Source: Thermocrinis ruber (GTDB taxonomy: Bacteria; Aquificota; Aquificia; Aquificales; Aquificaceae). From it: DNA of 64,000 nt. Shown here piece by piece: positions 1 through 64,000 of the stretch. The first letter of the stretch is position 1. Each line of letters begins with the position of its first letter. Made by a program: the position numbers and the translations under genes. The notes under the pieces are model-generated. The model made no database searches, was not told the DNA's origin, and was given only the letters and a program-made list of their open reading frames with translations. Where the stretch lies: contig NZ_CP007028.1 in NCBI RefSeq assembly GCF_000512735.1, positions 744,001 through 808,000 on the forward strand, read 5' to 3'.

Positions 1-1032
1 TTAGAGGAAGCTTACAGGATAACAGAAGAGGAAAAGAAGAAGGTTATAGAACTGGGCGGACTTTTGGTCATTGGCACAGAAAGGCACGAATCAAGGAGGA
101 TTGACAACCAGCTGAGGGGTAGGGCGGGAAGACAAGGGGACCCCGGCGAATCCCGCTTTATCCTTTCCCTTGAGGACGACCTGCTCAGACTCTTTGGTGG
201 AGACAGAGTAAAAAAGATGATGGAGTTTCTCAAAATTCCCGAAGGGGAGCCCATAGAAAGCAGGATGGTAACAAAAGCAATCGAGAACGCACAAAAGAGG
301 ATAGAAGCCCAGAACTTTCAGATAAGGAAGCGTCTCTTGGAATACGACAACGTAGCAAACATCCAAAGGCAAGCAGTGTACAGTATGCGAAGGGACCTAC
401 TGGAAGGCAAGGACTTGGAAGAATACCTAAAGGAATGGACAGAGGACCTCTTGAACCAAAAGATCGCAGAGCTTTTACCAGAGGAAGAGCCAGAGCTTTG
501 GGACCTAAAACCTCTACAGGACTATCTGCGGGAGCTAGCAGGAAGGGATATAAACATTCCCAAGGTCAGGGATAAAGAAGAGCTCCTGGAAGTGCTCGTT
601 TCGGAGGTTTTAAAAATCTTGGAGGAGAAAAAAGAACAGTGGGGAGAAGCCCTCTTTAAGGAAATTCTCAAAACCATTGCCCTTTCTAACCTGGACCACC
701 TCTGGAGGGAACACCTTCACATCCTTGACAGACTCAGAGAGGGTATATACCTAAGGGGCTACGCTGCAAGGGACCCACTGGTAGAATACAAAAAGGAAGC
801 CTTCCTGCTCTTTGAGAACATGCTCTTTACCCTAAAGGAAAGGGTTCTGCAGGATCTGATTAGAGTTCAGATCGCCTCCCAAGAGGAGGTGGAGGAGCAG
901 GTAAGAAAGGAAGAGGAGGAGAGAGAAAGACTTTTAAAGTCAGCCATCTTTAGCGGTGCAGAAGGTAAGGCGGACAAACCCAAGAGAAAGACCCTAAAGG
1001 AGAGGCTCAGAGAAAAAAGGAAGGGTGTCTGA
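1..1032 (+). CDS. secA: Preprotein translocase ATPase SecA, C-terminal part (5' end outside window)
   Basis: The reading frame is open from base 1, so this is the last 343 residues of a longer protein. SecA is the cytosolic ATPase motor that pushes unfolded preproteins through SecYEG. The end of the second motor domain is visible in the motif LRGRAGRQGDPG (near bases 112-147). It is followed by the helical scaffold and wing regions, including a segment around bases 640-760 (DHLWREHLHIL). The C-terminus is Lys/Arg-rich and ends in REKRKGV. It lacks the usual cysteine-rich zinc tail (CxCx8CC/CH) that binds SecB in many bacteria. The 3' end overlaps the convergent tsaC-like gene by 39 bases. Identification is certain; the start cannot be seen. 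Confidence 0.96.
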   Translation, partial: LEEAYRITEEEKKKVIELGGLLVIGTERHESRRIDNQLRGRAGRQGDPGESRFILSLEDDLLRLFGGDRVKKMMEFLKIPEGEPIESRMVTKAIENAQKRIEAQNFQIRKRLLEYDNVANIQRQAVYSMRRDLLEGKDLEEYLKEWTEDLLNQKIAELLPEEEPELWDLKPLQDYLRELAGRDINIPKVRDKEELLEVLVSEVLKILEEKKEQWGEALFKEILKTIALSNLDHLWREHLHILDRLREGIYLRGYAARDPLVEYKKEAFLLFENMLFTLKERVLQDLIRVQIASQEEVEEQVRKEEEERERLLKSAIFSGAEGKADKPKRKTLKERLREKRKGV

Positions 1033-1656
1033 GAGCACAAGATCTCCCTTCTCCTGATAAAGGCGCACTATTTGAAGGACCTTTTCCTTTGGTACATTGC
1101 CCTCCCTTATGATCTTTATGGTTTTATGGCTGACAAACTTTACAATTGTGGAGGGCTTGCCCTCAAGCTTTGCCCCTCTCACATATAGGTCTACCTTATC
1201 TCCAAAGTAATCCATGGCCTCCTTTACATCCCTTGCGGGGGGCATACCTTCTGGGTTTGCACTGGGTGCTACCAGAGGTCCGCCGAACTTTTTCATAAGC
1301 TTTGTTATAAAGGTGCCCTGGATTGGAACCCGCAGTGCTATGCTTTTTCTCCATCGGGTCAGGTAGGTGGGTATGGTGGTCCTCTTTTGGAAGATAACCG
1401 TTATACCCAAGCTGAGGAGCGCAAAGCCGAGCTCTGGCATGAGTATGTCAAAGTTCAGGGCATCCTCCACCTTAGGAATTAGTACTATAAAGGGTCTGCC
1501 GGAGGGCCTTCTGAACTCGTAAAGCCTTTCCACCGCCTTTCTGTTGCCCGCGTCCGCCAGAAGCCCGTAAATGGTATCAGTGAGCGCACAGACAATGCCA
1601 CCTTCCCTTAGTACCTGAACCACTTTGTCTATATCCTTTGTGCTTACCACTTGCAT
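994..1656 (-). CDS. Sua5/YrdC/YwlC-family L-threonylcarbamoyladenylate synthase
   Basis: A 220-residue protein of the single-domain TsaC/YrdC size class. It joins threonine, bicarbonate and ATP into threonylcarbamoyl-AMP, the first step of the t6A37 modification of tRNAs reading ANN codons. Family signatures are an N-terminal TDTIYGL (the usual PTDTVYGL), FRRPSGRPF (the K/R-rich substrate loop), and APSANPEGMPPARD in the C-terminal half. The first two are slightly divergent, so a YciO-like paralogue is possible. It is convergent with secA (39-base overlap) and divergent from miaB, another tRNA-modification gene. A TATAAT box on the minus strand lies only 6 bases before the ATG, so the mRNA is probably leaderless. 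Confidence 0.85.
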   Translation of the reverse strand: MQVVSTKDIDKVVQVLREGGIVCALTDTIYGLLADAGNRKAVERLYEFRRPSGRPFIVLIPKVEDALNFDILMPELGFALLSLGITVIFQKRTTIPTYLTRWRKSIALRVPIQGTFITKLMKKFGGPLVAPSANPEGMPPARDVKEAMDYFGDKVDLYVRGAKLEGKPSTIVKFVSHKTIKIIREGNVPKEKVLQIVRLYQEKGDLVLSDTLPFFSEPLL

Positions 1657-1686
1657 ACGGATATTATAAGCTTTAATATTTTTCCT
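1657..1686. promoter_or_regulatory. Divergent, nearly leaderless promoters for the tsaC-like gene and miaB
   Basis: On the minus strand, TATAAT (1663-1668) sits 6 bases before the tsaC-like ATG. On the plus strand, TAATAT (1674-1679) sits 7 bases before the miaB ATG at 1687. Transcription normally starts 6-8 bases after the -10 box, so both mRNAs would begin at or within a few bases of the start codon. No Shine-Dalgarno sequence precedes either ATG. No clear -35 hexamer is seen. Confidence 0.55.
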
Positions 1687-2997
1687 ATGAAGTTCTACAT
1701 AAAGACCTTTGGCTGTCAGATGAACTTTAACGACTCGGAGAGGATAAAGGGTATTTTAAAGAGCCTGGGCTACGAGCAGGCCCGAAGCTACGAAGAGGCA
1801 GACATCATCCTTTTGAACACCTGCACCATCCGAGAAAAGCCCGACCAAAAGGTTTATTCTCACTTGGGAGAATACAAGAAGGTAAAGGAAAAGAACCCTA
1901 AGGCAATCATAGGTGTGTGTGGATGCTTAGCCCAACGGATGGGTGCGGAGCTTGTCAATAAGGCACCGGTGATAGACCTGATGTTCTCTTCTTTTAACAT
2001 CCATCAACTGCCCCAACTTATCCAGCAAGCACAGGCAGGCTACAAAGCCATAGCCATCCTGGAGGAACCTCCAGAGGATGAGGACAAGCTTTGGGAGTAT
2101 CCAACCGTCAGAGATAACCAATACTGCGCCTACGTAACGGTTATGAAAGGATGTGACAAAAATTGTACTTACTGCGTGGTGCCAAAGACCCGTGGAAGAC
2201 AAAGATCAAGGAGCCTACAGAGCATTCTCTCTGAAGTCAAAGCCCTGGTGGAGGATGGAGTAAAAGAGATCCATCTACTGGGGCAGAATGTGACCGCATG
2301 GGGACAAGACATTGGCATGCACTTTGCAGACCTTCTTTACGAAGTGGCCCAAGTGGAAGGCGTCCAAAGGATAAGGTTTACCACAGGACATCCTAAAGAT
2401 ATGGATGAGAGAATTGCGAAAGCAATGGGAGAAATACCAACCGTTTGCCCCCATGTGCATCTTCCCTTCCAAGCTGGCTCCAACAGGATCTTAGCCCTAA
2501 TGGACAGAGGCTACACAAAGGAGGAGTATTTGGAAAAAATCCAAATGCTGAGGGAGTATAAAAAGGGTATAACCTTCTCCACAGACGTTATCGTGGGCTT
2601 TCCCACTGAAACAGAGGAAGACTTTGAGCACACCCTTGACCTTTTGGAAAAGGTACGTTTTGAGCAGGTCTTTTCCTTTAAGTTCTCTCCAAGACCGGGC
2701 ACGCCCGCCTACTCTATGGAAGGACAGGTGCCGGATGATGTAAAAACCCAAAGAATGGCAAGGCTGTTGAACCTGCAAAAGAAAATACTATCCGAGATCG
2801 CCAAAGAATACGAGGGCACCATTCAGGAGGTGCTTCTGGAAAGCTACGAAAACGGAAAATTGGTGGGCAGAACTCTAACCAACAGGTGGGCTACACTTCA
2901 AGGTCCAGAGGAGCTTTTGGGCAAAACTGTGTTGGTACGAGTTGAAAAGGCAAATCCATACAATTTGGAATGCTCCTTGGTTTCAGTCCTTTCTTAG
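1687..2997 (+). CDS. miaB: tRNA-2-methylthio-N6-dimethylallyladenosine synthase MiaB
   Basis: A 436-residue methylthiotransferase that adds a methylthio group to i6A37 of tRNAs reading UNN codons, using two iron-sulfur clusters and S-adenosylmethionine. The N-terminal UPF0004 domain carries the three auxiliary-cluster cysteines (KTFGCQMN, LLNTCTIRE, GVCGCLAQR). The radical-SAM CxxxCxxC is CDKNCTYCVVPKTRG, and a C-terminal TRAM-like domain fills about the last 65 residues. The ATG at 1687 is chosen because homologues begin directly at the KFYIKTFGCQMN segment, and a -10 box stands 7 bases upstream. An earlier in-frame ATG at 1651 would only add 12 unconserved residues. The 3' end overlaps the convergent permease gene by 15 bases. 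Confidence 0.95.
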   Translation: MKFYIKTFGCQMNFNDSERIKGILKSLGYEQARSYEEADIILLNTCTIREKPDQKVYSHLGEYKKVKEKNPKAIIGVCGCLAQRMGAELVNKAPVIDLMFSSFNIHQLPQLIQQAQAGYKAIAILEEPPEDEDKLWEYPTVRDNQYCAYVTVMKGCDKNCTYCVVPKTRGRQRSRSLQSILSEVKALVEDGVKEIHLLGQNVTAWGQDIGMHFADLLYEVAQVEGVQRIRFTTGHPKDMDERIAKAMGEIPTVCPHVHLPFQAGSNRILALMDRGYTKEEYLEKIQMLREYKKGITFSTDVIVGFPTETEEDFEHTLDLLEKVRFEQVFSFKFSPRPGTPAYSMEGQVPDDVKTQRMARLLNLQKKILSEIAKEYEGTIQEVLLESYENGKLVGRTLTNRWATLQGPEELLGKTVLVRVEKANPYNLECSLVSVLS

Positions 2998-4119
2998 AAT
3001 TTCCACCACGCTTAGCTTGCTTGCCCTGTAAGAGGGAGCAAGGCTCGCCATCAGGGATATAAAGAGGGCTACAAAAAAGGTAATTGCCAGATCTGTGGGC
3101 TCTATGGCACAGGGAATGTGGTCCATTAAATACACATCCGCGGGCACCCTTATTAGCTTGTACTGATTTATCAGAAACTGCCCTACCAAAGCTAAAGTTA
3201 TACCAAAGAAGGCACCACCCAGGCCCAATATAATACCTTGCAACAAAAACGTCAGCATAATATCCTTTCTCTTAAAGCCGTAGGTTCTTAAGACCGCTAT
3301 GTCCCTTACCTTGTCCCTTACCTTTAGAAATAGCAAGCTTGTGATGTTAAAAGAGGACAGGGTGGTCATAAGCAAAAGCACAAAAAAGATGGCAACCTTT
3401 TCCAACTGCAGGGCGTTAAAGAGCTGTTGGTTCAGGTCTATCCATGAACGCACAATGGCAGAAAAGCCAAAGATATTCTCCACTTTCTTTTTTACCTCCT
3501 GGGCCTGGTATGGGTCTTTTAGGTATATTTCATAGCCCTTCATCTGCCAGCTGTCTCCAAAGAACTTTTCCGCCTCTTCTACCGGCATTGCCACCGTAAA
3601 ATAGTCCTGATGCATGGCACCCGTTTTTATAAACCCGGCTACCTTGAACTGCCCCACCTTTGGCACAAAGCCCAACGGAGTTCTAACACCAAGGGGAGAG
3701 ATTAAGACGACCTCCTGACCCTTTTCTATACCAAGAACGTCCGCAAGACCCTCTCCTACAAGGATGCCCTCTCCTTTTAAGTTTCTTAATCCCTTAACAC
3801 TGACCGCATGCACCCTCCCCTCCTTTGAAATCACTCCACTGTATAGGATCACATATTCTATCTTTTTTATCTCGGGCAGTTTTCTGAGCTCGTCCTCTTT
3901 TACTACAAAGTCATCGTTGAGTAGGCTAACTATAATATGAGGCGTAGTAGACAAAATTTTCTCCTTGAGAGCTTTTTGAAAACCCGAGAAGGCACCCATC
4001 GTAAGAAGCACCGCGCTTACACTTAGTGATATTCCCACAAAAGCTATTAGGGATATTACAAGAGTAGAACCCCTAACGCTTAAAAGATATCTGAGGGCAA
4101 GCTTGATCAACAGGTTCAT
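2983..4119 (-). CDS. LolC/LolE-type ABC transporter permease (FtsX/MacB-like)
   Basis: A 378-residue inner-membrane permease with the four-helix FtsX layout. One transmembrane segment lies near residues 17-40, followed by a periplasmic MacB_PCD-like domain of about 200 residues (for example VLISPLGVRTPLGFVPK), then three helices near residues 245-370. LolC/E subunits detach lipoproteins from the inner membrane and pass them to LolA, powered by LolD. The N-terminus (LALRYLLSVRGSTLVISLIAFVGISLSVSAVL) and C-terminus (SYRASKLSVVEILR) fit this family well. No LolD ATPase is adjacent. The gene follows the PilZ gene with a 4-base overlap and converges on miaB. LolC and LolE cannot be told apart here. 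Confidence 0.82.
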   Translation of the reverse strand: MNLLIKLALRYLLSVRGSTLVISLIAFVGISLSVSAVLLTMGAFSGFQKALKEKILSTTPHIIVSLLNDDFVVKEDELRKLPEIKKIEYVILYSGVISKEGRVHAVSVKGLRNLKGEGILVGEGLADVLGIEKGQEVVLISPLGVRTPLGFVPKVGQFKVAGFIKTGAMHQDYFTVAMPVEEAEKFFGDSWQMKGYEIYLKDPYQAQEVKKKVENIFGFSAIVRSWIDLNQQLFNALQLEKVAIFFVLLLMTTLSSFNITSLLFLKVRDKVRDIAVLRTYGFKRKDIMLTFLLQGIILGLGGAFFGITLALVGQFLINQYKLIRVPADVYLMDHIPCAIEPTDLAITFFVALFISLMASLAPSYRASKLSVVEILRKD

Positions 4120-4799
4120 AGAGACTTTAGTTTATCCAGTATTTCCCTTTGGCGTTTCATTATGTAGCTTCTGAGTTTTTTCAGGTCTGCGGGTTTAAGC
4201 TCAATCTTAAACCCAAGCCTAAAGTATATGCCCTCATCCTTACTCAGTATGTTTTTTAGCTCTCCGAGGGCAGAGATGCTACCTTCCTCGGGCAGTTCTA
4301 TTACCATAGAAAAGGTTTTATGGTAAGGCTCCACTTCGGAATTATTTAGCATAGAAAGAAGTTTAGTAACATCTTCCTTTGATAGCATTACACCCACACC
4401 ACTTTCGCTTACATCCACTGCTTTAGCAGAAACTATGCAATCCTCTCCAGCACAAAAGGAAACATACACAGGCTTGCTTTCTGAAGGTTCAACCCTTACA
4501 AACTCCCTTATAACCACGGGTGGAGGTGGGCTCACCATATTAACACGCAAAACCAGTTCGTCCCTAATGTTGCTGAATATATCACACTCAAGATACAACT
4601 CACCCAGCTTTACATACACCTTCTCATCACTGAAGGCCCGTTTGAACTTACAGTCAGAAAAGTCAAAGCTGATTAACCTATCAGGTACCGAGACCCATCT
4701 TACCTCCTGCTTAATCCTTACAGGTACCCCATGCCAAGTGGTAATAACTTCGTACTTTTCTCCCACCTTTATATTTTTCAGCAGTTCCGCCGTATCCAT
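4116..4799 (-). CDS. PilZ-domain protein, probable cyclic-di-GMP receptor (YcgR-like layout)
   Basis: A 227-residue protein whose first half resembles the YcgR N-terminal beta-rich domain and whose second half has PilZ character. The second half includes FVRVEPS, a short arginine-poor entry motif, then AKAVDVSESGVGVML, matching the D/NxSxxG motif that contacts c-di-GMP. The RxxxR motif is incomplete (one arginine at REFVRV), so binding may be altered. PilZ proteins couple c-di-GMP to motility, pili or secretion. A TTG at 4805 is possible, but the ATG at 4799 is preferred because a minus-strand TATAAT (4808-4813) lies 8 bases upstream. It overlaps the downstream LolC/E-like gene by 4 bases. 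Confidence 0.72.
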   Translation of the reverse strand: MDTAELLKNIKVGEKYEVITTWHGVPVRIKQEVRWVSVPDRLISFDFSDCKFKRAFSDEKVYVKLGELYLECDIFSNIRDELVLRVNMVSPPPPVVIREFVRVEPSESKPVYVSFCAGEDCIVSAKAVDVSESGVGVMLSKEDVTKLLSMLNNSEVEPYHKTFSMVIELPEEGSISALGELKNILSKDEGIYFRLGFKIELKPADLKKLRSYIMKRQREILDKLKSL

Positions 4800-4838
4800 G
4801 TGCAAAAATTATAAGCCAGCTATGATATAATACCCACG
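4800..4838. promoter_or_regulatory. Divergent near-leaderless promoter pair (PilZ gene / DUF420 gene)
   Basis: The minus-strand -10 box TATAAT at 4808-4813 lies 8 bases before the PilZ ATG. The plus-strand -10 box TATAAT at 4826-4831 lies 7 bases before the DUF420 ATG. The two boxes face apart within 39 bases, leaving no room for untranslated leaders and no Shine-Dalgarno sequence for either gene. Confidence 0.55.
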
Positions 4839-5258
4839 ATGGGCTATTCACTTTTAAACTACCTCAGCTTGATCACCATAGGCATAAGCGGTCTTTCCAT
4901 ATTGGCTGGACTGTTCTTCATCAAAAAGGGCAAGAGAGAAATCCACAAATTTTTCATGATCAACGCCTCCATCTTTGCTTTGGTATTTGTCTTACTCTAT
5001 GTGCTGAAAAGCATCCTTTACCCTCCACAGCCTTACACTGGACCCTACAGAGGGCTCTTCTTCTTCATACTATGGACGCATACCATTTTAGCCATAGTGA
5101 ATTTCCCCCTTGCGGTTATTACCATAAGGTATGCCTTTAAAAACATGTTTGAAAAGCATAGAAAAATCGCACCAATAACCGCCTTTGTTTGGCTTTATGT
5201 TGCCATAACTGGCTGGCTTATATACTTCTTCATGCAATGGCTCAATAAGAACGCCTAA
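4839..5258 (+). CDS. DUF420 family integral membrane protein
   Basis: A 139-residue protein with four predicted transmembrane helices (about residues 10-28, 40-62, 73-95 and 110-132). It has conserved family traits such as an early HKFFMI segment and an HTILAIVNFPL segment with histidine. DUF420 proteins (CtaM-like) are found near haem-copper oxidase assembly genes in other bacteria. A role in respiratory oxidase maturation is known only for relatives and is not shown by the neighbours here. The gene has its own TATAAT 7 bases before the ATG, and its end overlaps the convergent transglycosylase gene by 17 bases. Confidence 0.72.
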   Translation: MGYSLLNYLSLITIGISGLSILAGLFFIKKGKREIHKFFMINASIFALVFVLLYVLKSILYPPQPYTGPYRGLFFFILWTHTILAIVNFPLAVITIRYAFKNMFEKHRKIAPITAFVWLYVAITGWLIYFFMQWLNKNA

Positions 5259-5739
5259 ATTCTGAGACCTTGCTCAAAACCTTCCTCACGTAATCCCAGT
5301 TGTCCGCCTTTAAACCATTGTAGGCTTTAATTGCCATAATCCAGTTGCCAAACCTTTTGTAATTCTCGTAAAGGATCCTTGCCCCAATCTCTATGTTTAG
5401 CTCTGGATCATAAAGCTGTTCCGGGTCTGTGATTCCATACTCCTTCATCAAACTTAAATTATGCTGGTAATTGACTTGCATCAGTCCTCTGTCCTCGGTG
5501 CCATCCTTATTCTTGTTGTAAGCCCTTGGATTAAACCCGCTCTCCACGCTTATTATAGCCATGAGTATTTCCTTGGGTATCCCGTACTTTAATGAAGCCT
5601 TTTCCACCAATGCAGAAATGTTCGTCGTGTTTTTAACAGAAGAAACCTCCTCCAGAACCTTCTCAAAGCTTTCCCTTTCACTCTGTATATGCCATGCCCT
5701 TGTGGTCTTTAAGGGTAGATCACCCCACTCTATTCTCAC
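5242..5739 (-). CDS. Lytic transglycosylase (SLT domain)
   Basis: A short SLT/lysozyme-fold enzyme of about 165 residues that would cleave the MurNAc-GlcNAc bond of peptidoglycan with 1,6-anhydro ends. The catalytic glutamate lies in AIISVESGFNP, followed by RGLMQVN and the IGARILYENYKRFG and AIKAYNG motifs typical of family 1 transglycosylases. I chose the GTG at 5739, which overlaps the end of the upstream fur gene by 20 bases. The frame is open to an ATG at 5781, but that would overlap fur by 62 bases. No convincing signal peptide is seen with either start, so export is uncertain. The pairing with fur is probably just operon packing. Confidence 0.8.
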   Translation of the reverse strand: MRIEWGDLPLKTTRAWHIQSERESFEKVLEEVSSVKNTTNISALVEKASLKYGIPKEILMAIISVESGFNPRAYNKNKDGTEDRGLMQVNYQHNLSLMKEYGITDPEQLYDPELNIEIGARILYENYKRFGNWIMAIKAYNGLKADNWDYVRKVLSKVSEFRRSY

Positions 5740-6187
5740 GACGCTTCTCCTTACAATCACTGCAGATGCCAAATATTTCAAGGCGATGATTTATGGGCGT
5801 AAAGTCGTATTCTTCGCAAACTTTTTCCTGCAGTTGTTCTATTTCCTCTTTGTTGAACTCTATGATCTTGCCACACTCAACGCATATCAGATGTTCGTGA
5901 TGTTGCTTTCCTACCACAAACTCATAGATTGTCCTGTTGTTTAGCTTTATGACCTCCCTTATAGCCCCAAACTCCTGTAGTAATCGGACCGTCCTGTATA
6001 TGGTGGACCGTGATGCCACGTTTTTGTTTCGGGAAGAGATCCATCGGACCAAGTCCTCTATCTCAAAATGCGTGCCGTAGTTGGCGATCATATCAATTAT
6101 CTCAAAACGCCCTTTTGTTATCTTCCCACCCCTGCTTTTCAAAAACCTCTCAAAGTCCCTCTTTAGGTTCTCCAAGTCCCCCTGCAT
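5720..6187 (-). CDS. Fur-family metalloregulator (Fur/PerR type)
   Basis: A 155-residue repressor with an N-terminal winged helix (TKGRFEIIDMIA, SRSTIYRTVRLLQEFG) and a metal-binding dimer domain. The metal motifs are HHEHLICVECGKIIEF and HRLEIFGICSDCKE, giving the CxxC pairs of a structural zinc site and the HHxH sensor ligands. I cannot decide between Fur (iron) and PerR (peroxide) from the sequence. It stands first in a minus-strand unit with the transglycosylase and is preceded by an inverted-repeat operator overlapping its own promoter. This suggests autoregulation. Confidence 0.88.
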   Translation of the reverse strand: MQGDLENLKRDFERFLKSRGGKITKGRFEIIDMIANYGTHFEIEDLVRWISSRNKNVASRSTIYRTVRLLQEFGAIREVIKLNNRTIYEFVVGKQHHEHLICVECGKIIEFNKEEIEQLQEKVCEEYDFTPINHRLEIFGICSDCKEKRRENRVG

Positions 6188-6194
6188 GCACTTA

Positions 6195-6226
6195 AATATA
6201 TATCAAATGAGTTTCATTTTCAATGA
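6195..6226 (-). promoter_or_regulatory. fur promoter with candidate Fur/PerR operator
   Basis: Three alternating half sites, AATGA (6206-6210), TCATT (6214-6218) and AATGA (6222-6226), are each separated by exactly 3 bases, giving two overlapping palindromes. They cover the -35 area of a minus-strand promoter whose -10 box TATATT occupies 6195-6200, 7 bases before the fur ATG. The arrangement resembles overlapping Fur-box repeats of A/T-rich NATNAT-like units. Binding by this Fur is inferred from position. Confidence 0.5.
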
Positions 6227-7270
6227 TTAATCCTCCCAATACTCCTTAAAAGCAATCCAAGTCTTTTTTATCCTATCCTCCAAGGCATTCCATTCTTTCA
6301 TATATTTCTTCCTCTTTAAGCTTGCCCTTCTGAGGGTTTCGCCAAAGATGTCTTCTGATAGCTCTTCAAAATCCTCCGGAGAACCTTCCAAGATGGCATC
6401 TGCGCACATGCTTCCAGAGAGCACTGCGTTTGCTATGCCACCCCCTGTTATGGGATGGCAAAATCCTGCCGCATCACCCACCAACATAACCCTGTCTCGG
6501 ACCACCTTTAAAAGTCCCTCTGCAGGGATCCATCCACCCGTTCTCTTAAGGATTTTATTCTCCACAAAACCCTCTGCCACAACCTCTGTAAAGAACCTCT
6601 TCAAAGCGTCCATCACATTTATTCCAAAGCTTGGGTCCAAGCCCACTCCCACGTTGGCAGTAGAGCCCTTTGGAAAGAGCCATCCATAGCCCCCGGGTAT
6701 GTAGTCCTTAAAGAAGATGAGAAGGTCTTCCACAGGAACCTTCAAAGGCGCAGTGATCTGGGCAGTGGTTAAAAAGTCTTTGGTATGTTCTCCCGTTAGG
6801 ATGCTTACCCTTGAGCGTGGTCCATCCGCACCTATCAAAAGCCCAAACTCCACCACAAGCCTTTCCCTTGTGTCTATGTTCTCCAGTAGGGCATACTTTC
6901 CTTCTAGGGCCAAAAACCGGGTTCTGAGCATATACTCCGCACCGTTCTGGAGGGCTAAAAGGTGTATTTTGTAATCAAAAATTTCCCTGTTTAGAACAAA
7001 GCCCGGAGAGTCCATGGAGACCATTTCCCCCCAGGGAGTAAAATGCACCATCTTATTTACCCTTTGGGCTATGGCTTCCTCGTCAAAGAACTCTTTAAAT
7101 TGATGATAGAGCTGTATGGGAACGAACTCCGCACACTGAACGGGCGTACCTATTTTTCTCTTGAAATCCACCACCAAAACCTTTGCACCCCCCTTTGCCA
7201 GCTTGTAGGCAGTGGTTGATCCTGCCGGTCCTCCACCTACCACTAAAAATTCACACTTAAGCCTTCTCAT
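6227..7270 (-). CDS. Geranylgeranyl reductase family FAD-dependent oxidoreductase
   Basis: A 347-residue flavoprotein with an N-terminal Rossmann motif (VVGGGPAGSTTAYKLA), a mid-protein GADGPRS motif and a C-terminal GDAAGFCHPITGGGI motif. All three are typical of the geranylgeranyl reductase/PHBH group. Relatives saturate isoprenoid double bonds in chlorophyll, archaeal lipids or quinone side chains. In Aquificales, a role in making partly reduced quinones or lipids is conceivable but not shown. It ends only 1 base beyond the fur operator and overlaps the HU gene by 14 bases, suggesting co-transcription with the HU-lptA-lptC block upstream. Confidence 0.85.
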   Translation of the reverse strand: MRRLKCEFLVVGGGPAGSTTAYKLAKGGAKVLVVDFKRKIGTPVQCAEFVPIQLYHQFKEFFDEEAIAQRVNKMVHFTPWGEMVSMDSPGFVLNREIFDYKIHLLALQNGAEYMLRTRFLALEGKYALLENIDTRERLVVEFGLLIGADGPRSRVSILTGEHTKDFLTTAQITAPLKVPVEDLLIFFKDYIPGGYGWLFPKGSTANVGVGLDPSFGINVMDALKRFFTEVVAEGFVENKILKRTGGWIPAEGLLKVVRDRVMLVGDAAGFCHPITGGGIANAVLSGSMCADAILEGSPEDFEELSEDIFGETLRRASLKRKKYMKEWNALEDRIKKTWIAFKEYWED

Positions 7271-7538
7271 TGAGCCTTTCCAAGAGCCTTTTTGAGGGTT
7301 TAAACCTAACGGTGTATCTCTCTCCTACAAAAAACTCTATCCCATTCCTTGGGTTCTTCACAAAGGTGCCCTTTAGTTTTTTCAGTTTGAGAACCCCAAA
7401 GCCCCTCATTTCTATTCTCTTACCACTCATTAGAACTTCCACCATGCTTTCTAAAATGCACTCCACAAGCTGTTTTGCGCTTGCCCTATCCAAGTTAAAC
7501 TCCTTTGAAACTTTGTCTATAAGCTGGCTTTTGTTCAT
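7257..7538 (-). CDS. HU/IHF-family nucleoid DNA-binding protein
   Basis: A 93-residue basic protein with the standard HU/IHF fold: a helical N-terminus (MNKSQLIDKVSKEF), a beta-arm region with KNPRNGIEFFVGERYTVRFKPSK, and length matching the family. It bends and compacts DNA as a dimer. The G-F-G-x-L segment (MRGFGVLKL) and the arm proline (KNPRNG) are present. It overlaps lptA by 4 bases upstream and the reductase gene by 14 bases downstream. HU and IHF cannot be separated here. Confidence 0.92.
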   Translation of the reverse strand: MNKSQLIDKVSKEFNLDRASAKQLVECILESMVEVLMSGKRIEMRGFGVLKLKKLKGTFVKNPRNGIEFFVGERYTVRFKPSKRLLERLNEKA

Positions 7539-7969
7539 TTTTTCTCCTTCTCTTCCACATAAAAGCTTCTAACCCTTTTGTTTTTGCTTATAGCTATAGC
7601 CCTTTCCTCCTTTCTGTAATAGACGATCTCGTCTGCCTCCACAAAGTTGGGTCCCTCTTCTATCCTTGCGTTGCCTACAAGTTGTACAATATCCTTTTTG
7701 AAGTCATAGAACGCTTTATCTGCTTTTGCAGTCCTTTTTCCGTCCATGTAAAAAACTTTACCTTCCGCTTCTGCAGAGTTTGCTTTTCTGTTTTCATCCA
7801 AGTAGATTATCACTTTATCGGCGGTAAGCAACTCATTGCCCTTGGTGATTTTAACATTCCCTATGTAAACTATGCTGTTCTTTTCATAGACCATCTTATC
7901 AGCCTCTGCCAGTATTGGCTGAGAGTAAGCAAAAATAAACAGTATTAACAGGAAAAGTAGACTTTTCAT
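7535..7969 (-). CDS. lptA: LptA/OstA-like periplasmic lipopolysaccharide transport protein
   Basis: A 144-residue secreted protein with a clear signal peptide (MKSLLFLLILFIFAYSQPILA) followed by OstA-type beta-jellyroll repeats (ELLTADKVIIYLDE, RTAKADKAFYDFKK, NFVEADEIVYYRK). LptA oligomers bridge the periplasm and carry LPS from LptC to the outer-membrane LptD/E complex. It overlaps lptC by 4 bases upstream and the HU gene by 4 bases downstream. The lptC-lptA order and nearby kdsC match LPS export and Kdo clusters in other Gram-negative bacteria. Confidence 0.85.
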   Translation of the reverse strand: MKSLLFLLILFIFAYSQPILAEADKMVYEKNSIVYIGNVKITKGNELLTADKVIIYLDENRKANSAEAEGKVFYMDGKRTAKADKAFYDFKKDIVQLVGNARIEEGPNFVEADEIVYYRKEERAIAISKNKRVRSFYVEEKEKK

Positions 7970-8457
7970 TGCAGTTTAACCTTAGCTTGATTTATTATAA
8001 CCCTTGTGGGCTTAAACTCCACTTGCCATCCTACCCCTTCCACCACGTTGCGCCCATCTTCAAAGACCACCTTTCCCTCTCCGTAGGCAAGCCCCTCCTT
8101 TAGCTTTAACTCCGCCCTGTCTGTTTTAAAGACTCCCTCTTTTGTTTGCAAAACCACGTTTCCTTCTAAGTAACCTTCGCCCGTGTCCCTATCTATGGAA
8201 CCACTCTTTGCGGTTAAGGTGGTTTCCCCCGATTGGAGCAATATATCTTCCATAAAAATCTTGCTGTCCTCAAGCCTTGCCCTACTTCCATAAATTTGCC
8301 ACTCCTCCCCCTTTCCACCAAAGACTTTAACCTCAACTCCTTCCAAAAGGCTCACCTCTTTTGTAGGCTTTTGGATCACTTCGTAGGAATTGACCCATCG
8401 GTTGCCAAGGTATGCCATAAAAATCAAAAGCAGTGAAAGAAGAATAATCTTTGTCAT
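7966..8457 (-). CDS. lptC: LptC-like LPS export protein
   Basis: A 163-residue bitopic protein with one N-terminal membrane anchor (about residues 4-20) and a periplasmic OstA-like domain. That domain contains the repeats WQIYGSRARLEDSKIFMEDI and TLTAKSGSIDRDTGEGYLEG, which form the LptC jellyroll. LptC receives LPS from the LptBFG extractor and hands it to LptA. It lies between kdsC and lptA with 4-base overlaps on both sides, the canonical arrangement. The C-terminal part is less conserved, as usual for LptC. Confidence 0.83.
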   Translation of the reverse strand: MTKIILLSLLLIFMAYLGNRWVNSYEVIQKPTKEVSLLEGVEVKVFGGKGEEWQIYGSRARLEDSKIFMEDILLQSGETTLTAKSGSIDRDTGEGYLEGNVVLQTKEGVFKTDRAELKLKEGLAYGEGKVVFEDGRNVVEGVGWQVEFKPTRVIINQAKVKLQ

Positions 8458-8981
8458 AGATAGCCCTCCAAAAGTCCCTTTAACTCTCCCCTCAAATTTA
8501 GCAAAAACTCCGCAATTTCCCTGACTGCACCCCTTCCCCCTTCCCTCTTTGATACATAAAGGGCATACCTCTTTACCAAAGGCGGTGCATCCTTTACGGT
8601 AGCGGGAAAACCCACCACCTTTAAAACTGGCACATCCAGGTAATCATCTCCCACGTAAGCAACCTCCTCCGCCTTTAAGTTCTTTTCCTTGAGAATTTTC
8701 TCTAAAACCTCCAGCTTATCGTTCCTGCCCGTATGAACCTCTTCAATGCCAAGTTCTTCAAGCCTTTTAAGCAGGGCTTTTGAAGAGCGCCCGGAGATAA
8801 CTCCCACCTCAATGCCTGACCTTTGCAGTAGTTTTATCCCCAAGCCATCCCTAACGTCAAAAACCTTTATCTCTTCGCCCCTTTCTGTGTAGTATAGCCT
8901 TCCATCGGTGAGCACCCCGTCCACATCCATCAAAAAGAGTTTTATCCTTTTGGCGATTGGTTTTAAGTCTTTTCTTTTCAT
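8454..8981 (-). CDS. kdsC: 3-deoxy-D-manno-octulosonate-8-phosphate phosphatase KdsC
   Basis: A 175-residue HAD superfamily (C0 type) phosphatase that removes phosphate from Kdo-8-P in the route to the LPS inner-core sugar Kdo. Motif I is FLMDVDGVLTDG, motif II is GVISGRSSKAL, and the metal site is AYVGDDYLDVPVLK. All are typical for KdsC, as is the length. It overlaps glnE upstream and lptC downstream by 4 bases each. The neighbouring LPS export genes support the Kdo-phosphatase assignment over other small HAD enzymes. Confidence 0.92.
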   Translation of the reverse strand: MKRKDLKPIAKRIKLFLMDVDGVLTDGRLYYTERGEEIKVFDVRDGLGIKLLQRSGIEVGVISGRSSKALLKRLEELGIEEVHTGRNDKLEVLEKILKEKNLKAEEVAYVGDDYLDVPVLKVVGFPATVKDAPPLVKRYALYVSKREGGRGAVREIAEFLLNLRGELKGLLEGYL

Positions 8982-11755
8982 ACCTCAAAAACCTCCAAGA
9001 ATATCTCCCGCATTCTTTTCAGGCTTTCTCTGAGTTTGTCCTCAAAGTCTTCAAAGGACATATTTAGAGAGCTGGCAACCCTCTCTCTGTCTTTTTTGTT
9101 GAGCACAGAACCGCCGTGCTCTTTGGAGAGCCTGTGCCTTGTTTCCACCAACCTAAGGAACATGTATATTTCAAAAGCCTCCTTCAAAAGGGAGTGTTTT
9201 TGGGCTAAAATCCTGTAAGCCCTGATCATGGATGGTTCTCTGAGTTTTTCCCTGAGTATGTAAAGCTGGATTAAAAACTCTCCGTCTATTAGACCACCCC
9301 TGCCGAACTTTATATCTATCAGCTCTTTGTCTTTCTTTGCGTTGCTTTCCAAGGCAAAGCGCATGTCCCTTATCTCTCTGATTTCTCTCTCCGTTATGGG
9401 TTTGCTGAAAAGAAAGTTCTCTATAACCTCCTCAAACTCGTCCCTTAGGGTTGTGTCTCCCACTATGAACCTTGCCCGTGTCCATGCGATCCTTTCCCAA
9501 GTGCGGGCATTCTTTTCAAAGTATTCCCTGTAAAAGTCTATGGATGGCAATAGCTCCCCTTTACTGCCCATGGGTCTCAGTCTAAAGTCTAACTTGTAAA
9601 GGTATCCTTCTGAGGTATGCAGGGTGATGAACTTGATCATCTGCTGGGCTAATTTGACCTCCTCAAAGCTTGGCGACCTTGCCACAAAAACAAGGTCAAG
9701 GTCTGAACCTATCGTCAGCTCCCGACTACCATACTTTCCAAGGGCATAAAGGCATACACCTTCTGAAAATTGCCAGAGCTTTTTCATCAAAAAGTCCGCA
9801 AGCTCGCTAAGACTCAGGAAAAACTTTTCAAGCTTTGTGTATCTGTCCTCTTGCTTTACTAAATAAACTAAAGCATTCCGCACTTCCCAAATGGTTTTGA
9901 ACCTTCTGAATAAATTCTCAGGGCTCAAAGGTAGCCTTTCCCTGTATTTTTCAAACTCTTCCTCTAATCTGTTTTGGTCTGGGTAATCCTGATATAAAGT
10001 TAGCACATCCTCTACCAGGTCTGGGTTTCTGCTGATAAGAGTGGAAAGATAAGAAGATAAGGAAAACACCTTGCATAGTCTTGTTCTAAAGTCCTCCTTG
10101 GAACTGCTGAGGATCACCCTCCTACCCGTTGGGTTAGAGAAGAATTTGTCAAAGTTGTTTAGGGTTTCGTCTGGGTCCGGCGTGCTTGCCATCATCTTCA
10201 CCATTTGAGGAAGAAGTTCGTAAAACTGTCTTCTTTCCTCCGAGGATAGGCTTACTCCAAGGCTTCCTTGCACATAGTTCAGGAGTATATTAAAAGCCCT
10301 TGCAGGGTTTTTAAAGCCCAAGGAAGTTAAAAACTCCTTTCCCGACTCTTGGTCTCCCTCCAAAAGGGAAGCCATTAGAGGATCCAACTCCTTTTCCTCT
10401 TGGGCTGGTAGCATGTTATAAAACATCTGGCTTATCCTCTTGGTGTATTCTTGAAACCTACGCTGGAACTCCTCCACATCCATGTCCATGAGTTTGGCTA
10501 ATAGAGGCACCTCCTGTGGGCTAAAGGCATGATTTTGCGTGCAGTTTTTCATCTGGATCCGGTGCTCCAACTTCCTTAAAAACAAATAGGCGGACTCTAA
10601 AAATTTCACCTCCTCCATGGAAAAAATGCCCTTTTGGTGTAATTTCCACAGGGCCCTTATGGTGTTGCTCTCCCTTAGAAAGGGAAACTTTCCCCCAAAT
10701 AGCAAAACCATAGCCTGCACCATAAACTCCACCTCCCTTGTGCCACCCTCTCCCGTCTTGACGTTTATCTTATTTAAGAGACTTTTCTTTGCCTGGGCAT
10801 TGATCTGGGCTTTTATTAGCCTTATCTCCTCCAGTACCCTGTAGTCTATGGATTTTCTAAATACAAAGGGCTCTTTGACTTCCCTTTCAAAGGCTCTGTA
10901 AAGCTCTGGGTCTCCCGCACTGTAGCGAGCCCTGAGGAGGGCAAACCTTTCCCACATTCTACCATAGCTCTCGTAGTAGAGCTCTGCACTTCTGAGGGAC
11001 ATGGAGATGGGCCCGGATTTTCCAAAGGGTCGGAGGTCCAAATCTACCTCGTAGGGCTTGCCTTCTGGTGTGATGCTTGTCATAAGGCTTACCACCTTCT
11101 GAAATACCTTGCTGAAAAATTCATTCAGAGTTAGCTTCCCTGCCCTTCCCTTATCGGAGGAGTGTATGAACATTATGTCTATGTCTGAGTAATAATTGAG
11201 CTCGTAGCTTCCGAGCTTTCCAAGACCTATTATGCAGGCGGTGGCGGGTTTTTGGTCTTCCTCCAATGGCTCCCCGTAAAGGTCAATTGCCTCCGAGAGG
11301 GACCTTCTGTAGGCAAGCTCCAAAAGGGCATCTGGAAGCTCAGAATACTCCCTCAGTATATCCTCAAGCTTTGCGGTGCCAAGAAACTCCTTTGAAAGGA
11401 GCCTCATAAGTTCCCTGTGGCGGTAATAAGCTAACTTTTCCGAAAACTTTTTATCCTCCGAGTGCGGGCTTACCAACTCTTCTAACTCTCGCAAATAATC
11501 CTCCTTTCTCTTTGAAACATACCAGAGCCCCGGTATAACATTCTGAAAGTCCGTGGGATGGTTGATGAGGAACTTTCTCATGCACTCGGAGTGGTCCAAA
11601 AGCCTCAAGAGGAGGATAAACCTTCTTTCGTTTAGGTAATCCAGAAGGCTCTTGGGTTCAGGATGCTTCTCAAGGAGTTCTTTAAAGGATTCCTCAGCCT
11701 TCTTTGGGTTTGTCAAGTACCTCTCGGCGGAGGAAAACCACTGCGAGGGAACCAT
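8978..11755 (-). CDS. glnE: Bifunctional glutamine synthetase adenylyltransferase/deadenylylase GlnE
   Basis: A 925-residue enzyme that attaches and removes AMP on glutamine synthetase in answer to nitrogen status. It has two nucleotidyltransferase domains, each with a helical companion. The first motif is GLGKLGSYELNYYSDIDIMF (deadenylylating half), and the second is LGKYGSRELTIGSDLDLVF (adenylylating half, around residue 675). The paired GSxDxD motifs and total length match GlnE. It opens the minus-strand unit leading to kdsC-lptC-lptA. A TAAAAT box 7 bases before the ATG suggests a short or absent leader. No glnB or glnA is in the window. Confidence 0.95.
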   Translation of the reverse strand: MVPSQWFSSAERYLTNPKKAEESFKELLEKHPEPKSLLDYLNERRFILLLRLLDHSECMRKFLINHPTDFQNVIPGLWYVSKRKEDYLRELEELVSPHSEDKKFSEKLAYYRHRELMRLLSKEFLGTAKLEDILREYSELPDALLELAYRRSLSEAIDLYGEPLEEDQKPATACIIGLGKLGSYELNYYSDIDIMFIHSSDKGRAGKLTLNEFFSKVFQKVVSLMTSITPEGKPYEVDLDLRPFGKSGPISMSLRSAELYYESYGRMWERFALLRARYSAGDPELYRAFEREVKEPFVFRKSIDYRVLEEIRLIKAQINAQAKKSLLNKINVKTGEGGTREVEFMVQAMVLLFGGKFPFLRESNTIRALWKLHQKGIFSMEEVKFLESAYLFLRKLEHRIQMKNCTQNHAFSPQEVPLLAKLMDMDVEEFQRRFQEYTKRISQMFYNMLPAQEEKELDPLMASLLEGDQESGKEFLTSLGFKNPARAFNILLNYVQGSLGVSLSSEERRQFYELLPQMVKMMASTPDPDETLNNFDKFFSNPTGRRVILSSSKEDFRTRLCKVFSLSSYLSTLISRNPDLVEDVLTLYQDYPDQNRLEEEFEKYRERLPLSPENLFRRFKTIWEVRNALVYLVKQEDRYTKLEKFFLSLSELADFLMKKLWQFSEGVCLYALGKYGSRELTIGSDLDLVFVARSPSFEEVKLAQQMIKFITLHTSEGYLYKLDFRLRPMGSKGELLPSIDFYREYFEKNARTWERIAWTRARFIVGDTTLRDEFEEVIENFLFSKPITEREIREIRDMRFALESNAKKDKELIDIKFGRGGLIDGEFLIQLYILREKLREPSMIRAYRILAQKHSLLKEAFEIYMFLRLVETRHRLSKEHGGSVLNKKDRERVASSLNMSFEDFEDKLRESLKRMREIFLEVFEV

Positions 11756-11797
11756 TTATAACATTTTAAAGTTTTTGGCTTATACTATTCTATTAGG

Positions 11798-12241
11798 GTG
11801 GAGCTTTTCTTTTTTCCTGACGTTTACGCAGACAGAGAGCTCGTGGATTACTACATCGTAACCTTTGAGCTGGAAGACCTCTCCTGCGTTGAAATTATGG
11901 AACTAGATGGAAAGCATTACATAAAGGAGGTGTTAGACTGGGATTTGTTCCGCAAAAGTGCAAAACACATAGTCCTTTACGAGCTGGGTGATGAAATAGA
12001 GAGATTTTCTGACTTGGAGGAGGCCCTCAGGACTGCTTACCGTTTGGCTTACGAGGAGGCAAGGAGGAGAGGAGCAAAGGAGATAGTGCCTGCCATGGGC
12101 GTGGGAAATCCGCCCTTAAGTGTGATAAACAGGGTGTATCCATATAGCATTAGCTTGGAGCCCTTTCCCAAGAACTTAGACGCATACCTTGAAAAGCTTG
12201 TTAGAACCCTTGATATTAGGAAGAAAACGGGAGGCTCTTGA
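11798..12241 (+). CDS. Conserved hypothetical protein upstream of hslU
   Basis: A 147-residue soluble protein that I do not recognise. It is acidic and shows alternating strands and helices: an N-terminal [21 protein letters not shown] segment, a central long helix ([28 protein letters not shown]), and a Pro/Tyr-rich region ([20 protein letters not shown]). The start is a GTG with TATACT about 11 bases upstream. Its stop overlaps the hslU ATG, so the two are translationally coupled. The usual hslU partner, hslV, is not here. The protein lacks the N-terminal threonine and proteasome motifs of HslV, so it is not a stand-in for it. Confidence 0.7.
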
Positions 12242-13590
12242 TGGAAGTCAAAGAACTAACTGCCATCTTGGAGGAGCTAACTCCAAAAAGGATAGTGGAA
12301 GAGCTGAGTAAGTATGTGATAGGTCAGGAGGAGGCAAAAAGGGCAGTGGCCATAGCCCTCAGGAACCGCTGGAGGAGACAAAAGCTTCCGCCCCATATGA
12401 GGGATGAAGTGGCACCAAAGAACCTTTTGATGATAGGTCCTACGGGTGTAGGAAAGACAGAGATCGCCCGCAGGCTTGCCCAACTTATAAAGGCACCCTT
12501 CATAAAGGTGGAGGCTACCAAATACACAGAGGTGGGCTATGTGGGAAGGGATGTGGAATCTATGGTGAGGGAACTGGTGGAGGTTTCCTATCAGATGGTA
12601 AAGCAGGAGAAGATGCAGGAGGTGAGAGAAAGGGCAAAAAGGAACGCGGAGGAAAGGCTCTTAGATTACCTGACTCCCCAACAGCTCAGCTTTGGGACGA
12701 GAATTACCCAAACTACCGTCAGTCGTTCTTACCTCAAAGAAAAGCTCCGCAAGGGAGAGTTGGATGATAAGTACGTGGAGATAGAAGTTCAAGAAAAACT
12801 ACCACCAATTGTAGGCATTGCGGGTCCCCCCGGTTTGGAGGAGTTGGAAGACCAGCTCAGAAACCTACTGGGAGGCATGGTATCTTACAGGAAAAAGAGA
12901 AAGGTAAAAGTAAAGGAAGCCCTTCAGATCCTGGAGCAAGAGGAAGCGGAAAAGCTCATAGATCAAGAGGAAATAATTTCAGAGGCCATCTATAGGGCAG
13001 AGAACTTTGGGATCATATTCATTGATGAGATAGACAAGATAGCCATCAAGACACCGGGAGTGGGTCCGGGTGTTTCCCGGGAGGGTGTGCAGAGGGACCT
13101 TTTGCCCATAGTGGAGGGAACTGTGGTTAGAACCAAGTATGGACCTGTGAGGACAGACCATATCCTCTTTATTGCAGCGGGTGCCTTCCATATGTCCAAG
13201 CCCTCAGACCTAATTCCTGAACTGCAGGGAAGATTTCCCATAAGGGTGGAACTAAAGCCCCTCTCCAAGGAAGACTTTGTGCGCATATTGGTAGAGCCGA
13301 AGAACGCCCTTGTAAAGCAATACGTAGAGCTTTTAAAGACGGAGGGTGTGGATCTGGAATTTACCAGCGATGCCATAGAAGAGATCGCAAGCATTGCAGA
13401 GGAGATAAACAACCGTACAGAGAACATAGGTGCAAGAAGGCTGTACACCATAATGGAAAAGCTCTTGGAGGATATATCCTTCAACGCACCGGATTTGGCC
13501 GGACAACGTATAATAATAGACAGCAAGTTTGTAAGGGCAAAGCTTTCAAACCTCGTAAAGGATGTGGAGCTTTCAAGGTATATACTGTGA
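12241..13590 (+). CDS. hslU: ATP-dependent protease ATPase subunit HslU (ClpY)
   Basis: A 449-residue AAA+ unfoldase that forms a hexamer feeding substrates to the HslV peptidase. It shows Walker A ([12 protein letters not shown]), the pore-loop region EVGYVGRD, an inserted I-domain (about residues 110-240), Walker B ([11 protein letters not shown]) and a C-terminal sensor-2 domain with [16 protein letters not shown]. The ATG at 12241 is chosen over the TTG at 12238 because GGAGG stands 5-6 bases upstream. It overlaps the hypothetical gene before it and the helical-protein gene after it. hslV is not adjacent, unlike the usual hslVU operon. Confidence 0.96.
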
Positions 13591-14054
13591 TGGATGGGTA
13601 CATTTATAACTTCATAAGAAGGCTGGAGGAGTTGGTGCTGTTGCAGGAAAAATCTGTCAATATCATCCTGCATGCTAAGAGTATAAAGCCCTCCTCCGAG
13701 GTTTCCATGCGTATATCCTTTTTTTATTTGGATATATTTGAAATGCTCTCGGAACTTCTAAACAACATAGAATTTTTAGAAGAAGAAAATAAAAAATCCT
13801 ACCTCTTGGAGCTTGCCTTGGAGTCTCTGTCTTTGACTTTAGTGTCCCTCCCCTTCTTAAGTGCCATGTCCCCCATGTTTGCAGACAAAGAGCTGGCAAA
13901 GGATATAGAAGAGGTGGTGGTTCTGTTGGAGGATATGCTCACAGCTTGGGATGAGGAAAAGTTGAGAATAGCAAGCCAATATATGGCTAAGGTATATCAA
14001 TTACTTAGGTATTATCTCTACTCTGCATCCAGATCTTATCAGAGCATGAGTTAA
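13590..14054 (+). CDS. Hypothetical all-helical protein
   Basis: A 154-residue protein, almost entirely alpha-helical by composition, not recognised. Its pattern of long amphipathic helices (IYNFIRRLEELVLLQEKSVNII, ALESLSLTLVSLPFLSAMSPM, DIEEVVVLLEDMLTAWDEEK) resembles small bundle proteins such as flagellar chaperones. The downstream convergent pair is FliK/FlhB-like, which makes this thought tempting but unproven. Its ATG overlaps the hslU stop, and its 3' end overlaps the FlhB-like gene by 4 bases. Confidence 0.62.
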   Translation: MDGYIYNFIRRLEELVLLQEKSVNIILHAKSIKPSSEVSMRISFFYLDIFEMLSELLNNIEFLEEENKKSYLLELALESLSLTLVSLPFLSAMSPMFADKELAKDIEEVVVLLEDMLTAWDEEKLRIASQYMAKVYQLLRYYLYSASRSYQSMS

Positions 14055-14305
14055 GTTCTCAACGTCTTTATAAAAACTAAAACCTTTGCCACCGCTCGGT
14101 AAAGCTCGGGAGGAATCTCCTCAAAAACCTCCACCCTTATCAACGCTGATACTAGGTCCTTATCTTCTACTATGGGTATGTTCTTTTCTTTTGCTATTTT
14201 TATGATCCTCTCCGCCAACTCACCGTAGCCCTTTGCCAAAACAACGGGTGCCTTGTCCTTCTCTGGGTCGTACCTGAGGGCTACCGCCTTCTTTCTCTCC
14301 TCCAT
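14051..14305 (-). CDS. FlhB C-terminal-domain-like protein (FhlX/YlqH type)
   Basis: An 84-residue protein equal to the cytoplasmic autocleavage domain of the flagellar export switch FlhB, without its membrane part. It carries AVALRYDPEKDKAPVVLAKG, AERIIKIAKEKNIPIVEDKDL and a helical C-terminus. The NPTH cleavage motif of full FlhB is absent because the protein begins after it. Free-standing copies occur in many bacteria next to a FliK-like gene, as here (1-base gap), for example ylqG-ylqH in Bacillus. Its role is not established. It probably acts with the upstream FliK-like protein. Confidence 0.82.
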   Translation of the reverse strand: MEERKKAVALRYDPEKDKAPVVLAKGYGELAERIIKIAKEKNIPIVEDKDLVSALIRVEVFEEIPPELYRAVAKVLVFIKTLRT

Positions 14306-14306
14306 T

Positions 14307-15740
14307 TCAAACCACCAAATATAAATTTGCTTCGTAAAAATGCTCCTTCAAAACCTCCTTCAAAGATTGAGAAGAGGGCAGTAGGTTTAGCTTTAAATCC
14401 CTGAGTTGAAGACCTTCCTCTTTCAGCATGCTTTCCAACAAGGCTTTTCCTTCCTCCATCTTTTTGTAGAAAAGCTCATTGTTAGTGTATAAGTTCAAGC
14501 TTACGGCTTTTACCTTTTCTGTCTTCGGGCTTGAGAGGATGGCACTTACAAAACCTTCCGGATAGTTTAGGTTTATAAAAACCTTGTATTCGTTCTTTTG
14601 CGTCCTTATTAGCATTCCCCCCTTGTACCCTTCCCACTTAAAGGGTAGCACCACCGTGCCCTCATTGATCATGAGCCTCTGCATCTGAGAGATGGTGTTT
14701 AGCTGTTGGAGCCATACAAGACCATCCTTCTCTATCTTCTCCCTAAAGGGCAAAAGTCTTCTACCCTCTTCTATGAAGTTCTCAAGCCTTCTATGAATTT
14801 CTCTGAGCTTGCCGATATCTTCTTTCTCCACCGCCTCGAAAAAGCTTCTAAGAAGATCACCAAGCTCCTCATCCCTTACCAAAAGGCTAAACTGCCTTAG
14901 CCTTTCAAAGGCCAAGCTAAAGCTCTTGCCGGCAGGCGTGTCCTCTATGCTCTTTAGCTCTTTACTCAAAAGTATCAAGAGGGCATCCTTGTCCCCCTTT
15001 TCTAAAGCCTTCAAAATTTCCTTTTTTCCAATGCTTTCAACGAGCCTCACAAACTGCGTAAACTCCCAGTGATTTAAGTTCTCAAGATAGAGTGTCCTTA
15101 AGAGATTCTCTATCTCCTTTAGGTTCTCTGTCCTCTTTAGCACCATCCCAAATAGCTGGTCTATAGTTTTTATGTCCTTAACCTCTCCGCCATGAATTTG
15201 TCCTGCTAAGTTAAAGATATTACTGAGCAGTTGTGCCTTTGTGTCCTCAAGAATGCTCTTCAAATCTACCTTTCCTGTAAGGAAGTCCAACAGTTTTCTT
15301 TCGTAAAAAAGCCCAGAGTTCTTTACCAGTGCTTGGAGTTTTTGTAAGTCCAAGTTTATGGGTGGTTCCTCCTGAAAATCAACCACAAACTGTAGAACCC
15401 GCTCTATGTCTAACCTTCTTTGTAAGGAGACAATCTTCAGGGTAATTGGGTTTTTACTTTCAAGCATCAGCTTTAACTGATCTCCCTCCTTTATTTCAAG
15501 GTCAGACAGATTCTCTGCAACAAGCTCTTGGTTGTTTAGCATCACCCTTAGGGTTCTACCTTGGGTTTGGACCACGCGCCCTTCCAAGATGGTACCCTCG
15601 GAAAAAGCGTCAAGTAGGGCTTGCGGAACGGTGGTCAGAAGCTTTAGGCTCATCTGCTTGCTGATGTTCTCCGCTTTTAGCCCTTGGACGGTCTCCAAAG
15701 CGTGCTGTAAAAATACTCCCTCTATACGACGAATTTCCAT
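14307..15740 (-). CDS. FliK-like protein (hook-length-control C-terminal domain)
   Basis: A 477-residue protein with a long helical N-terminal region and a C-terminal Flg_hook-like domain (about residues 355-470). That domain contains VVLPFKWEGYKGGMLIRT and LKLNLLPSSQSLKEVLK. The FliK C-terminus switches FlhB substrate specificity in flagellated cells. The FlhB-tail-like gene directly follows, so the two probably interact. No other flagellar genes are in the window, and in several lineages this pair is independent of flagella. Identification of the C-terminal domain is moderately sure; the function is inferred. Confidence 0.65.
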   Translation of the reverse strand: MEIRRIEGVFLQHALETVQGLKAENISKQMSLKLLTTVPQALLDAFSEGTILEGRVVQTQGRTLRVMLNNQELVAENLSDLEIKEGDQLKLMLESKNPITLKIVSLQRRLDIERVLQFVVDFQEEPPINLDLQKLQALVKNSGLFYERKLLDFLTGKVDLKSILEDTKAQLLSNIFNLAGQIHGGEVKDIKTIDQLFGMVLKRTENLKEIENLLRTLYLENLNHWEFTQFVRLVESIGKKEILKALEKGDKDALLILLSKELKSIEDTPAGKSFSLAFERLRQFSLLVRDEELGDLLRSFFEAVEKEDIGKLREIHRRLENFIEEGRRLLPFREKIEKDGLVWLQQLNTISQMQRLMINEGTVVLPFKWEGYKGGMLIRTQKNEYKVFINLNYPEGFVSAILSSPKTEKVKAVSLNLYTNNELFYKKMEEGKALLESMLKEEGLQLRDLKLNLLPSSQSLKEVLKEHFYEANLYLVV

Positions 15741-15743
15741 ACC

Positions 15744-16607
15744 TTAAAAATCGTCCCTTAAGGCAAGTGCTAAAGCCCCCCGTGCCATACAGAATTCACC
15801 ACACTCAGAAAATCTGACCCTCAAACACTTAGAGGGCAAACTTTCCACCGCGTCCTTTAGCCTAATCTCTAAATCTCCCAAAAACTCCCTAAGTTGGTCT
15901 ATCAACCCTCCACCAAGCACCACCAAATCAGGGTTAAGAATATGAACCGCGTTCATCAAACCCAAAACAAGGTATTCTTTAAAGGTCTCCACACTTCTTA
16001 GGGCTTCTTCCTCCCCATCCTTCGCCCTCTGGACGATCTGATAATCTTTCAGCTTCCTTCCAGAAAAAACTTCATACAACCTCTCTAAACCATAGGAGGA
16101 ACAGTATGCCTCCAAACAGCCCCTTCTACCGCAATTGCAGAGAAAACCTCCCTTTTCCACTGTATGATGTCCCAGCTCCAAGGCACTACCACAGCTACCC
16201 AAGAATACCTTCCCTTCATGAACAAAGCCTGCCCCAAGACCGGTGCCAACTGCCACAAGGAGCAAACTTTTACTATCCCTATAGTCATAAAACCACTCCC
16301 CAAAGGCACCAGCGCTCACATCGTTCATAACAACCCCCTCTATTCCTTCCTCTGCCAAAATTTTCCCCACATCAACCCCATCCAGGGCAGGGATGTTAGG
16401 AGACCTATACACCACTCCCTCTAAGGAGGTAAATCCCGCCACCGCCACGCCCACTCTGGATGGTCTACCGTCCTTTATAACTTCCCTTAGCTTTTTTATA
16501 AACTCTTCTCTGTTTTGGGATATATCCCTAACATAGATTTTCTCCCTTCTGCCATCCTCCCAAAGGACCTTTATAAAGGTTCCACCCACATCAACGCCCT
16601 TTTTCAT
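15744..16607 (-). CDS. ROK-family sugar kinase (glucokinase-like)
   Basis: A 287-residue ROK protein that would phosphorylate a hexose with ATP. The N-terminal phosphate-binding loop is GVDVGGTFIKVLW. The catalytic aspartate lies in VVMNDVSAGAFGEW, and the ROK zinc site is GHHTVEKGGFLCNCGRRGCLEAY. No DNA-binding domain is present, so it is an enzyme and not a NagC-like repressor. The start is ATG; its first 17 bases overlap the preceding small membrane protein gene. The sugar cannot be named: glucose, N-acetylmannosamine or another hexose are possible. Confidence 0.9.
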   Translation of the reverse strand: MKKGVDVGGTFIKVLWEDGRREKIYVRDISQNREEFIKKLREVIKDGRPSRVGVAVAGFTSLEGVVYRSPNIPALDGVDVGKILAEEGIEGVVMNDVSAGAFGEWFYDYRDSKSLLLVAVGTGLGAGFVHEGKVFLGSCGSALELGHHTVEKGGFLCNCGRRGCLEAYCSSYGLERLYEVFSGRKLKDYQIVQRAKDGEEEALRSVETFKEYLVLGLMNAVHILNPDLVVLGGGLIDQLREFLGDLEIRLKDAVESLPSKCLRVRFSECGEFCMARGALALALRDDF

Positions 16608-17004
16608 AGTCTCTTATACCTGTGATCTTGTCTCCTTCAATAGTAAGCTCAATGACAAGCTTTCTTTCCATACCCTTTACCTTTTTTCCGTAATACAGAA
16701 TTGCCTTTCCTTCTTCAACCTCTTTTTTTCTCAGATCAAAGCCCTCTTGGTTTATCCTTTGGCATAGGGCTGTAAGTCTTTCCAAGTCTTCTCTCTTTTC
16801 CACTGTTAGCCCCTTTGGACCGTCCAAGGTGCATTTGCCCTCTTCGAAGTATTCCACCACAGCGTTCACTAACTCATCCTCCACCGGCTGGTCTGACTTG
16901 TATATGATGAAGGCTATGATGAGAGGGTAAAGAATGGCAAACAAAACTATAAGGCCCAAAAGTACATCTTCAATCTTGATTTCTTTAAGTTTTCTCAAAG
17001 CCAT
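16591..17004 (-). CDS. Hypothetical single-span membrane protein
   Basis: A protein of about 137 residues with one strong transmembrane helix near the N-terminus (VLLGLIVLFAILYPLIIAFIIY) and a soluble, charged C-terminal domain of about 95 residues with two cysteines (GKCTLDG and ALCQRI). The family is not recognised. I chose the ATG at 17004, with an AGAGGAAGGG ribosome site just before it, over the ATG at 17022. The gene overlaps the corA end by 10 bases and the ROK gene start by 17 bases, so it is probably co-transcribed with both. Confidence 0.65.
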   Translation of the reverse strand: MALRKLKEIKIEDVLLGLIVLFAILYPLIIAFIIYKSDQPVEDELVNAVVEYFEEGKCTLDGPKGLTVEKREDLERLTALCQRINQEGFDLRKKEVEEGKAILYYGKKVKGMERKLVIELTIEGDKITGIRDYEKGR

Positions 17005-17936
17005 CCCTTCCTCTTTACCCAAAAGATGAGAACTACCGTGATTATAACCATCAGGGCAAGGGAATAAACATAGCCGTACTTCCAGTGAAGCTCCGGCATG
17101 TTTTCAAAGTTCATACCAAAGATGCTTGCTACGAGGGTTGCAGGCAGGAAGATGGTTGCCAAAACTGTAAAGACCTTTACCGCTTCGTTCTGCCTTACGT
17201 TTATAAGACCTATCAGTGTGTTCTGTATGCTGTCTATTTTGTCCATGTAAAAGGCTGTATAATCCAAGAGCGTATAAAGGTCCTCAAGAATCACCTTTAT
17301 CTCTCTTTTGGTTTGGGCGTTGATCTTTGGGCTCTTTACAAAGTGAGAGAGAATTCTGAGCTTTTCGTTTATTGTCTCCCTTAGGGTTATATTCAGTTCG
17401 TCATAGTAGGATATATCTTTCAAGATCTCCTCCGTTTGCTCTTCAAAGACCTCCTTCCTAAGGTTTCTTATACGCCTTCCAAGGATCTCAAGCCTATCTC
17501 CTATTCTATCCACCTCTATGCTTATGATCTGTGAGAACATCTCCTCCGGAAATTGGAAAACAAGCCTCTGAACTTCAACCCTTCTTTGAAAGATCATAAG
17601 GGTCGGTATATCTCTGTACCGGATGGTCACCATAAACCTACCCTTGAGGAAGAAAAAGACAGGCTCTACCAGTATGTCTTCCTTTTGTTGAATGACAAAA
17701 GAGAAATTCATAAAGATCTTTTCACCTTCTTCTCTGTATTTACTGCTTATCTCTATGTCTCCAAAGACTTCCCTCGGTGGCATTTCAAAGCCAACTGCAC
17801 TCTTAAGCCAGAGGATCTCCTCCTCCGTTGGCTTTTCCACGTCAATCCATAAAATTCTGTCTTTTGGGATCGTTCCAAACTCATCCACCGAGTGCTCTGT
17901 AAATCCAAAGGTTGAACTGGCGTATATTTTTATCAT
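16995..17936 (-). CDS. corA: CorA-type magnesium/cobalt transporter
   Basis: A 313-residue membrane channel of the CorA family: a large N-terminal cytoplasmic funnel domain, a long stalk helix (about residues 190-255), and two C-terminal transmembrane helices. The signature GMNFENMP sits in the loop between them (FGMNFENMPELHWKYGY). It mediates Mg2+ (also Co2+/Ni2+) influx as a pentamer. I prefer the ATG at 17936 to the TTG at 17954 because a minus-strand TAAAAT (17945-17950) lies 8 bases upstream. The basic tail FWVKRKGWL is typical. Confidence 0.94.
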   Translation of the reverse strand: MIKIYASSTFGFTEHSVDEFGTIPKDRILWIDVEKPTEEEILWLKSAVGFEMPPREVFGDIEISSKYREEGEKIFMNFSFVIQQKEDILVEPVFFFLKGRFMVTIRYRDIPTLMIFQRRVEVQRLVFQFPEEMFSQIISIEVDRIGDRLEILGRRIRNLRKEVFEEQTEEILKDISYYDELNITLRETINEKLRILSHFVKSPKINAQTKREIKVILEDLYTLLDYTAFYMDKIDSIQNTLIGLINVRQNEAVKVFTVLATIFLPATLVASIFGMNFENMPELHWKYGYVYSLALMVIITVVLIFWVKRKGWL

Positions 17937-17977
17937 CAAAGAATATTTTAACAACCTTAGACTATAATTTAAAAGTT
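17937..17977. promoter_or_regulatory. Divergent near-leaderless promoters (corA / FNR-type reductase)
   Basis: Minus-strand TAAAAT at 17945-17950 is 8 bases from the corA ATG. Plus-strand TATAAT at 17963-17968 is 9 bases from the reductase ATG at 17978. Neither start has a Shine-Dalgarno sequence. The entire intergenic space is 41 bases, so any operator must overlap the -10 boxes. Confidence 0.5.
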
Positions 17978-18715
17978 ATGGAAAATGAAAAGTTACCCGT
18001 AATTGAGTTTGAGTCCCAGGTAATAGAAATTAAAACAGAAACTCCCACTACAAAGACCTTGGTGTTTGATATATCGGACATAGATTTTAACTTTTACCCA
18101 GGGCAGTATGTGATGCTACAGGTGCCCTACCCACCAACCGGTGAAATTCTAAAAAGGGCTTACTCCATAGCCAGCCCTCCCACGCAAAAAGACAAACTTG
18201 AGCTAACTATAAAGCGCACACCCCAAGGTAGGGCATCGGTGGTGCTCACGCAGGAGGTGAAGATAGGAGACAAGTTCAAGATAAAGGGACCCTACGGAAA
18301 ATTTATATGGCTCCCCCAGATGTCTAAGAACATAGTTCTAATAGGTGCAGGCAGTGGTATTGTGCCCCTAATGTGCATGCTAAGGTTCATAAAAAGTGCC
18401 CAGCTTTGGGATGTTTCTGCAATACTTCTTTACTCAAATACCAGCTATGAAGAGATCATATACCGAGAGGAGCTTGATAAACTCTCTGAGCTTCCAAACA
18501 TAAAGGTGGTGCATACCTTAACAAGGGAAATACCAGAACATTGGAAGGGTTATACAGGAAGGATAAACAAAGATATGATCTTAAAGGAAGTTCCCAATCT
18601 ACGAGACAATCTTTACTACCTCTGCGGACCACCTACCTTTGTGGATGATATGGCTTCCATCTTGGAAGGGCTTGGTGTGGAAAGGGACAGGATAAAGAAG
18701 GAGAAGTATGATTAA
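17978..18715 (+). CDS. Ferredoxin-NADP reductase-type FAD/NAD(P)-binding oxidoreductase
   Basis: A 245-residue flavoprotein with an N-terminal FAD barrel (motif RAYSIASPP, the RxYS FAD loop) and a C-terminal NAD(P)-binding half (VLIGAGSGIVPLMCML and LYYLCGPPTFVDDM). There is no extra iron-sulfur domain. It transfers electrons between a pyridine nucleotide and a carrier such as ferredoxin or an oxygenase partner. The dihydroorotate dehydrogenase PyrK subunit has a similar layout but adds a C-terminal cluster that is missing here. The ATG at 17978 is used, as the frame before it reads through the divergent promoter. The partner protein is not identifiable from the context. Confidence 0.82.
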   Translation: MENEKLPVIEFESQVIEIKTETPTTKTLVFDISDIDFNFYPGQYVMLQVPYPPTGEILKRAYSIASPPTQKDKLELTIKRTPQGRASVVLTQEVKIGDKFKIKGPYGKFIWLPQMSKNIVLIGAGSGIVPLMCMLRFIKSAQLWDVSAILLYSNTSYEEIIYREELDKLSELPNIKVVHTLTREIPEHWKGYTGRINKDMILKEVPNLRDNLYYLCGPPTFVDDMASILEGLGVERDRIKKEKYD

Positions 18716-18724
18716 CGAAATTTT

Positions 18725-18755
18725 AATGAAATTTTCATTTGTTTTATGTTATAAT
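18725..18755 (+). promoter_or_regulatory. Promoter of the OmpA-like gene with a perfect 7-1-7 palindrome
   Basis: Bases 18725-18739 read AATGAAATTTTCATT, a perfect inverted repeat of two 7-base arms around one base. It covers the -35 area of a promoter whose -10 box TATAAT is 18750-18755. The 7-1-7 layout and AATGA/TCATT half sites recall the operator upstream of fur in this window, although the spacing between half sites differs. It may bind the Fur-family protein encoded here; this is inference. Confidence 0.45.
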
Positions 18756-18777
18756 AACCGTAAAAGGAGGCGATGCC

Positions 18778-19464
18778 ATGAAAAAGAGCCTGTTAGCACT
18801 TTCTTTACTTGGGGGAGTTGTGTTCGCGCAAGACAAGCCTTTAGACCCATGCGGTAGCCCCAAGGAGGTATTTTCAAAGTATCTCTTGGACCAATGCTAC
18901 AAGGGATACTTTGAGGCCATAATGGAGGCTAAGAAGAACGCCGACGAAGCCCTTAGATTGGCAAGGGAAGCCAACAACAAGGCAGGCGACCTGGAAAAGA
19001 GGGTTTCTTCCCTTGAAAGAACTGCAGATGACCACGAAAGAAGAATAAGGGCTTTGGAAGCTAGAAAGCCAGAGGTGCCCCCACCGCCCCCACCAGCACC
19101 TCAGCCAAAAACCGAAGGTGTGGGTCCTTACAAGTGGCAGTTGGAGGAAGTGGGTGTTGTGCATTTTGACTTCAACAAGTTCAACATAAAGAAGTCCGAG
19201 GCAAAGAAATTGGATGAGCTGGTGAACAAGATAAAGGAATCTGGTAGAGAGGTCTTGGTAGTTGGCTTTGCAGACAAAAGGGGAACATCTAACTATAACT
19301 TCAACCTTTCTATGTGGAGAGCCCAAATGACCGCCAGCTACCTTGCCAAGAAGGGTGTTGATATAGGAAAGATAAGGGTAGCTGCCTACGGTAAGGAAGT
19401 AGCAGACCTACTTGGTAAGGACTTTAAAACCCAAAGGGCTGTGAAAATATTCCTCGTTTATTAA
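18778..19464 (+). CDS. OmpA-family outer-membrane/peptidoglycan-binding protein
   Basis: A 228-residue exported protein. A signal peptide (MKKSLLALSLLGGVVFA) is followed by a cysteine-containing N-terminus and a coiled-coil segment (about residues 55-95: AKKNADEALRLAREANNKAG onward). A proline-rich linker (PPPPPPAPQP) leads to a C-terminal OmpA domain (residues about 120-228: VHFDFNKFNIKKSEAKKLDEL and GFADKRGTSNYNFNLSMWRA). The OmpA domain binds diaminopimelate of peptidoglycan. The architecture suggests a trimeric coiled-coil spacer between envelope layers. The ATG at 18778 has AAAGGAGG 8 bases upstream. A hairpin terminator follows the stop, so the gene is monocistronic. Confidence 0.88.
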   Translation: MKKSLLALSLLGGVVFAQDKPLDPCGSPKEVFSKYLLDQCYKGYFEAIMEAKKNADEALRLAREANNKAGDLEKRVSSLERTADDHERRIRALEARKPEVPPPPPPAPQPKTEGVGPYKWQLEEVGVVHFDFNKFNIKKSEAKKLDELVNKIKESGREVLVVGFADKRGTSNYNFNLSMWRAQMTASYLAKKGVDIGKIRVAAYGKEVADLLGKDFKTQRAVKIFLVY

Positions 19465-19470
19465 TCACCT

Positions 19471-19497
19471 GCGGGGGTCATTCTCCCCCGCCTTTTC
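19471..19497 (+). terminator. Intrinsic terminator after the OmpA-like gene
   Basis: A 7-bp G/C stem (GCGGGGG at 19471-19477 with CCCCCGC at 19485-19491) encloses a 7-base loop and is followed by CTTTTCT. It lies 6 bases after the stop codon. It is the clearest rho-independent terminator in the window. Confidence 0.85.
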
Positions 19498-19503
19498 TAC
19501 ATC

Positions 19504-19540
19504 TTGATAATTCCACCTTTCTCTTATAATTTAAGAATCT
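19504..19540 (+). promoter_or_regulatory. lepA promoter, short leader
   Basis: TTGATA (19504-19509) and TATAAT (19525-19530) are separated by 15 bases. The lepA ATG starts 10 bases after the -10 box, with no Shine-Dalgarno sequence. It lies just past the upstream terminator. Confidence 0.55.
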
Positions 19541-21322
19541 ATGCTGGAAAGAATCAGAAACTTTTCCATAATAGCCCATGTAGACCATGGTAAATCCACT
19601 CTTGCAGACCGTTTGCTGGAATACACTGGTGCAGTTTCTCGAAGAGAACTAAAAGAACAGATGCTTGACACCTTAGAGATAGAAAGGGAGAGGGGAATAA
19701 CCATAAAGTTGCAAGCGGTAAGAATGGAACACAAGGGCTACCTTTTGCACCTCATAGATACCCCGGGACATGTGGATTTCTCCTACGAGGTTTCAAGAGC
19801 CCTTGCCGCTTGCGAAGGAGCTATCCTTTTAGTGGATGCTACCCAAGGCATAGAAGCCCAAACAGTAGCCAACTTTTGGAAGGCGGTGGAACAGGATTTG
19901 GTAATAATCCCCGTCATAAACAAAATAGACCTGCCCGCCGCAGACCCTGAAAGGGTTAGAAAACAGATTGAAGAAATTTTAGGGCTTGATGGTGATGATG
20001 TGATCCTGGCCTCTGCCAAAGAGGGTATAGGAATAGAAGAAATACTTAACGCCATAATAGAGAGGATTCCTCCTCCAAAGGGAGACCCAAAGGCTCCATT
20101 AAAGGCACTCATCTTTGACTCCTATTACGATCCCTACAGGGGTGCGGTGGCTTTTGTTAGGGTCTTTGATGGAGAGGTAAAACCCGGAACAAAGATTAAA
20201 CTCTTTTCCACGGGCAAAGAGTTTGAGGTAACGGAGGTGGGAGCCCAAACACCCAAGATGACCAAGTTTGAAAAGCTCTCTGCAGGAGAGGTAGGATACA
20301 TTGCAGCGTCCATAAAGGATGTTAGGGACATAAGGGTTGGAGACACCATCACCGATGCAAAAAGACCTGCAGACAGTCCAGTTCCCGGTTTTAGACCAGC
20401 TAAACCTATGGTCTTTGCGGGGCTATACCCCTCTGAAGGCTACACCTTTGAAGAACTAAGGGATGCTTTGGAGAAGTATGCCATAAACGACGCAGCCATT
20501 TATTACGAGCCGGAGACATCACCAGCCCTTGGAATGGGCTTTCGTGTGGGCTTTTTGGGGCTTTTGCACATGGAGATCGTCCAAGAGAGGCTTGAGAGGG
20601 AATACGGCGTAGGACTGATTACCACCGCACCCAGTGTGGTCTACAGGGTGCGTTTTAAAAATGGCACTGTGAAGGAAATCAAGAACCCCTCCGAGCTACC
20701 CGAGAATTGGGGCTTAATAGAAGCCATAGAGGAGCCTTTCGTAAACGTAACCATAATCACACCCAAGGAATACGTGGGCTCTATTATGAACTTATGCCAA
20801 GAGAAGAGAGGCATTCAAAAGGGCTTTAAGTACTTAGACCCAAACACAGTTATGTTAGAATATGAGATGCCCCTCAGTGAGATCCTTCTGGATTTTCATG
20901 ATAAGATAAAGAGCCTATCAAGGGGATATGCATCCTACGATTACGAGTTCATAGGCTATAAGGAAGAGGACCTGGTGAGGTTGAACGTCTTTATAAACAA
21001 CGAACCAGTGGATGCGTTATCCTTCATAGTTCATAGGGACAAGGCTTACAGAAGGGCAAGGCAGTTGGTGGAAAAGCTCAAGGACACCATACCAAGACAG
21101 CTCTTTGAGGTTAAGGTGCAAGCTGGCATTGGCAATAAGATAATAGCATCCGAAAGGATTCCACCCCTCAGGGCAAACGTAACTGCCAAGTGCTACGGCG
21201 GAGACGTTACAAGAAAGAAAAAGCTCTTAGAAAAGCAAAAGGAGGGTAAAAAGAGGCTCAAACAGTTTGGCAAGGTGGAACTGCCTCAAGAGGCATTTTT
21301 GAGCGTTTTGAAGGTGGACTGA
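19541..21322 (+). CDS. lepA: Elongation factor 4 (LepA)
   Basis: A 593-residue translational GTPase, a paralogue of EF-G, that binds ribosomes and affects back-translocation or initiation under stress. The G motifs are [17 protein letters not shown] and NKIDLPAA. The unique LepA C-terminal domain (about residues 485-593) ends with [26 protein letters not shown], a hallmark basic helix. Length matches the family. It heads a + strand unit with a MoaD-like gene and a glycosyltransferase gene. Confidence 0.97.
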
Positions 21323-21323
21323 G

Positions 21324-21560
21324 ATGATAAGACTTTTATACTTTGCCATACTGAGGGAAAAGCTTGGAAAGCAGGAGGAGATGCTAGAATTCTCTGGTAG
21401 TGTAGGGGAGTTAAGAAGACTGCTCATAGAAAGGGAACCCCATCTAGCGGATGTTCTTAAAGTCTGCCTTTTTGCAGTCAATCAAGAGTATGTGGGGGAG
21501 GACTTTATCTTAAAGGGCGGGGAAACAGTTGCGGTGATACCCCCCGTTAGCGGTGGATAA
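21324..21560 (+). CDS. MoaD/ThiS-family sulfur-carrier protein
   Basis: A 78-residue ubiquitin-fold protein ending in VIPPVSGG, whose terminal Gly-Gly is the site of adenylation and thiocarboxylation. It starts LLYFAILREKLGKQEEML, as in the small subunit of molybdopterin synthase (MoaD). MoaE and MoeB are not adjacent, so use in molybdenum cofactor rather than another sulfur-transfer pathway is inferred from similarity. The start lies 1 base after the lepA stop, and the stop overlaps the following GTG start. Confidence 0.85.
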   Translation: MIRLLYFAILREKLGKQEEMLEFSGSVGELRRLLIEREPHLADVLKVCLFAVNQEYVGEDFILKGGETVAVIPPVSGG

Positions 21561-22482
21561 AAGGGCGTTGCTGATTAGATTTTCCTCCCTTGGGGATGTG
21601 GTGCTGACCTCCTGCCTTTTTGAGCCTCTCATAAAAAGGGGCTACAAGCCCTACCTTCTTACCCATCCACCCTACGGCGAGCTCTTTTTGGAAGACCCAA
21701 GGGTTGAGGTTATCCAGATAAGAAAAGATGAACTCTTTAACCGGCTTGACCTACTTAGAGGCTTTGACCTTTACTTAGACCTGCACAAAAATTTAAAGAC
21801 CCTTGTCCTAAGACTACTCCTTAGAGGAAATTGGAGAAGCTACCCAAAGGATAGCCTAAGAAGACGGCTTGCCCTGAGGTTTCCCATCTTTAGAAAGCCC
21901 TACAGCGTGGTGTCTGCCTATCTAAAAGCCGTTGGAGAAGAAGGCTACAGACCTTCCCTTCTTATATCTGAGGAGAGGTTGGAACTGCTCAAAAAAAACT
22001 ACGGCGAGGGCTTTGTGGCACTCGGACCGGGAGCAAGGTACAAGAAAAAGAGATATCCTTTTTTTAGAGAGTTAGCCCTCGGGCTTGAGAGGGAGGGCTA
22101 TAAAGTGGTTTTGGTGGGTAGCCCAGGAGAGTGCGAGGGCTTTGAAAAAACCAATGCCCAAAACCTCTGCGGTAAGCTTTCCCTCTTGGACACTGCGGGC
22201 ATCATTAAATTGGCAAAGGTTTTTGTAGGAAACGATTCTGGGCTTTTGCACGTTGCGAGGGCTGTGGGCACAAAGGCGGTGCAAATTTATGGGGCAACCC
22301 ATCCCACCTTGGGTTTTTCCCTTCTACCAGAGGAGGGAAAGGTTATCATAAAGAACCTTCCATGCCAGCCTTGCACATTGCACGGAAAAGGGGAGTGTAA
22401 GTACCGCACCTATAAGTGCCTGCAGATCCCACCCGAGGAGGTGCTGAAGGAAGTCAGAGCATTAGCCTCTCAAGGAGATTAG
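21553..22482 (+). CDS. Glycosyltransferase family 9 (LPS heptosyltransferase-like)
   Basis: A 309-residue GT-B enzyme of the heptosyltransferase family that would add heptose to the LPS inner core. Family motifs are LLIRFSSLGDVVLTSCLFEPL at the N-terminus, DLYLDLHKNLKT, ALGPGARYKKKRYP, and the acceptor/donor motif VGNDSGLLHVARAVGTKAVQIYGATHP. The C-terminal cysteines (LPCQPCTLHGKGECKYRTYKCL) are common in this group. The start is GTG 21553, overlapping the MoaD-like gene by 8 bases. It carries an A8 tract (21991-21998) without losing frame. The 3' end overlaps the convergent helical-protein gene by 29 bases. Confidence 0.87.
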   Translation: MDKRALLIRFSSLGDVVLTSCLFEPLIKRGYKPYLLTHPPYGELFLEDPRVEVIQIRKDELFNRLDLLRGFDLYLDLHKNLKTLVLRLLLRGNWRSYPKDSLRRRLALRFPIFRKPYSVVSAYLKAVGEEGYRPSLLISEERLELLKKNYGEGFVALGPGARYKKKRYPFFRELALGLEREGYKVVLVGSPGECEGFEKTNAQNLCGKLSLLDTAGIIKLAKVFVGNDSGLLHVARAVGTKAVQIYGATHPTLGFSLLPEEGKVIIKNLPCQPCTLHGKGECKYRTYKCLQIPPEEVLKEVRALASQGD

Positions 22483-22810
22483 CGGCACCGTTTAGCTTCT
22501 GATAGGCAGAGGATATTACGTAGTATAGCTGTTCTCCCTCTGCGATGGTCAGGTCGTAAAGGGTTATGCTCATATCTTTGAGAAGATAGTAGAGGGTTGA
22601 ATACAGATTCTCGTCCAGCTTCCTTGAGGGGTCCGGTATGCCTTTGTAAATTTCAAAAATATGGTCGCACAGCCTTTTTATACTGTTGGCAATGTTGGTT
22701 ATTTCTAGGTCATGGCTGTAAAGGGCTAACACCTCCCTATGGCGCTCTTCTATTTCTTTGGAGAGTGTTCTAAATAGCATATCCTCCAAAAATAAAAGGC
22801 TGTTTGTCAT
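22454..22810 (-). CDS. Hypothetical helical protein
   Basis: A 118-residue, predominantly alpha-helical protein with no recognised domain. It has heptad-like leucines (LEDMLFRTLSKEIEERHREVLAL) and a C-terminal helix (SAYQKLNGAANLLERLML). Size and helicity recall flagellar chaperone-type bundles, but this is weak. It converges on the glycosyltransferase gene with a 29-base overlap and is separated by 22 bases from the LOG-like gene upstream on its strand. Confidence 0.55.
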   Translation of the reverse strand: MTNSLLFLEDMLFRTLSKEIEERHREVLALYSHDLEITNIANSIKRLCDHIFEIYKGIPDPSRKLDENLYSTLYYLLKDMSITLYDLTIAEGEQLYYVISSAYQKLNGAANLLERLML

Positions 22811-22832
22811 AATTGAGAAAAATAATCAAATT

Positions 22833-23288
22833 TTACATTTTTTCAAGGGAGAGGTCTATTTCAGCCAGAAGGGCCTGCAGACTATGGACTTGCTTAACTC
22901 CCTCTATTGGGTGGGTTTTGTAGCCTATGACCTTTTTTCCGAGAATTAGGGCGTAGGCAATCTCGGAGAGGGTTCCCCAGTGTCCTCCTATGGCAACCAC
23001 AAACTCTCCGCTCGCCACCACTATGGGGTTTCTGTTCCAACTCATGCCCGTGTTGATCTTTATATCCACATAAGGGTTTGCTTCTTCGCCCGTGTAGGTG
23101 GTTAAGATGCCCACCGTTATGCCTCCCTCCTCCTTGGCACCCTTGCAAACCGCCTCCATAACTCCACCCCTTCCACCACAGACCACAACAACATCCTTTT
23201 TAGCCAAGTGTCTTCCAACTTGATAGGCTACCTCATACTCCTCTTCGTTGGCTTGGGAGGAGCCTATTACCGCCACACACTTACGCAT
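22833..23288 (-). CDS. LOG/TIGR00725-like Rossmann-fold protein
   Basis: A 151-residue protein of the lysine-decarboxylase-like (LOG) superfamily. It begins CVAVIGSSQANEEEYEVAYQVG and has a nucleotide-binding glycine motif, VVVCGGRGGVMEAVCKGAKEEGG. The family's central VAIGGHWGTLSEIAYAL replaces the PGGxGTxxE motif of cytokinin-activating LOG enzymes. Substrates for this short branch are unknown; nucleotide or nucleoside phosphoribohydrolase activity is only a guess. Its start overlaps the helicase stop by 8 bases. Confidence 0.8.
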   Translation of the reverse strand: MRKCVAVIGSSQANEEEYEVAYQVGRHLAKKDVVVVCGGRGGVMEAVCKGAKEEGGITVGILTTYTGEEANPYVDIKINTGMSWNRNPIVVASGEFVVAIGGHWGTLSEIAYALILGKKVIGYKTHPIEGVKQVHSLQALLAEIDLSLEKM

Positions 23289-25200
23289 TCTTTATGTATT
23301 TTATTCTCATACCTAACTCCTCCACCACTCGTTTGAACTCTTTGAACTTAAAGATCCTCCTATCACAGAGAATTATGGTCCCTTCGTCCTCTTTGCTCCT
23401 CATGAGCCTTCCTATGCCCTGTCTGAACTTTATTAGGGCTTTTCTCTTTTGGTATTCAAAGGGGTCCTCTCCGATCTCTCGCAGATATCTGATCCTGTGG
23501 TAAGTTAGAGGGTCCTCTGGGCTGTCAAAGGGCAGTTTTGCCATCAAAAGTCCCTTTCTTCCTTTAACATCCACACCAAACCAAAGACTATCAAGCCCAA
23601 CCAGTGCCTTTATGTCTCCTCTTCTTAGGGCTTCCACCAAAAAGGAGAGCCTGTCTTCTCCCTGAACAGCTAAGCCTTCCTCTCCCTTAAAAAGTTCAAT
23701 CTGTTCTTTGTTGGTAAGTAGTACCAAAACTTTGTCATAAAGAGTTCTGAGCCTTTTGTAGGCAAACCTTAAGCACTCTTCCCATTCCTTTTTCTCCTTT
23801 GGACTTACCCCATAGACCACAAACTCTACCCTTTCGTAGGGAAAGCTGTGGGGAAGTTCATAGTAGTTGCCCACTATGCCCATAGTGTAGTAGAGGTCCT
23901 CTGGGTCTGCGGTGGCGGAGGTTATAACCACTCCCTTATAACCATTCAGGTCAAAGTATCCGGCGGGAAATACGGGGAACCTCTCCAGTCGGTAGTTGAA
24001 AGTCCTTAACTTACTGCTCCACTTTCTACTTACCGCAAAGCCAAGTTCTGCGGGACGCTCTTTCATACTCTTGTAAAAGTCCTTTACCCTTTGGAGACGC
24101 CTTTCCAAAAGCTCGTAGCTCTTCAACTTTTTTATGAGCTTTTCTTCCTCTTCTGAAGGTTCTTCAAAGCCTACTTTAAGCTGAAAGTATTCCTCCCAGT
24201 CCAAAAGCATTGAACGCCTCAGATACTCCGCAAACTTTTCGCTTACCCACATGGAGGACGTTAAAAAGTCGTGGACCTCTGAGATTAGCTTTTCCCTTAT
24301 TCTCTTGTGATACAGGTTTAAGGGCTTTAGGATGCTATCCTCAAAGTCCTTCACATAGGGTCCCAAGTCCTGCAGAGGCACATGTTCTTGTTCTGATTTA
24401 AAAAGCCCAGAGAAGTTCCTTTCAAAGAACCCCTCCACATCCACATTGTCCGCATCGGGCAAAAATTGTAGGATCCTTTCCATGATCTCCACCCTTAAGG
24501 TGTAGGTGGATATGCCGTCAGTTAAAGAGGAGGTTATGTATTTGTCTAACTCGTGGGCTTCATCTATTACCAAGAGGCGTTCCTGTGGGTCCTCAAAGTC
24601 CTTTAAAGCCAACAGGGCGTGGTTGATGATAAGAATCCTTGCCTTCTTTTCCCTTCTTTTGAGCTTTGCCCAATAGTAGCACTCATCCCTATATTTGCAT
24701 ATGCTTCTGTAGTGAGGCGTGCAGTAGTCATCATCCACGCACACCTTAGACCAAAACTCAGGCTCTACCCGTGCAAACTCCACATCTCCGTCCCATTGGC
24801 TGCCTAATAGGTCCTCAAGTTCTGCGGGCACTTGGTCAGAGGGCATAGCCTTTAGCCGATCCAGACAAAGATAGTTGGACTTACCCTTGAGCACCAAATA
24901 ATCCACATCCTCCCCCGTGAGGTAAAAGTAATAGCTCCTGAGGGTTTCAATGTCCCTTCTCAGTTGCTCTTGCAAGAGCTTTGTGCCAGTGGATATGATG
25001 GCTTTTTCGCCCCGTTCTATTATGGGTATAAGGTAGCCGTAGGTTTTGCCAGTGCCCGTGGGAGCCTGGACTATGCTTATGGAACCCTCCTCTATGGTTT
25101 TGTGGACTATGCGGAAAAACTCTTCCTGTGCCTTTCTTGGCTCTAAGCCCTTTTTGAGTAAAAACTGATAGAGCTGGGAAGACATCAACCCGGAGGCCAA
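23281..25200 (-). CDS. DinG/XPD-type ATP-dependent helicase with iron-sulfur domain
   Basis: A 639-residue superfamily-2 helicase. It shows Walker A (VQAPTGTGKTYGY), four cysteines of a probable 4Fe-4S domain (NYLCLDR, then CVDDDYCTPHYRSICKYRDEC at about residues 155-172), Walker B VIDEAHELDK, and the late motif QGIGRLMRSKEDEG. DinG-like helicases unwind DNA 5' to 3' and resolve R-loops or G-quadruplexes. No exonuclease domain is attached. It overlaps the HIT gene upstream by 16 bases and the LOG-like gene downstream by 8 bases. Confidence 0.9.
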   Translation of the reverse strand: MASGLMSSQLYQFLLKKGLEPRKAQEEFFRIVHKTIEEGSISIVQAPTGTGKTYGYLIPIIERGEKAIISTGTKLLQEQLRRDIETLRSYYFYLTGEDVDYLVLKGKSNYLCLDRLKAMPSDQVPAELEDLLGSQWDGDVEFARVEPEFWSKVCVDDDYCTPHYRSICKYRDECYYWAKLKRREKKARILIINHALLALKDFEDPQERLLVIDEAHELDKYITSSLTDGISTYTLRVEIMERILQFLPDADNVDVEGFFERNFSGLFKSEQEHVPLQDLGPYVKDFEDSILKPLNLYHKRIREKLISEVHDFLTSSMWVSEKFAEYLRRSMLLDWEEYFQLKVGFEEPSEEEEKLIKKLKSYELLERRLQRVKDFYKSMKERPAELGFAVSRKWSSKLRTFNYRLERFPVFPAGYFDLNGYKGVVITSATADPEDLYYTMGIVGNYYELPHSFPYERVEFVVYGVSPKEKKEWEECLRFAYKRLRTLYDKVLVLLTNKEQIELFKGEEGLAVQGEDRLSFLVEALRRGDIKALVGLDSLWFGVDVKGRKGLLMAKLPFDSPEDPLTYHRIRYLREIGEDPFEYQKRKALIKFRQGIGRLMRSKEDEGTIILCDRRIFKFKEFKRVVEELGMRIKYIKNA

Positions 25201-25544
25201 GTCATCTTCCTACCCCCTATAAGGTGCAGGTGCAAATGAAAGACGCTCTGACCCGCATCCTCACCCACATTGAACACAAGCCTGTAGCCACCCTTTAGGT
25301 CCTCCCCTTTTATCAAACCAAGCTCCTCTCCGAGCCTTCTTGCCACGTAGAACATATGTCCCACTATGGGCTCGTCCTCGGGCTCTAAGGTCTGAACACC
25401 AAAGATGTGCTTTTTGGGAACTATCAGTATGTGGACGGGGGCAACGGGATTAATGTCATGAAAGGCATAGACCAACTCATCCTCATAAACACCCTTTGAG
25501 GGGACCTCTTTGCTTATGATCTTGCAAAAGATGCACTCCTTCAT
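25185..25544 (-). CDS. HIT-family nucleotide hydrolase (HinT-like)
   Basis: A 119-residue histidine-triad protein with the zinc-like N-terminus ECIFCKIISKEVPS and the active motif HLHLHLIGG. It also has a preceding HILIVPKKHI segment. HinT enzymes hydrolyse nucleoside phosphoramidates such as AMP-lysine. The length matches bacterial HinT. It lies directly upstream of the helicase gene with a 16-base overlap. Confidence 0.93.
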   Translation of the reverse strand: MKECIFCKIISKEVPSKGVYEDELVYAFHDINPVAPVHILIVPKKHIFGVQTLEPEDEPIVGHMFYVARRLGEELGLIKGEDLKGGYRLVFNVGEDAGQSVFHLHLHLIGGRKMTWPPG

Positions 25545-25547
25545 CTC

Positions 25548-25748
25548 TTACCTCCGATGTTGAATCTGTATTTGGGTGCCTACTCCAATATTTACATTGG
25601 AACCATCTGTGCCCACTCCAACCGAAACCCACGCACAGGCGCTCAGGCTAATCAAGAAGACGCCTAAGGAAAAGGTCCGTTTTAACCACCGGAAGACCCA
25701 TGACCGTGTAGAAGTCTCCTCGGATCTTTTCCACAAACCTGGCACCAT
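25548..25748 (-). CDS. Possible small lipoprotein overlapping the maf 3' end
   Basis: A frame of 66 codons from the ATG at 25748. It contains a hydrophobic stretch and lipobox (VFLISLSAC), followed by a short repetitive mature part (VSVGVGTDGSNVNIGVGTQIQI). That is a plausible signal peptidase II substrate of about 29 mature residues. The first half overlaps the maf gene in another frame, so codon pressure is shared and the start is uncertain. The alternating V-G pattern resembles short surface or glycine-zipper proteins. The frame may be a chance reading; I give it modest weight because the lipobox and repeats fall exactly in the free space after maf. Confidence 0.4.
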   Translation of the reverse strand: MVPGLWKRSEETSTRSWVFRWLKRTFSLGVFLISLSACAWVSVGVGTDGSNVNIGVGTQIQIQHRR

Positions 25749-26202
25749 ACCCCTGCACCGCATAGGCTCCAGCTTTATCCATAGGTTCCCCTGTTTTAAT
25801 GTATTCATCTATCTCCCCTTCGTCAATGTTTCTAAATTTAACCCAGGCGGTGTCGTGGAAAAGCACCCTTCCCTTGGGGGATATTATGGCTACCGCAGTG
25901 ATCACTTTGTGCCACTTGCCCGAAAGGCTCAAAAGCATAGCCTTTGCGTGTTCTTTGTCCCTTGGCTTTCCCAGAAGCTTTTTGCCCAACACTACCACCG
26001 TGTCTGCCCCCAAGACGGTGGCAAACTTGTACTCCTTCCAAACCTTAAGGGCTTTATCGTAGGCGTTCCTTCTGGCAACTATCAGCGGTTCTCCCTCGTT
26101 GCGTTCCTGTGCCAAAGATGGCACCACAAAGAAGTGGTAGCCAAGCATCTTGAGAATTTCCACCCTCCTTTTAGACTGGGAGGCAAGAATGAAAAACCTC
26201 AC
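25648..26202 (-). CDS. maf: Maf-family nucleoside triphosphate pyrophosphatase
   Basis: A 184-residue house-cleaning enzyme that hydrolyses dTTP/UTP (YhdE-like) or modified nucleotides to monophosphates. Signature motifs are LASQSKRRVEIL, VLGADTVVVLGKKLLGKP and GKWHKVITAVAII. The C-terminal part, GDFYTVMGLPVVK, is the usual substrate-loop region. It is preceded by the MFS gene with a 9-base gap. A small lipoprotein-like frame overlaps its 3' end. Confidence 0.92.
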   Translation of the reverse strand: MRFFILASQSKRRVEILKMLGYHFFVVPSLAQERNEGEPLIVARRNAYDKALKVWKEYKFATVLGADTVVVLGKKLLGKPRDKEHAKAMLLSLSGKWHKVITAVAIISPKGRVLFHDTAWVKFRNIDEGEIDEYIKTGEPMDKAGAYAVQGYGARFVEKIRGDFYTVMGLPVVKTDLFLRRLLD

Positions 26203-26211
26203 AGAAATATT

Positions 26212-27378
26212 TTACAGCCTTTTAAACCAAAGGTAAGCCCCAAAAAACCAAAGGAGGGAAAAGAGAAAGCCCAAGACAGTCATGTAAATGAGCCCATGCT
26301 TTAAAACAAAACCGCCCCAAAGCCCGCCCAAAAATGCACCCACAAACTGGGTGGTGTTAAAAAAGCCAAGGGAAAGTCCCCTTATATCCCTGTGGGTAAG
26401 CCGTGTTAGTAAAGAGGGAATAATGGGCTCCAAAAGATGAAAGCCCACCAAAAAGAAGAAAACTAAAAGGACCAAAGTAAAAAAGGAGTTTTTAAGAAAA
26501 GACAGCATAAACCCCAAGGCTATGAGCAAAACACCCAGCAAGAAAACCTCTCGGAACTTTTTCCTCTTTTCTGCATAAACTACGGAGGGCACCATAAGGG
26601 CCAAAGAGAGCAAAAGGGCTGGTAGGTAAACCTTCCAGTGCTGAACCTTTGGAAATTGATATTCATAAACTAACTGATAGGGCACCACCGTGAAAACCAC
26701 CACCAAAAAGGCATGCAGTAGGGCTATGGAAAGGTTCAAAAAGGCTTGGTTTTTATCCTTTAAAACAAGGGAAAAGTTCCTAAGGGTGGGCTCTATTTCC
26801 CTGTGATGGTTTTTGGGCTCTGGTATAAAAAGGGCAACATACAGGGTAGCCAAAAGGCTAAGGAAGGCTGTAAGGTAAAAGATAAAGGGCACTCCCAAGG
26901 TGCCCGCCACGATGGGGGCAAACACAATGCTGAGGGTAAAAACCAAGCTTATGGATGCACCTATGAAGGCAAAAGCTCTGGTTCGCACCTCCTCCCTTGT
27001 TAGGTCTGCAGAGAGGGCAGTCATGGCTGAGGATACTGCACCAAAGCCCTGAATGAACCTTGCCAACACCATAAACCAAATATTCTTTGCCATTCCACCC
27101 ATCAAACTGCCCAGTATGTAGGTTGCCATCCCAAAGATTATTACAGGCTTTCTCCCCAGCTTATCCGATAGATAACCAAAGGGGATCTGCAAAAAGGCTT
27201 GAGAAAAGCCATACACGCCTATGGCAAGCCCTATCAGAAGAGGAGTGGCACCGTCAAGGGTTTTCAAGTAGGGTGAAAGAACGGGCAGTAGCAAGAAGAG
27301 CCCTAACATCCGAACAGCCACAGCAAAGGATATGCCAAGGATAACTCTCTTCTCTTCTTTTGTTAGGCTTTTAAGCAT
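26212..27378 (-). CDS. Major facilitator superfamily transporter
   Basis: A 388-residue polytopic protein with about 12 predicted helices and the MFS loop 2-3 motif GYLSDKLGRKPVIIFG. It resembles drug or sugar-phosphate exporters of the YajR/EmrD type, but the substrate cannot be told. The ATG at 27378 is preceded on the minus strand by TAAAAT (27387-27392), 8 bases away. That promoter lies in one copy of a 28-bp direct repeat, whose other copy precedes hisZ. Confidence 0.88.
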   Translation of the reverse strand: MLKSLTKEEKRVILGISFAVAVRMLGLFLLLPVLSPYLKTLDGATPLLIGLAIGVYGFSQAFLQIPFGYLSDKLGRKPVIIFGMATYILGSLMGGMAKNIWFMVLARFIQGFGAVSSAMTALSADLTREEVRTRAFAFIGASISLVFTLSIVFAPIVAGTLGVPFIFYLTAFLSLLATLYVALFIPEPKNHHREIEPTLRNFSLVLKDKNQAFLNLSIALLHAFLVVVFTVVPYQLVYEYQFPKVQHWKVYLPALLLSLALMVPSVVYAEKRKKFREVFLLGVLLIALGFMLSFLKNSFFTLVLLVFFFLVGFHLLEPIIPSLLTRLTHRDIRGLSLGFFNTTQFVGAFLGGLWGGFVLKHGLIYMTVLGFLFSLLWFFGAYLWFKRL

Positions 27379-27827
27379 TCCTTATAATTTTAGCAAATAC
27401 CTCGTAAAGCGCCAACATAGTCCAACTCAGCGCCATAAAACTCAAGCTAAGCTTCTGTTTAATACTACTTCCCATACTTTTCCCAGTTATCCTTAGATAG
27501 TTCTGCTAAGACTTAAAAGAGCCTGTTTATGACTTTGGTGATGAGATTTTCTATGATTCCACCCAGCACGAAAGACTCAATCAGTATGGTTCTGTCTTTC
27601 TCTGTTAAAAATTGGTCCCTCTCCCTCTTTCTTCTCCTTTCGCCTTTGCGCAGACAGCGTTCATAAAAACTTTTCCTATCTTCCAACTCTTTTATAAGCC
27701 TTTCCACTTTTGCCCCTGCCATAGTTTTAATATTAAACCTTTTCTGTTAAGAAATGGTTAAGCAAAACCTTTTCCCAAGATTCTCACTCTCGCCTAACTT
27801 TAAGCATCCCTTATAATTTTAGCAGAT
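27371..27827. repeat. 28-bp direct repeats flanking a small gene
   Basis: Copies at 27371-27398 and 27800-27827 share 26 of 28 bases. Each starts TTAAGCAT and contains CCTTATAATTTTAGCA. The left copy contains the MFS start codon and its minus-strand promoter; the right copy contains the hisZ plus-strand TATAAT and start codon. Between them lie 401 bases with one small gene (27513-27722) and otherwise no recognised feature. This looks like a duplicated divergent promoter or an insertion event. Confidence 0.6.
27513..27722 (-). CDS. Hypothetical 69-residue protein
   Basis: A short, strongly basic and charged protein (KELEDRKSFYERCLRKGERRRKRERDQF) with a more hydrophobic C-terminal helix (IESFVLGGIIENLITKVINRLF). 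The family is not recognised. A minus-strand TAATAT box stands 7 bases before its ATG, the same near-leaderless design as neighbouring genes, which supports it being expressed. It sits between two 28-bp direct repeats and may be an acquired gene. The amphipathic tail could bind a membrane or a partner. Confidence 0.55.
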   Translation of the reverse strand: MAGAKVERLIKELEDRKSFYERCLRKGERRRKRERDQFLTEKDRTILIESFVLGGIIENLITKVINRLF

Positions 27828-28668
27828 GGCACGCCAAATTCCCGAGGGTGAAAGATTTTTTAACTTTGAGGATGCCCAAAAGCTGAAAAAATCCTTTCTC
27901 TTGGCATGCGAGCTCTTTGAGGACTATCAGTTTGTCCAGCTTCCCACCTTGGAGGTTTATTCGCCAGAAAGTTGGGGGCTTTCTCCCTTTTTGATTGGCA
28001 CACAAACAGATCGCAGTATACTCGCCCTAAGGTCCGACTGGACGCTGAGCCTTATGAGATTTTTAAACAGCCTGCGGGAGGTTCAACTGCCTTTGCGGGT
28101 CTTCTACTGGGGTCCGGTATTTTCTCCAAAGGAGATGGAAAGGTTTCAGATGGGCATAGAGCTCATAGGGGTGCCCTTTCCGGAAGGAGAGTATGAAGTA
28201 ATAAAAAGGCTGGTGGAGTACTTAAAAGCTATGGGTCTGGAGGAGCTTTCGGTGATCTTGGGGCACACTCAAATAGTTAAAGGACTGTGCAAAGACAAAT
28301 ATGCCAAAGAAAGGCTAAGGAAGAAGAACTTCTACGGACTAAAAGAAGAAGACCCATTATACCACCTTCTAAGGGCTTACGGTGGGGAGGAGGTCCTTGA
28401 GGAGTTTTCTGAGAGGTTTAAGGAATATTCTTCCCAATGCGAAGAGTTAAGGCATCTTGGAAGTCTTCTCAGAGAAGCAGGTGTAAAGGTGCTTTATGAC
28501 CTTTCGGAGATTAGGCTTCAAGAATATTACACGGGCATAGTTTTTGAAGTCTTCCATCCAGAGGTTGGCTATCCCATTGCGGGGGGTGGGCGGTACGATG
28601 AGTTGTTTCTCAGTTCCAAAGCGGTGGGTGGTGCGGTATATTTGGATCTTCTACTGGAAGTTTTATAA
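27826..28668 (+). CDS. hisZ: ATP phosphoribosyltransferase regulatory subunit (HisZ-like)
   Basis: A 280-residue paralogue of class II histidyl-tRNA synthetase lacking the anticodon-binding domain. It matches HisZ, which activates short-form HisG in histidine biosynthesis. Synthetase-like motifs are QTDRSILALRSDWTLSLMR (motif 2 region) and GYPIAGGGRYDEL (motif 3 region). It lacks full catalytic synthetase motifs and is short. TATAAT at 27812-27817 stands 8 bases before the ATG. It is 8 bases upstream of accA. hisG is not in the window. Confidence 0.85.
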   Translation: MARQIPEGERFFNFEDAQKLKKSFLLACELFEDYQFVQLPTLEVYSPESWGLSPFLIGTQTDRSILALRSDWTLSLMRFLNSLREVQLPLRVFYWGPVFSPKEMERFQMGIELIGVPFPEGEYEVIKRLVEYLKAMGLEELSVILGHTQIVKGLCKDKYAKERLRKKNFYGLKEEDPLYHLLRAYGGEEVLEEFSERFKEYSSQCEELRHLGSLLREAGVKVLYDLSEIRLQEYYTGIVFEVFHPEVGYPIAGGGRYDELFLSSKAVGGAVYLDLLLEVL

Positions 28669-28676
28669 TCTTTCTG

Positions 28677-29627
28677 ATGTTCTTGGACTTTGAAAAGGAA
28701 CTGGTGGAGCTTCACCAAAAGATAAGTCAGTTAAAAAGGCTCTATCAGCTGGGAGAGAAGGAAAAGGAAAAGGAGCTCAGAAGATTGCAGAGGGAGTTTA
28801 GGAAAAAGGCAAAGGAGATATACTCCAAGCTTGACCCTTGGGAAAGGGTGCAGTTGGCAAGGCATCCCCAAAGACCCCACACCATAGACTACATAGGACT
28901 GATCTTTAAGGACTTTATAGAACTTCACGGAGACAGGAGGTTTGGAGACGATAAGGCTATAGTTGCAGGCTTTGGTTATTTAGATGACTTGCCCATTGCC
29001 ATCATAGGCCACGAAAAGGGCAGAACTACCAAAGAAAAAATGGAGAGAAACTTTGGCATGCCGCACCCAGAAGGCTACCGAAAGGCAATAAGGGTGGCAA
29101 AGCTGGCAGAACACTACTGCCTGCCGGTGATTACCTTTGTGGATACGCCCGGGGCTTACCCAGGCATAGGGGCTGAGGAGAGGGGACAGTCTGAAGCAAT
29201 AGCAGAAAGTCTATACACCTTTGGATACCTGAAGGTGCCGGTGATCGCGGTGGTTATAGGAGAGGGTGGCTCTGGTGGTGCCTTGGCTCTGGGGGTAGCA
29301 AATGTGGTTCTAATGCTTCAAAACTCCATATACTCAGTTATATCTCCCGAGGGCTGTGCGGCTATCCTGTGGAAAGACCAATCAAAGGTAAAGGATGCGT
29401 CAAGGGCTCTAAAGCTGACTGCCAAAGACCTGCTGGAGCTAAAGGTCATAGACGCTATAGTTCCTGAGCCCCTTGGCTCCGCCCACTGGGATCCTGTCCG
29501 TACCGCAAGGGTTTTAAAACGATGCATAAAAAAACACCTTAAACCTCTGCTAACCATGAACTCTCAAGAGCTTGTAAATCAACGCATAAAGAAGTTTGAA
29601 AAGATGGGCTTTTTTATAGAAAGATGA
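28677..29627 (+). CDS. accA: Acetyl-CoA carboxylase carboxyltransferase subunit alpha
   Basis: A 316-residue crotonase-fold subunit that, with AccD, moves CO2 from biotin to acetyl-CoA to make malonyl-CoA. It has an N-terminal helical segment (FEKELVELHQKISQLKRLYQLG), the motifs HPQRPHTIDYI and ELHGDRRFGDD, and the core FVDTPGAYPGIGAEERGQSEAIA with the oxyanion glycines IGEGGSGGALALG. Length is close to E. coli AccA. The stop overlaps the GH57 gene start by 4 bases. Confidence 0.95.
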   Translation: MFLDFEKELVELHQKISQLKRLYQLGEKEKEKELRRLQREFRKKAKEIYSKLDPWERVQLARHPQRPHTIDYIGLIFKDFIELHGDRRFGDDKAIVAGFGYLDDLPIAIIGHEKGRTTKEKMERNFGMPHPEGYRKAIRVAKLAEHYCLPVITFVDTPGAYPGIGAEERGQSEAIAESLYTFGYLKVPVIAVVIGEGGSGGALALGVANVVLMLQNSIYSVISPEGCAAILWKDQSKVKDASRALKLTAKDLLELKVIDAIVPEPLGSAHWDPVRTARVLKRCIKKHLKPLLTMNSQELVNQRIKKFEKMGFFIER

Positions 29628-31660
29628 AAAATCTAATCATCCACGGACACTTTTACCAACCCTTTAGGGAAAATCCCTACTTGGAAGAGATCCCCTTGGA
29701 AGAGGGTGCCCATCCCTTTGAAGACTGGAACGAGAGAATATACAGAGAATGCTATTTACCCGTAGCCTATGCCCACTATAGAGAAGATGGCACAACCAAA
29801 GACATCATCAACGGCTACAAGCATCTCAGTTTTAACATGGGATGGACCTTAACCCATTGGTTGGAAAAAAAGCATCCCGAGCTTTTGGAAAAGGTAAAGG
29901 AAGGAAGAGAACACACCCTGGCAAGCACCTTTAACCACACCATCCTTCCACTGGACCCTTTGGAGGACAGAGAAGTTCAGATAGTTTGGGGTATAAGGGC
30001 TTACGAAAGGTTCTTTGGTAGAAAGCCTTTGGGTTTTTGGCTTCCTGAGTTGGCGGTGGATTATGAAACCTTAAGGCTTTTGAAAAAACACGGCATAGAG
30101 TTTGTAATCCTTGCACCCCATCAGGTCAAGGGCAACGCCAAATACCTTTGGGTGGAAGACTTGGCGGTTTTTGTCTATGATGGAGAACTTTCCCATGGTG
30201 TGTCCTTTGGAGAGCTTTTGGTGTCCGCGGAAAGACTGCATCAACTTATGAAAAGCAAGGAACCACCGGTGGTTATTGCCACCGACGGAGAGACCTTTGG
30301 GCATCACAAAAAGTTTGGCGAGCTTGCCCTTGCCTACCTCTTCAAAAAATATCCCGACGACTTTACCACCTTGGAGGATTACTACAGAGCCCGAAAGCCA
30401 AACCAAAGAGGAGAACTTGTGCCCTATACCTCTTGGAGCTGTGTGCATGGCATTGAAAGGTGGAGGTCCAACTGTGGCTGTTCGGCGGGAGGGCTTCCGG
30501 GCTGGCATCAAAAGTGGAGGGCACCTCTCAGGGAAGGCTTGGAGAACCTGCGGAGCATGGTAAAAGAAAAGGCTTATTCAATCCTTGAGAAATACCTAAG
30601 AGAACCAAAGCTTGCCCTCTTAGATTATGTAGATGTGATATTGGAGAACTATTCGCAGTCCGCAAAGGAGGACTTTCTAAGAAAACATGCCAAAAGGCGT
30701 CTGTCTGCAAAGGAAATCGTTGAAGTTTTCAAATCCCTTTCTGCCATCAAATACATGCACTTTGCCTTTTCCTCTGACGGCTGGTTTTTTGCGGACATAT
30801 CCGGCATAGAAACGGTTAAAAATCTTTTGTTTGCCAAAAGGGCAATAGACCTGTTGGAACTTGAAGATGGTGAAAAGGTGCTAAAGGAATACCTACAGGA
30901 GGCACCGAGCAATGTTTTAGCTTACGGAAATGGGCTTGGCGTTTGGGAAAAACTGGTTAAACCTCAGGTTTATGAGCCAAAAACCATAGCCAAAACCGCT
31001 GTATTTTTACATCTTTTGGAGGAAAAAACCCTTGGGCGCTGGGAATACGAAGTTCAAGAAAAAGAAGAGGGCTTTTCTGTGAAGCTAAAGGACCCAGAGA
31101 CGGAGGAAACTTTCTCCTTTGAAATTGAATGGGAGGAATTAAACCTTGAGGAAGTGCCGGATAGATTCTTGGGAAGAATACTGAAAAGCTGGATGGAGTC
31201 CTTTGAAGAGGGATACCTTAGCTTTTTATCCGATTACATGTACCTTTTGGAAGAGGTAGCTTACTATTCCAAATCCAAAAACTTTGAGTTTTTGGAGGAT
31301 GTGAAAGGCCACACGGAGCTCCTCCTGAAGTTAAAGTTAAAAGAACTCTTGGTAAAGGACAAAGATGTAAAGGCTATTAAGGAGCTTTTTAACAGAGCAC
31401 AACAGCTTGGCTTGGACCTAAAAGCACATCGTTTGGCTAAACATTTTGTAGAGCTTTGCATTATCAAGCTGGAAGAAGGAGAGGAAGAAGAACTTCTAGA
31501 GATTGTGGAGTTGATAAAAGACTACAACACTAAAGTGGGAAGGTTTGAGCTGATGATAGACCTGTGGGAGGTGCAAAACAGGGTTTGGGAAAGAAGACAT
31601 TCAATAAGGAACAAAAGAATCTTTGAACTGCTCAATCTTCAACCATACGCCACAGAATAA
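29624..31660 (+). CDS. Glycoside hydrolase family 57 protein with DUF3536 region
   Basis: A 678-residue GH57-type protein with the N-terminal catalytic barrel motifs (IHGHFYQPFRENP, FNHTILPL) and the WLPE motif region (GFWLPELAVDYE). A DUF3536-like C-terminal half follows, including HGIERWRSNCGCSAGG and GWHQKWRAPLR. GH57 enzymes of thermophiles act on alpha-glucans (amylopullulanase, branching enzyme, alpha-amylase). The precise activity of the DUF3536 subgroup is not known to me. No signal peptide is seen, so it probably works on cytoplasmic glycogen. It overlaps accA by 4 bases and the convergent rsmI by 29 bases. Confidence 0.86.
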   Translation: MKNLIIHGHFYQPFRENPYLEEIPLEEGAHPFEDWNERIYRECYLPVAYAHYREDGTTKDIINGYKHLSFNMGWTLTHWLEKKHPELLEKVKEGREHTLASTFNHTILPLDPLEDREVQIVWGIRAYERFFGRKPLGFWLPELAVDYETLRLLKKHGIEFVILAPHQVKGNAKYLWVEDLAVFVYDGELSHGVSFGELLVSAERLHQLMKSKEPPVVIATDGETFGHHKKFGELALAYLFKKYPDDFTTLEDYYRARKPNQRGELVPYTSWSCVHGIERWRSNCGCSAGGLPGWHQKWRAPLREGLENLRSMVKEKAYSILEKYLREPKLALLDYVDVILENYSQSAKEDFLRKHAKRRLSAKEIVEVFKSLSAIKYMHFAFSSDGWFFADISGIETVKNLLFAKRAIDLLELEDGEKVLKEYLQEAPSNVLAYGNGLGVWEKLVKPQVYEPKTIAKTAVFLHLLEEKTLGRWEYEVQEKEEGFSVKLKDPETEETFSFEIEWEELNLEEVPDRFLGRILKSWMESFEEGYLSFLSDYMYLLEEVAYYSKSKNFEFLEDVKGHTELLLKLKLKELLVKDKDVKAIKELFNRAQQLGLDLKAHRLAKHFVELCIIKLEEGEEEELLEIVELIKDYNTKVGRFELMIDLWEVQNRVWERRHSIRNKRIFELLNLQPYATE

Positions 31661-32309
31661 CGATCTCTCCCTTTATCTCTCCTCTTTTATTCAGCTCCTC
31701 CAAAACTTCTACCGCCCTACCCCTTATGTACTCTTCATGCAATTTGGTTAGCTCCCTCGCTATGCACACGGTGGTGTTTTCTCCGTACACTTCTTTTATG
31801 GCTTCCAAGGACTTTAGCACTCTGTTGGGAGATTCAAAGGCTATTATAGTGCTGTCTTTGTATGCCTTTAGTTCCTCCAAGAAGTTATTCAAGCCCTTCT
31901 TTGGCAAAAAGCCCACAAAGGTAAAGCGGTCTGTGGGTAATCCGGAGCCTACTAAGGCGGTTAAAACCGCACTGGGACCCGGGATCACTTCTACCGGTAT
32001 ACCCTTTTCAATGCACGCCCTTATGAGCTTGTATCCTGGGTCCGAGATAGAAGGCATTCCCGCATCCGTCACTAAGGCAACATCTTCCTTCTCAAGGAGT
32101 TTGATGATCTTTGGCACCTGCACGCTTTCCTTCGGTTCATAATAAGAGAGGAGCTTTTTACCCTCTATCTTGTAGTGATTGAGAAGAATAGAGGTTCTGC
32201 GAGTGTCCTCGCAGGCTATAAAATTGACAGATTGAAGGACCTCTATAGCCCTAAAGGTTATATCCTTGAGGTTACCTATAGGTGTTCCTACCACATAAAG
32301 CTTTCCCAT
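31632..32309 (-). CDS. rsmI: 16S rRNA (cytidine(1402)-2'-O)-methyltransferase RsmI
   Basis: A 225-residue tetrapyrrole-methylase-fold enzyme that adds the ribose methyl of C1402 in the ribosomal decoding centre. Motifs are YVVGTPIGNLKDITFRA, FIACEDTRRTSILLNHY, VTDAGMPSISDPGY and VIPGPSAVLTALVGSGLPTDRF, all diagnostic for RsmI. It overlaps the GH57 gene end and follows the stress protein gene by 1 base. Confidence 0.95.
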   Translation of the reverse strand: MGKLYVVGTPIGNLKDITFRAIEVLQSVNFIACEDTRRTSILLNHYKIEGKKLLSYYEPKESVQVPKIIKLLEKEDVALVTDAGMPSISDPGYKLIRACIEKGIPVEVIPGPSAVLTALVGSGLPTDRFTFVGFLPKKGLNNFLEELKAYKDSTIIAFESPNRVLKSLEAIKEVYGENTTVCIARELTKLHEEYIRGRAVEVLEELNKRGEIKGEIVILWRMVED

Positions 32310-32310
32310 C

Positions 32311-38682
<6,372 letters not shown>

Positions 38683-38683
<1 letters not shown>

Positions 38684-39288
38684 TGTTAGCCATGTATGAC
38701 GTGATCATTGTAGGTGGAGGAGCGAGTGGTTTAGCCTGTGCCCTCACCTTAGCTTCTTCAAGAGGAAGGAATTGGGACTGGGCAGAAGGTAGAACTTATC
38801 TGGTATTTGACACGGGCAAATCGGACCTACGCAAGGCATATCTGAAGAATGTACCGGGCGTCCAACCCATAGCTGGCACTCAGCTTCTGGAGGTTATAAG
38901 GGAACAGATAGAGGACTGGGGCGGTGTGGAGTTCTCCGAGGAAAAAGTAGTTGAGATAAAAAAAGAGGGAGAAATTTACAAGGTATATACAGAAACAGGT
39001 AAAGAGTACAGTGCCAAGTATGTGGTTTTGGCTGGAGGCTTTAAGGAATTTTCCATAAAGGGCTTGGAGCTTGAAGTGGGGGAAAATCCCAAATCTCCAA
39101 AACCGGGAAGGGTTATGATAAAGCACAAAGATTTTGAGGCGATGCCAAACCTCTTTGTGGTGGGCACATTGGCAGGCCTTAGTTCCCACTTTACCTCCTG
39201 CGCGGGTTCCGGTGTAGAGGTTGCCATAGAAATCCTGTCTCGTATGGCGGGCAAAAGGATCGTGATCCACGACGTGCCACAGGATTGA
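38683..39288 (+). CDS. Short FAD-dependent pyridine-nucleotide-disulfide-reductase-like protein
   Basis: A 201-residue protein with a single FAD-binding domain like that of thioredoxin reductase: YDVIIVGGGASGLACALTLA, then YVVLAGGF, and MPNLFVVGTLAG. It lacks the inserted NADPH domain and the CxxC redox pair, so it is about 60 percent of a usual TrxR. It may need a partner reductase or have a structural or sensory role. ATG 38683 or 38692 are both possible starts; the first overlaps the clpB stop. It overlaps the next gene by 4 bases. Confidence 0.75.
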
Positions 39289-40094
39289 AAAGATTACTTC
39301 CTCTTCTTTTAACTTTAATCTTCCTTTCCCTCCTTTTTTACTTTCTTCCACCCAAGGAAATTCTCTCCCTCCTTGCGGAGGTTTCCTTAAAGGACTTCCT
39401 TTGGGCAAGCCTTTTTTATGGGCTGAGCCATCTTAGCAGAAGCCTGAGGTGGAAGATCCTTCTTAAGGAGCTTTCTTTCTTCCAGTGCTTTTTAATAAAC
39501 AGCGCAAATGTATTTTTGAACAACCTATTACCTGCAAGAACTGGAGAGTTAAGCTGGTTTTACTACTCAAAACGTTTAGGTGTGAGTCTTCAAAAATCTG
39601 TGGGGATTTTTCTGTGGGGTAGGATTTTAGACCTTATTGCCCTCTTTGTGCTTTTAACCTTTTTTTATGCCCTTCATAGAGGAGATTTTAGATTTTACAT
39701 ATTATCCCTTTTTTTATTTTTTATCTCTCTTTTTATTCACATTCCAGTATCTAAGTTCAAAAACTTTAAGGGTAACCTTTTAACATCCACCTTTGCATCT
39801 TCCCTTTCTGTGATTTCAAGTCTTCTGAAGTTTTTGAGCTTAATTTTGCTTCTTGGCTTGGTTCCCTCAGTGGAACTCTTTCTAGGTTTTTTGGGAGGAG
39901 AGCTAAGTTCAGTTTTGCCCATTCACAGCTTTGGAGGTCTTGGCACCTACGAGCTGAGCTTTTCTTTACCTCAAAAGTTCTTTGGAGAATCCTTAAAGGA
40001 GGGTATGAAGGTAGCCTTTGTCTTTCACAGCTTTTTACTCCTCTCCTCCGCCCTCTATGGGCTTATAGCCCTGTATTTTTTACACAGAAGATAG
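39285..40094 (+). CDS. Lysylphosphatidylglycerol synthase TM region/UPF0104-like membrane protein
   Basis: A 269-residue polytopic membrane protein with about seven helices starting at residue 3 (LLPLLLTLIFLSLLFYFL). Features of the AglD/MprF flippase-like family include SLRWKILLKELSF, SANVFLNNLLPARTGELSW and HSFGGLGTYELSF. Such proteins are tied to lipid or glycolipid translocation. No soluble synthase domain is attached. The start is TTG 39285, overlapping the previous gene by 4 bases. Function is inferred from the family only. Confidence 0.75.
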   Translation: MKRLLPLLLTLIFLSLLFYFLPPKEILSLLAEVSLKDFLWASLFYGLSHLSRSLRWKILLKELSFFQCFLINSANVFLNNLLPARTGELSWFYYSKRLGVSLQKSVGIFLWGRILDLIALFVLLTFFYALHRGDFRFYILSLFLFFISLFIHIPVSKFKNFKGNLLTSTFASSLSVISSLLKFLSLILLLGLVPSVELFLGFLGGELSSVLPIHSFGGLGTYELSFSLPQKFFGESLKEGMKVAFVFHSFLLLSSALYGLIALYFLHRR

Positions 40095-40103
40095 CCCTAA
40101 ACC

Positions 40104-40307
40104 TTACTCACACTCCTTTAATCCCAGCTTTCTGTAAAGGACCATAACAGGGCACCAGTTGGTAAAGGCAGACTGTATTTGATTTAAGGACATAAACAGC
40201 AAAAAGAACTTCCAAAACCAATGAACATTGGAGGGAAGTATACCAATTAGAAGCACCAGAAGTAGAAACACGCCAGATGTAAGTCTAAGAGCTCTATCCA
40301 TAGTCAT
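40104..40307 (-). CDS. DUF2892-type small membrane protein
   Basis: A 67-residue protein with two hydrophobic segments (VFLLLVLLIGILPS and FWKFFLLFMSLNQIQSAFTN). It ends NWCPVMVLYRKLGLKECE, typical of the DUF2892 YgaP-like membrane family with its conserved CP motif. The ATG at 40307 has AGGAGG 7 bases upstream. The minus-strand promoter shows TTGCAC and TATAAT about 16 bases apart. Proteins of this family occur with rhodaneses; no rhodanese domain is present here. Confidence 0.8.
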   Translation of the reverse strand: MTMDRALRLTSGVFLLLVLLIGILPSNVHWFWKFFLLFMSLNQIQSAFTNWCPVMVLYRKLGLKECE

Positions 40308-40401
40308 AGCAGAACCTCCTTAATAAGAATATTCAAATATAATTATATGCTTAACAGACGAAAGTGCAAGTTTTTTACTATAATTAAGAGAGGGGTAGAA
40401 A

Positions 40402-40848
40402 ATGGGGTTTTTAAAGAGCCTTTTTGAACATATCAAGGAGATTTTTCTCGGCAAGAAAGAGGAGGGCAAAAAGTTTTTGGGGTATTTCAGGCAAGAGCGG
40501 TTAAAGTTTTTGGAGGAGTTCATAGGCATGGACCTTGGTGCTTACAAAAGAAATACAAGACCCTTTATAGGCTACACGTCGGGCAATTGGCTTTTTGTGT
40601 TATTTTTAACTTCCCAAAAGAAGGGAAGGGCCTATAGAGTGGATATTAGCCTGTGTAAGAAAAGAGGCTGTCCAAGATACAGGTTTGCACCGGAGTCTTA
40701 TCTCTTCTACGACTCAAAACGTCAGGGCTTTTACTTTTACAAATTGCCCAAAAACCTTGTAAAAGATTACGTATTTTGTGGTTATTGTGAGGGTCTAGAA
40801 CACCTTGACAAGTTGAGAATAAAGGAAGTTATTGGTGAAAAAATTTAA
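40402..40848 (+). CDS. Unrecognised four-cysteine protein, paralogue A
   Basis: A 148-residue protein not recognised as a known family. It is a tandem paralogue of the next gene. The shared core is GKKFLG, DLGxxKRxxRPFxGY, a hydrophobic strand WLFVxFLT, and a block GFYxYxLPKxLxKDY ending FCGxCxxLEHxDKL. Cysteines 85 and 90 (LCKKRGC) and 126 and 129 (FCGYC) make a plausible zinc site. A TATAAT box (40379-40384) and a GAGAGGGG ribosome site precede the ATG. It opens the CRISPR-linked block. Its function is unknown. Confidence 0.75.
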   Translation: MGFLKSLFEHIKEIFLGKKEEGKKFLGYFRQERLKFLEEFIGMDLGAYKRNTRPFIGYTSGNWLFVLFLTSQKKGRAYRVDISLCKKRGCPRYRFAPESYLFYDSKRQGFYFYKLPKNLVKDYVFCGYCEGLEHLDKLRIKEVIGEKI

Positions 40849-40871
40849 AAGTCCACGCTATAATTTAAGCA

Positions 40872-41339
40872 ATGGAGGTGGGATTTTCTAATAGTTTTTT
40901 CCAACAGCTTCAGGAATTAGTCAGACAAAGAAAAGAACTGGAGGGTAAAAAGTTCTTGGGAATATTTGACAAAGCTAATCTCAGGGTTATTGAGGAACTA
41001 TTAAAAACAGACCTTGGCACCCACAAAAGAGAGCGCAGACCTTTTGTTGGTTATTTCTACAGTAAATGGCTTTTTGTATGTTTTTTAACAAGAGAAAACC
41101 ACGGTAATGTTATGAGGGTGGATCTATCCCTTTGCAACAAGAAAAAGGAGTGTAGTAAGCTACAAAACATATCATACATCTTTCAGGATAGAAAAAGGAG
41201 AGGTTTTTACCTGTATAGACTTCCCAAAGACCTTATCAAAGACTATACCTTCTGCGGTTTTTGTAAAGACCTGGAGCATATAGATAAGTTAGATGTTATA
41301 GAGGTGAAAGATGATGGACTACAGAGAGCTTTTAATTAG
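40872..41339 (+). CDS. Unrecognised four-cysteine protein, paralogue B (coupled to the sigma-like gene)
   Basis: A 155-residue paralogue of the preceding protein, with the same LPKxLxKDYxFCGxC and LEHxDKL core. Cysteines 88, 94, 128 and 131 match the putative zinc ligands of paralogue A. TATAAT at 40859-40864 stands only 7 bases before its ATG. The 3' end overlaps the sigma-like gene by 29 bases, which couples its translation to the Calp signalling genes and makes it a candidate component of that system. The family is not recognised. Confidence 0.75.
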   Translation: MEVGFSNSFFQQLQELVRQRKELEGKKFLGIFDKANLRVIEELLKTDLGTHKRERRPFVGYFYSKWLFVCFLTRENHGNVMRVDLSLCNKKKECSKLQNISYIFQDRKRRGFYLYRLPKDLIKDYTFCGFCKDLEHIDKLDVIEVKDDGLQRAFN

Positions 41340-41967
41340 ATTTGCGGAGGGACGAGAAACTCCGCAGGAAAGGGAGTTCATAAAGAACTCCATCGCAAAG
41401 TTTATAAGGCAAGCAAGGAAGGATGAGATCTTTAGAAGAAATTGGGGAGATGACTACTTAGAGGATGTTCTTTCGGAACTGAGAAAAACAATGATCCTTC
41501 AGAAAAGTCTCATAGAAGAAAAAAGCTTTATAAGCTGGCGGTACTTTCTAAGCATAGTTAGGTCTTGCGTGGAGGAGTTTTATAGCAAAATCAGACCATC
41601 GGAGGAGATCCCTTACGAGGTGGCAAAGCCCAAAACAGAACAGGACGAAAGAGATATAGAAGAAACTAAAATTTTTGCCTACGAAGATAGGGTAGAGGAA
41701 AAGGCGGAAGGTCCAGAGTTTTACGAGGTTATGCTGGATCTAATGGACAAAAAGGACTATCCTGTGGTTTGCTATTACCTTTGTAAGGAAGTTCAAAAAA
41801 ACTGCAACAAGCCCAAAGTTATTTCGGAGGCAAACCTGTATAAGCGTTGGGAAAGGTTCAAAAAAAAGCTAAAGGACCATCTGCCCTACGAGCCTTCGGC
41901 AGATGCGGTGAAATACTTTATTGACAGGTTCCTGTCAGAAATTTGCCAAAGGCAGGGTTATATATAA
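41311..41967 (+). CDS. ECF sigma-factor-like protein, CalpS candidate
   Basis: A 218-residue protein with a helical N-terminal half that resembles sigma region 2 (DDYLEDVLSELRKTMILQKSL, then WRYFLSIVRSCVEEFYSKI) and a helical C-terminal half (ANLYKRWERFKKKLKDHLPYE) in the region-4 position. The match to ECF sigma factors is weak on sequence. The stronger reason is context: it precedes a MazF/anti-sigma-like gene and a Lon-SAVED protease, the partners known for CalpS in Sulfurihydrogenibium, also an Aquificales member. ATG 41311 or 41314 follow GAGGTGAAAG. An A8 tract inside stays in frame. If correct, it is freed to redirect RNA polymerase when CalpT is cut. Confidence 0.65.
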   Translation: MMDYRELLIRFAEGRETPQEREFIKNSIAKFIRQARKDEIFRRNWGDDYLEDVLSELRKTMILQKSLIEEKSFISWRYFLSIVRSCVEEFYSKIRPSEEIPYEVAKPKTEQDERDIEETKIFAYEDRVEEKAEGPEFYEVMLDLMDKKDYPVVCYYLCKEVQKNCNKPKVISEANLYKRWERFKKKLKDHLPYEPSADAVKYFIDRFLSEICQRQGYI

Positions 41968-41986
41968 ACCTAAGAGGTGATTGGAT

Positions 41987-42790
41987 ATGAGGATTATTGA
42001 GGAATTGAAAATGTCTCTGAAACTGTACAAGGAGAGCTTAGGAGAGGAGAGGTTAAAGGTCAAGGAAGATAAAAGACAACCCGTTGAGATAGGTCAGGTT
42101 AGAGTCCTCTTTTGGATGCCTAACGAGTATGTTCTTATTTATCACATTGAAGACGAGGGACTTGTTCACGCAGTCCCTCTGACTGTGTGGGTTAGCCTTA
42201 CCACATGTTCTTTAAGGTTGTACATAAAGGACAGAATCTTTGCACCTTTGCCCTTTGTAGTCTATCTAAGAAAAGAGATATTAGAACAAGAAAGTTATCC
42301 TATTGCAATGGTCAGGCAAGAAACTATAGAAAAAGTACTAAGGGCTGTAGATAGATCGCCCACTTGGTCCGCAATAAAACCAAAACGGGAGTTTTTAAAG
42401 CTTGTTTGGAAAAGATACGAAGATATAACCCTAAGTTCTCTATTCTACACGCATATTCAAAGGGAAAAACAGGAAGAAGCAACAAAGGGATTGGTGATCC
42501 AGCTTTTACCCTATGTTATACAAAAATACATACACCAGCTGCAAGCCTACCAACGCGCAGCACAGACAAAGGCACTAAAGGGCAAAAATTGGTTTGGTGT
42601 AGTAGAGGAGGGTAAGGCTGTAATATACTTGCCGGCGGAGTATGAAGGCAAAAAAGTGCGGATAAAGTTCTTTGAAGATGTTATTTACGAAGGAACTGCA
42701 AGCACAAAGGTAGTGCTTGAAAACCTTCCTAACCTACCATCCCACGAATACTTGGAGGAGCATTTACATGTGGAAGTTTTGGGAGATTGA
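41987..42790 (+). CDS. CalpT candidate: MazF-like anti-sigma protein, predicted CalpL substrate
   Basis: A 267-residue protein. Residues about 25-125 have the pattern of a MazF-like beta barrel (PVEIGQVRVLFWMPNEYVLIYHI, LVHAVPLTVWVSL, PLPFVVYLRKEIL). A helical segment follows (about 140-195), then a beta-rich C-terminal domain of roughly 70 residues (NWFGVVEEGKAVIYLPAEYEG). In the described CalpL system, CalpT is a MazF homologue that holds the sigma factor until cA4-activated CalpL cuts it. Position between the sigma-like and protease genes fits. ATG 41987 is preferred to TTG 41981 for its spacing from AGAGGTGA. It overlaps the protease gene by 23 bases. Confidence 0.65.
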   Translation: MRIIEELKMSLKLYKESLGEERLKVKEDKRQPVEIGQVRVLFWMPNEYVLIYHIEDEGLVHAVPLTVWVSLTTCSLRLYIKDRIFAPLPFVVYLRKEILEQESYPIAMVRQETIEKVLRAVDRSPTWSAIKPKREFLKLVWKRYEDITLSSLFYTHIQREKQEEATKGLVIQLLPYVIQKYIHQLQAYQRAAQTKALKGKNWFGVVEEGKAVIYLPAEYEGKKVRIKFFEDVIYEGTASTKVVLENLPNLPSHEYLEEHLHVEVLGD

Positions 42791-44207
42791 GCTGAAACAT
42801 TTTAAAACTCTCTTAGAAAGTGGCAAGCTTGACGACCATATAGAAGGGCTTTATAGCCAATTTTGGGAACTTCCACCATCCCATCAGTATGAGCTTGTTA
42901 AATACTCAAAGGAGAAAGAGGTTTTCCCTTCCATCCAAACCTTTAGAAAAGTCTTTAAGGTTTCCGAAGAGACCGCAGTAAAGTTTTTCAAAGAGAAACA
43001 CATAACATTTGAGTTCCCTGTGGTATCGAGTGATGGCAAGGGAGAGCTAATAAAAGCTGTGGCGATTAAAAATCTTAAGGAAGTTATCACAAACTTAAAG
43101 AACATAAAAAGACATTTCAATCCTATAAAAGAATTTCTCAAGACTGGCTTTGCAGTATTCTTTGATAGGGAATTTGCTGGAGCAAGCTTTCAATTGCCCA
43201 CGGTTTTGAACCTTTATGTAGAAAATCTTCCACAGGATGCCCTATTTATCGGAGCCATAGACAAAAAGGGAAACATAAAATCGGTAGACGGCATTGAGGA
43301 AAAGAAAAAGTTGGCAAAAGAGTTAGGCTTGAGGCTTGTGGAACCATACTATCTTAGCACAGTTGATGACCTAAAAGCTTGGTTTGATGCAGAAAGCTAC
43401 GATGTTCCACTGTACATTACAAAAACCCAAGATAGATGGGAAGGAGAGTTTAAGAGTTTTCTAAAAGCAACGGGCATTTCGAAAGAACAATTAACAAAGC
43501 TTGAGGTGCTAAGTGGTTTAGAAACAAAGCCTATAATAACTGGGCAACTTGCAGGTGATGTTTGGAAAAATGTTTTAGAAGAATTTTGGAGAAGGTTCAA
43601 AGAAACCGAACAAAAACTTCACAACAAGGAGAGATTTCACATAGCCATAAATGGTCCAGTAGCCCTTGCCTTTGCCATTGGAGTTCTCTTTGGAAGCCAA
43701 AAACCCTTTGTCTTTTACCACTATCAAAACAATATCTACCATCCTATAACGGTGGAAAATGTAAGGGAATTAAAGGAAAGGAAAGAAAGCCTTGAAAAAA
43801 TTGAACAACACTTTCAAAAGGGAGGTAAAAGCCTTGTAGTAATGCTATCCTTTGCCCACCACGAGATGGAAAGCGATGTGAAAAATTACATCTCCCGGAA
43901 AGTAGAAAATCCGTCCTATCTCCTTTTGCGAGCCAAAAGTAGTGGAAACATTGCGGTGGAAGATATGAAAGAAGTAGCAACAGAAACCGCAAGCGTAATC
44001 CAAAACATTAGAAGAGAGCACAGTTTTGAAGACTTCCACTTTTTCCTTTCCACTCCCGTGCCCATTGCCTTTATGGGGGGCTTGAGCTTTGGGCACTACG
44101 GCGAAGGCTACATCTATAACTACGCCGGAGGAACTTACGAACCTGTTGTATCCTTCTCCTTTCTCAAAGCACTGAGGGAGGGGAAGTATGTTCTGTCAGA
44201 AGTTTGA
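42768..44207 (+). CDS. CalpL candidate: Lon protease-SAVED fusion, cyclic-oligoadenylate-activated protease
   Basis: A 479-residue protein. Residues about 125-210 look like a reduced Lon protease domain: GASFQLP with Ser140, then ALFIGAIDKKGNIKSVDGIEEK with Lys179, matching the Lon Ser-Lys dyad (GPSAG and GGLKEK) in order and spacing. The C-terminal part, about residues 285-479, is a SAVED domain (HIAINGPVALAFAIG, then FHFFLSTPVPIAFMGGLSFGH), a CARF relative that binds cyclic oligoadenylate. The start is ATG 42768 with GGAGGAG upstream. It resembles CalpL, which oligomerises on cA4 and cleaves CalpT. It stands just before the type III-B operon, the source of cA4. Confidence 0.85.
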   Translation: MWKFWEIELKHFKTLLESGKLDDHIEGLYSQFWELPPSHQYELVKYSKEKEVFPSIQTFRKVFKVSEETAVKFFKEKHITFEFPVVSSDGKGELIKAVAIKNLKEVITNLKNIKRHFNPIKEFLKTGFAVFFDREFAGASFQLPTVLNLYVENLPQDALFIGAIDKKGNIKSVDGIEEKKKLAKELGLRLVEPYYLSTVDDLKAWFDAESYDVPLYITKTQDRWEGEFKSFLKATGISKEQLTKLEVLSGLETKPIITGQLAGDVWKNVLEEFWRRFKETEQKLHNKERFHIAINGPVALAFAIGVLFGSQKPFVFYHYQNNIYHPITVENVRELKERKESLEKIEQHFQKGGKSLVVMLSFAHHEMESDVKNYISRKVENPSYLLLRAKSSGNIAVEDMKEVATETASVIQNIRREHSFEDFHFFLSTPVPIAFMGGLSFGHYGEGYIYNYAGGTYEPVVSFSFLKALREGKYVLSEV

Positions 44208-44246
44208 GGTTTTCACTGTTATAAAATCCCTTATTAGGAGGGGGCC

Positions 44247-45323
44247 GTGAAAAGGCTAACCTTTGAGCTTGAGTTTATAACTCCCGCCTTTATAGGGGGT
44301 GCAAACCAACAGGCAGAGTTAAGACCTGCCAGCTTTGTGGGACTTTTGCGTTGGTGGTGGAGGGCATTAAAAGGAGAGTGTGATATCAAAAGACTAAGGG
44401 AAGAAGAAATAAAAATCTTTGGCGGTGATGGGAAAATGGCTTCACCGGTGTATTTGAGGGTAGAGGGTGATGTCAGAAAGGGTAATAATCTAATAAACCA
44501 ATGCAGGCTTAATGCAGGGGTGGTATACCTATACCATTTCGTAACAGTCAGAGGAAAGCGAGAGTTTATAGAGCCTGATTCAAGACTAAAGCTAACCCTT
44601 ATTGGGAAGGATGAATTTTTAAAACACTACATTGCATCCTTTTGGGCTTTGGTATTCTTGGGTGGAGTTGGTGCCCGGAGCAGAAGGGGCGGGGGAAACT
44701 TAGCGGTTGTAGGCTACGAGCCAAAAGATTTGGTAGAAGATTTTAAAATCTCTTTTACTCCCACTGACAACCTTCGCGAATGGCTTAAGGAAAACCTAAA
44801 AAGGGCTAAAGAATTAGTAGGTTCTCCAAAGACTCCGTGCGGTGAATATGGTAAATATTCTACTCTTCCCGATCCTAGAAATATTGACTTTAATTCAGTA
44901 TTAATCTTAAGCCCGAAAGAATTCAACAATTGGATTGAAGCTTTAAACGACATAGGAAATGAGTTTATGAAGTTTAGAAAGATAAAAAACGAGCAAAAAA
45001 ACGAACAAAACAAACGAAATGAAGAATGGGTCCTTGATATCGCAGTTTTTGGTCTCCCTCTTAGATATGGCAAAGGCGAAGCTGTAAAGGTAGAGAATAC
45101 GAAAGAAGTTATAACAAGACGTTCAAGCCCTGTGATCATAAAAGTGATAAAAACTCCAAACGGCAAATACAAGTGGATGGCTTTGCGACTCTGGGGGAAG
45201 TTTTTGCCAGATGGAGCAAAGCTTAGATTTAGAGGATATACCAAATTACCATCCTTCAACCTAATTGAAAAGTTTTTCCAAAAGTTTGGAGGAGAGGTTA
45301 AAGAGGAGGGTAAAAATGAATAA
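44247..45323 (+). CDS. cmr1: Type III-B RAMP protein Cmr1
   Basis: A 358-residue Cas7-like RAMP subunit with the family start LTFELEFITPAFIGGANQQAELR. It carries the diagnostic LLRWWWRALKG motif and a glycine-rich GGVGARSRRGGGNL segment. In Cmr complexes it caps the backbone near the 3' end of the crRNA. The start is GTG at 44247, following AGGAGGGGG. A low-complexity Lys/Asn/Gln/Glu loop (KNEQKNEQNKRNEE) is present. The 3' end overlaps the cas10 start by 8 bases. Confidence 0.92.
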   Translation: MKRLTFELEFITPAFIGGANQQAELRPASFVGLLRWWWRALKGECDIKRLREEEIKIFGGDGKMASPVYLRVEGDVRKGNNLINQCRLNAGVVYLYHFVTVRGKREFIEPDSRLKLTLIGKDEFLKHYIASFWALVFLGGVGARSRRGGGNLAVVGYEPKDLVEDFKISFTPTDNLREWLKENLKRAKELVGSPKTPCGEYGKYSTLPDPRNIDFNSVLILSPKEFNNWIEALNDIGNEFMKFRKIKNEQKNEQNKRNEEWVLDIAVFGLPLRYGKGEAVKVENTKEVITRRSSPVIIKVIKTPNGKYKWMALRLWGKFLPDGAKLRFRGYTKLPSFNLIEKFFQKFGGEVKEEGKNE

Positions 45324-47169
45324 ATTGCTGCACATCTTCACATTCTCACCCGTTCAGGGTTTTATCTCAAACTCCCGAAGGCTTTCCGACCTATATCATT
45401 CAAGCCTTTTGCTTTCTACCCTTACGGAAAATCTTATAAAGGTTATAAAAGACCTAAACACAGAAATCATATATCCAGTTCTCGTTGAAGATGGGCAAGG
45501 TTTGGCAAACTATCCCAACAGAATAGTGTTTTTGGCAGATAAATGTATTTGTGAGGACGTGATAAAAAACTTTCAAGAACTTTGGGAAGGGGTATATGAA
45601 ACCGTCTTAAGAAAAGTTTTAGACGAGGTAGGTATCTCAAAGGAAGAGAAAGAAAAAATCGAAGAACAAGCAAAGTTGCACCTTGAAAACTACTTTAGGG
45701 CTTACTGCGAATGCACAAATTCCGAAGAGGTAAAAAAGTGGAAAGAGAAGCTAAAGCAAAATCTGGGAAAAGACTACGATGATTACGCAGTTGCTTACGA
45801 TTGGACAGAAAGAAAGCTTGGAGCGTTGAAGTCTAAAAAGCATTATGAGCCTTTGATGGATGCTTATACCTACAACGGAAAAGAGTATCCCGACGGGTGC
45901 ACCCTTTGTGGAGAAAGGGCACACCTTGCGGTAGATTGGAAAAAGTTAATAGAAAACCTCCAAAAACAAGACCGCATAAAGTACATAAAACACTACCTGA
46001 AGGAAGGCGAAAGACTCTGCGGCGTATGTCTTGTAAAAAGATTTGCTTTTTACTGCCTTAAAAGACAAACCTTTCCATCAGTTCATGATATAGCCAACGC
46101 AAAGTTTAAAGAGGAACTGAAAGATTTTGAACAAAGGCATAAAGACCGTGCAAGTGAGCTAAAGTCCTTGCTTCAACAGTACATGGGCGAAGAAAAACCG
46201 AGAGATCACCTCTGGGAATACAACGCAGAGCTTTTTGATATATAAGAACTTGAGAGAATAAAAAGAGAAGAAGAAGACTTAAGTCTTATGATTGATGATT
46301 TAATTAGAGAACTTCGTTGGATATACAACAACGAGCTTTTGAGCAAGCCTTCCAAAAACTACTTTGCCATTATCATTTCCGACGGGGACAGCATGGGAGA
46401 TTGGCTTGGACTGAAGAGTGAAAGAAGGAAAGATAAATTAGAAAGAGCCTTTCACGAAAAATTCTCCAAAGCCCTTTCCGATTATGCAAGGGAAATAAAA
46501 AGTTTGGAGAGCAAAGAAAAGTTTGGCTTAAAAATTGTTTATGCAGGTGGGGATGATGTGCTTGCAGTGGCAGATTTGAGAGAGTTTTTAGACTTTGCGG
46601 AAAAGCTAAATCCCACCTTTAAGAATAAAGTAGGGAAGGATGCTTCCGTCAGCGCAGGAATAGTTATAGGGCACCAAAAGGACAATCTTGCCTACCTGTT
46701 AAATGAAGCAAGAAAGGCAGAGAAAAAGGCAAAAAGCGTAGAAGGGAAGTCCGCCTTTTGTATAACCATCATCCCAAGGGGAGGAGGACCCGTAAGCTTT
46801 TGGGCAAAATGGGAGTTTTTGAGCCTATTTAAAGATACGGTTGAGTACTTTGAAAGGGAAATCATAGGAGACAGGACTGTCTACGACATAAAGGATATAG
46901 CTGGTAAACTTGAAGTAAGTAAAGAAAAGCCTATAGAAATCGTTTTAGCCCTTTTGAGGGGAATGCTGAAAAGAAGGGTAGATGAAAATAAGCTAGAGGA
47001 ACACTTAAGAAAGGAAAAAAGGGTTTTTATTGAGGAATACTTGGAACGATTGAGGGAGCTTTTAAAAATTTCAGACCTTGAAAACCTTGCCAGCCTTTTC
47101 TACACTGCACGCTTTGTAGCAAAGGAAAGGAGGGAAAAGAAACATGAAACTGTTGGAGCTAACACCTGA
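45316..47169 (+). pseudogene. cmr2: cas10/cmr2, interrupted by an in-frame TAA (or split gene)
   Basis: Cas10 is the large type III subunit that makes cyclic oligoadenylate when target RNA is bound. The first 309 residues begin LLHIFTFSPVQGFISNSRRLSDLY (palm 1) without an HD nuclease domain and include a zinc finger (CTLCGERAH with RLCGVC). TAA at 46243-46245 then stops the frame. The same frame continues with convincing protein (ELERIKREEEDLSLMIDD), including ISDGDSMGDW and GGDD (46546-46557) in the second palm domain. The next ATG is 46288. The locus may be a dead gene, a two-piece Cas10, or a sequence error. It is followed by cmr3 with a 26-base overlap. Confidence 0.85.
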
Positions 47170-48124
47170 GGACGCACTAACTTTTGGGAGCTTGAAAAAC
47201 TTCACTGCCGGTGAGTCCCACTATCAACAAACCACCTTCCCACCGCCCATAATGAGGTTTTTCTCCTTGGGTAAAGAACAAGGCTTAAAGCCTTTAAAGA
47301 TTGCGGGGGTTTTTATAAAGCATCAGGAAGAGCTATTTCTCCCATTGCCAGCTGATTGCTTGAAAAAGAGAAAGGAAAAAACAGAAAAAATCTACGTGCC
47401 AAAATGGGATGAAGAACTAAAAAGACCCTTTATAGAACCTTTTGAAAGAGAAAAGGATAAGGTGGAACTTTTAAACCTTGAACAGGCAGAGGGTTTTTGT
47501 AGTTTTTCGGACTTTCGGGAGCACTATGCCAAAGGTGAAAACTTTGAGGTAAAATACAAAGAGATTTTCCAAGAGGAGGAAAGGGTGGGGGTAAAGCTAA
47601 ATTACGACAAAAGGGTTTCGGAGGATAGGCATTTATATTCAAGGATTTACCTTAGGTTTAAAAACTCCCACATTGTGCTTTTGGTGGAAGATGATATAAA
47701 TAAAGCTTTCTTTTCTACTGTAGGAGGAGAAAGAAAGTATGCCAAAATCAAGCCTGCTGAAGACGAACTTATAAACTTTTTGAAAGAGTCTGTTGATATC
47801 AAAAGAGACAAACTTTACAAATTCTACTCCACCACGCACCTTTATGCAGATTTGAAAAGCGAAATCAAGCTAAACGGAAATATAAAGTTCAAGGTTGAAT
47901 GGGTATCCTCCTTGCCACCCGAGTGGGTATCCGGCTACAAAAAACCTTTCCTTTACATGCTAAGACCGGGAACAGTGCTGTGGCTTAGGGCTTTGGAGGA
48001 TGGGATGTGTGAAAGGTTGTGTCAGGTTTCTTCCGGTAGTGAGGTTATTAAGTACAACGGAGGAACAAAGGATTTACTTAAAAGAGGTTGGAATAGTGGA
48101 ATACTTTTGGAGGTGGGACAATGA
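47144..48124 (+). CDS. cmr3: Type III-B RAMP protein Cmr3
   Basis: A 326-residue Cas5-like subunit that holds the crRNA 5' tag next to Cas10. The start LLELTPEDALTFGSLKNFTAGESH and following PPPIMRFFSLGK match Cmr3. C-terminal FLYMLRPGTVLWLRALEDG and a glycine-rich SGSEVIKYNGG follow. The ATG overlaps the end of the cas10 frame by 26 bases, with GGAAAGGAGGG upstream. The 55 bases after its stop hold a 16-codon frame without recognisable content. Confidence 0.88.
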   Translation: MKLLELTPEDALTFGSLKNFTAGESHYQQTTFPPPIMRFFSLGKEQGLKPLKIAGVFIKHQEELFLPLPADCLKKRKEKTEKIYVPKWDEELKRPFIEPFEREKDKVELLNLEQAEGFCSFSDFREHYAKGENFEVKYKEIFQEEERVGVKLNYDKRVSEDRHLYSRIYLRFKNSHIVLLVEDDINKAFFSTVGGERKYAKIKPAEDELINFLKESVDIKRDKLYKFYSTTHLYADLKSEIKLNGNIKFKVEWVSSLPPEWVSGYKKPFLYMLRPGTVLWLRALEDGMCERLCQVSSGSEVIKYNGGTKDLLKRGWNSGILLEVGQ

Positions 48125-48179
48125 GTTTTGAGTTTTACGAAAAAATAAAAAACGGTGAAATAAAGGTATAGGAGGGTTA

Positions 48180-49133
48180 ATGATGAGAAAAGAGTATTAT
48201 TTACTTAAGGTGCTAACTCCACTGCACATAGGTGCGGGTCAAGGGCTTGGGCATGTAGATTTGCCAATAGTTAGAGAAGCCCACACAAACTTTCCCTACA
48301 TTCCCGGCACGAGCCTAAAGGGAGCTTTGAGGAACTTGGAGATTAAACAAGTGGCAAGGGCAAGAGGAGAAAAACCATCTCAAGTGGAAGAAAGGCTAAC
48401 AGACAAAGATAAATTTGATCCGAAAGATATAGATATTCTCAGGCTTGCAAAGATCTTTGGCACTGCAGGAGAAGTAGCAGAGCGAGACAAAGAGGCATTA
48501 GAGAAAGGCAAGGAAGTAGGGGCAGGTAAAGTCCTATTTTCAGACGCTTTTATCGTGCTTTTCCCTGTCAAATCTGCAAAGGGGATATTCTCTTTAACTA
48601 CATGCCCTTATGTTATAAACCGGTTTTTTGAACTTTTGGGTATTGATCAAAGAGTGGAAGATGTGCCCGAGGGTAAGGTAAAGGTTCTGAACACAAAAGA
48701 TCACAAAAATCTAATAAACAACAACAAACTATTGCTTGAGGAGTTCGTGTTTGAAGCAGAAGAATCTGAAGAGCTTAAAAAATTTGTAGAACTTGTGGGC
48801 GTTTTTGTAGGAGAAGAGAATAAACGAAGGATCGTATGCGTGAATGATACGGACTTTATGGACTTTGTAAGCAACTACACGGAAGTGCGAACTCACATAA
48901 AGATAAATTTAGATACTGGCACTATAGAAAAAGAAAAGGGGGCATTATGGACCGAGGAGTATGTGCCCGCGGAGTCTGTTTTTGCCTTTAGCCTTGTATT
49001 CTTGGAAGAAATTAATGAAGAAATTAATTATGGTCGTGAGAAAATTAGTTATAGTCCACCTCCCACTTTCCACCTTGGAGGAGATATTACCACCGGCAAG
49101 GGCTTTGTAAAGGTTCAAAAGTTGGAGGTATAA
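48180..49133 (+). CDS. cmr4: Type III-B RAMP protein Cmr4
   Basis: A 317-residue Cas7-type backbone subunit that cleaves target RNA at 6-base steps. It begins YYLLKVLTPLHIGAGQGLGHVDLPI and has the family motif FPYIPGTSLKGALRN. A catalytic-loop region is KVLFSDAFIVLFPVKS with its aspartate, and the C-terminus is LGGDITTGKGFVKV. The start is ATG 48180 or 48183 after GGAGGG. It is followed by cmr5 with a 2-base gap. Confidence 0.93.
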   Translation: MMRKEYYLLKVLTPLHIGAGQGLGHVDLPIVREAHTNFPYIPGTSLKGALRNLEIKQVARARGEKPSQVEERLTDKDKFDPKDIDILRLAKIFGTAGEVAERDKEALEKGKEVGAGKVLFSDAFIVLFPVKSAKGIFSLTTCPYVINRFFELLGIDQRVEDVPEGKVKVLNTKDHKNLINNNKLLLEEFVFEAEESEELKKFVELVGVFVGEENKRRIVCVNDTDFMDFVSNYTEVRTHIKINLDTGTIEKEKGALWTEEYVPAESVFAFSLVFLEEINEEINYGREKISYSPPPTFHLGGDITTGKGFVKVQKLEV

Positions 49134-49135
49134 CA

Positions 49136-49607
49136 ATGAAGAGCAAAGTTCAAGAGCTGGCACAGTTGGCTTACAAGTGTGTAAAGCAAGTAAAAGACGA
49201 AGCTGAAAAAATGGACAAAAAGGGCAAAGATTTTGCATCAAGATATTTATCTTACGCAAAAAAAATTGCCATCCATGATAATCTACAATGGACTTTTGAC
49301 AACGGTTACCTTTGCAAAAGCTAAAGCTAAAAAAGCATCTACGAAAGCTGAAGTTGAAGAAGAAAAAAAGGGTGAAAGGGAAAAAGGAGAAAAAGTTGAA
49401 GCACTGGCTTGGAAAATGTTGCTGGGGCATTTGGAAAAGTTCCTTAATGAAGAAGGAATAAAGCAGGAAAATAAGGATTTTATAGAGTTCCTTTCGGAGC
49501 TTGAAGTTCAAGAATACAGGCTTATAACCAAGAGGGTTTTAGACTTTTCTCTGTGGTTAAAAAGAATAGCAGAAGGGGAGATAGAAGATGAAGGTAAGGG
49601 AGATTAA
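49136..49607 (+). pseudogene. cmr5: cmr5 with a frameshift at an A8 tract
   Basis: Cmr5 is the small helical subunit lining the Cmr complex. The first frame gives MKSKVQELAQLAYKCVKQVK to RYLSYAKK, then fails and stops at 49322-49324. The continuation lies in another frame as LPSMIIYNGLLTTVTFAKAK to KRIAEGEIEDEGKGD, which is exactly where Cmr5 homologues carry the sequence KKLPSMI. The switch occurs at eight As (49258-49265); seven As would give one frame. A Lys/Glu-rich insertion follows. It could be a true mutation, be rescued by polymerase slippage, or be a sequencing error. The end overlaps cmr6 by 20 bases. Confidence 0.85.
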
Positions 49608-50640
49608 AGATCTTTTGTTTAAAGTTGATAATAAAGAACTTTCATCTAATGTTGATAACAAAAAATCCTCATCTCAGGTTGATAATCCCGCACTGCTTTT
49701 TAACAAGCTTTTGATTTTGCAATACATATGTAAATTTTTCCAAAATCAGGATCTAACAGAGCAATGTAAAGATAAGAAAGGTAAAGACAAAGGTAAAGAC
49801 AAAAAAGATGAAGATGTAAGCAAGCAAGAATATATAAAATCTTTCATAGAAACTTTTAATGGAAAAAACCCTTTTGATGATCTTGAGGGAAAAAGACCTT
49901 TTCAACCACCCGAGCTGGATTGTGTTATACAAGAGAGCTTTAAGCTTAAAACCGCCTACAGGCTTGTAATCGGGGCAGGTTATCCATCCTTTATTGAAAA
50001 CGGCTTTTTGTTCCACCATGTTTATGGCATTCCTTACATTCCCGGGGAGACCTTAAAAGGACTTGCAAGAGCTGTTTTTATACTCTCAGTGGTAGAGGCT
50101 ATAAAAGGAGAAACTAAGCTTTCCAAGATAGAGGAAGTGCTTTCAGAGGAAGCCGAGAAAGAAATTTCAGAGGAAGCCAAAGGTATACTCCATCAAATCC
50201 CAGAGAAAATTAACATAATTTTAGACGATTACACCATAGAAAACCCAGTGGAGACCTTTAGAAAAATCTTTGGTTCCAAGAAAAGAAGAGGGCAGGTAAT
50301 ATTCTTTGATGCTTATCCTGTTGATTTTAATCCATCAGAACATTTTGAAGCAGACATCATGAACCCTCATTACGGAAAGTATTACCAATCCCAATCGGAA
50401 AAGGAAGCACCTTCTGATTGGCTAAGTCCTACTCCCATACACTTTTTAGCGTTAAAAGAGGGCATAGTCTTTGAGTTCAACTTGGGGCTTGCACCTCTTG
50501 AACTGATGGAAGATAATGAAGAGAGACTTTTATTGGAAACTGCAAGGAAATTGCTTGAAGTGGGGCTTGAAAACTTTGGAGTAGGAAGTAAAAAGCGTAA
50601 AGGATACGGATGGTTTTCAGATAAAACCGTAGGGAGGTAA
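49588..50640 (+). CDS. cmr6: Type III-B RAMP protein Cmr6
   Basis: A 350-residue RAMP subunit at the 3' side of the crRNA. The core has YRLVIGAGYPSFIENGFLFHHVYGIPYIPGETLKGLAR and the C-terminal GVGSKKRKGYGWF motif. The N-terminal 75 residues are unusual: a 9-residue (27-base) unit beginning VDN is repeated (VDNKELSSN, VDNKKSSSQ, VDNPALL), then comes a Lys/Asp-rich loop (KDKKGKDKGKDKKDED). No frameshift was seen. The ATG lies inside the cmr5 end. Confidence 0.9.
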   Translation: MKVREIKDLLFKVDNKELSSNVDNKKSSSQVDNPALLFNKLLILQYICKFFQNQDLTEQCKDKKGKDKGKDKKDEDVSKQEYIKSFIETFNGKNPFDDLEGKRPFQPPELDCVIQESFKLKTAYRLVIGAGYPSFIENGFLFHHVYGIPYIPGETLKGLARAVFILSVVEAIKGETKLSKIEEVLSEEAEKEISEEAKGILHQIPEKINIILDDYTIENPVETFRKIFGSKKRRGQVIFFDAYPVDFNPSEHFEADIMNPHYGKYYQSQSEKEAPSDWLSPTPIHFLALKEGIVFEFNLGLAPLELMEDNEERLLLETARKLLEVGLENFGVGSKKRKGYGWFSDKTVGR

Positions 50641-50643
50641 GCC

Positions 50644-52102
50644 ATGAGTGTTAAAAGGATAATTTATCAAATTGGAAGGTTTGAGAGTTCTATTGATGAA
50701 AAAGTAAACTTTGAAATTGAAATTAATGATAAACCCTATTCATGTGAACTATCTTCCTTTGCACTCAAGAAGTATTTTGGAGAATCTACTAAAGTTATCC
50801 TTGTTTATCCTGTTAGTATTTTACTAAATGAAAAAGCCTTAAAAGGAATAGAGAATAAACTAAATAAGAACCTTGCGGGAGAAAGAAAGGATGAAGAGGA
50901 TCTTAAAAGCTTTTATGAAAAAATAGAAGGTATTGTAAAAAAACCTGGAGAAAAGGAAAAATATATAAAAAAAATCCCTGGGAATATCTAAAGGAACATC
51001 CACACTCAAAAAAGCTGATGATTTTATAGTAATTCCGAGCATTGGTGAATTCTCAGGAGAGAAATTTTCTTCTCCATTAGGAAACATAGTCCTAAGGATC
51101 TTAATTGATATGATTGAAAGATATAAAAATGAACCCTTTGATGAAATGTATTTAGATATTTCAAGTGGGCATAACATATACACCTATGCTTTGGTTGAAG
51201 CCGGTAGATTGTTTTTAACTCTTATGAAGCTTGAAGACTTCCTAAAGGAGAAAGATATAAAAGTTTTTATAGCTATATCTGAGCCAATAACCGCAGGATC
51301 TGGTCAAGATAAAAATAGTCAAGATAAAAAGTATTATAAGATCTTCAAGGATTTTCAATTAGATGTTAAGGGATTCTTCTACTTTCCTGAAAAGCCACAA
51401 GAAAACAGCGAAAATGCATTCTCAAAATACGCTAATAAATTAAGTGAGACTATTAAAGGTAAAGAGGATAGAGAACTTAAACGAAAGATAATGAACATGC
51501 TTTACAAAACCTATTTGTTCTATTCAGCCCTCAGGAACAATTTGCCACTGGTAGTTTACTATTTATGCACCCTTGAAGAATATAGATATACAGAAAATGA
51601 TGTTAAAAACTTGCTTGAAGAAATAGTAAATCTTTTAAAGCGAAGATTAGACGAAAATCTGAAGGAATCACCCACTGATTTAAATTTTGAAGATTTAAGA
51701 AAATTGTTTATAATTTTAGGATTAGCTATAGGAATTATAAGGGTGTTGGAGAAACGTGAGATATGTAAAGGGATTAAAGAAGAAGTGGAAGTGAATTTGA
51801 AGGATATAAGACGATTATTTGCTGAGGAGGAAAGTAGTATTTACGGATATTTTGGGCTTAAAACTAACGTTCCGTATTTACACCAAGAAATTCGGAATAA
51901 CTTTACAGAAAAAGACGAAAAGAATTTAATTACAAATGAGTGGAAACTGTTGAAATATATATTAGAAGAAAAACCTAACGAGAAAGATACACAAATCCAT
52001 CCACGCAATGTTTTAGCGCACTGTGGCTTTGAGAGGAACATAACAGAGGTGAGAAAGACTGATGATGGGGATATTCTTAATAAAATATACGAGCTACTAT
52101 AA
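50644..52102 (+). pseudogene. csx1: csx1 (CARF-HEPN ribonuclease) with a frameshift at an A8 tract
   Basis: Csx1 is a cA4-activated RNase. Frame one (50644-50991) gives the start of the CARF domain and ends GEKEKYIKKIPGNI. The true continuation lies in the next frame: KKSLGISKGT, then ADDFIVIPSIGEFSGEKF and LDISSGHNIYTYALVEAGR of CARF, and a C-terminal HEPN domain with RNVLAH (RxxxxH). The switch coincides with eight As at 50967-50974; seven would restore the frame. After the stop at 52102 another frame reads KEIVKEKGKEKIKEY to 52216, so a second shift near 52075 may also have cut the natural C-terminus. Confidence 0.83.
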
Positions 52103-52228
52103 AGAAATTGTAAAAGAAAAGGGAAAAGAAAAAATAAAAGAATATACTAATTCAAAAGAAATTTTCAAGGAAAAGATTGTAAAAGGTGTGTTGCTTAGGT
52201 ATGGAGAAATGGATTAAGGAGTAATAAA

Positions 52229-52690
52229 ATGGAACTACTACTCCTTCTAATCATTGCCATAATACTCCTTGCATGGAGGATAAACAGCGAGATGTCTGCC
52301 ATTAAACCGTTAAGCCATCCGTTAATTCAAAAACAGCAAGAAGACCAGTCTAATTTTGTTCCTACTGAGGATGAAGAAGACAGGATGAGAAAGCATAGTT
52401 CGGCAGATGATAGCTACAATGACTGGTTCGCTGATAGTTTCTCCAGTTCAAGCTTTTTGGATGATGATGATAGGTCAAGCAGTTCTGACGACGATATTTA
52501 CACAGATCCGTCTTATTGCCATCTTCCGGGAAACATATACTACCATATATGCCACGATGACAATGATAAGTCAAGCATTTTTGACAACCACTGGAGCAGT
52601 TCTAGCTGGAATGATTGGACTTCAAGTGGGTCTGATGATTGGGGAAGTAGTTCGTGGGACAGCTGGAGCAGTTCCAGTTGGGATAGCTAA
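52229..52690 (+). CDS. Membrane-anchored Ser/Asp/Trp-rich low-complexity protein
   Basis: A 153-residue protein, not recognised. One N-terminal membrane helix (LLLLIIAIILLAWRI) is followed by a very acidic, serine-rich region (SSSSFLDDDDRSSSSDDD). A middle patch has two cysteines and three histidines (YCHLPGNIYYHICHDD). The tail consists of Trp/Ser/Asp repeats (SSSSWNDWTSSGSDDWGSSS). The composition is unlike its Lys/Glu-rich neighbours. It lies between the type III-B and I-B modules, behind csx1. It may be an exported, divalent-metal-binding or adhesive protein, but no function can be assigned. Confidence 0.65.
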   Translation: MELLLLLIIAIILLAWRINSEMSAIKPLSHPLIQKQQEDQSNFVPTEDEEDRMRKHSSADDSYNDWFADSFSSSSFLDDDDRSSSSDDDIYTDPSYCHLPGNIYYHICHDDNDKSSIFDNHWSSSSWNDWTSSGSDDWGSSSWDSWSSSSWDS

Positions 52691-52735
52691 GCTTGGTTTA
52701 TAATCTATTCCATAATCTATTTAGGGAGGTTTGCT

Positions 52736-53377
52736 ATGAAAAAACTTATGTTGATTATGGCACTTTTTATAGCTACACCAGTGGTTAAGTCTCAGGAAAA
52801 CATTTACCTCGTGCCCGAAAGGGCAAACATGCGTATAAACGTGGCAGTCCAGATAGCAAAGCAGTTAAAAGATAGGGGCTACGACAAGATAGCGGTGGTT
52901 TATATGAACACATCCGACCTCTGTGCCTTGACCGCAGCATCTTTGGTGGCAAGCCTAAAGACCTTGGGCGTAGAAGCATACTACCTTAAGGGCGCAGACC
53001 CTGACCTTCCTTCAAAGATAAGGAACCTGGGGGCAAATTGGATATACCTTGCATACTTTGGAGAAAGACCATACGAAGAGGTTCAAGGGGCATTAAACCA
53101 AGACTTGCGAATATTGGCTTCTGGTTTTGAAAGGGCAAACCTTATAGTGCATCCTTCCACCCTAGGGCTTGGCTTCCTTGCGGGGGTTTTGGTGGACGAT
53201 AAAATCGGAGAATTTTTGAGCAGGTCCAACATAAAGGGCTTTACTGTTCAACAGGGTAAAGCTGAGATGGTAAGCGTAAAGGTAAAGGACTTGGAGATAA
53301 CAATAGAGCCCGAACCACTACCTAAAAAGGAAACTCCAAAAACTCCCAAAACTCCAACAAGGAAAAGAACAAGATAA
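52736..53377 (+). CDS. Secreted/periplasmic protein of unknown function
   Basis: A 213-residue protein with a signal peptide (MKKLMLIMALFIATPVVKS). The alpha/beta domain of about 165 residues (INVAVQIAKQLKDRGYDKIAVVYMN, GVEAYYLKGADPDL, NWIYLAYFGERPYEEV) recalls periplasmic-binding or Rossmann-like folds. The basic tail is a Pro/Thr/Lys repeat (KTPKTPTRKRTR). The family is not recognised. TATAAT at 52699-52704 and GGGAGG precede the ATG. It is followed by a 63-residue protein with a 3-base gap and is inserted between two CRISPR modules without an evident link. Confidence 0.7.
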   Translation: MKKLMLIMALFIATPVVKSQENIYLVPERANMRINVAVQIAKQLKDRGYDKIAVVYMNTSDLCALTAASLVASLKTLGVEAYYLKGADPDLPSKIRNLGANWIYLAYFGERPYEEVQGALNQDLRILASGFERANLIVHPSTLGLGFLAGVLVDDKIGEFLSRSNIKGFTVQQGKAEMVSVKVKDLEITIEPEPLPKKETPKTPKTPTRKRTR

Positions 53378-53380
53378 ACA

Positions 53381-53572
53381 ATGGAGATAGCATACAAAGA
53401 CTTTCACAGAAAAATGGCACCCTTCAGAGAAGAAAGTTTAGAGGATATTTTGGAAAATCAGGTTAATCAGTGGATAAGGTTAAACAATATTCAGGTTATA
53501 AATGTGGAAACCCTTTGGGAGAGAAACAGCCACGTTTCGGTAGGGGTGAGGGTGTGGTATATCAAAAAGTAA
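53381..53572 (+). CDS. Hypothetical 63-residue protein
   Basis: A small soluble protein (YKDFHRKMAPFREESLEDIL, NVETLWERNSHVSVGVRVWY) with an amphipathic helix then a beta-like C-terminus. No family is recognised. It follows the secreted protein with a 3-base gap and no separate promoter, so the two are probably co-transcribed. It lies just upstream of the cas7 promoter. Confidence 0.55.
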   Translation: MEIAYKDFHRKMAPFREESLEDILENQVNQWIRLNNIQVINVETLWERNSHVSVGVRVWYIKK

Positions 53573-53608
53573 AAAAGACTGTCAGGTTTTAAGGTCTCGG
53601 GGAGTCAT

Positions 53609-53628
53609 TATAATAAAGTAGGGAGGTG
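53609..53628 (+). promoter_or_regulatory. Promoter/RBS of the type I-B cas operon
   Basis: TATAAT at 53609-53614 is followed by GGGAGGTG at 53621-53628, just before the cas7 ATG (53633). No -35 hexamer of good quality is seen at 17 bases. The preceding gene ends at 53572, so the cas operon likely starts here. Confidence 0.55.
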
Positions 53629-53632
53629 AAAC

Positions 53633-54688
53633 ATGAAAGGAATGCTAACACTAACTCTCATAACCCAGAGGGCTACAAGCCTAAACTACGGAGAAAACAT
53701 AGGGAATGTATCTATCCTTAAAAAGCTTTCATTAGGAGACAATTCTCAGATTACCTATGTGTCCGACAAGGCACTCAAATACGACATAAGGAGAAAAGGT
53801 AAGGAAGAGAAAGGATGGAGACTTTTGGATGAGAAGGTGAAGGAGCTCATTGAAGGTTCAATTGTTCAGGTGCCTAAAGAAACAAAAGGTAAGAAAAAGA
53901 AATCAAAAGAATCCACGGAAACCGAAATGCAAGACGTTTTGGATGTTGATGAATTTGCAAAAAAATTAATACGTGAATACCAAGAGTTTGACTTGTTTGG
54001 AGGGCTTTTTACTAATCTCATAAGGGCAAATGGTGAAAGCATAGGACTATCTTACGGAGACAGCGTCAAAAGAACCGCACCCGTTAAAATCACCTACGCG
54101 TATTCCACCTCAAAATTCCAAGGAGACATGGACTTTATGAACAACATAGAAGCTTACAACAGATACATAAGGCATATAGAACAAAAAGACGCCCAAGTAA
54201 TAACCCAATCCGAACAGCATACCGCACACTATTACTACACTATAGCCATAGACTTGGACAGAATAGGAGTATGGGAAACTGAAAATGGAACTGAGGAAGT
54301 GATTCCGGCAGAAGAAAAGGCAAAAAGAGTGAAGGACCTTTTGGACATAATAAGAACCCTTTCAAGGCAAATAAGAGGGAGATATGAAAATCTCTCTCCC
54401 ATCTTTGTTATAGGTGGGATTTATAAAGTAAAAAATCCGTTCTTTATGGGATGCGTAAGTGCAAAAGAAACTGAGGACGGCAAACTGCTTTTAGACGTTA
54501 ACAGACTTCTTGACTGCAAGGGAATAATACCTGAAGAGGAAAGAGCTAACACCCTTTGCGGATTGCTTTCTGGATTCTTTGCCAACGAGCAGGAGATAAG
54601 AGAAAAGCTAAATTGCAAGAGTGTAGAGGAGGTCTTTGAAGAGCTAAAGAACAAGGTGGGGGAGATCTATGGAGTGTCTAAGGGTTAA
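53633..54688 (+). CDS. cas7: Type I-B Cascade backbone protein Cas7 (Cst2/DevR family)
   Basis: A 351-residue Cas7 protein that coats the crRNA spacer in Cascade. Family traits are LTLTLITQRATSLNYGENIGN at the start and FDLFGGLFTNLIRANGESIGLSYGDSVKRTAPV. The autoregulator-like motif HTAHYYYTIAIDLDRIG is also present. A Lys-rich insertion (TKGKKKKSKESTETE) occurs near residue 90. It opens the type I-B operon and overlaps the Cas5-Cas8 fusion gene by 20 bases. Confidence 0.9.
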   Translation: MKGMLTLTLITQRATSLNYGENIGNVSILKKLSLGDNSQITYVSDKALKYDIRRKGKEEKGWRLLDEKVKELIEGSIVQVPKETKGKKKKSKESTETEMQDVLDVDEFAKKLIREYQEFDLFGGLFTNLIRANGESIGLSYGDSVKRTAPVKITYAYSTSKFQGDMDFMNNIEAYNRYIRHIEQKDAQVITQSEQHTAHYYYTIAIDLDRIGVWETENGTEEVIPAEEKAKRVKDLLDIIRTLSRQIRGRYENLSPIFVIGGIYKVKNPFFMGCVSAKETEDGKLLLDVNRLLDCKGIIPEEERANTLCGLLSGFFANEQEIREKLNCKSVEEVFEELKNKVGEIYGVSKG

Positions 54689-56822
54689 ACTCTACACTCC
54701 CACGGGGATTTTCAAAAACCCTCTTTCCATAAAGGGTATAGAGATCTATCCGCTTCCGCCCTACTCCACCATAATAGGGCTGATTTACCGGGCGATGGGA
54801 AGAAAGTGGAACGGAGAGTATTTCCAAATCTCTATTCAAGGGGATTATCAAGCTATATACCGGGACTATGTGTGGTTTAAAAAACATAACTTCAAAGACA
54901 AAGAGCTTAGCAGACTCCCATTACAGGTTCCAATTCTCTATAACCTGTGGCTTTTGATCCACATAAAGGCAAGCGAAGAACTTTTGAATGAAATTGAGAA
55001 CGGTTTAAAAGAGCCAAAGGAACTTCTCTTTCTGTCGGGAGGAGAGTATCCGGTGAAGGTGGAAGAGGTAAAAAGGGTAAAGTGCTTTGAAAAGCGTCTT
55101 TCTGAAGAAGAAACAATAACACTAAACTATAACGCATACATACCAAAGGAGTTTAAGGAAAAGATTAGCCTTTCAGGCACCGGTGAAGGAGTACTTTTTA
55201 GCCTCTCTTACTTTTACAAGAATTCCCAAAAGCCAAAAACCTACTCTTGGATTGATGCCTACTACCTTCAAAAGGGAACTGAAATTTGCGGTTCTTTAAT
55301 CCTTGATGAAGATAACAATCCAGTTTTCTTGGCTGAGCCGACAACAAAGGAAATAAAAAAGTCTGAAGGAGAAGAATACGTTAGGTTTTATGCAGGAAAT
55401 TGGCTTATGGCAAGTGCATGCGTGGGAGTTTTGAAGGTTTTGGAAAATGCAGGGGAGGATATAAAAAAATACGTGGAAGAGAGAACTCTAAAAATACCAA
55501 AAAGCTTGTGGGAAAATCTGCCTGAGCTTTACGCGGATTATCTTCTAAAGGACAAGGAAAGTGTTAAGAGATCGTTGGAAGATTCATACAGACAAAAGGC
55601 TGCTGATAGCAATCCATACAATACACTTATATACAGCAGATTAAGAGATTTTCATAGCAATAGCCCGTTTACAAACCAATCTCACGAATATATAAAAAGG
55701 CTTAAAGGGGTTTATTCAGAAAATCTTGAAGAAGTCTTGGGAAAAGTTAAAGAAAGCTTTTTAGAAGCCTACAAAAAACTACTCGCTACAACCAAAGACC
55801 TTTCAAGCATATGCTTTTTCTGTCATGAAAGACACGCCAAAAACTATGTAGATGCTACTACTTTTACTCCACTGTTTGCAAGCCTTGAAACAGTCAGAAA
55901 CTTTATATGGGATCCAATACCCATATGTAAGGAGTGTGAATTTCTACTTTACTTTGCAAGTGCAGGATTTTACAGGTACGTAGGAAAGTATCTTTTCGTC
56001 TATGTTCCTGATGATCTTTTGGAAACTTACAGGCTAAACCTAATTTTAAGCACAGAAAAGGAGATAGAACAGGAAAAACTTAGTAAAGTATGGAGCGTTG
56101 TAAGGTATGTTTTAGACTTGGAAAAACAAAAGAGCAGTTGGGTTTTACAAAACATTTACTTTGTGGAGATAGAAATGGTGGGAGATGCTACTGCAAACAT
56201 ATACTCCTTTCATATAAGCCCAAACTTAGCCAAAGCCATCCGTAAACTGATAGACCATTATCCCAAAAACCTTCAAGACATCTTTTCTGAATTTCTTTTC
56301 TACATCTACACGGGGCGATCCCTTTATGAATTTCTATTTCTTATGCTGTCAGGATTTATCAGAAAGGAAAGTTATAAAAAATTACAAGGAGGAACCATTG
56401 AAAGCAAAATTTTGCAGGCTGGAAGAAATATGAAATACATAAGTCAAAATTTGCTTTTCTTTATAAACTTTCAGGAGGTGCTAAACATGAACGAGCAAAA
56501 AGGTTACATTGATCGGGCTTTTTGGGCAGGAAGAGAACTAAAGAAACTCTACAAAGAAAACGAAAGCACACAGAAAAAGCTTGAACCACTTACATACAGA
56601 CTGCTTGAAGCTATAAGAAGAAAGGATAAAGAATACTTCATCCACAACCTGATAAGGGCATACCTTGAGGTGGAAAAAGAAATTCCTTATCTTTTCAAGG
56701 AAGCTTTGGATGACAAAAACTTTAGCATGATTGCCTACGCCTTTTTGATAGGACTAAACTCTGAGGAGAAAAACAAAGAAGAACAAGCTAACGATTATGG
56801 AGAAAATTCAGAATCTGCTTAA
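54669..56822 (+). CDS. Cas5-Cas8b1(Cst1) fusion protein
   Basis: One uninterrupted 717-residue frame joins two Cascade subunits. Residues 1 to about 222 are Cas5 (LRVKLYTPTGIFKNPLSIKG, YPLPPYSTIIGLIYRAMG), which caps the crRNA 5' handle. Residues about 238-717 are the large subunit Cas8b1/Cst1 (YAGNWLMASACVGVLKVLE) with the CxxC...CxxC pair at Cys382, Cys385, Cys420 and Cys423. The two are normally separate genes with cas8b1 before cas7. The domain junction lies near base 55350. The fusion would fix 1:1 stoichiometry at the tag end. The stop overlaps cas3 by 26 bases. Confidence 0.85.
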   Translation: MECLRVKLYTPTGIFKNPLSIKGIEIYPLPPYSTIIGLIYRAMGRKWNGEYFQISIQGDYQAIYRDYVWFKKHNFKDKELSRLPLQVPILYNLWLLIHIKASEELLNEIENGLKEPKELLFLSGGEYPVKVEEVKRVKCFEKRLSEEETITLNYNAYIPKEFKEKISLSGTGEGVLFSLSYFYKNSQKPKTYSWIDAYYLQKGTEICGSLILDEDNNPVFLAEPTTKEIKKSEGEEYVRFYAGNWLMASACVGVLKVLENAGEDIKKYVEERTLKIPKSLWENLPELYADYLLKDKESVKRSLEDSYRQKAADSNPYNTLIYSRLRDFHSNSPFTNQSHEYIKRLKGVYSENLEEVLGKVKESFLEAYKKLLATTKDLSSICFFCHERHAKNYVDATTFTPLFASLETVRNFIWDPIPICKECEFLLYFASAGFYRYVGKYLFVYVPDDLLETYRLNLILSTEKEIEQEKLSKVWSVVRYVLDLEKQKSSWVLQNIYFVEIEMVGDATANIYSFHISPNLAKAIRKLIDHYPKNLQDIFSEFLFYIYTGRSLYEFLFLMLSGFIRKESYKKLQGGTIESKILQAGRNMKYISQNLLFFINFQEVLNMNEQKGYIDRAFWAGRELKKLYKENESTQKKLEPLTYRLLEAIRRKDKEYFIHNLIRAYLEVEKEIPYLFKEALDDKNFSMIAYAFLIGLNSEEKNKEEQANDYGENSESA

Positions 56823-59004
56823 AGAACTTTGGGCAAAGGATGACGGAACCAACATAAGAGAGCACACAGATAAGCTTTTAGAAAACCTACAAAAACTCAG
56901 GGATCACTACAGAAAGGAAATAGAAGAGCTTATACCAAAGTGTCTTCCTGCTAAGCTAAAAGAAAAATTCTGGGAAATCTTAGAGCTTGCCTGTGAGTAT
57001 CACGATTATGGCAAAATACACTGTAAATTTCAGGAAAAGCTTGGAAACAAAAGCGTAAAACCTATAAAGGGACTTCCGGAGGTAAGGCACAATCTTTTAT
57101 CTCCTGTGTTTGTGAATGTGGAGGATGAACTTATCCGAAAAATTGTTAGGCTTTTGGTTTTGCACCATCATCCTGTGGAAGTGGAAGAGGTTTCTATAGA
57201 AAGTGTGGAAAGAGTGTTAAAAGAGGAGTTTAAATTTGAGAACAACCCTATAAGGTTTATGCTGAGAAAGAAGGAGGAGGATTATTTAAGGGACAATGTT
57301 GCAAAGATGTTTAAAATTCCCGTGGATGGGCTTATCCCATATTACCGCCTTTTAAAAGGACTACTTCTTCGTATAGACCATTCAAGCAGTTCAAAACATG
57401 CGCAGGACGTAGAGGATATACCGCCTGATGATACATTAAGCTTTGTGGATGAGTTTTTCAGACAAAAGGGTAGTTCTCCCAATCAGATGCAAACCTTTGT
57501 CCGAGAAAACAGAGACAAAAATCTTGTGATAATAGCACCAACAGGTGCAGGTAAGACGGAAGCGGGCTTTATCTATATTCAAAAGAAAGGCTTTTTTATG
57601 TTGCCTTACAGAGTTTCAGCCAATGGCATCTATATGAGGGCAGAGGGAATGTTTAGAAATTATGCAGGACTTTTACACTCAAGTGCCTTAAGCTACGTGT
57701 TTGAAAGGGAAGAAGACAGAGAGGACATCCAAAATAATCAAGAAGGCGTAGCTTTTCTTAACTACTTCCTTTCTCGCAACTTTGCCAAGCCCATAATCAT
57801 ATCCACTCCAGACCAACTTATGCACTTTGTTTTTAGGTATAAGGGCTTTGAAAAGTACTATGCAACTGCCCTTTACTCAAGGCTTGTGATTGATGAACTT
57901 CAATCCTACGACCCTATCACATTAGCTTTTATAGTGCAAGGTTTGGAGGTTTTAGCCCAAAATGGTGGAAAGTTTTTGGTTATGACAGCAACATTCCCTG
58001 AGTTTTTGAGGGAAAGGTTTGAAAGAATGGGAGTGGAGTTTAAAACTTTCAACACCCAGAAAAAACCATACCATCATGTTCAGGTTATAGACGATAGCAT
58101 AGACAATTATGTGGAGAAAATGATAGAGCTTTCCCAGAAGGCTAAGGTGCTTGTGGTGGTAAACACTGTAAGAAAGGCAATAGAGTTAAAGAAAAAATTT
58201 AAAGAGGCTGGACTTCAAAACGTAAAGCTACTACACAGCAGGTTCATACTCAAAGACAGAAAGGAAAAGGAAAAAGAGATAATGAAATTCTTTAATAGCC
58301 AAGAAAAGGGCTTGTGGATTACCACTCAGCTTGCGGAGGTCTCTTTGGACCTTGATGCGGACTATCTTTTCACGGAACTTTCCACTGCGGACAGCTTGAT
58401 ACAGAGGATAGGAAGGTGCAACAGAAAAGGACAAAAACCAACCAATCAACCTAACGTGTTTATATTCACAAAAGACTGTTCAGGGGTGGGTCCTGTGTAT
58501 TACAAACATCTGCACGAGAGCACTTTAAGGAACCTTAAAGACGGGCTGTGGGATTGGAATTTTAAATGGGATCTTGTGGAAAAGGTTTATTCAAAGTCCG
58601 CTTTGTATGGCACCAAATATTGGGAGAAGTTTAGAAAGGCAGAGAACTACATAAAGAGCCTTTGGGAGGGAGCGGATAGTCTTATAAGGAGCAAATCGGA
58701 GGCACAAGATCTTTTTAGGGATATAAACGCAGTGCAGGTTATTCCCGAAAAGTTTAGAGAAAAGGTAGAAAGCCTAATTCAAGAGTGGGAAAAGGCTAAG
58801 GGAGATTTCGTAAGGAGAGCAAAGCTTTTAAGCGACATCCTTGAATACAGCTTTTCTCTTCCCGCATGGTCTATTAGAGAGTTAGAAAAACAGAAGATCC
58901 ACGATAGACTTGGCATATACTATATAGAGGGAGACTACAACGAAGACACGGGCTTTGTGCTAAAGCCTACCGCAGACACAGAGGAGGTGGAGAACATTAT
59001 ATAA
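56797..59004 (+). CDS. cas3: CRISPR-associated helicase-nuclease Cas3 (HD plus helicase)
   Basis: A 735-residue effector of type I interference. The N-terminal HD nuclease has REHTDKL (His23), CEYHDYGKIH (His69, Asp70), VRHNLLSP and LHHHPVE. The superfamily-2 helicase has Walker A IIAPTGAGKTEAG at about residue 246, Walker B VIDELQSYDP, TATFPEF (motif III), and QRIGRCNRKG (motif VI). Unlike split Cas3'/Cas3'' systems the domains are fused in one chain. It is recruited by Cascade to nick and degrade target DNA. It starts inside the end of the Cas5-Cas8 gene. Confidence 0.95.
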   Translation: MEKIQNLLKELWAKDDGTNIREHTDKLLENLQKLRDHYRKEIEELIPKCLPAKLKEKFWEILELACEYHDYGKIHCKFQEKLGNKSVKPIKGLPEVRHNLLSPVFVNVEDELIRKIVRLLVLHHHPVEVEEVSIESVERVLKEEFKFENNPIRFMLRKKEEDYLRDNVAKMFKIPVDGLIPYYRLLKGLLLRIDHSSSSKHAQDVEDIPPDDTLSFVDEFFRQKGSSPNQMQTFVRENRDKNLVIIAPTGAGKTEAGFIYIQKKGFFMLPYRVSANGIYMRAEGMFRNYAGLLHSSALSYVFEREEDREDIQNNQEGVAFLNYFLSRNFAKPIIISTPDQLMHFVFRYKGFEKYYATALYSRLVIDELQSYDPITLAFIVQGLEVLAQNGGKFLVMTATFPEFLRERFERMGVEFKTFNTQKKPYHHVQVIDDSIDNYVEKMIELSQKAKVLVVVNTVRKAIELKKKFKEAGLQNVKLLHSRFILKDRKEKEKEIMKFFNSQEKGLWITTQLAEVSLDLDADYLFTELSTADSLIQRIGRCNRKGQKPTNQPNVFIFTKDCSGVGPVYYKHLHESTLRNLKDGLWDWNFKWDLVEKVYSKSALYGTKYWEKFRKAENYIKSLWEGADSLIRSKSEAQDLFRDINAVQVIPEKFREKVESLIQEWEKAKGDFVRRAKLLSDILEYSFSLPAWSIRELEKQKIHDRLGIYYIEGDYNEDTGFVLKPTADTEEVENII

Positions 59005-59005
59005 C

Positions 59006-59515
59006 ATGGATCTAAGGGAGCTAAAATTCAGGGGTACACAGGTTGCCTATTATGTAGTTTGCCAAAGGAAACTCTGGCTTTTTACAAAAGGGATAAGCTT
59101 TGAAAAAGAATCTGAATATGTTCAACTTGGAAAACTTTTGGACGAGATTAGCTTTTCAAGAGAAAAAGGGGAAGAGTTTGCTTATGAACCCGTCAGCATA
59201 GACTTTTTTAGCACAGGTGAAGGTTTGGTGGTTCATGAGATAAAGCATTCATCCGCGTTGGAGCAGGCCCACATCCTTCAGGTGAAGTATTACATATACT
59301 ACCTAAAAACAAAAGGAATAAAGGTCTCCCATGGAATAATTCACTATCCTAAACAGAAAAAGCTTTTAAAGGTTGAATTTGACGAGAAGGATGAGGAACT
59401 TATAAATGAAGTTGTCAGAAAGATGGATGAGGTTGTCAGAAAGGAGATACCACCAAAGGTTATAAATAAACCGTATTGCAAAAAGTGTGCCTACTGGGAA
59501 TACTGCTATGGCTGA
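59006..59515 (+). CDS. cas4: CRISPR-associated exonuclease Cas4
   Basis: A 169-residue RecB-like nuclease that trims prespacer ends and selects PAM-proximal orientation during adaptation. The first iron-sulfur cysteine is in VAYYVVCQRKLWLF, and the other three are in PYCKKCAYWEYCYG. The nuclease core has VVHEIKHSSALEQAHILQVKYYIYYL, including the E-x-K and Q-x3-Y motif. It starts 1 base after cas3 ends and overlaps cas1 by 8 bases. Confidence 0.94.
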   Translation: MDLRELKFRGTQVAYYVVCQRKLWLFTKGISFEKESEYVQLGKLLDEISFSREKGEEFAYEPVSIDFFSTGEGLVVHEIKHSSALEQAHILQVKYYIYYLKTKGIKVSHGIIHYPKQKKLLKVEFDEKDEELINEVVRKMDEVVRKEIPPKVINKPYCKKCAYWEYCYG

Positions 59516-60461
59516 GATTTACTACATAACCACCAACGGCACCCTAAGAAGGGACGAAAACACCATAATGTTTGAAAGCGGAGAGATAAAAAAGAAAATA
59601 CCCATAGAAAACACTTCCGAGCTTTTTATTGTGGCAGAGGTCAGCACCAACACCAAGTTCCTTAGCCTTTTGTCCCAAAATGGGATAATTGCCCACTTTT
59701 TTAACTATTATGGCTATTACATAGGGAGCTTTTATCCGAGGGAAGGCAACCCATCTGGACATGTTCTTATAAAGCAAGTAGAACATTATCTTGATAAAGA
59801 AAAAAGGCTTTACCTTGCCAAGACCTTTGTGCTTGGTTCCATCATAAACTCTGAAAAACTCTACCAAATAGACGCAAGCGAGCACTTGGAAAAACTAAAG
59901 CAGGCTTCCAACGTCCAGGAAGTTATGCAAGTGGAAGGGAGTTTTAGAAAGCTTTGCTACAAAGCCCTTGAAGAGCTAACAGGTTGGGAATTTGAAACAA
60001 GGACAAAAAGACCACCACAGAACCCTTTAAACGCATTAATTTCCTTTGGAAACTCCTTGGTTTATGCCAAAGTGCTTGGGGAAATATACCACACTCCTTT
60101 AAACTCAACAGTTAGCTATTTGCATGAACCGTCGGAAAAGAGGCATTCCCTTTGCTTGGATGTAGCAGAAGTCTTTAAGCCCATCCTAACGGAGGGCTTG
60201 ATCCTTGAGCTTATAAGGTCGGGAACCATAACGGAAAATGACTTTTTGGAGGAGACAGAATATTGCTATCTAAATTTAGATGGACGGAGAAAATTCCTAA
60301 GAGCCTTTGACAACCTTTTAAAATCCACCGTGTACTACCCAAAGCTAAAGAGGAAAGTATCAATAAGAACACTGATTAGGCTTGAGCTTTATAAACTAGT
60401 AAAGCACCTGACGGAAAACGAGCCATACATACCTTTGAATTACCACAGCTTGAAGAAATGA
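59508..60461 (+). CDS. cas1: CRISPR integrase Cas1 (type I-B)
   Basis: A 317-residue metal-dependent integrase that, with Cas2, inserts spacers at the leader end. The start is ATG 59508 (AEIYYITTNGTLRRDENTI). The helical catalytic domain has FRKLCYKALEELTGWEF, NALISFGNSLVYAKVLG, and the active segment YLHEPSEKRHSLCLDVAEVFKP with the conserved histidine and aspartate. The usual length is kept. The frame overlaps cas4 upstream and cas2 downstream by 4 bases. Confidence 0.96.
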   Translation: MAEIYYITTNGTLRRDENTIMFESGEIKKKIPIENTSELFIVAEVSTNTKFLSLLSQNGIIAHFFNYYGYYIGSFYPREGNPSGHVLIKQVEHYLDKEKRLYLAKTFVLGSIINSEKLYQIDASEHLEKLKQASNVQEVMQVEGSFRKLCYKALEELTGWEFETRTKRPPQNPLNALISFGNSLVYAKVLGEIYHTPLNSTVSYLHEPSEKRHSLCLDVAEVFKPILTEGLILELIRSGTITENDFLEETEYCYLNLDGRRKFLRAFDNLLKSTVYYPKLKRKVSIRTLIRLELYKLVKHLTENEPYIPLNYHSLKK

Positions 60462-60739
60462 GGGTAATACTCTTTTACGATATAGACACCACAGAAAAGG
60501 AAGGACAAAGAAGACTTCAGAGGGTTTTAAAAACCGCAAGAAAGTATTTAAACCATGTTCAAAAATCAGTATTTGAGGGAAATCTGAACATTTCGAGCAT
60601 AGAAAGACTAAAACACGAAATGCTAAGAGTGGTAGATAAGGAAAAGGATTCCCTGATAATTTATATCCTTGATGACAATGCTAATTACAAAAGGGAAATA
60701 TTAACAAACGTCAAAGACCCTACGGATAACCTGTTATGA
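60458..60739 (+). CDS. cas2: CRISPR adaptation protein Cas2
   Basis: A 93-residue ferredoxin-fold protein with the classical start RVILFYDIDTTEKEGQRRLQRVLK, including the first-strand aspartate, then FEGNL and the C-terminal IIYILDD segment. It bridges two Cas1 dimers. The start overlaps the cas1 stop by 4 bases. The cas6 gene follows after 7 bases. Confidence 0.94.
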   Translation: MRVILFYDIDTTEKEGQRRLQRVLKTARKYLNHVQKSVFEGNLNISSIERLKHEMLRVVDKEKDSLIIYILDDNANYKREILTNVKDPTDNLL

Positions 60740-60746
60740 TAATCCC

Positions 60747-61463
60747 ATGCGGTTTAAGGTGAAGCTTGTTAGGGCTGTGGAGGACAATTCTCCCATAAGC
60801 ATAGACTACAGGAGAAGGTTCATATCCCTTTTAAAGAAGATCTTTGAAAAAGAATTTGACGAGGAAAGCCCAAAGCCCTACACCTTTGCGGTCTATCTTG
60901 GAAAAAACGCAAAGATACAAGGAGAGTACATACTGGGAGTGGAAAGTATAAACTTTAGGTTTTCTACAGGAGACCCACAGACAGCCATATCCTTTTACAA
61001 CGGAGTTTTAAAACTCATCAAAGAAAACCATCTTCACAACATGAACCCAAAGCTTGAGAATGTGTATTTTAGAATCGTCAGTGTGAATATTGAAAAGGAG
61101 AACGAACCAACGGGCTTTTTTAAAACGCTTTCTCCTGTGGTGGTGGAAAGGTCAACAAATTCAAAAAATCCCGAAGAAAAATACGCCACTCCGAGGGACA
61201 AAGATTTTAAATGGTGGCTATTAGAAAACACACAGAAACGCTACAGGGCTTTGGTAGGAGAAGATTTAAATGTAAAAATCCTTGAGATTGAGCCAATAAG
61301 CGTAAAGGAAGAGTTCATAAAGCACTACGGTGGTTATGTTAGGAGCTTTTTGGGAAGGTTCAGGCTTCACACAGAAAGCAAGGAGCTTTTAAGGTTTGTC
61401 TATCAGTATGGCTTGGGCGTCAGAACCGGGCAGGGCTTTGGCTACTTGGAAACCTTAGACTGA
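60747..61463 (+). CDS. cas6: CRISPR pre-crRNA endoribonuclease Cas6
   Basis: A 238-residue Cas6 that cuts the repeat RNA to release crRNAs, probably for both the I-B and III-B modules because only one array is present here. It has two ferredoxin-like halves, ending in the typical glycine-rich loop GLGVRTGQGFGYLETL. A putative catalytic histidine (HYGGYV or the N-terminal region) is not certain. TATGAT at 60735-60740 stands 6 bases before the ATG, so it might also have its own start. It is the last cas gene before the minus-strand RHH gene. Confidence 0.88.
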   Translation: MRFKVKLVRAVEDNSPISIDYRRRFISLLKKIFEKEFDEESPKPYTFAVYLGKNAKIQGEYILGVESINFRFSTGDPQTAISFYNGVLKLIKENHLHNMNPKLENVYFRIVSVNIEKENEPTGFFKTLSPVVVERSTNSKNPEEKYATPRDKDFKWWLLENTQKRYRALVGEDLNVKILEIEPISVKEEFIKHYGGYVRSFLGRFRLHTESKELLRFVYQYGLGVRTGQGFGYLETLD

Positions 61464-61557
61464 AAGTGTGTTATGATTTTCTTGCCTCGTTGGGGAACTG
61501 AGGGTTCCGCAAGGACCCTTGTCAACTTGGCAACTGAATAAGGAGGGTGTAGTCTTC

Positions 61558-61749
61558 CTAAATGAGATAGTCCTCTGCATTTACAACTCCACCGTATTTT
61601 TGCTTGTATTCTTCCAACTCCTTCAGCTTTTGGACAATGAGTTCTCCCATGGACATTTTCTTGGTTATGGCTTCTATGCGTAGGGCTTGATGTACATCGG
61701 AAGGTAGCAAAATTGTGGTTTTTACCACTTTCTTCTTTTTGCGTCCCAT
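61558..61749 (-). CDS. Small ribbon-helix-helix DNA-binding protein
   Basis: A 63-residue protein with a basic N-terminus (GRKKKKVVKTTILLPSDVHQAL) giving the beta strand, then two helices (RIEAITKKMSMGELIVQKLKELEEYKQKY), the Arc/CopG layout of an antitoxin-type or plasmid-type repressor. No toxin gene is adjacent. TATAAT (61758-61763) lies 8 bases before the ATG, and an 8-bp-period repeat array lies directly upstream, a natural autoregulatory operator. It is placed between cas6 and the CRISPR leader and could control either; this is inference. Confidence 0.75.
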   Translation of the reverse strand: MGRKKKKVVKTTILLPSDVHQALRIEAITKKMSMGELIVQKLKELEEYKQKYGGVVNAEDYLI

Positions 61750-61771
61750 AGGTTTTAATTATATACTCTCG

Positions 61772-61819
61772 CCGTAAAACCGTAAAGCCGTAATTATGTA
61801 ATGCCGTAATGCCGTAATT
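61772..61819. repeat. Six-unit tandem 8-bp operator-like array upstream of the RHH gene
   Basis: The hexamer CCGTAA begins at 61772, 61780, 61788, 61804 and 61812. A degenerate unit, ATGTAA, sits at 61796, giving six units at an exact 8-bp spacing. The array occupies the upstream region of the minus-strand RHH promoter and ends 8 bases before its -10 box. RHH proteins such as MetJ bind cooperatively to tandem 8-bp boxes, so this is a probable operator. Confidence 0.7.
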
Positions 61820-61822
61820 ATG

Positions 61823-61982
61823 GTCAGTGGCGGAAAGCGTTGGGAGACAAGAGTTTAAATTTGACAATAACATACTCAACTTTGCATGATCTCGGATTTC
61901 GGAAAATTAACTTCATTTGAAAGGGGTGCCCTCTTGACAAAATTATTGATATGTCTTATCTTAGTTAATGTGGTCGTTTGGG
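61823..61982 (+). promoter_or_regulatory. CRISPR leader with promoter
   Basis: A 160-base AT-rich region with no gene. It ends with TTGACA (61934-61939), a 17-base spacer and TATCTT (61957-61962), 20 bases before the first repeat. A second TTGACA, without a good -10 box, lies near 61860. Transcription would run rightward, which agrees with the degenerate repeat being at the far (right) end of the array. Confidence 0.65.
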
Positions 61983-63143
61983 GTTCCTAATGTACTGTGT
62001 GGAGTTGAAAGTAGAGGGGAACACTTACCCCCTCGGCGGGCATATCCAGTTCCTAATGTACTGTGTGGAGTTGAAAGCGGTTTCTCCAGCCACGCCGAAT
62101 TGCTTTAGGGTTCGTTCCTAATGTACTGTGTGGAGTTGAAAGCCACTTCAACCCTCTGCAGATCTGCGGATCGTAGGTGGTTCCTAATGTACTGTGTGGA
62201 GTTGAAAGAGCTTATAGCTTTGGTTTTCAGTAGTATAGCTAAAGGTTCCTAATGTACTGTGTGGAGTTGAAAGCAATTTTTTCAATTTTCAAGCGTAGGT
62301 CAAAAAGAAAGTTCCTAATGTACTGTGTGGAGTTGAAAGCCTCTTCAGTGAGGAAAGCAAGGTATTCCTTAAAGGGGTTCCTAATGTACTGTGTGGAGTT
62401 GAAAGAAGCACGAGTAAAATCAAAGCGACCTCCATAGCGGTCAAGGTCAATTAAAAGGTTCCTAATGTACTGTGTGGAGTTGAAAGAAGTCTTAACTATG
62501 TAGTCCCTCATAACCTCATCCTCCAGTTCCTAATGTACTGTGTGGAGTTGAAAGCTCTATCTCTCGTGCGTAGCCTTCCCAGACCTGAAGGTTCCTAATG
62601 TACTGTGTGGAGTTGAAAGAAATACCCACAAAAACGCCAAACTCTGAACCCTGAGGTTCCTAATGTACTGTGTGGAGTTGAAAGCAAAATAATATGGAGG
62701 TAAGGTTGTCCCTAAAGTCGTTCCTAATGTACTGTGTGGAGTTGAAAGCAAAATAATATGGAGGTAAGGTTGTCCCTAAAGTCGTTCCTAATGTACTGTG
62801 TGGAGTTGAAAGTAGCTTGCTGTGAAAAGTCCCAAAAGCGTTCCGACAGTTCCTAATGTACTGTGTGGAGTTGAAAGTGAAACGCCGACAGCTGGACACC
62901 ATCAGAACGCCACCGTTCCTAATGTACTGTGTGGAGTTGAAAGCTCTGACTCGTTGGAAATTCTGGAAAGGATGTGGGCTAATGTTCCTAATGTACTGTG
63001 TGGAGTTGAAAGTTCTCCAGTTCGTTTTGGCATTTTGCAAGGAAAGAGGGTTCCTAATGTACTGTGTGGAGTTGAAAGCAGCTTATCCCTAAAAGCATAA
63101 GCAGGATACCAAGTGTTCCTAATGTACCGTGTGGAGTTGAAAG
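61983..63143 (+). CRISPR. CRISPR array, 18 repeats of 29 bp and 17 spacers
   Basis: The repeat starts GTTCCTAATGTACTG and ends GGAGTTGAAAG (29 bases). All copies are identical except the last (63115-63143), which has C for T in GTACCGTG and so marks the leader-distal end. Spacers are 35-40 bases, apart from one of 52 bases (62406-62457). The spacers at 62685-62719 and 62749-62783 are identical, a duplicated repeat-spacer unit. Repeat starts are 61983, 62049, 62114, 62180, 62245, 62311, 62377, 62458, 62526, 62591, 62656, 62720, 62784, 62849, 62915, 62984, 63050 and 63115. The cas genes and leader are on the left. Confidence 0.98.
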
Positions 63144-63479
63144 AAAGAGACAGCATACTATACAAGGACAATGTCTTTCTGTCTTTGGTAAAGAAAGAAG
63201 GACCTTTTGGTGTAAGTACTTTCTTAAAGGGAAGTATCACGCCGGGACTTAGGCTTGTGGAGATTAGATACGGATACATGGAAGTATTAGACATTGATAG
63301 AGCTAAAAGCAGTTGGAATTTACGAAAGAGCCATATTCTATGGAGTTGAATACATATACACAGATAAGTTAATCTAGAAACTTTTTAGTCTTCTAAGGCG
63401 TGTCATACCAAACTTTGTGGAGTTTTACAGATTTCCTCCCGGCAAGCTTCATGGTGTAGCGGTCAGAGTTGAGTTTTAA
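63144..63479 (+). pseudogene. Decayed gene fragment beside the CRISPR array
   Basis: The sequence right after the last repeat reads as protein in two frames. First come SLVKKEGPFGVSTFLKGS and LRLVEIRYGYMEVLDIDR. After a one-base frameshift near 63302 come LKAVGIYERAIFYGVEYIY and, past an in-frame TAG, LLRRVIPNFVEFYRFPPGK, ending at TAA 63477-63479. The 5' part is missing, cut off by the array. The family is not recognised; the spacing of aromatic residues suggests a membrane-associated tail. Bases 63339-63348 (TGGAGTTGAA) resemble repeat sequence but lie inside this coding remnant. Confidence 0.6.
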
Positions 63480-63539
63480 AATGAGGTTTAAAAGGTGTCC
63501 CAGTGGAAAATTTTAAAACAGCCTACCTCTATATCTTGG

Positions 63540-63594
63540 TATAATAAAGAAAGGTTGCAGTTGTCAATAAGAAGAAACCTAGAGGAGGAGTATA
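63540..63594 (+). promoter_or_regulatory. Promoter and RBS of the gene before panB
   Basis: TATAAT at 63540-63545 and GAGGAGGAG just before the ATG at 63595. The 60 bases before it hold nothing recognised. Confidence 0.55.
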
Positions 63595-63912
63595 ATGTCA
63601 AAGGAGTTTGAGCTTGGCATAGGGCTTTTGAAGAAAATATACACTGAACTGCAAGCCCTAAGCACAGCAGAAGATAAACGTCAAGTAAAGGAGTTGACGC
63701 AGGCTATTATAAACCCTCTGGTGGCAGGGGCTTATCAGATAAAGGTAGGAGAAGGGCCTCAGAAGGACAAGCTTTTGGAGATTCTCTTTCCCTTGATAAG
63801 AGAACTTAGAGATATGCAAAACCTTGAATCCATCAGAGCTTTGGCTGGTGAGTTGGTCAATGCCTTGAACGCCATAGAAGCAGAGGTAGCTACACAAGAG
63901 GGTAGCAGTTAA
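63595..63912 (+). CDS. Hypothetical helical protein upstream of panB
   Basis: A 105-residue acidic, helical protein (FELGIGLLKKIYTELQALS, KLLEILFPLIRELRDMQNL, LAGELVNALNAIEAEVATQ). No family is recognised. Its stop codon overlaps the panB ATG (TAATG), so translation is coupled and they are probably in one operon. A role linked to coenzyme A biosynthesis is only suggested by position. Confidence 0.65.
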   Translation: MSKEFELGIGLLKKIYTELQALSTAEDKRQVKELTQAIINPLVAGAYQIKVGEGPQKDKLLEILFPLIRELRDMQNLESIRALAGELVNALNAIEAEVATQEGSS

Positions 63913-64000
63913 TGAAAACCACCATTCGGACCCTTTTCAATAAAAAGGAAAAAGGACAAAAGATCACCATGATCTCCACTTATGATTATCTGTCTGCTAA
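63912..64000 (+). CDS. panB: 3-methyl-2-oxobutanoate hydroxymethyltransferase (5' end, cut by window edge)
   Basis: The first 29 codons give TIRTLFNKKEKGQKITMISTYDYLSA, the typical PanB start with the KITMLTAYD-type strand. PanB adds a hydroxymethyl group from methylene-tetrahydrofolate to 2-oxoisovalerate in pantothenate synthesis. The frame runs off the right edge. It overlaps the preceding stop by one base. Confidence 0.82.
   Translation, partial: MKTTIRTLFNKKEKGQKITMISTYDYLSA

Follow-up and report, generated by a model that had tools for sequence, protein, structure and literature searches.

The window analysed here is a stretch of 64,000 nt from the complete genome (1,521,037 bp) of Thermocrinis ruber (NZ_CP007028.1, positions 744,001-808,000). 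It carries a five-gene Calp operon, consisting of two copies of a gene for a small MazF-fold protein followed by calpS, calpT and calpL, with a type III-B (cmr) CRISPR module immediately downstream (Table 1). The calpS-calpT-calpL trio had been proposed in the earlier note and its ORFs are present in the order given, S-T-L. This order recurs in more than 30 loci of the Aquificota, including a genome matching Sulfurihydrogenibium YO3AOP1. The interval assigned to the system, 41311-44207, does contain the trio, but the operon begins two genes earlier and the MazF-like genes were missed. Likewise, the description of the genes as overlapping holds for calpT and calpL (23 bp) but not for calpS and calpT, which are 19 bp apart; the upstream MazF-like copy 2 shares 29 bp with calpS. 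The trio was also said to lie next to csx1 and cas10. The cmr module indeed adjoins it, whereas the cmr genes separate it from csx1, which lies 6.4 kb downstream. Regarding the start codons, the ATG is the most likely start for CalpT, with the ORF being open from a TTG at 41981. For CalpL, counting from the TTG at 42717 instead of the ATG would turn the dyad into S157/K196.

Table 1. Features of the T. ruber Calp locus and the adjoining type III-B module (positions in the window)
Feature	Position	Strand	Evidence
Small MazF-fold protein copy 1, 148 aa, first operon gene	40402..40848	+	jackhmmer family, dN/dS
Small MazF-fold protein copy 2, 155 aa; R56, T73 and four Cys conserved	40872..41339	+	homologue upstream of calpS, 44/45 loci
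CalpS, ECF-sigma-like, 218 aa	41311..41967	+	structure model, profile match to YO3AOP1 calpS
CalpT, degenerate MazF-like domain and CalpT10-like C-terminus	41987..42790	+	PADLOC CRISPR-T, 8b0u match
CalpL, Lon-SAVED protease, dyad Ser140/Lys179 from ATG 42768	42768..44207	+	PDB, PF18145, PADLOC
cmr1 of the adjoining type III-B module	44247..45323	+	family model
cas10/cmr2, split by in-frame TAA, GGDD in second half	45265..47169	+	family model
Remaining cmr cluster, cmr3 to cmr6	47144..50640	+	cmr3 and cmr6 by family model
csx1 (CARF-HEPN), frameshifted at A8 run near 50968	50644..52102	+	model matches of two halves

Taken alone, the trio is a further example of the already known Calp system. 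In the PDB sequence search, CalpL matches the SsCalpL structures 7qda/8b0r (E 2e-22) and 9eyi (E 2e-15). Since the S-T-L order also recurs across the Aquificota, the resemblance is far beyond chance. The Lon-SAVED fusion with its Ser-Lys dyad, as read earlier from the ORF, is corroborated by the SAVED model PF18145 (E 3e-22) and PADLOC CRISPR-Lon (7e-118). The dyad is invariant in 18/18 homologues and aligns with S152/K193, which we take to be the protease dyad of SsCalpL. Similarly, the window CalpL has R350, K353 and H382 at the positions that align with R361, K364 and H392, the ring-nuclease residues of the Ss protein studied in PMC11417357. The closest solved structure to the SAVED domain is AcrIII-2 (9r8s), with an E-value of 1e-57 compared to 2e-22 for SsCalpL. 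According to the available portion of PMC12751052, this is a viral SAVED ring nuclease acting as an anti-CRISPR and, unlike the window CalpL, it has no Lon domain. A nine-member CalpL alignment served to retrieve related loci. Searches of viral contigs and of phage and plasmid records found no copy of CalpL.

The middle gene, previously called MazF/anti-sigma-like, proves to be calpT: its product matches PADLOC CRISPR-T (E 3e-19), and the CalpT family profile, which includes the YO3AOP1 sequence, finds the CalpT10 of PDB 8b0u. With hhalign, CalpT aligns to MazF collinearly over 84 columns (E 0.003); the catalytic Arg of MazF has no conserved counterpart, while the Thr/Ser is kept in 29/29 members. 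When CalpT and CalpS were each used as a single query against PDB sequences, nothing useful was returned. Non-circular profiles, built from the window's own taxonomic family only, without Sulfurihydrogenibium, were used to search 442 ORFs; these match calpS (5e-20) and CalpT (1.7e-5) of YO3AOP1.

The first gene of the trio had been described as sigma-like, with the absence of a sigma-2-like fold named beforehand as the result that would speak against it. The N-terminal domain of the structure model (pLDDT 75) is helical; for residues 1-96, VIA places sigma region 2 of SigC, sigma E and others at the top of its matches (Z 6.7, 82 residues, 3.0 Å). This gives moderate support for the predicted fold, and the opposing result named in advance was not obtained. 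Region 4 is tentatively assigned from the sequence pattern. Foldseek alone yields no significant match for either CalpS or the small MazF-like protein, and a viral structure library likewise gave none. An HTH regulator instead of a sigma factor might be considered, as PADLOC labels the family HTH (PDLC01153, 7e-117), Pfam Sigma70_r2 matches only 1/29 family members and NCBIfam sigma70-ECF stays under its cut-off (E 0.026), although nearly the whole profile is covered. However, the weak matches all point to sigma factors, as do the first seven rows of Foldseek and almost all leading rows of VIA, and the protein is a homologue of the CalpS studied in YO3AOP1, which makes an HTH regulator very improbable. 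Individually moderate, these lines of evidence together with the CalpS homology support a sigma factor. A scan for a CalpS promoter consensus upstream of the operon was at chance level and therefore no CalpS regulon is proposed. By eye, a TATAAT box is seen shortly 5' of the first start codon in several operons (window 40320-40402 and the upstream regions of homologues), which suggests a vegetative promoter rather than CalpS autoregulation.

What the locus adds beyond the known trio is the conserved upstream MazF-like gene. Among the 45 loci having upstream sequence, calpS is immediately preceded by a homologue in 44, YO3AOP1 included. In a first set, all 33 loci carry it (27 by jackhmmer and 6 by profile, E up to 4e-7); in a second set, selected to contain odd cases, it is found in 11 of 12, ten by profile and L133 by position and motif. 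L129 is a calpS locus without an upstream MazF-like gene. A 4-nt stop/start overlap with calpS is frequent. Based on this conserved operon position, the small MazF-fold protein belongs to the same unit as CalpS, CalpT and CalpL. Copies 1 and 2 are 49-51% identical, with a dN/dS of 0.09-0.16 for copy 1 among four close relatives and 0.09-0.35 over both copies; across close relatives, all genes tested (both small genes, calpS and calpT) are under purifying selection. The gene has no Pfam, NCBIfam or PADLOC model, and searching viral contigs as well as phage and plasmid records revealed no copies of it. It also accompanies another Lon-SAVED subfamily, deeply diverged and about 565 aa in length.

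Several loci deviate in their details. Five apparent orphan MazF-like genes (G056, G027, G105, G110 and G058) have calpS adjoining and mostly lie at contig ends, and that of L125 ends at the contig edge. One complete genome (1,743,135 bp) has a lone 80-aa remnant (L121:8604-8846) without calpS, calpT or calpL. In the diverged operon type (L126, L127, L128, L130, L131 and L133), the gene order is unchanged and the MazF-like gene is part of it; both types are apparently present in some genomes. One operon, intact in other respects, has its calpS divided into two ORFs of 146 and 75 aa (L053:6647-7314). In L134:6247-8638, a calpT-calpL pair adjoins a further cas gene cluster, with neither calpS nor the MazF-like gene detected there.

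In the features compared, namely its length of 496 residues and the residues named in the available portion of PMC11417357, the L063 CalpL corresponds to PDB chains 7qda/8b0r. L063 was therefore used as the reference locus for the experimentally studied Sulfurihydrogenibium sp. YO3AOP1 system (PMC11417357). Like the window, it holds calpS, calpT and calpL in this order beside a cmr-type module, and the Lon dyad, the ring-nuclease residues and the CalpT10 domain are common to both. Its MazF-like gene (L063:5293-5838) is recognised by the non-circular profile at E 0.003 and by a wider profile at 5e-12, and is duplicated in the window's clade. Calp is described as three-component in the available portions of PMC11417357, PMC12751052, PMC11229360 and PMC9704534, which do not mention an upstream MazF-like gene, yet both loci carry one upstream of calpS; the primary 2023 CalpL report lies outside this comparison. 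Within the genus of the window, the type III-B-linked Lon-SAVED protein CalpL of Thermocrinis jamiesonii appears in PMC12751052 as a BLAST hit, without a description of its operon partners in the part available. A locus whose CalpL is 91% identical to that of the window is from Thermocrinis sp.

The AlphaFold2 model of the small protein has a pLDDT of 83 and a pTM of 0.77. Each of the 50 VIA matches listed is to MazF, Kid, CcdB or the CptN toxin related to them; the best (94 aligned, rmsd 3.0) has a Z of 6.4, which is below 8 and thus moderate, in a range flagged by VIA as possibly a common arrangement. Among the 46 family sequences, R56, P57 and T/S73 (numbering of copy 2) are each kept in 46/46, and C88, C94, C128 and C131 are nearly invariant. 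The catalytic pair of MazF is formed by Arg and Thr (PMC8086154), with which R56 and T73 are aligned in a register set by motif order and not by superposition. Since the listed matches form one superfamily and R56-P57 and T/S73 are retained, a MazF fold is predicted, with moderate support. On the sequence level, the hhalign match of the family to real MazF is weak (best E 0.013, with reversed controls at 0.3-0.7), and HMMER finds no match between PemK_toxin PF02452 and the family. Therefore, the protein is called MazF-like and not a member of the PemK family. It shares with MazF/PemK/Kid toxins the predicted fold, the Arg-Pro at the start of a strand and the Thr/Ser in the next strand, but has an extra N-terminal helix and four conserved cysteines, which suggest a metal site. 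It also adjoins calpS, whereas these toxins are linked to an antitoxin gene. An origin as a CalpT or CalpS paralogue was rejected, as hhalign gives no support for it.

Altogether, we consider it likely that the locus encodes a five-gene Calp cascade in which the MazF-fold protein is controlled by the CalpS/CalpT complex. As described in the available portion of PMC11417357, in Sulfurihydrogenibium cA4 binds SAVED, CalpL oligomerises and CalpT is cut, followed by release of CalpS with a CalpT fragment and degradation of cA4 by SAVED. By homology, the same chemistry can be inferred for the T. ruber genome. In a resting cell, CalpT would form a complex with CalpL in which it holds the sigma factor CalpS. 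Once foreign RNA is seen by the type III-B complex, Cas10 would make cA4, which on the SAVED domain would cause CalpL to stack and its Lon domain to cut CalpT. The freed CalpS would then redirect RNA polymerase and the cA4 would later be destroyed by the SAVED domain. The small MazF-fold protein would most likely be kept inactive by the CalpS/CalpT complex and be freed or activated by the same cleavage, then acting as a MazF-type ribonuclease or as a MazF-fold partner. CalpT is itself odd in having the look of a MazF toxin and the role of an anti-sigma factor (PMC11417357, available portion). With a MazF-fold gene retaining the Arg/Thr pair beside calpS in nearly every Aquificota Calp locus, the laboratory model included, the system may have more parts than the three published, and the gene is a specific candidate effector or partner for the existing Calp assays.

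The gene is thus probably an overlooked Calp component, either a MazF-type RNase or a partner held by the complex. In its most specific form, which we put forward tentatively, it would encode a MazF-type RNase with a Cys cluster that is silenced by CalpS/T/L, such that cA4 triggers both a sigma programme and an RNA-cutting toxin via one proteolysis. Another, somewhat unlikely explanation is that the trio forms the whole effector and the MazF-fold protein is a second regulator without RNase activity, e.g. a zinc-binding anti-sigma factor or a chaperone of CalpT or CalpS. The four cysteines are reminiscent of zinc-binding regulators and the frequent 4-nt overlaps with calpS suggest tight coupling. 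Moreover, CalpT is a precedent for a MazF fold turned regulator (PMC11417357, available portion), the conserved catalytic Arg being absent from it. Unlike CalpT, however, the small protein keeps both MazF catalytic positions throughout the family, which speaks against a pure binding protein, as such a protein would not need them.

The condition of the adjoining module bears on whether the favoured five-gene cascade operates in this strain. Both cas10 and csx1 were found as claimed before, but the earlier note missed a stop in the former and a frameshift in the latter. An in-frame TAA at 46243-46245 splits cas10/cmr2, while the gene is uninterrupted, with sense codons at this site, in L033 and L032 (90% and 67% identity). 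The split gene encodes the only Cas10 above the family cut-off in the genome. In csx1, the reading frame shifts at the A8 run (window 50960-50990) and each half matches a separate part of the CARF-HEPN models; within the genus, no close csx1 was found for comparison. Because of the stop in the sole Cas10 and the csx1 frameshift, signalling through the cascade may be impaired in this strain. It could even be that the system is decaying here, with the Calp operon left orphaned and lacking a source of cA4, a possibility to be taken seriously though not the one we favour. Against decay, the Calp genes are intact, with purifying selection on both small genes, calpS and calpT. Furthermore, the second half of Cas10 keeps GGDD and an ATG at 46288 lies just downstream of the stop, so it could work as two chains, and at the A8 run a sequencing error could account for the frameshift, or slippage could overcome it. 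Hence, either the module is impaired, or Cas10 functions as two chains and csx1 is rescued by slippage, or the interruptions are sequence errors.

Further downstream, window 53633-63300 contains type I-B cas genes (cas7 and a fused cas5-cas8b-like ORF), other cas-like ORFs, one of them resembling cas1, and a CRISPR array of which the repeat reads FNSTQYIRN in one frame. Between csx1 and this region, a Ser/Asp/Trp-rich ORF is located at 52229-52690; an ORF just downstream of calpL in another locus (L054:9579-9992) starts similarly.
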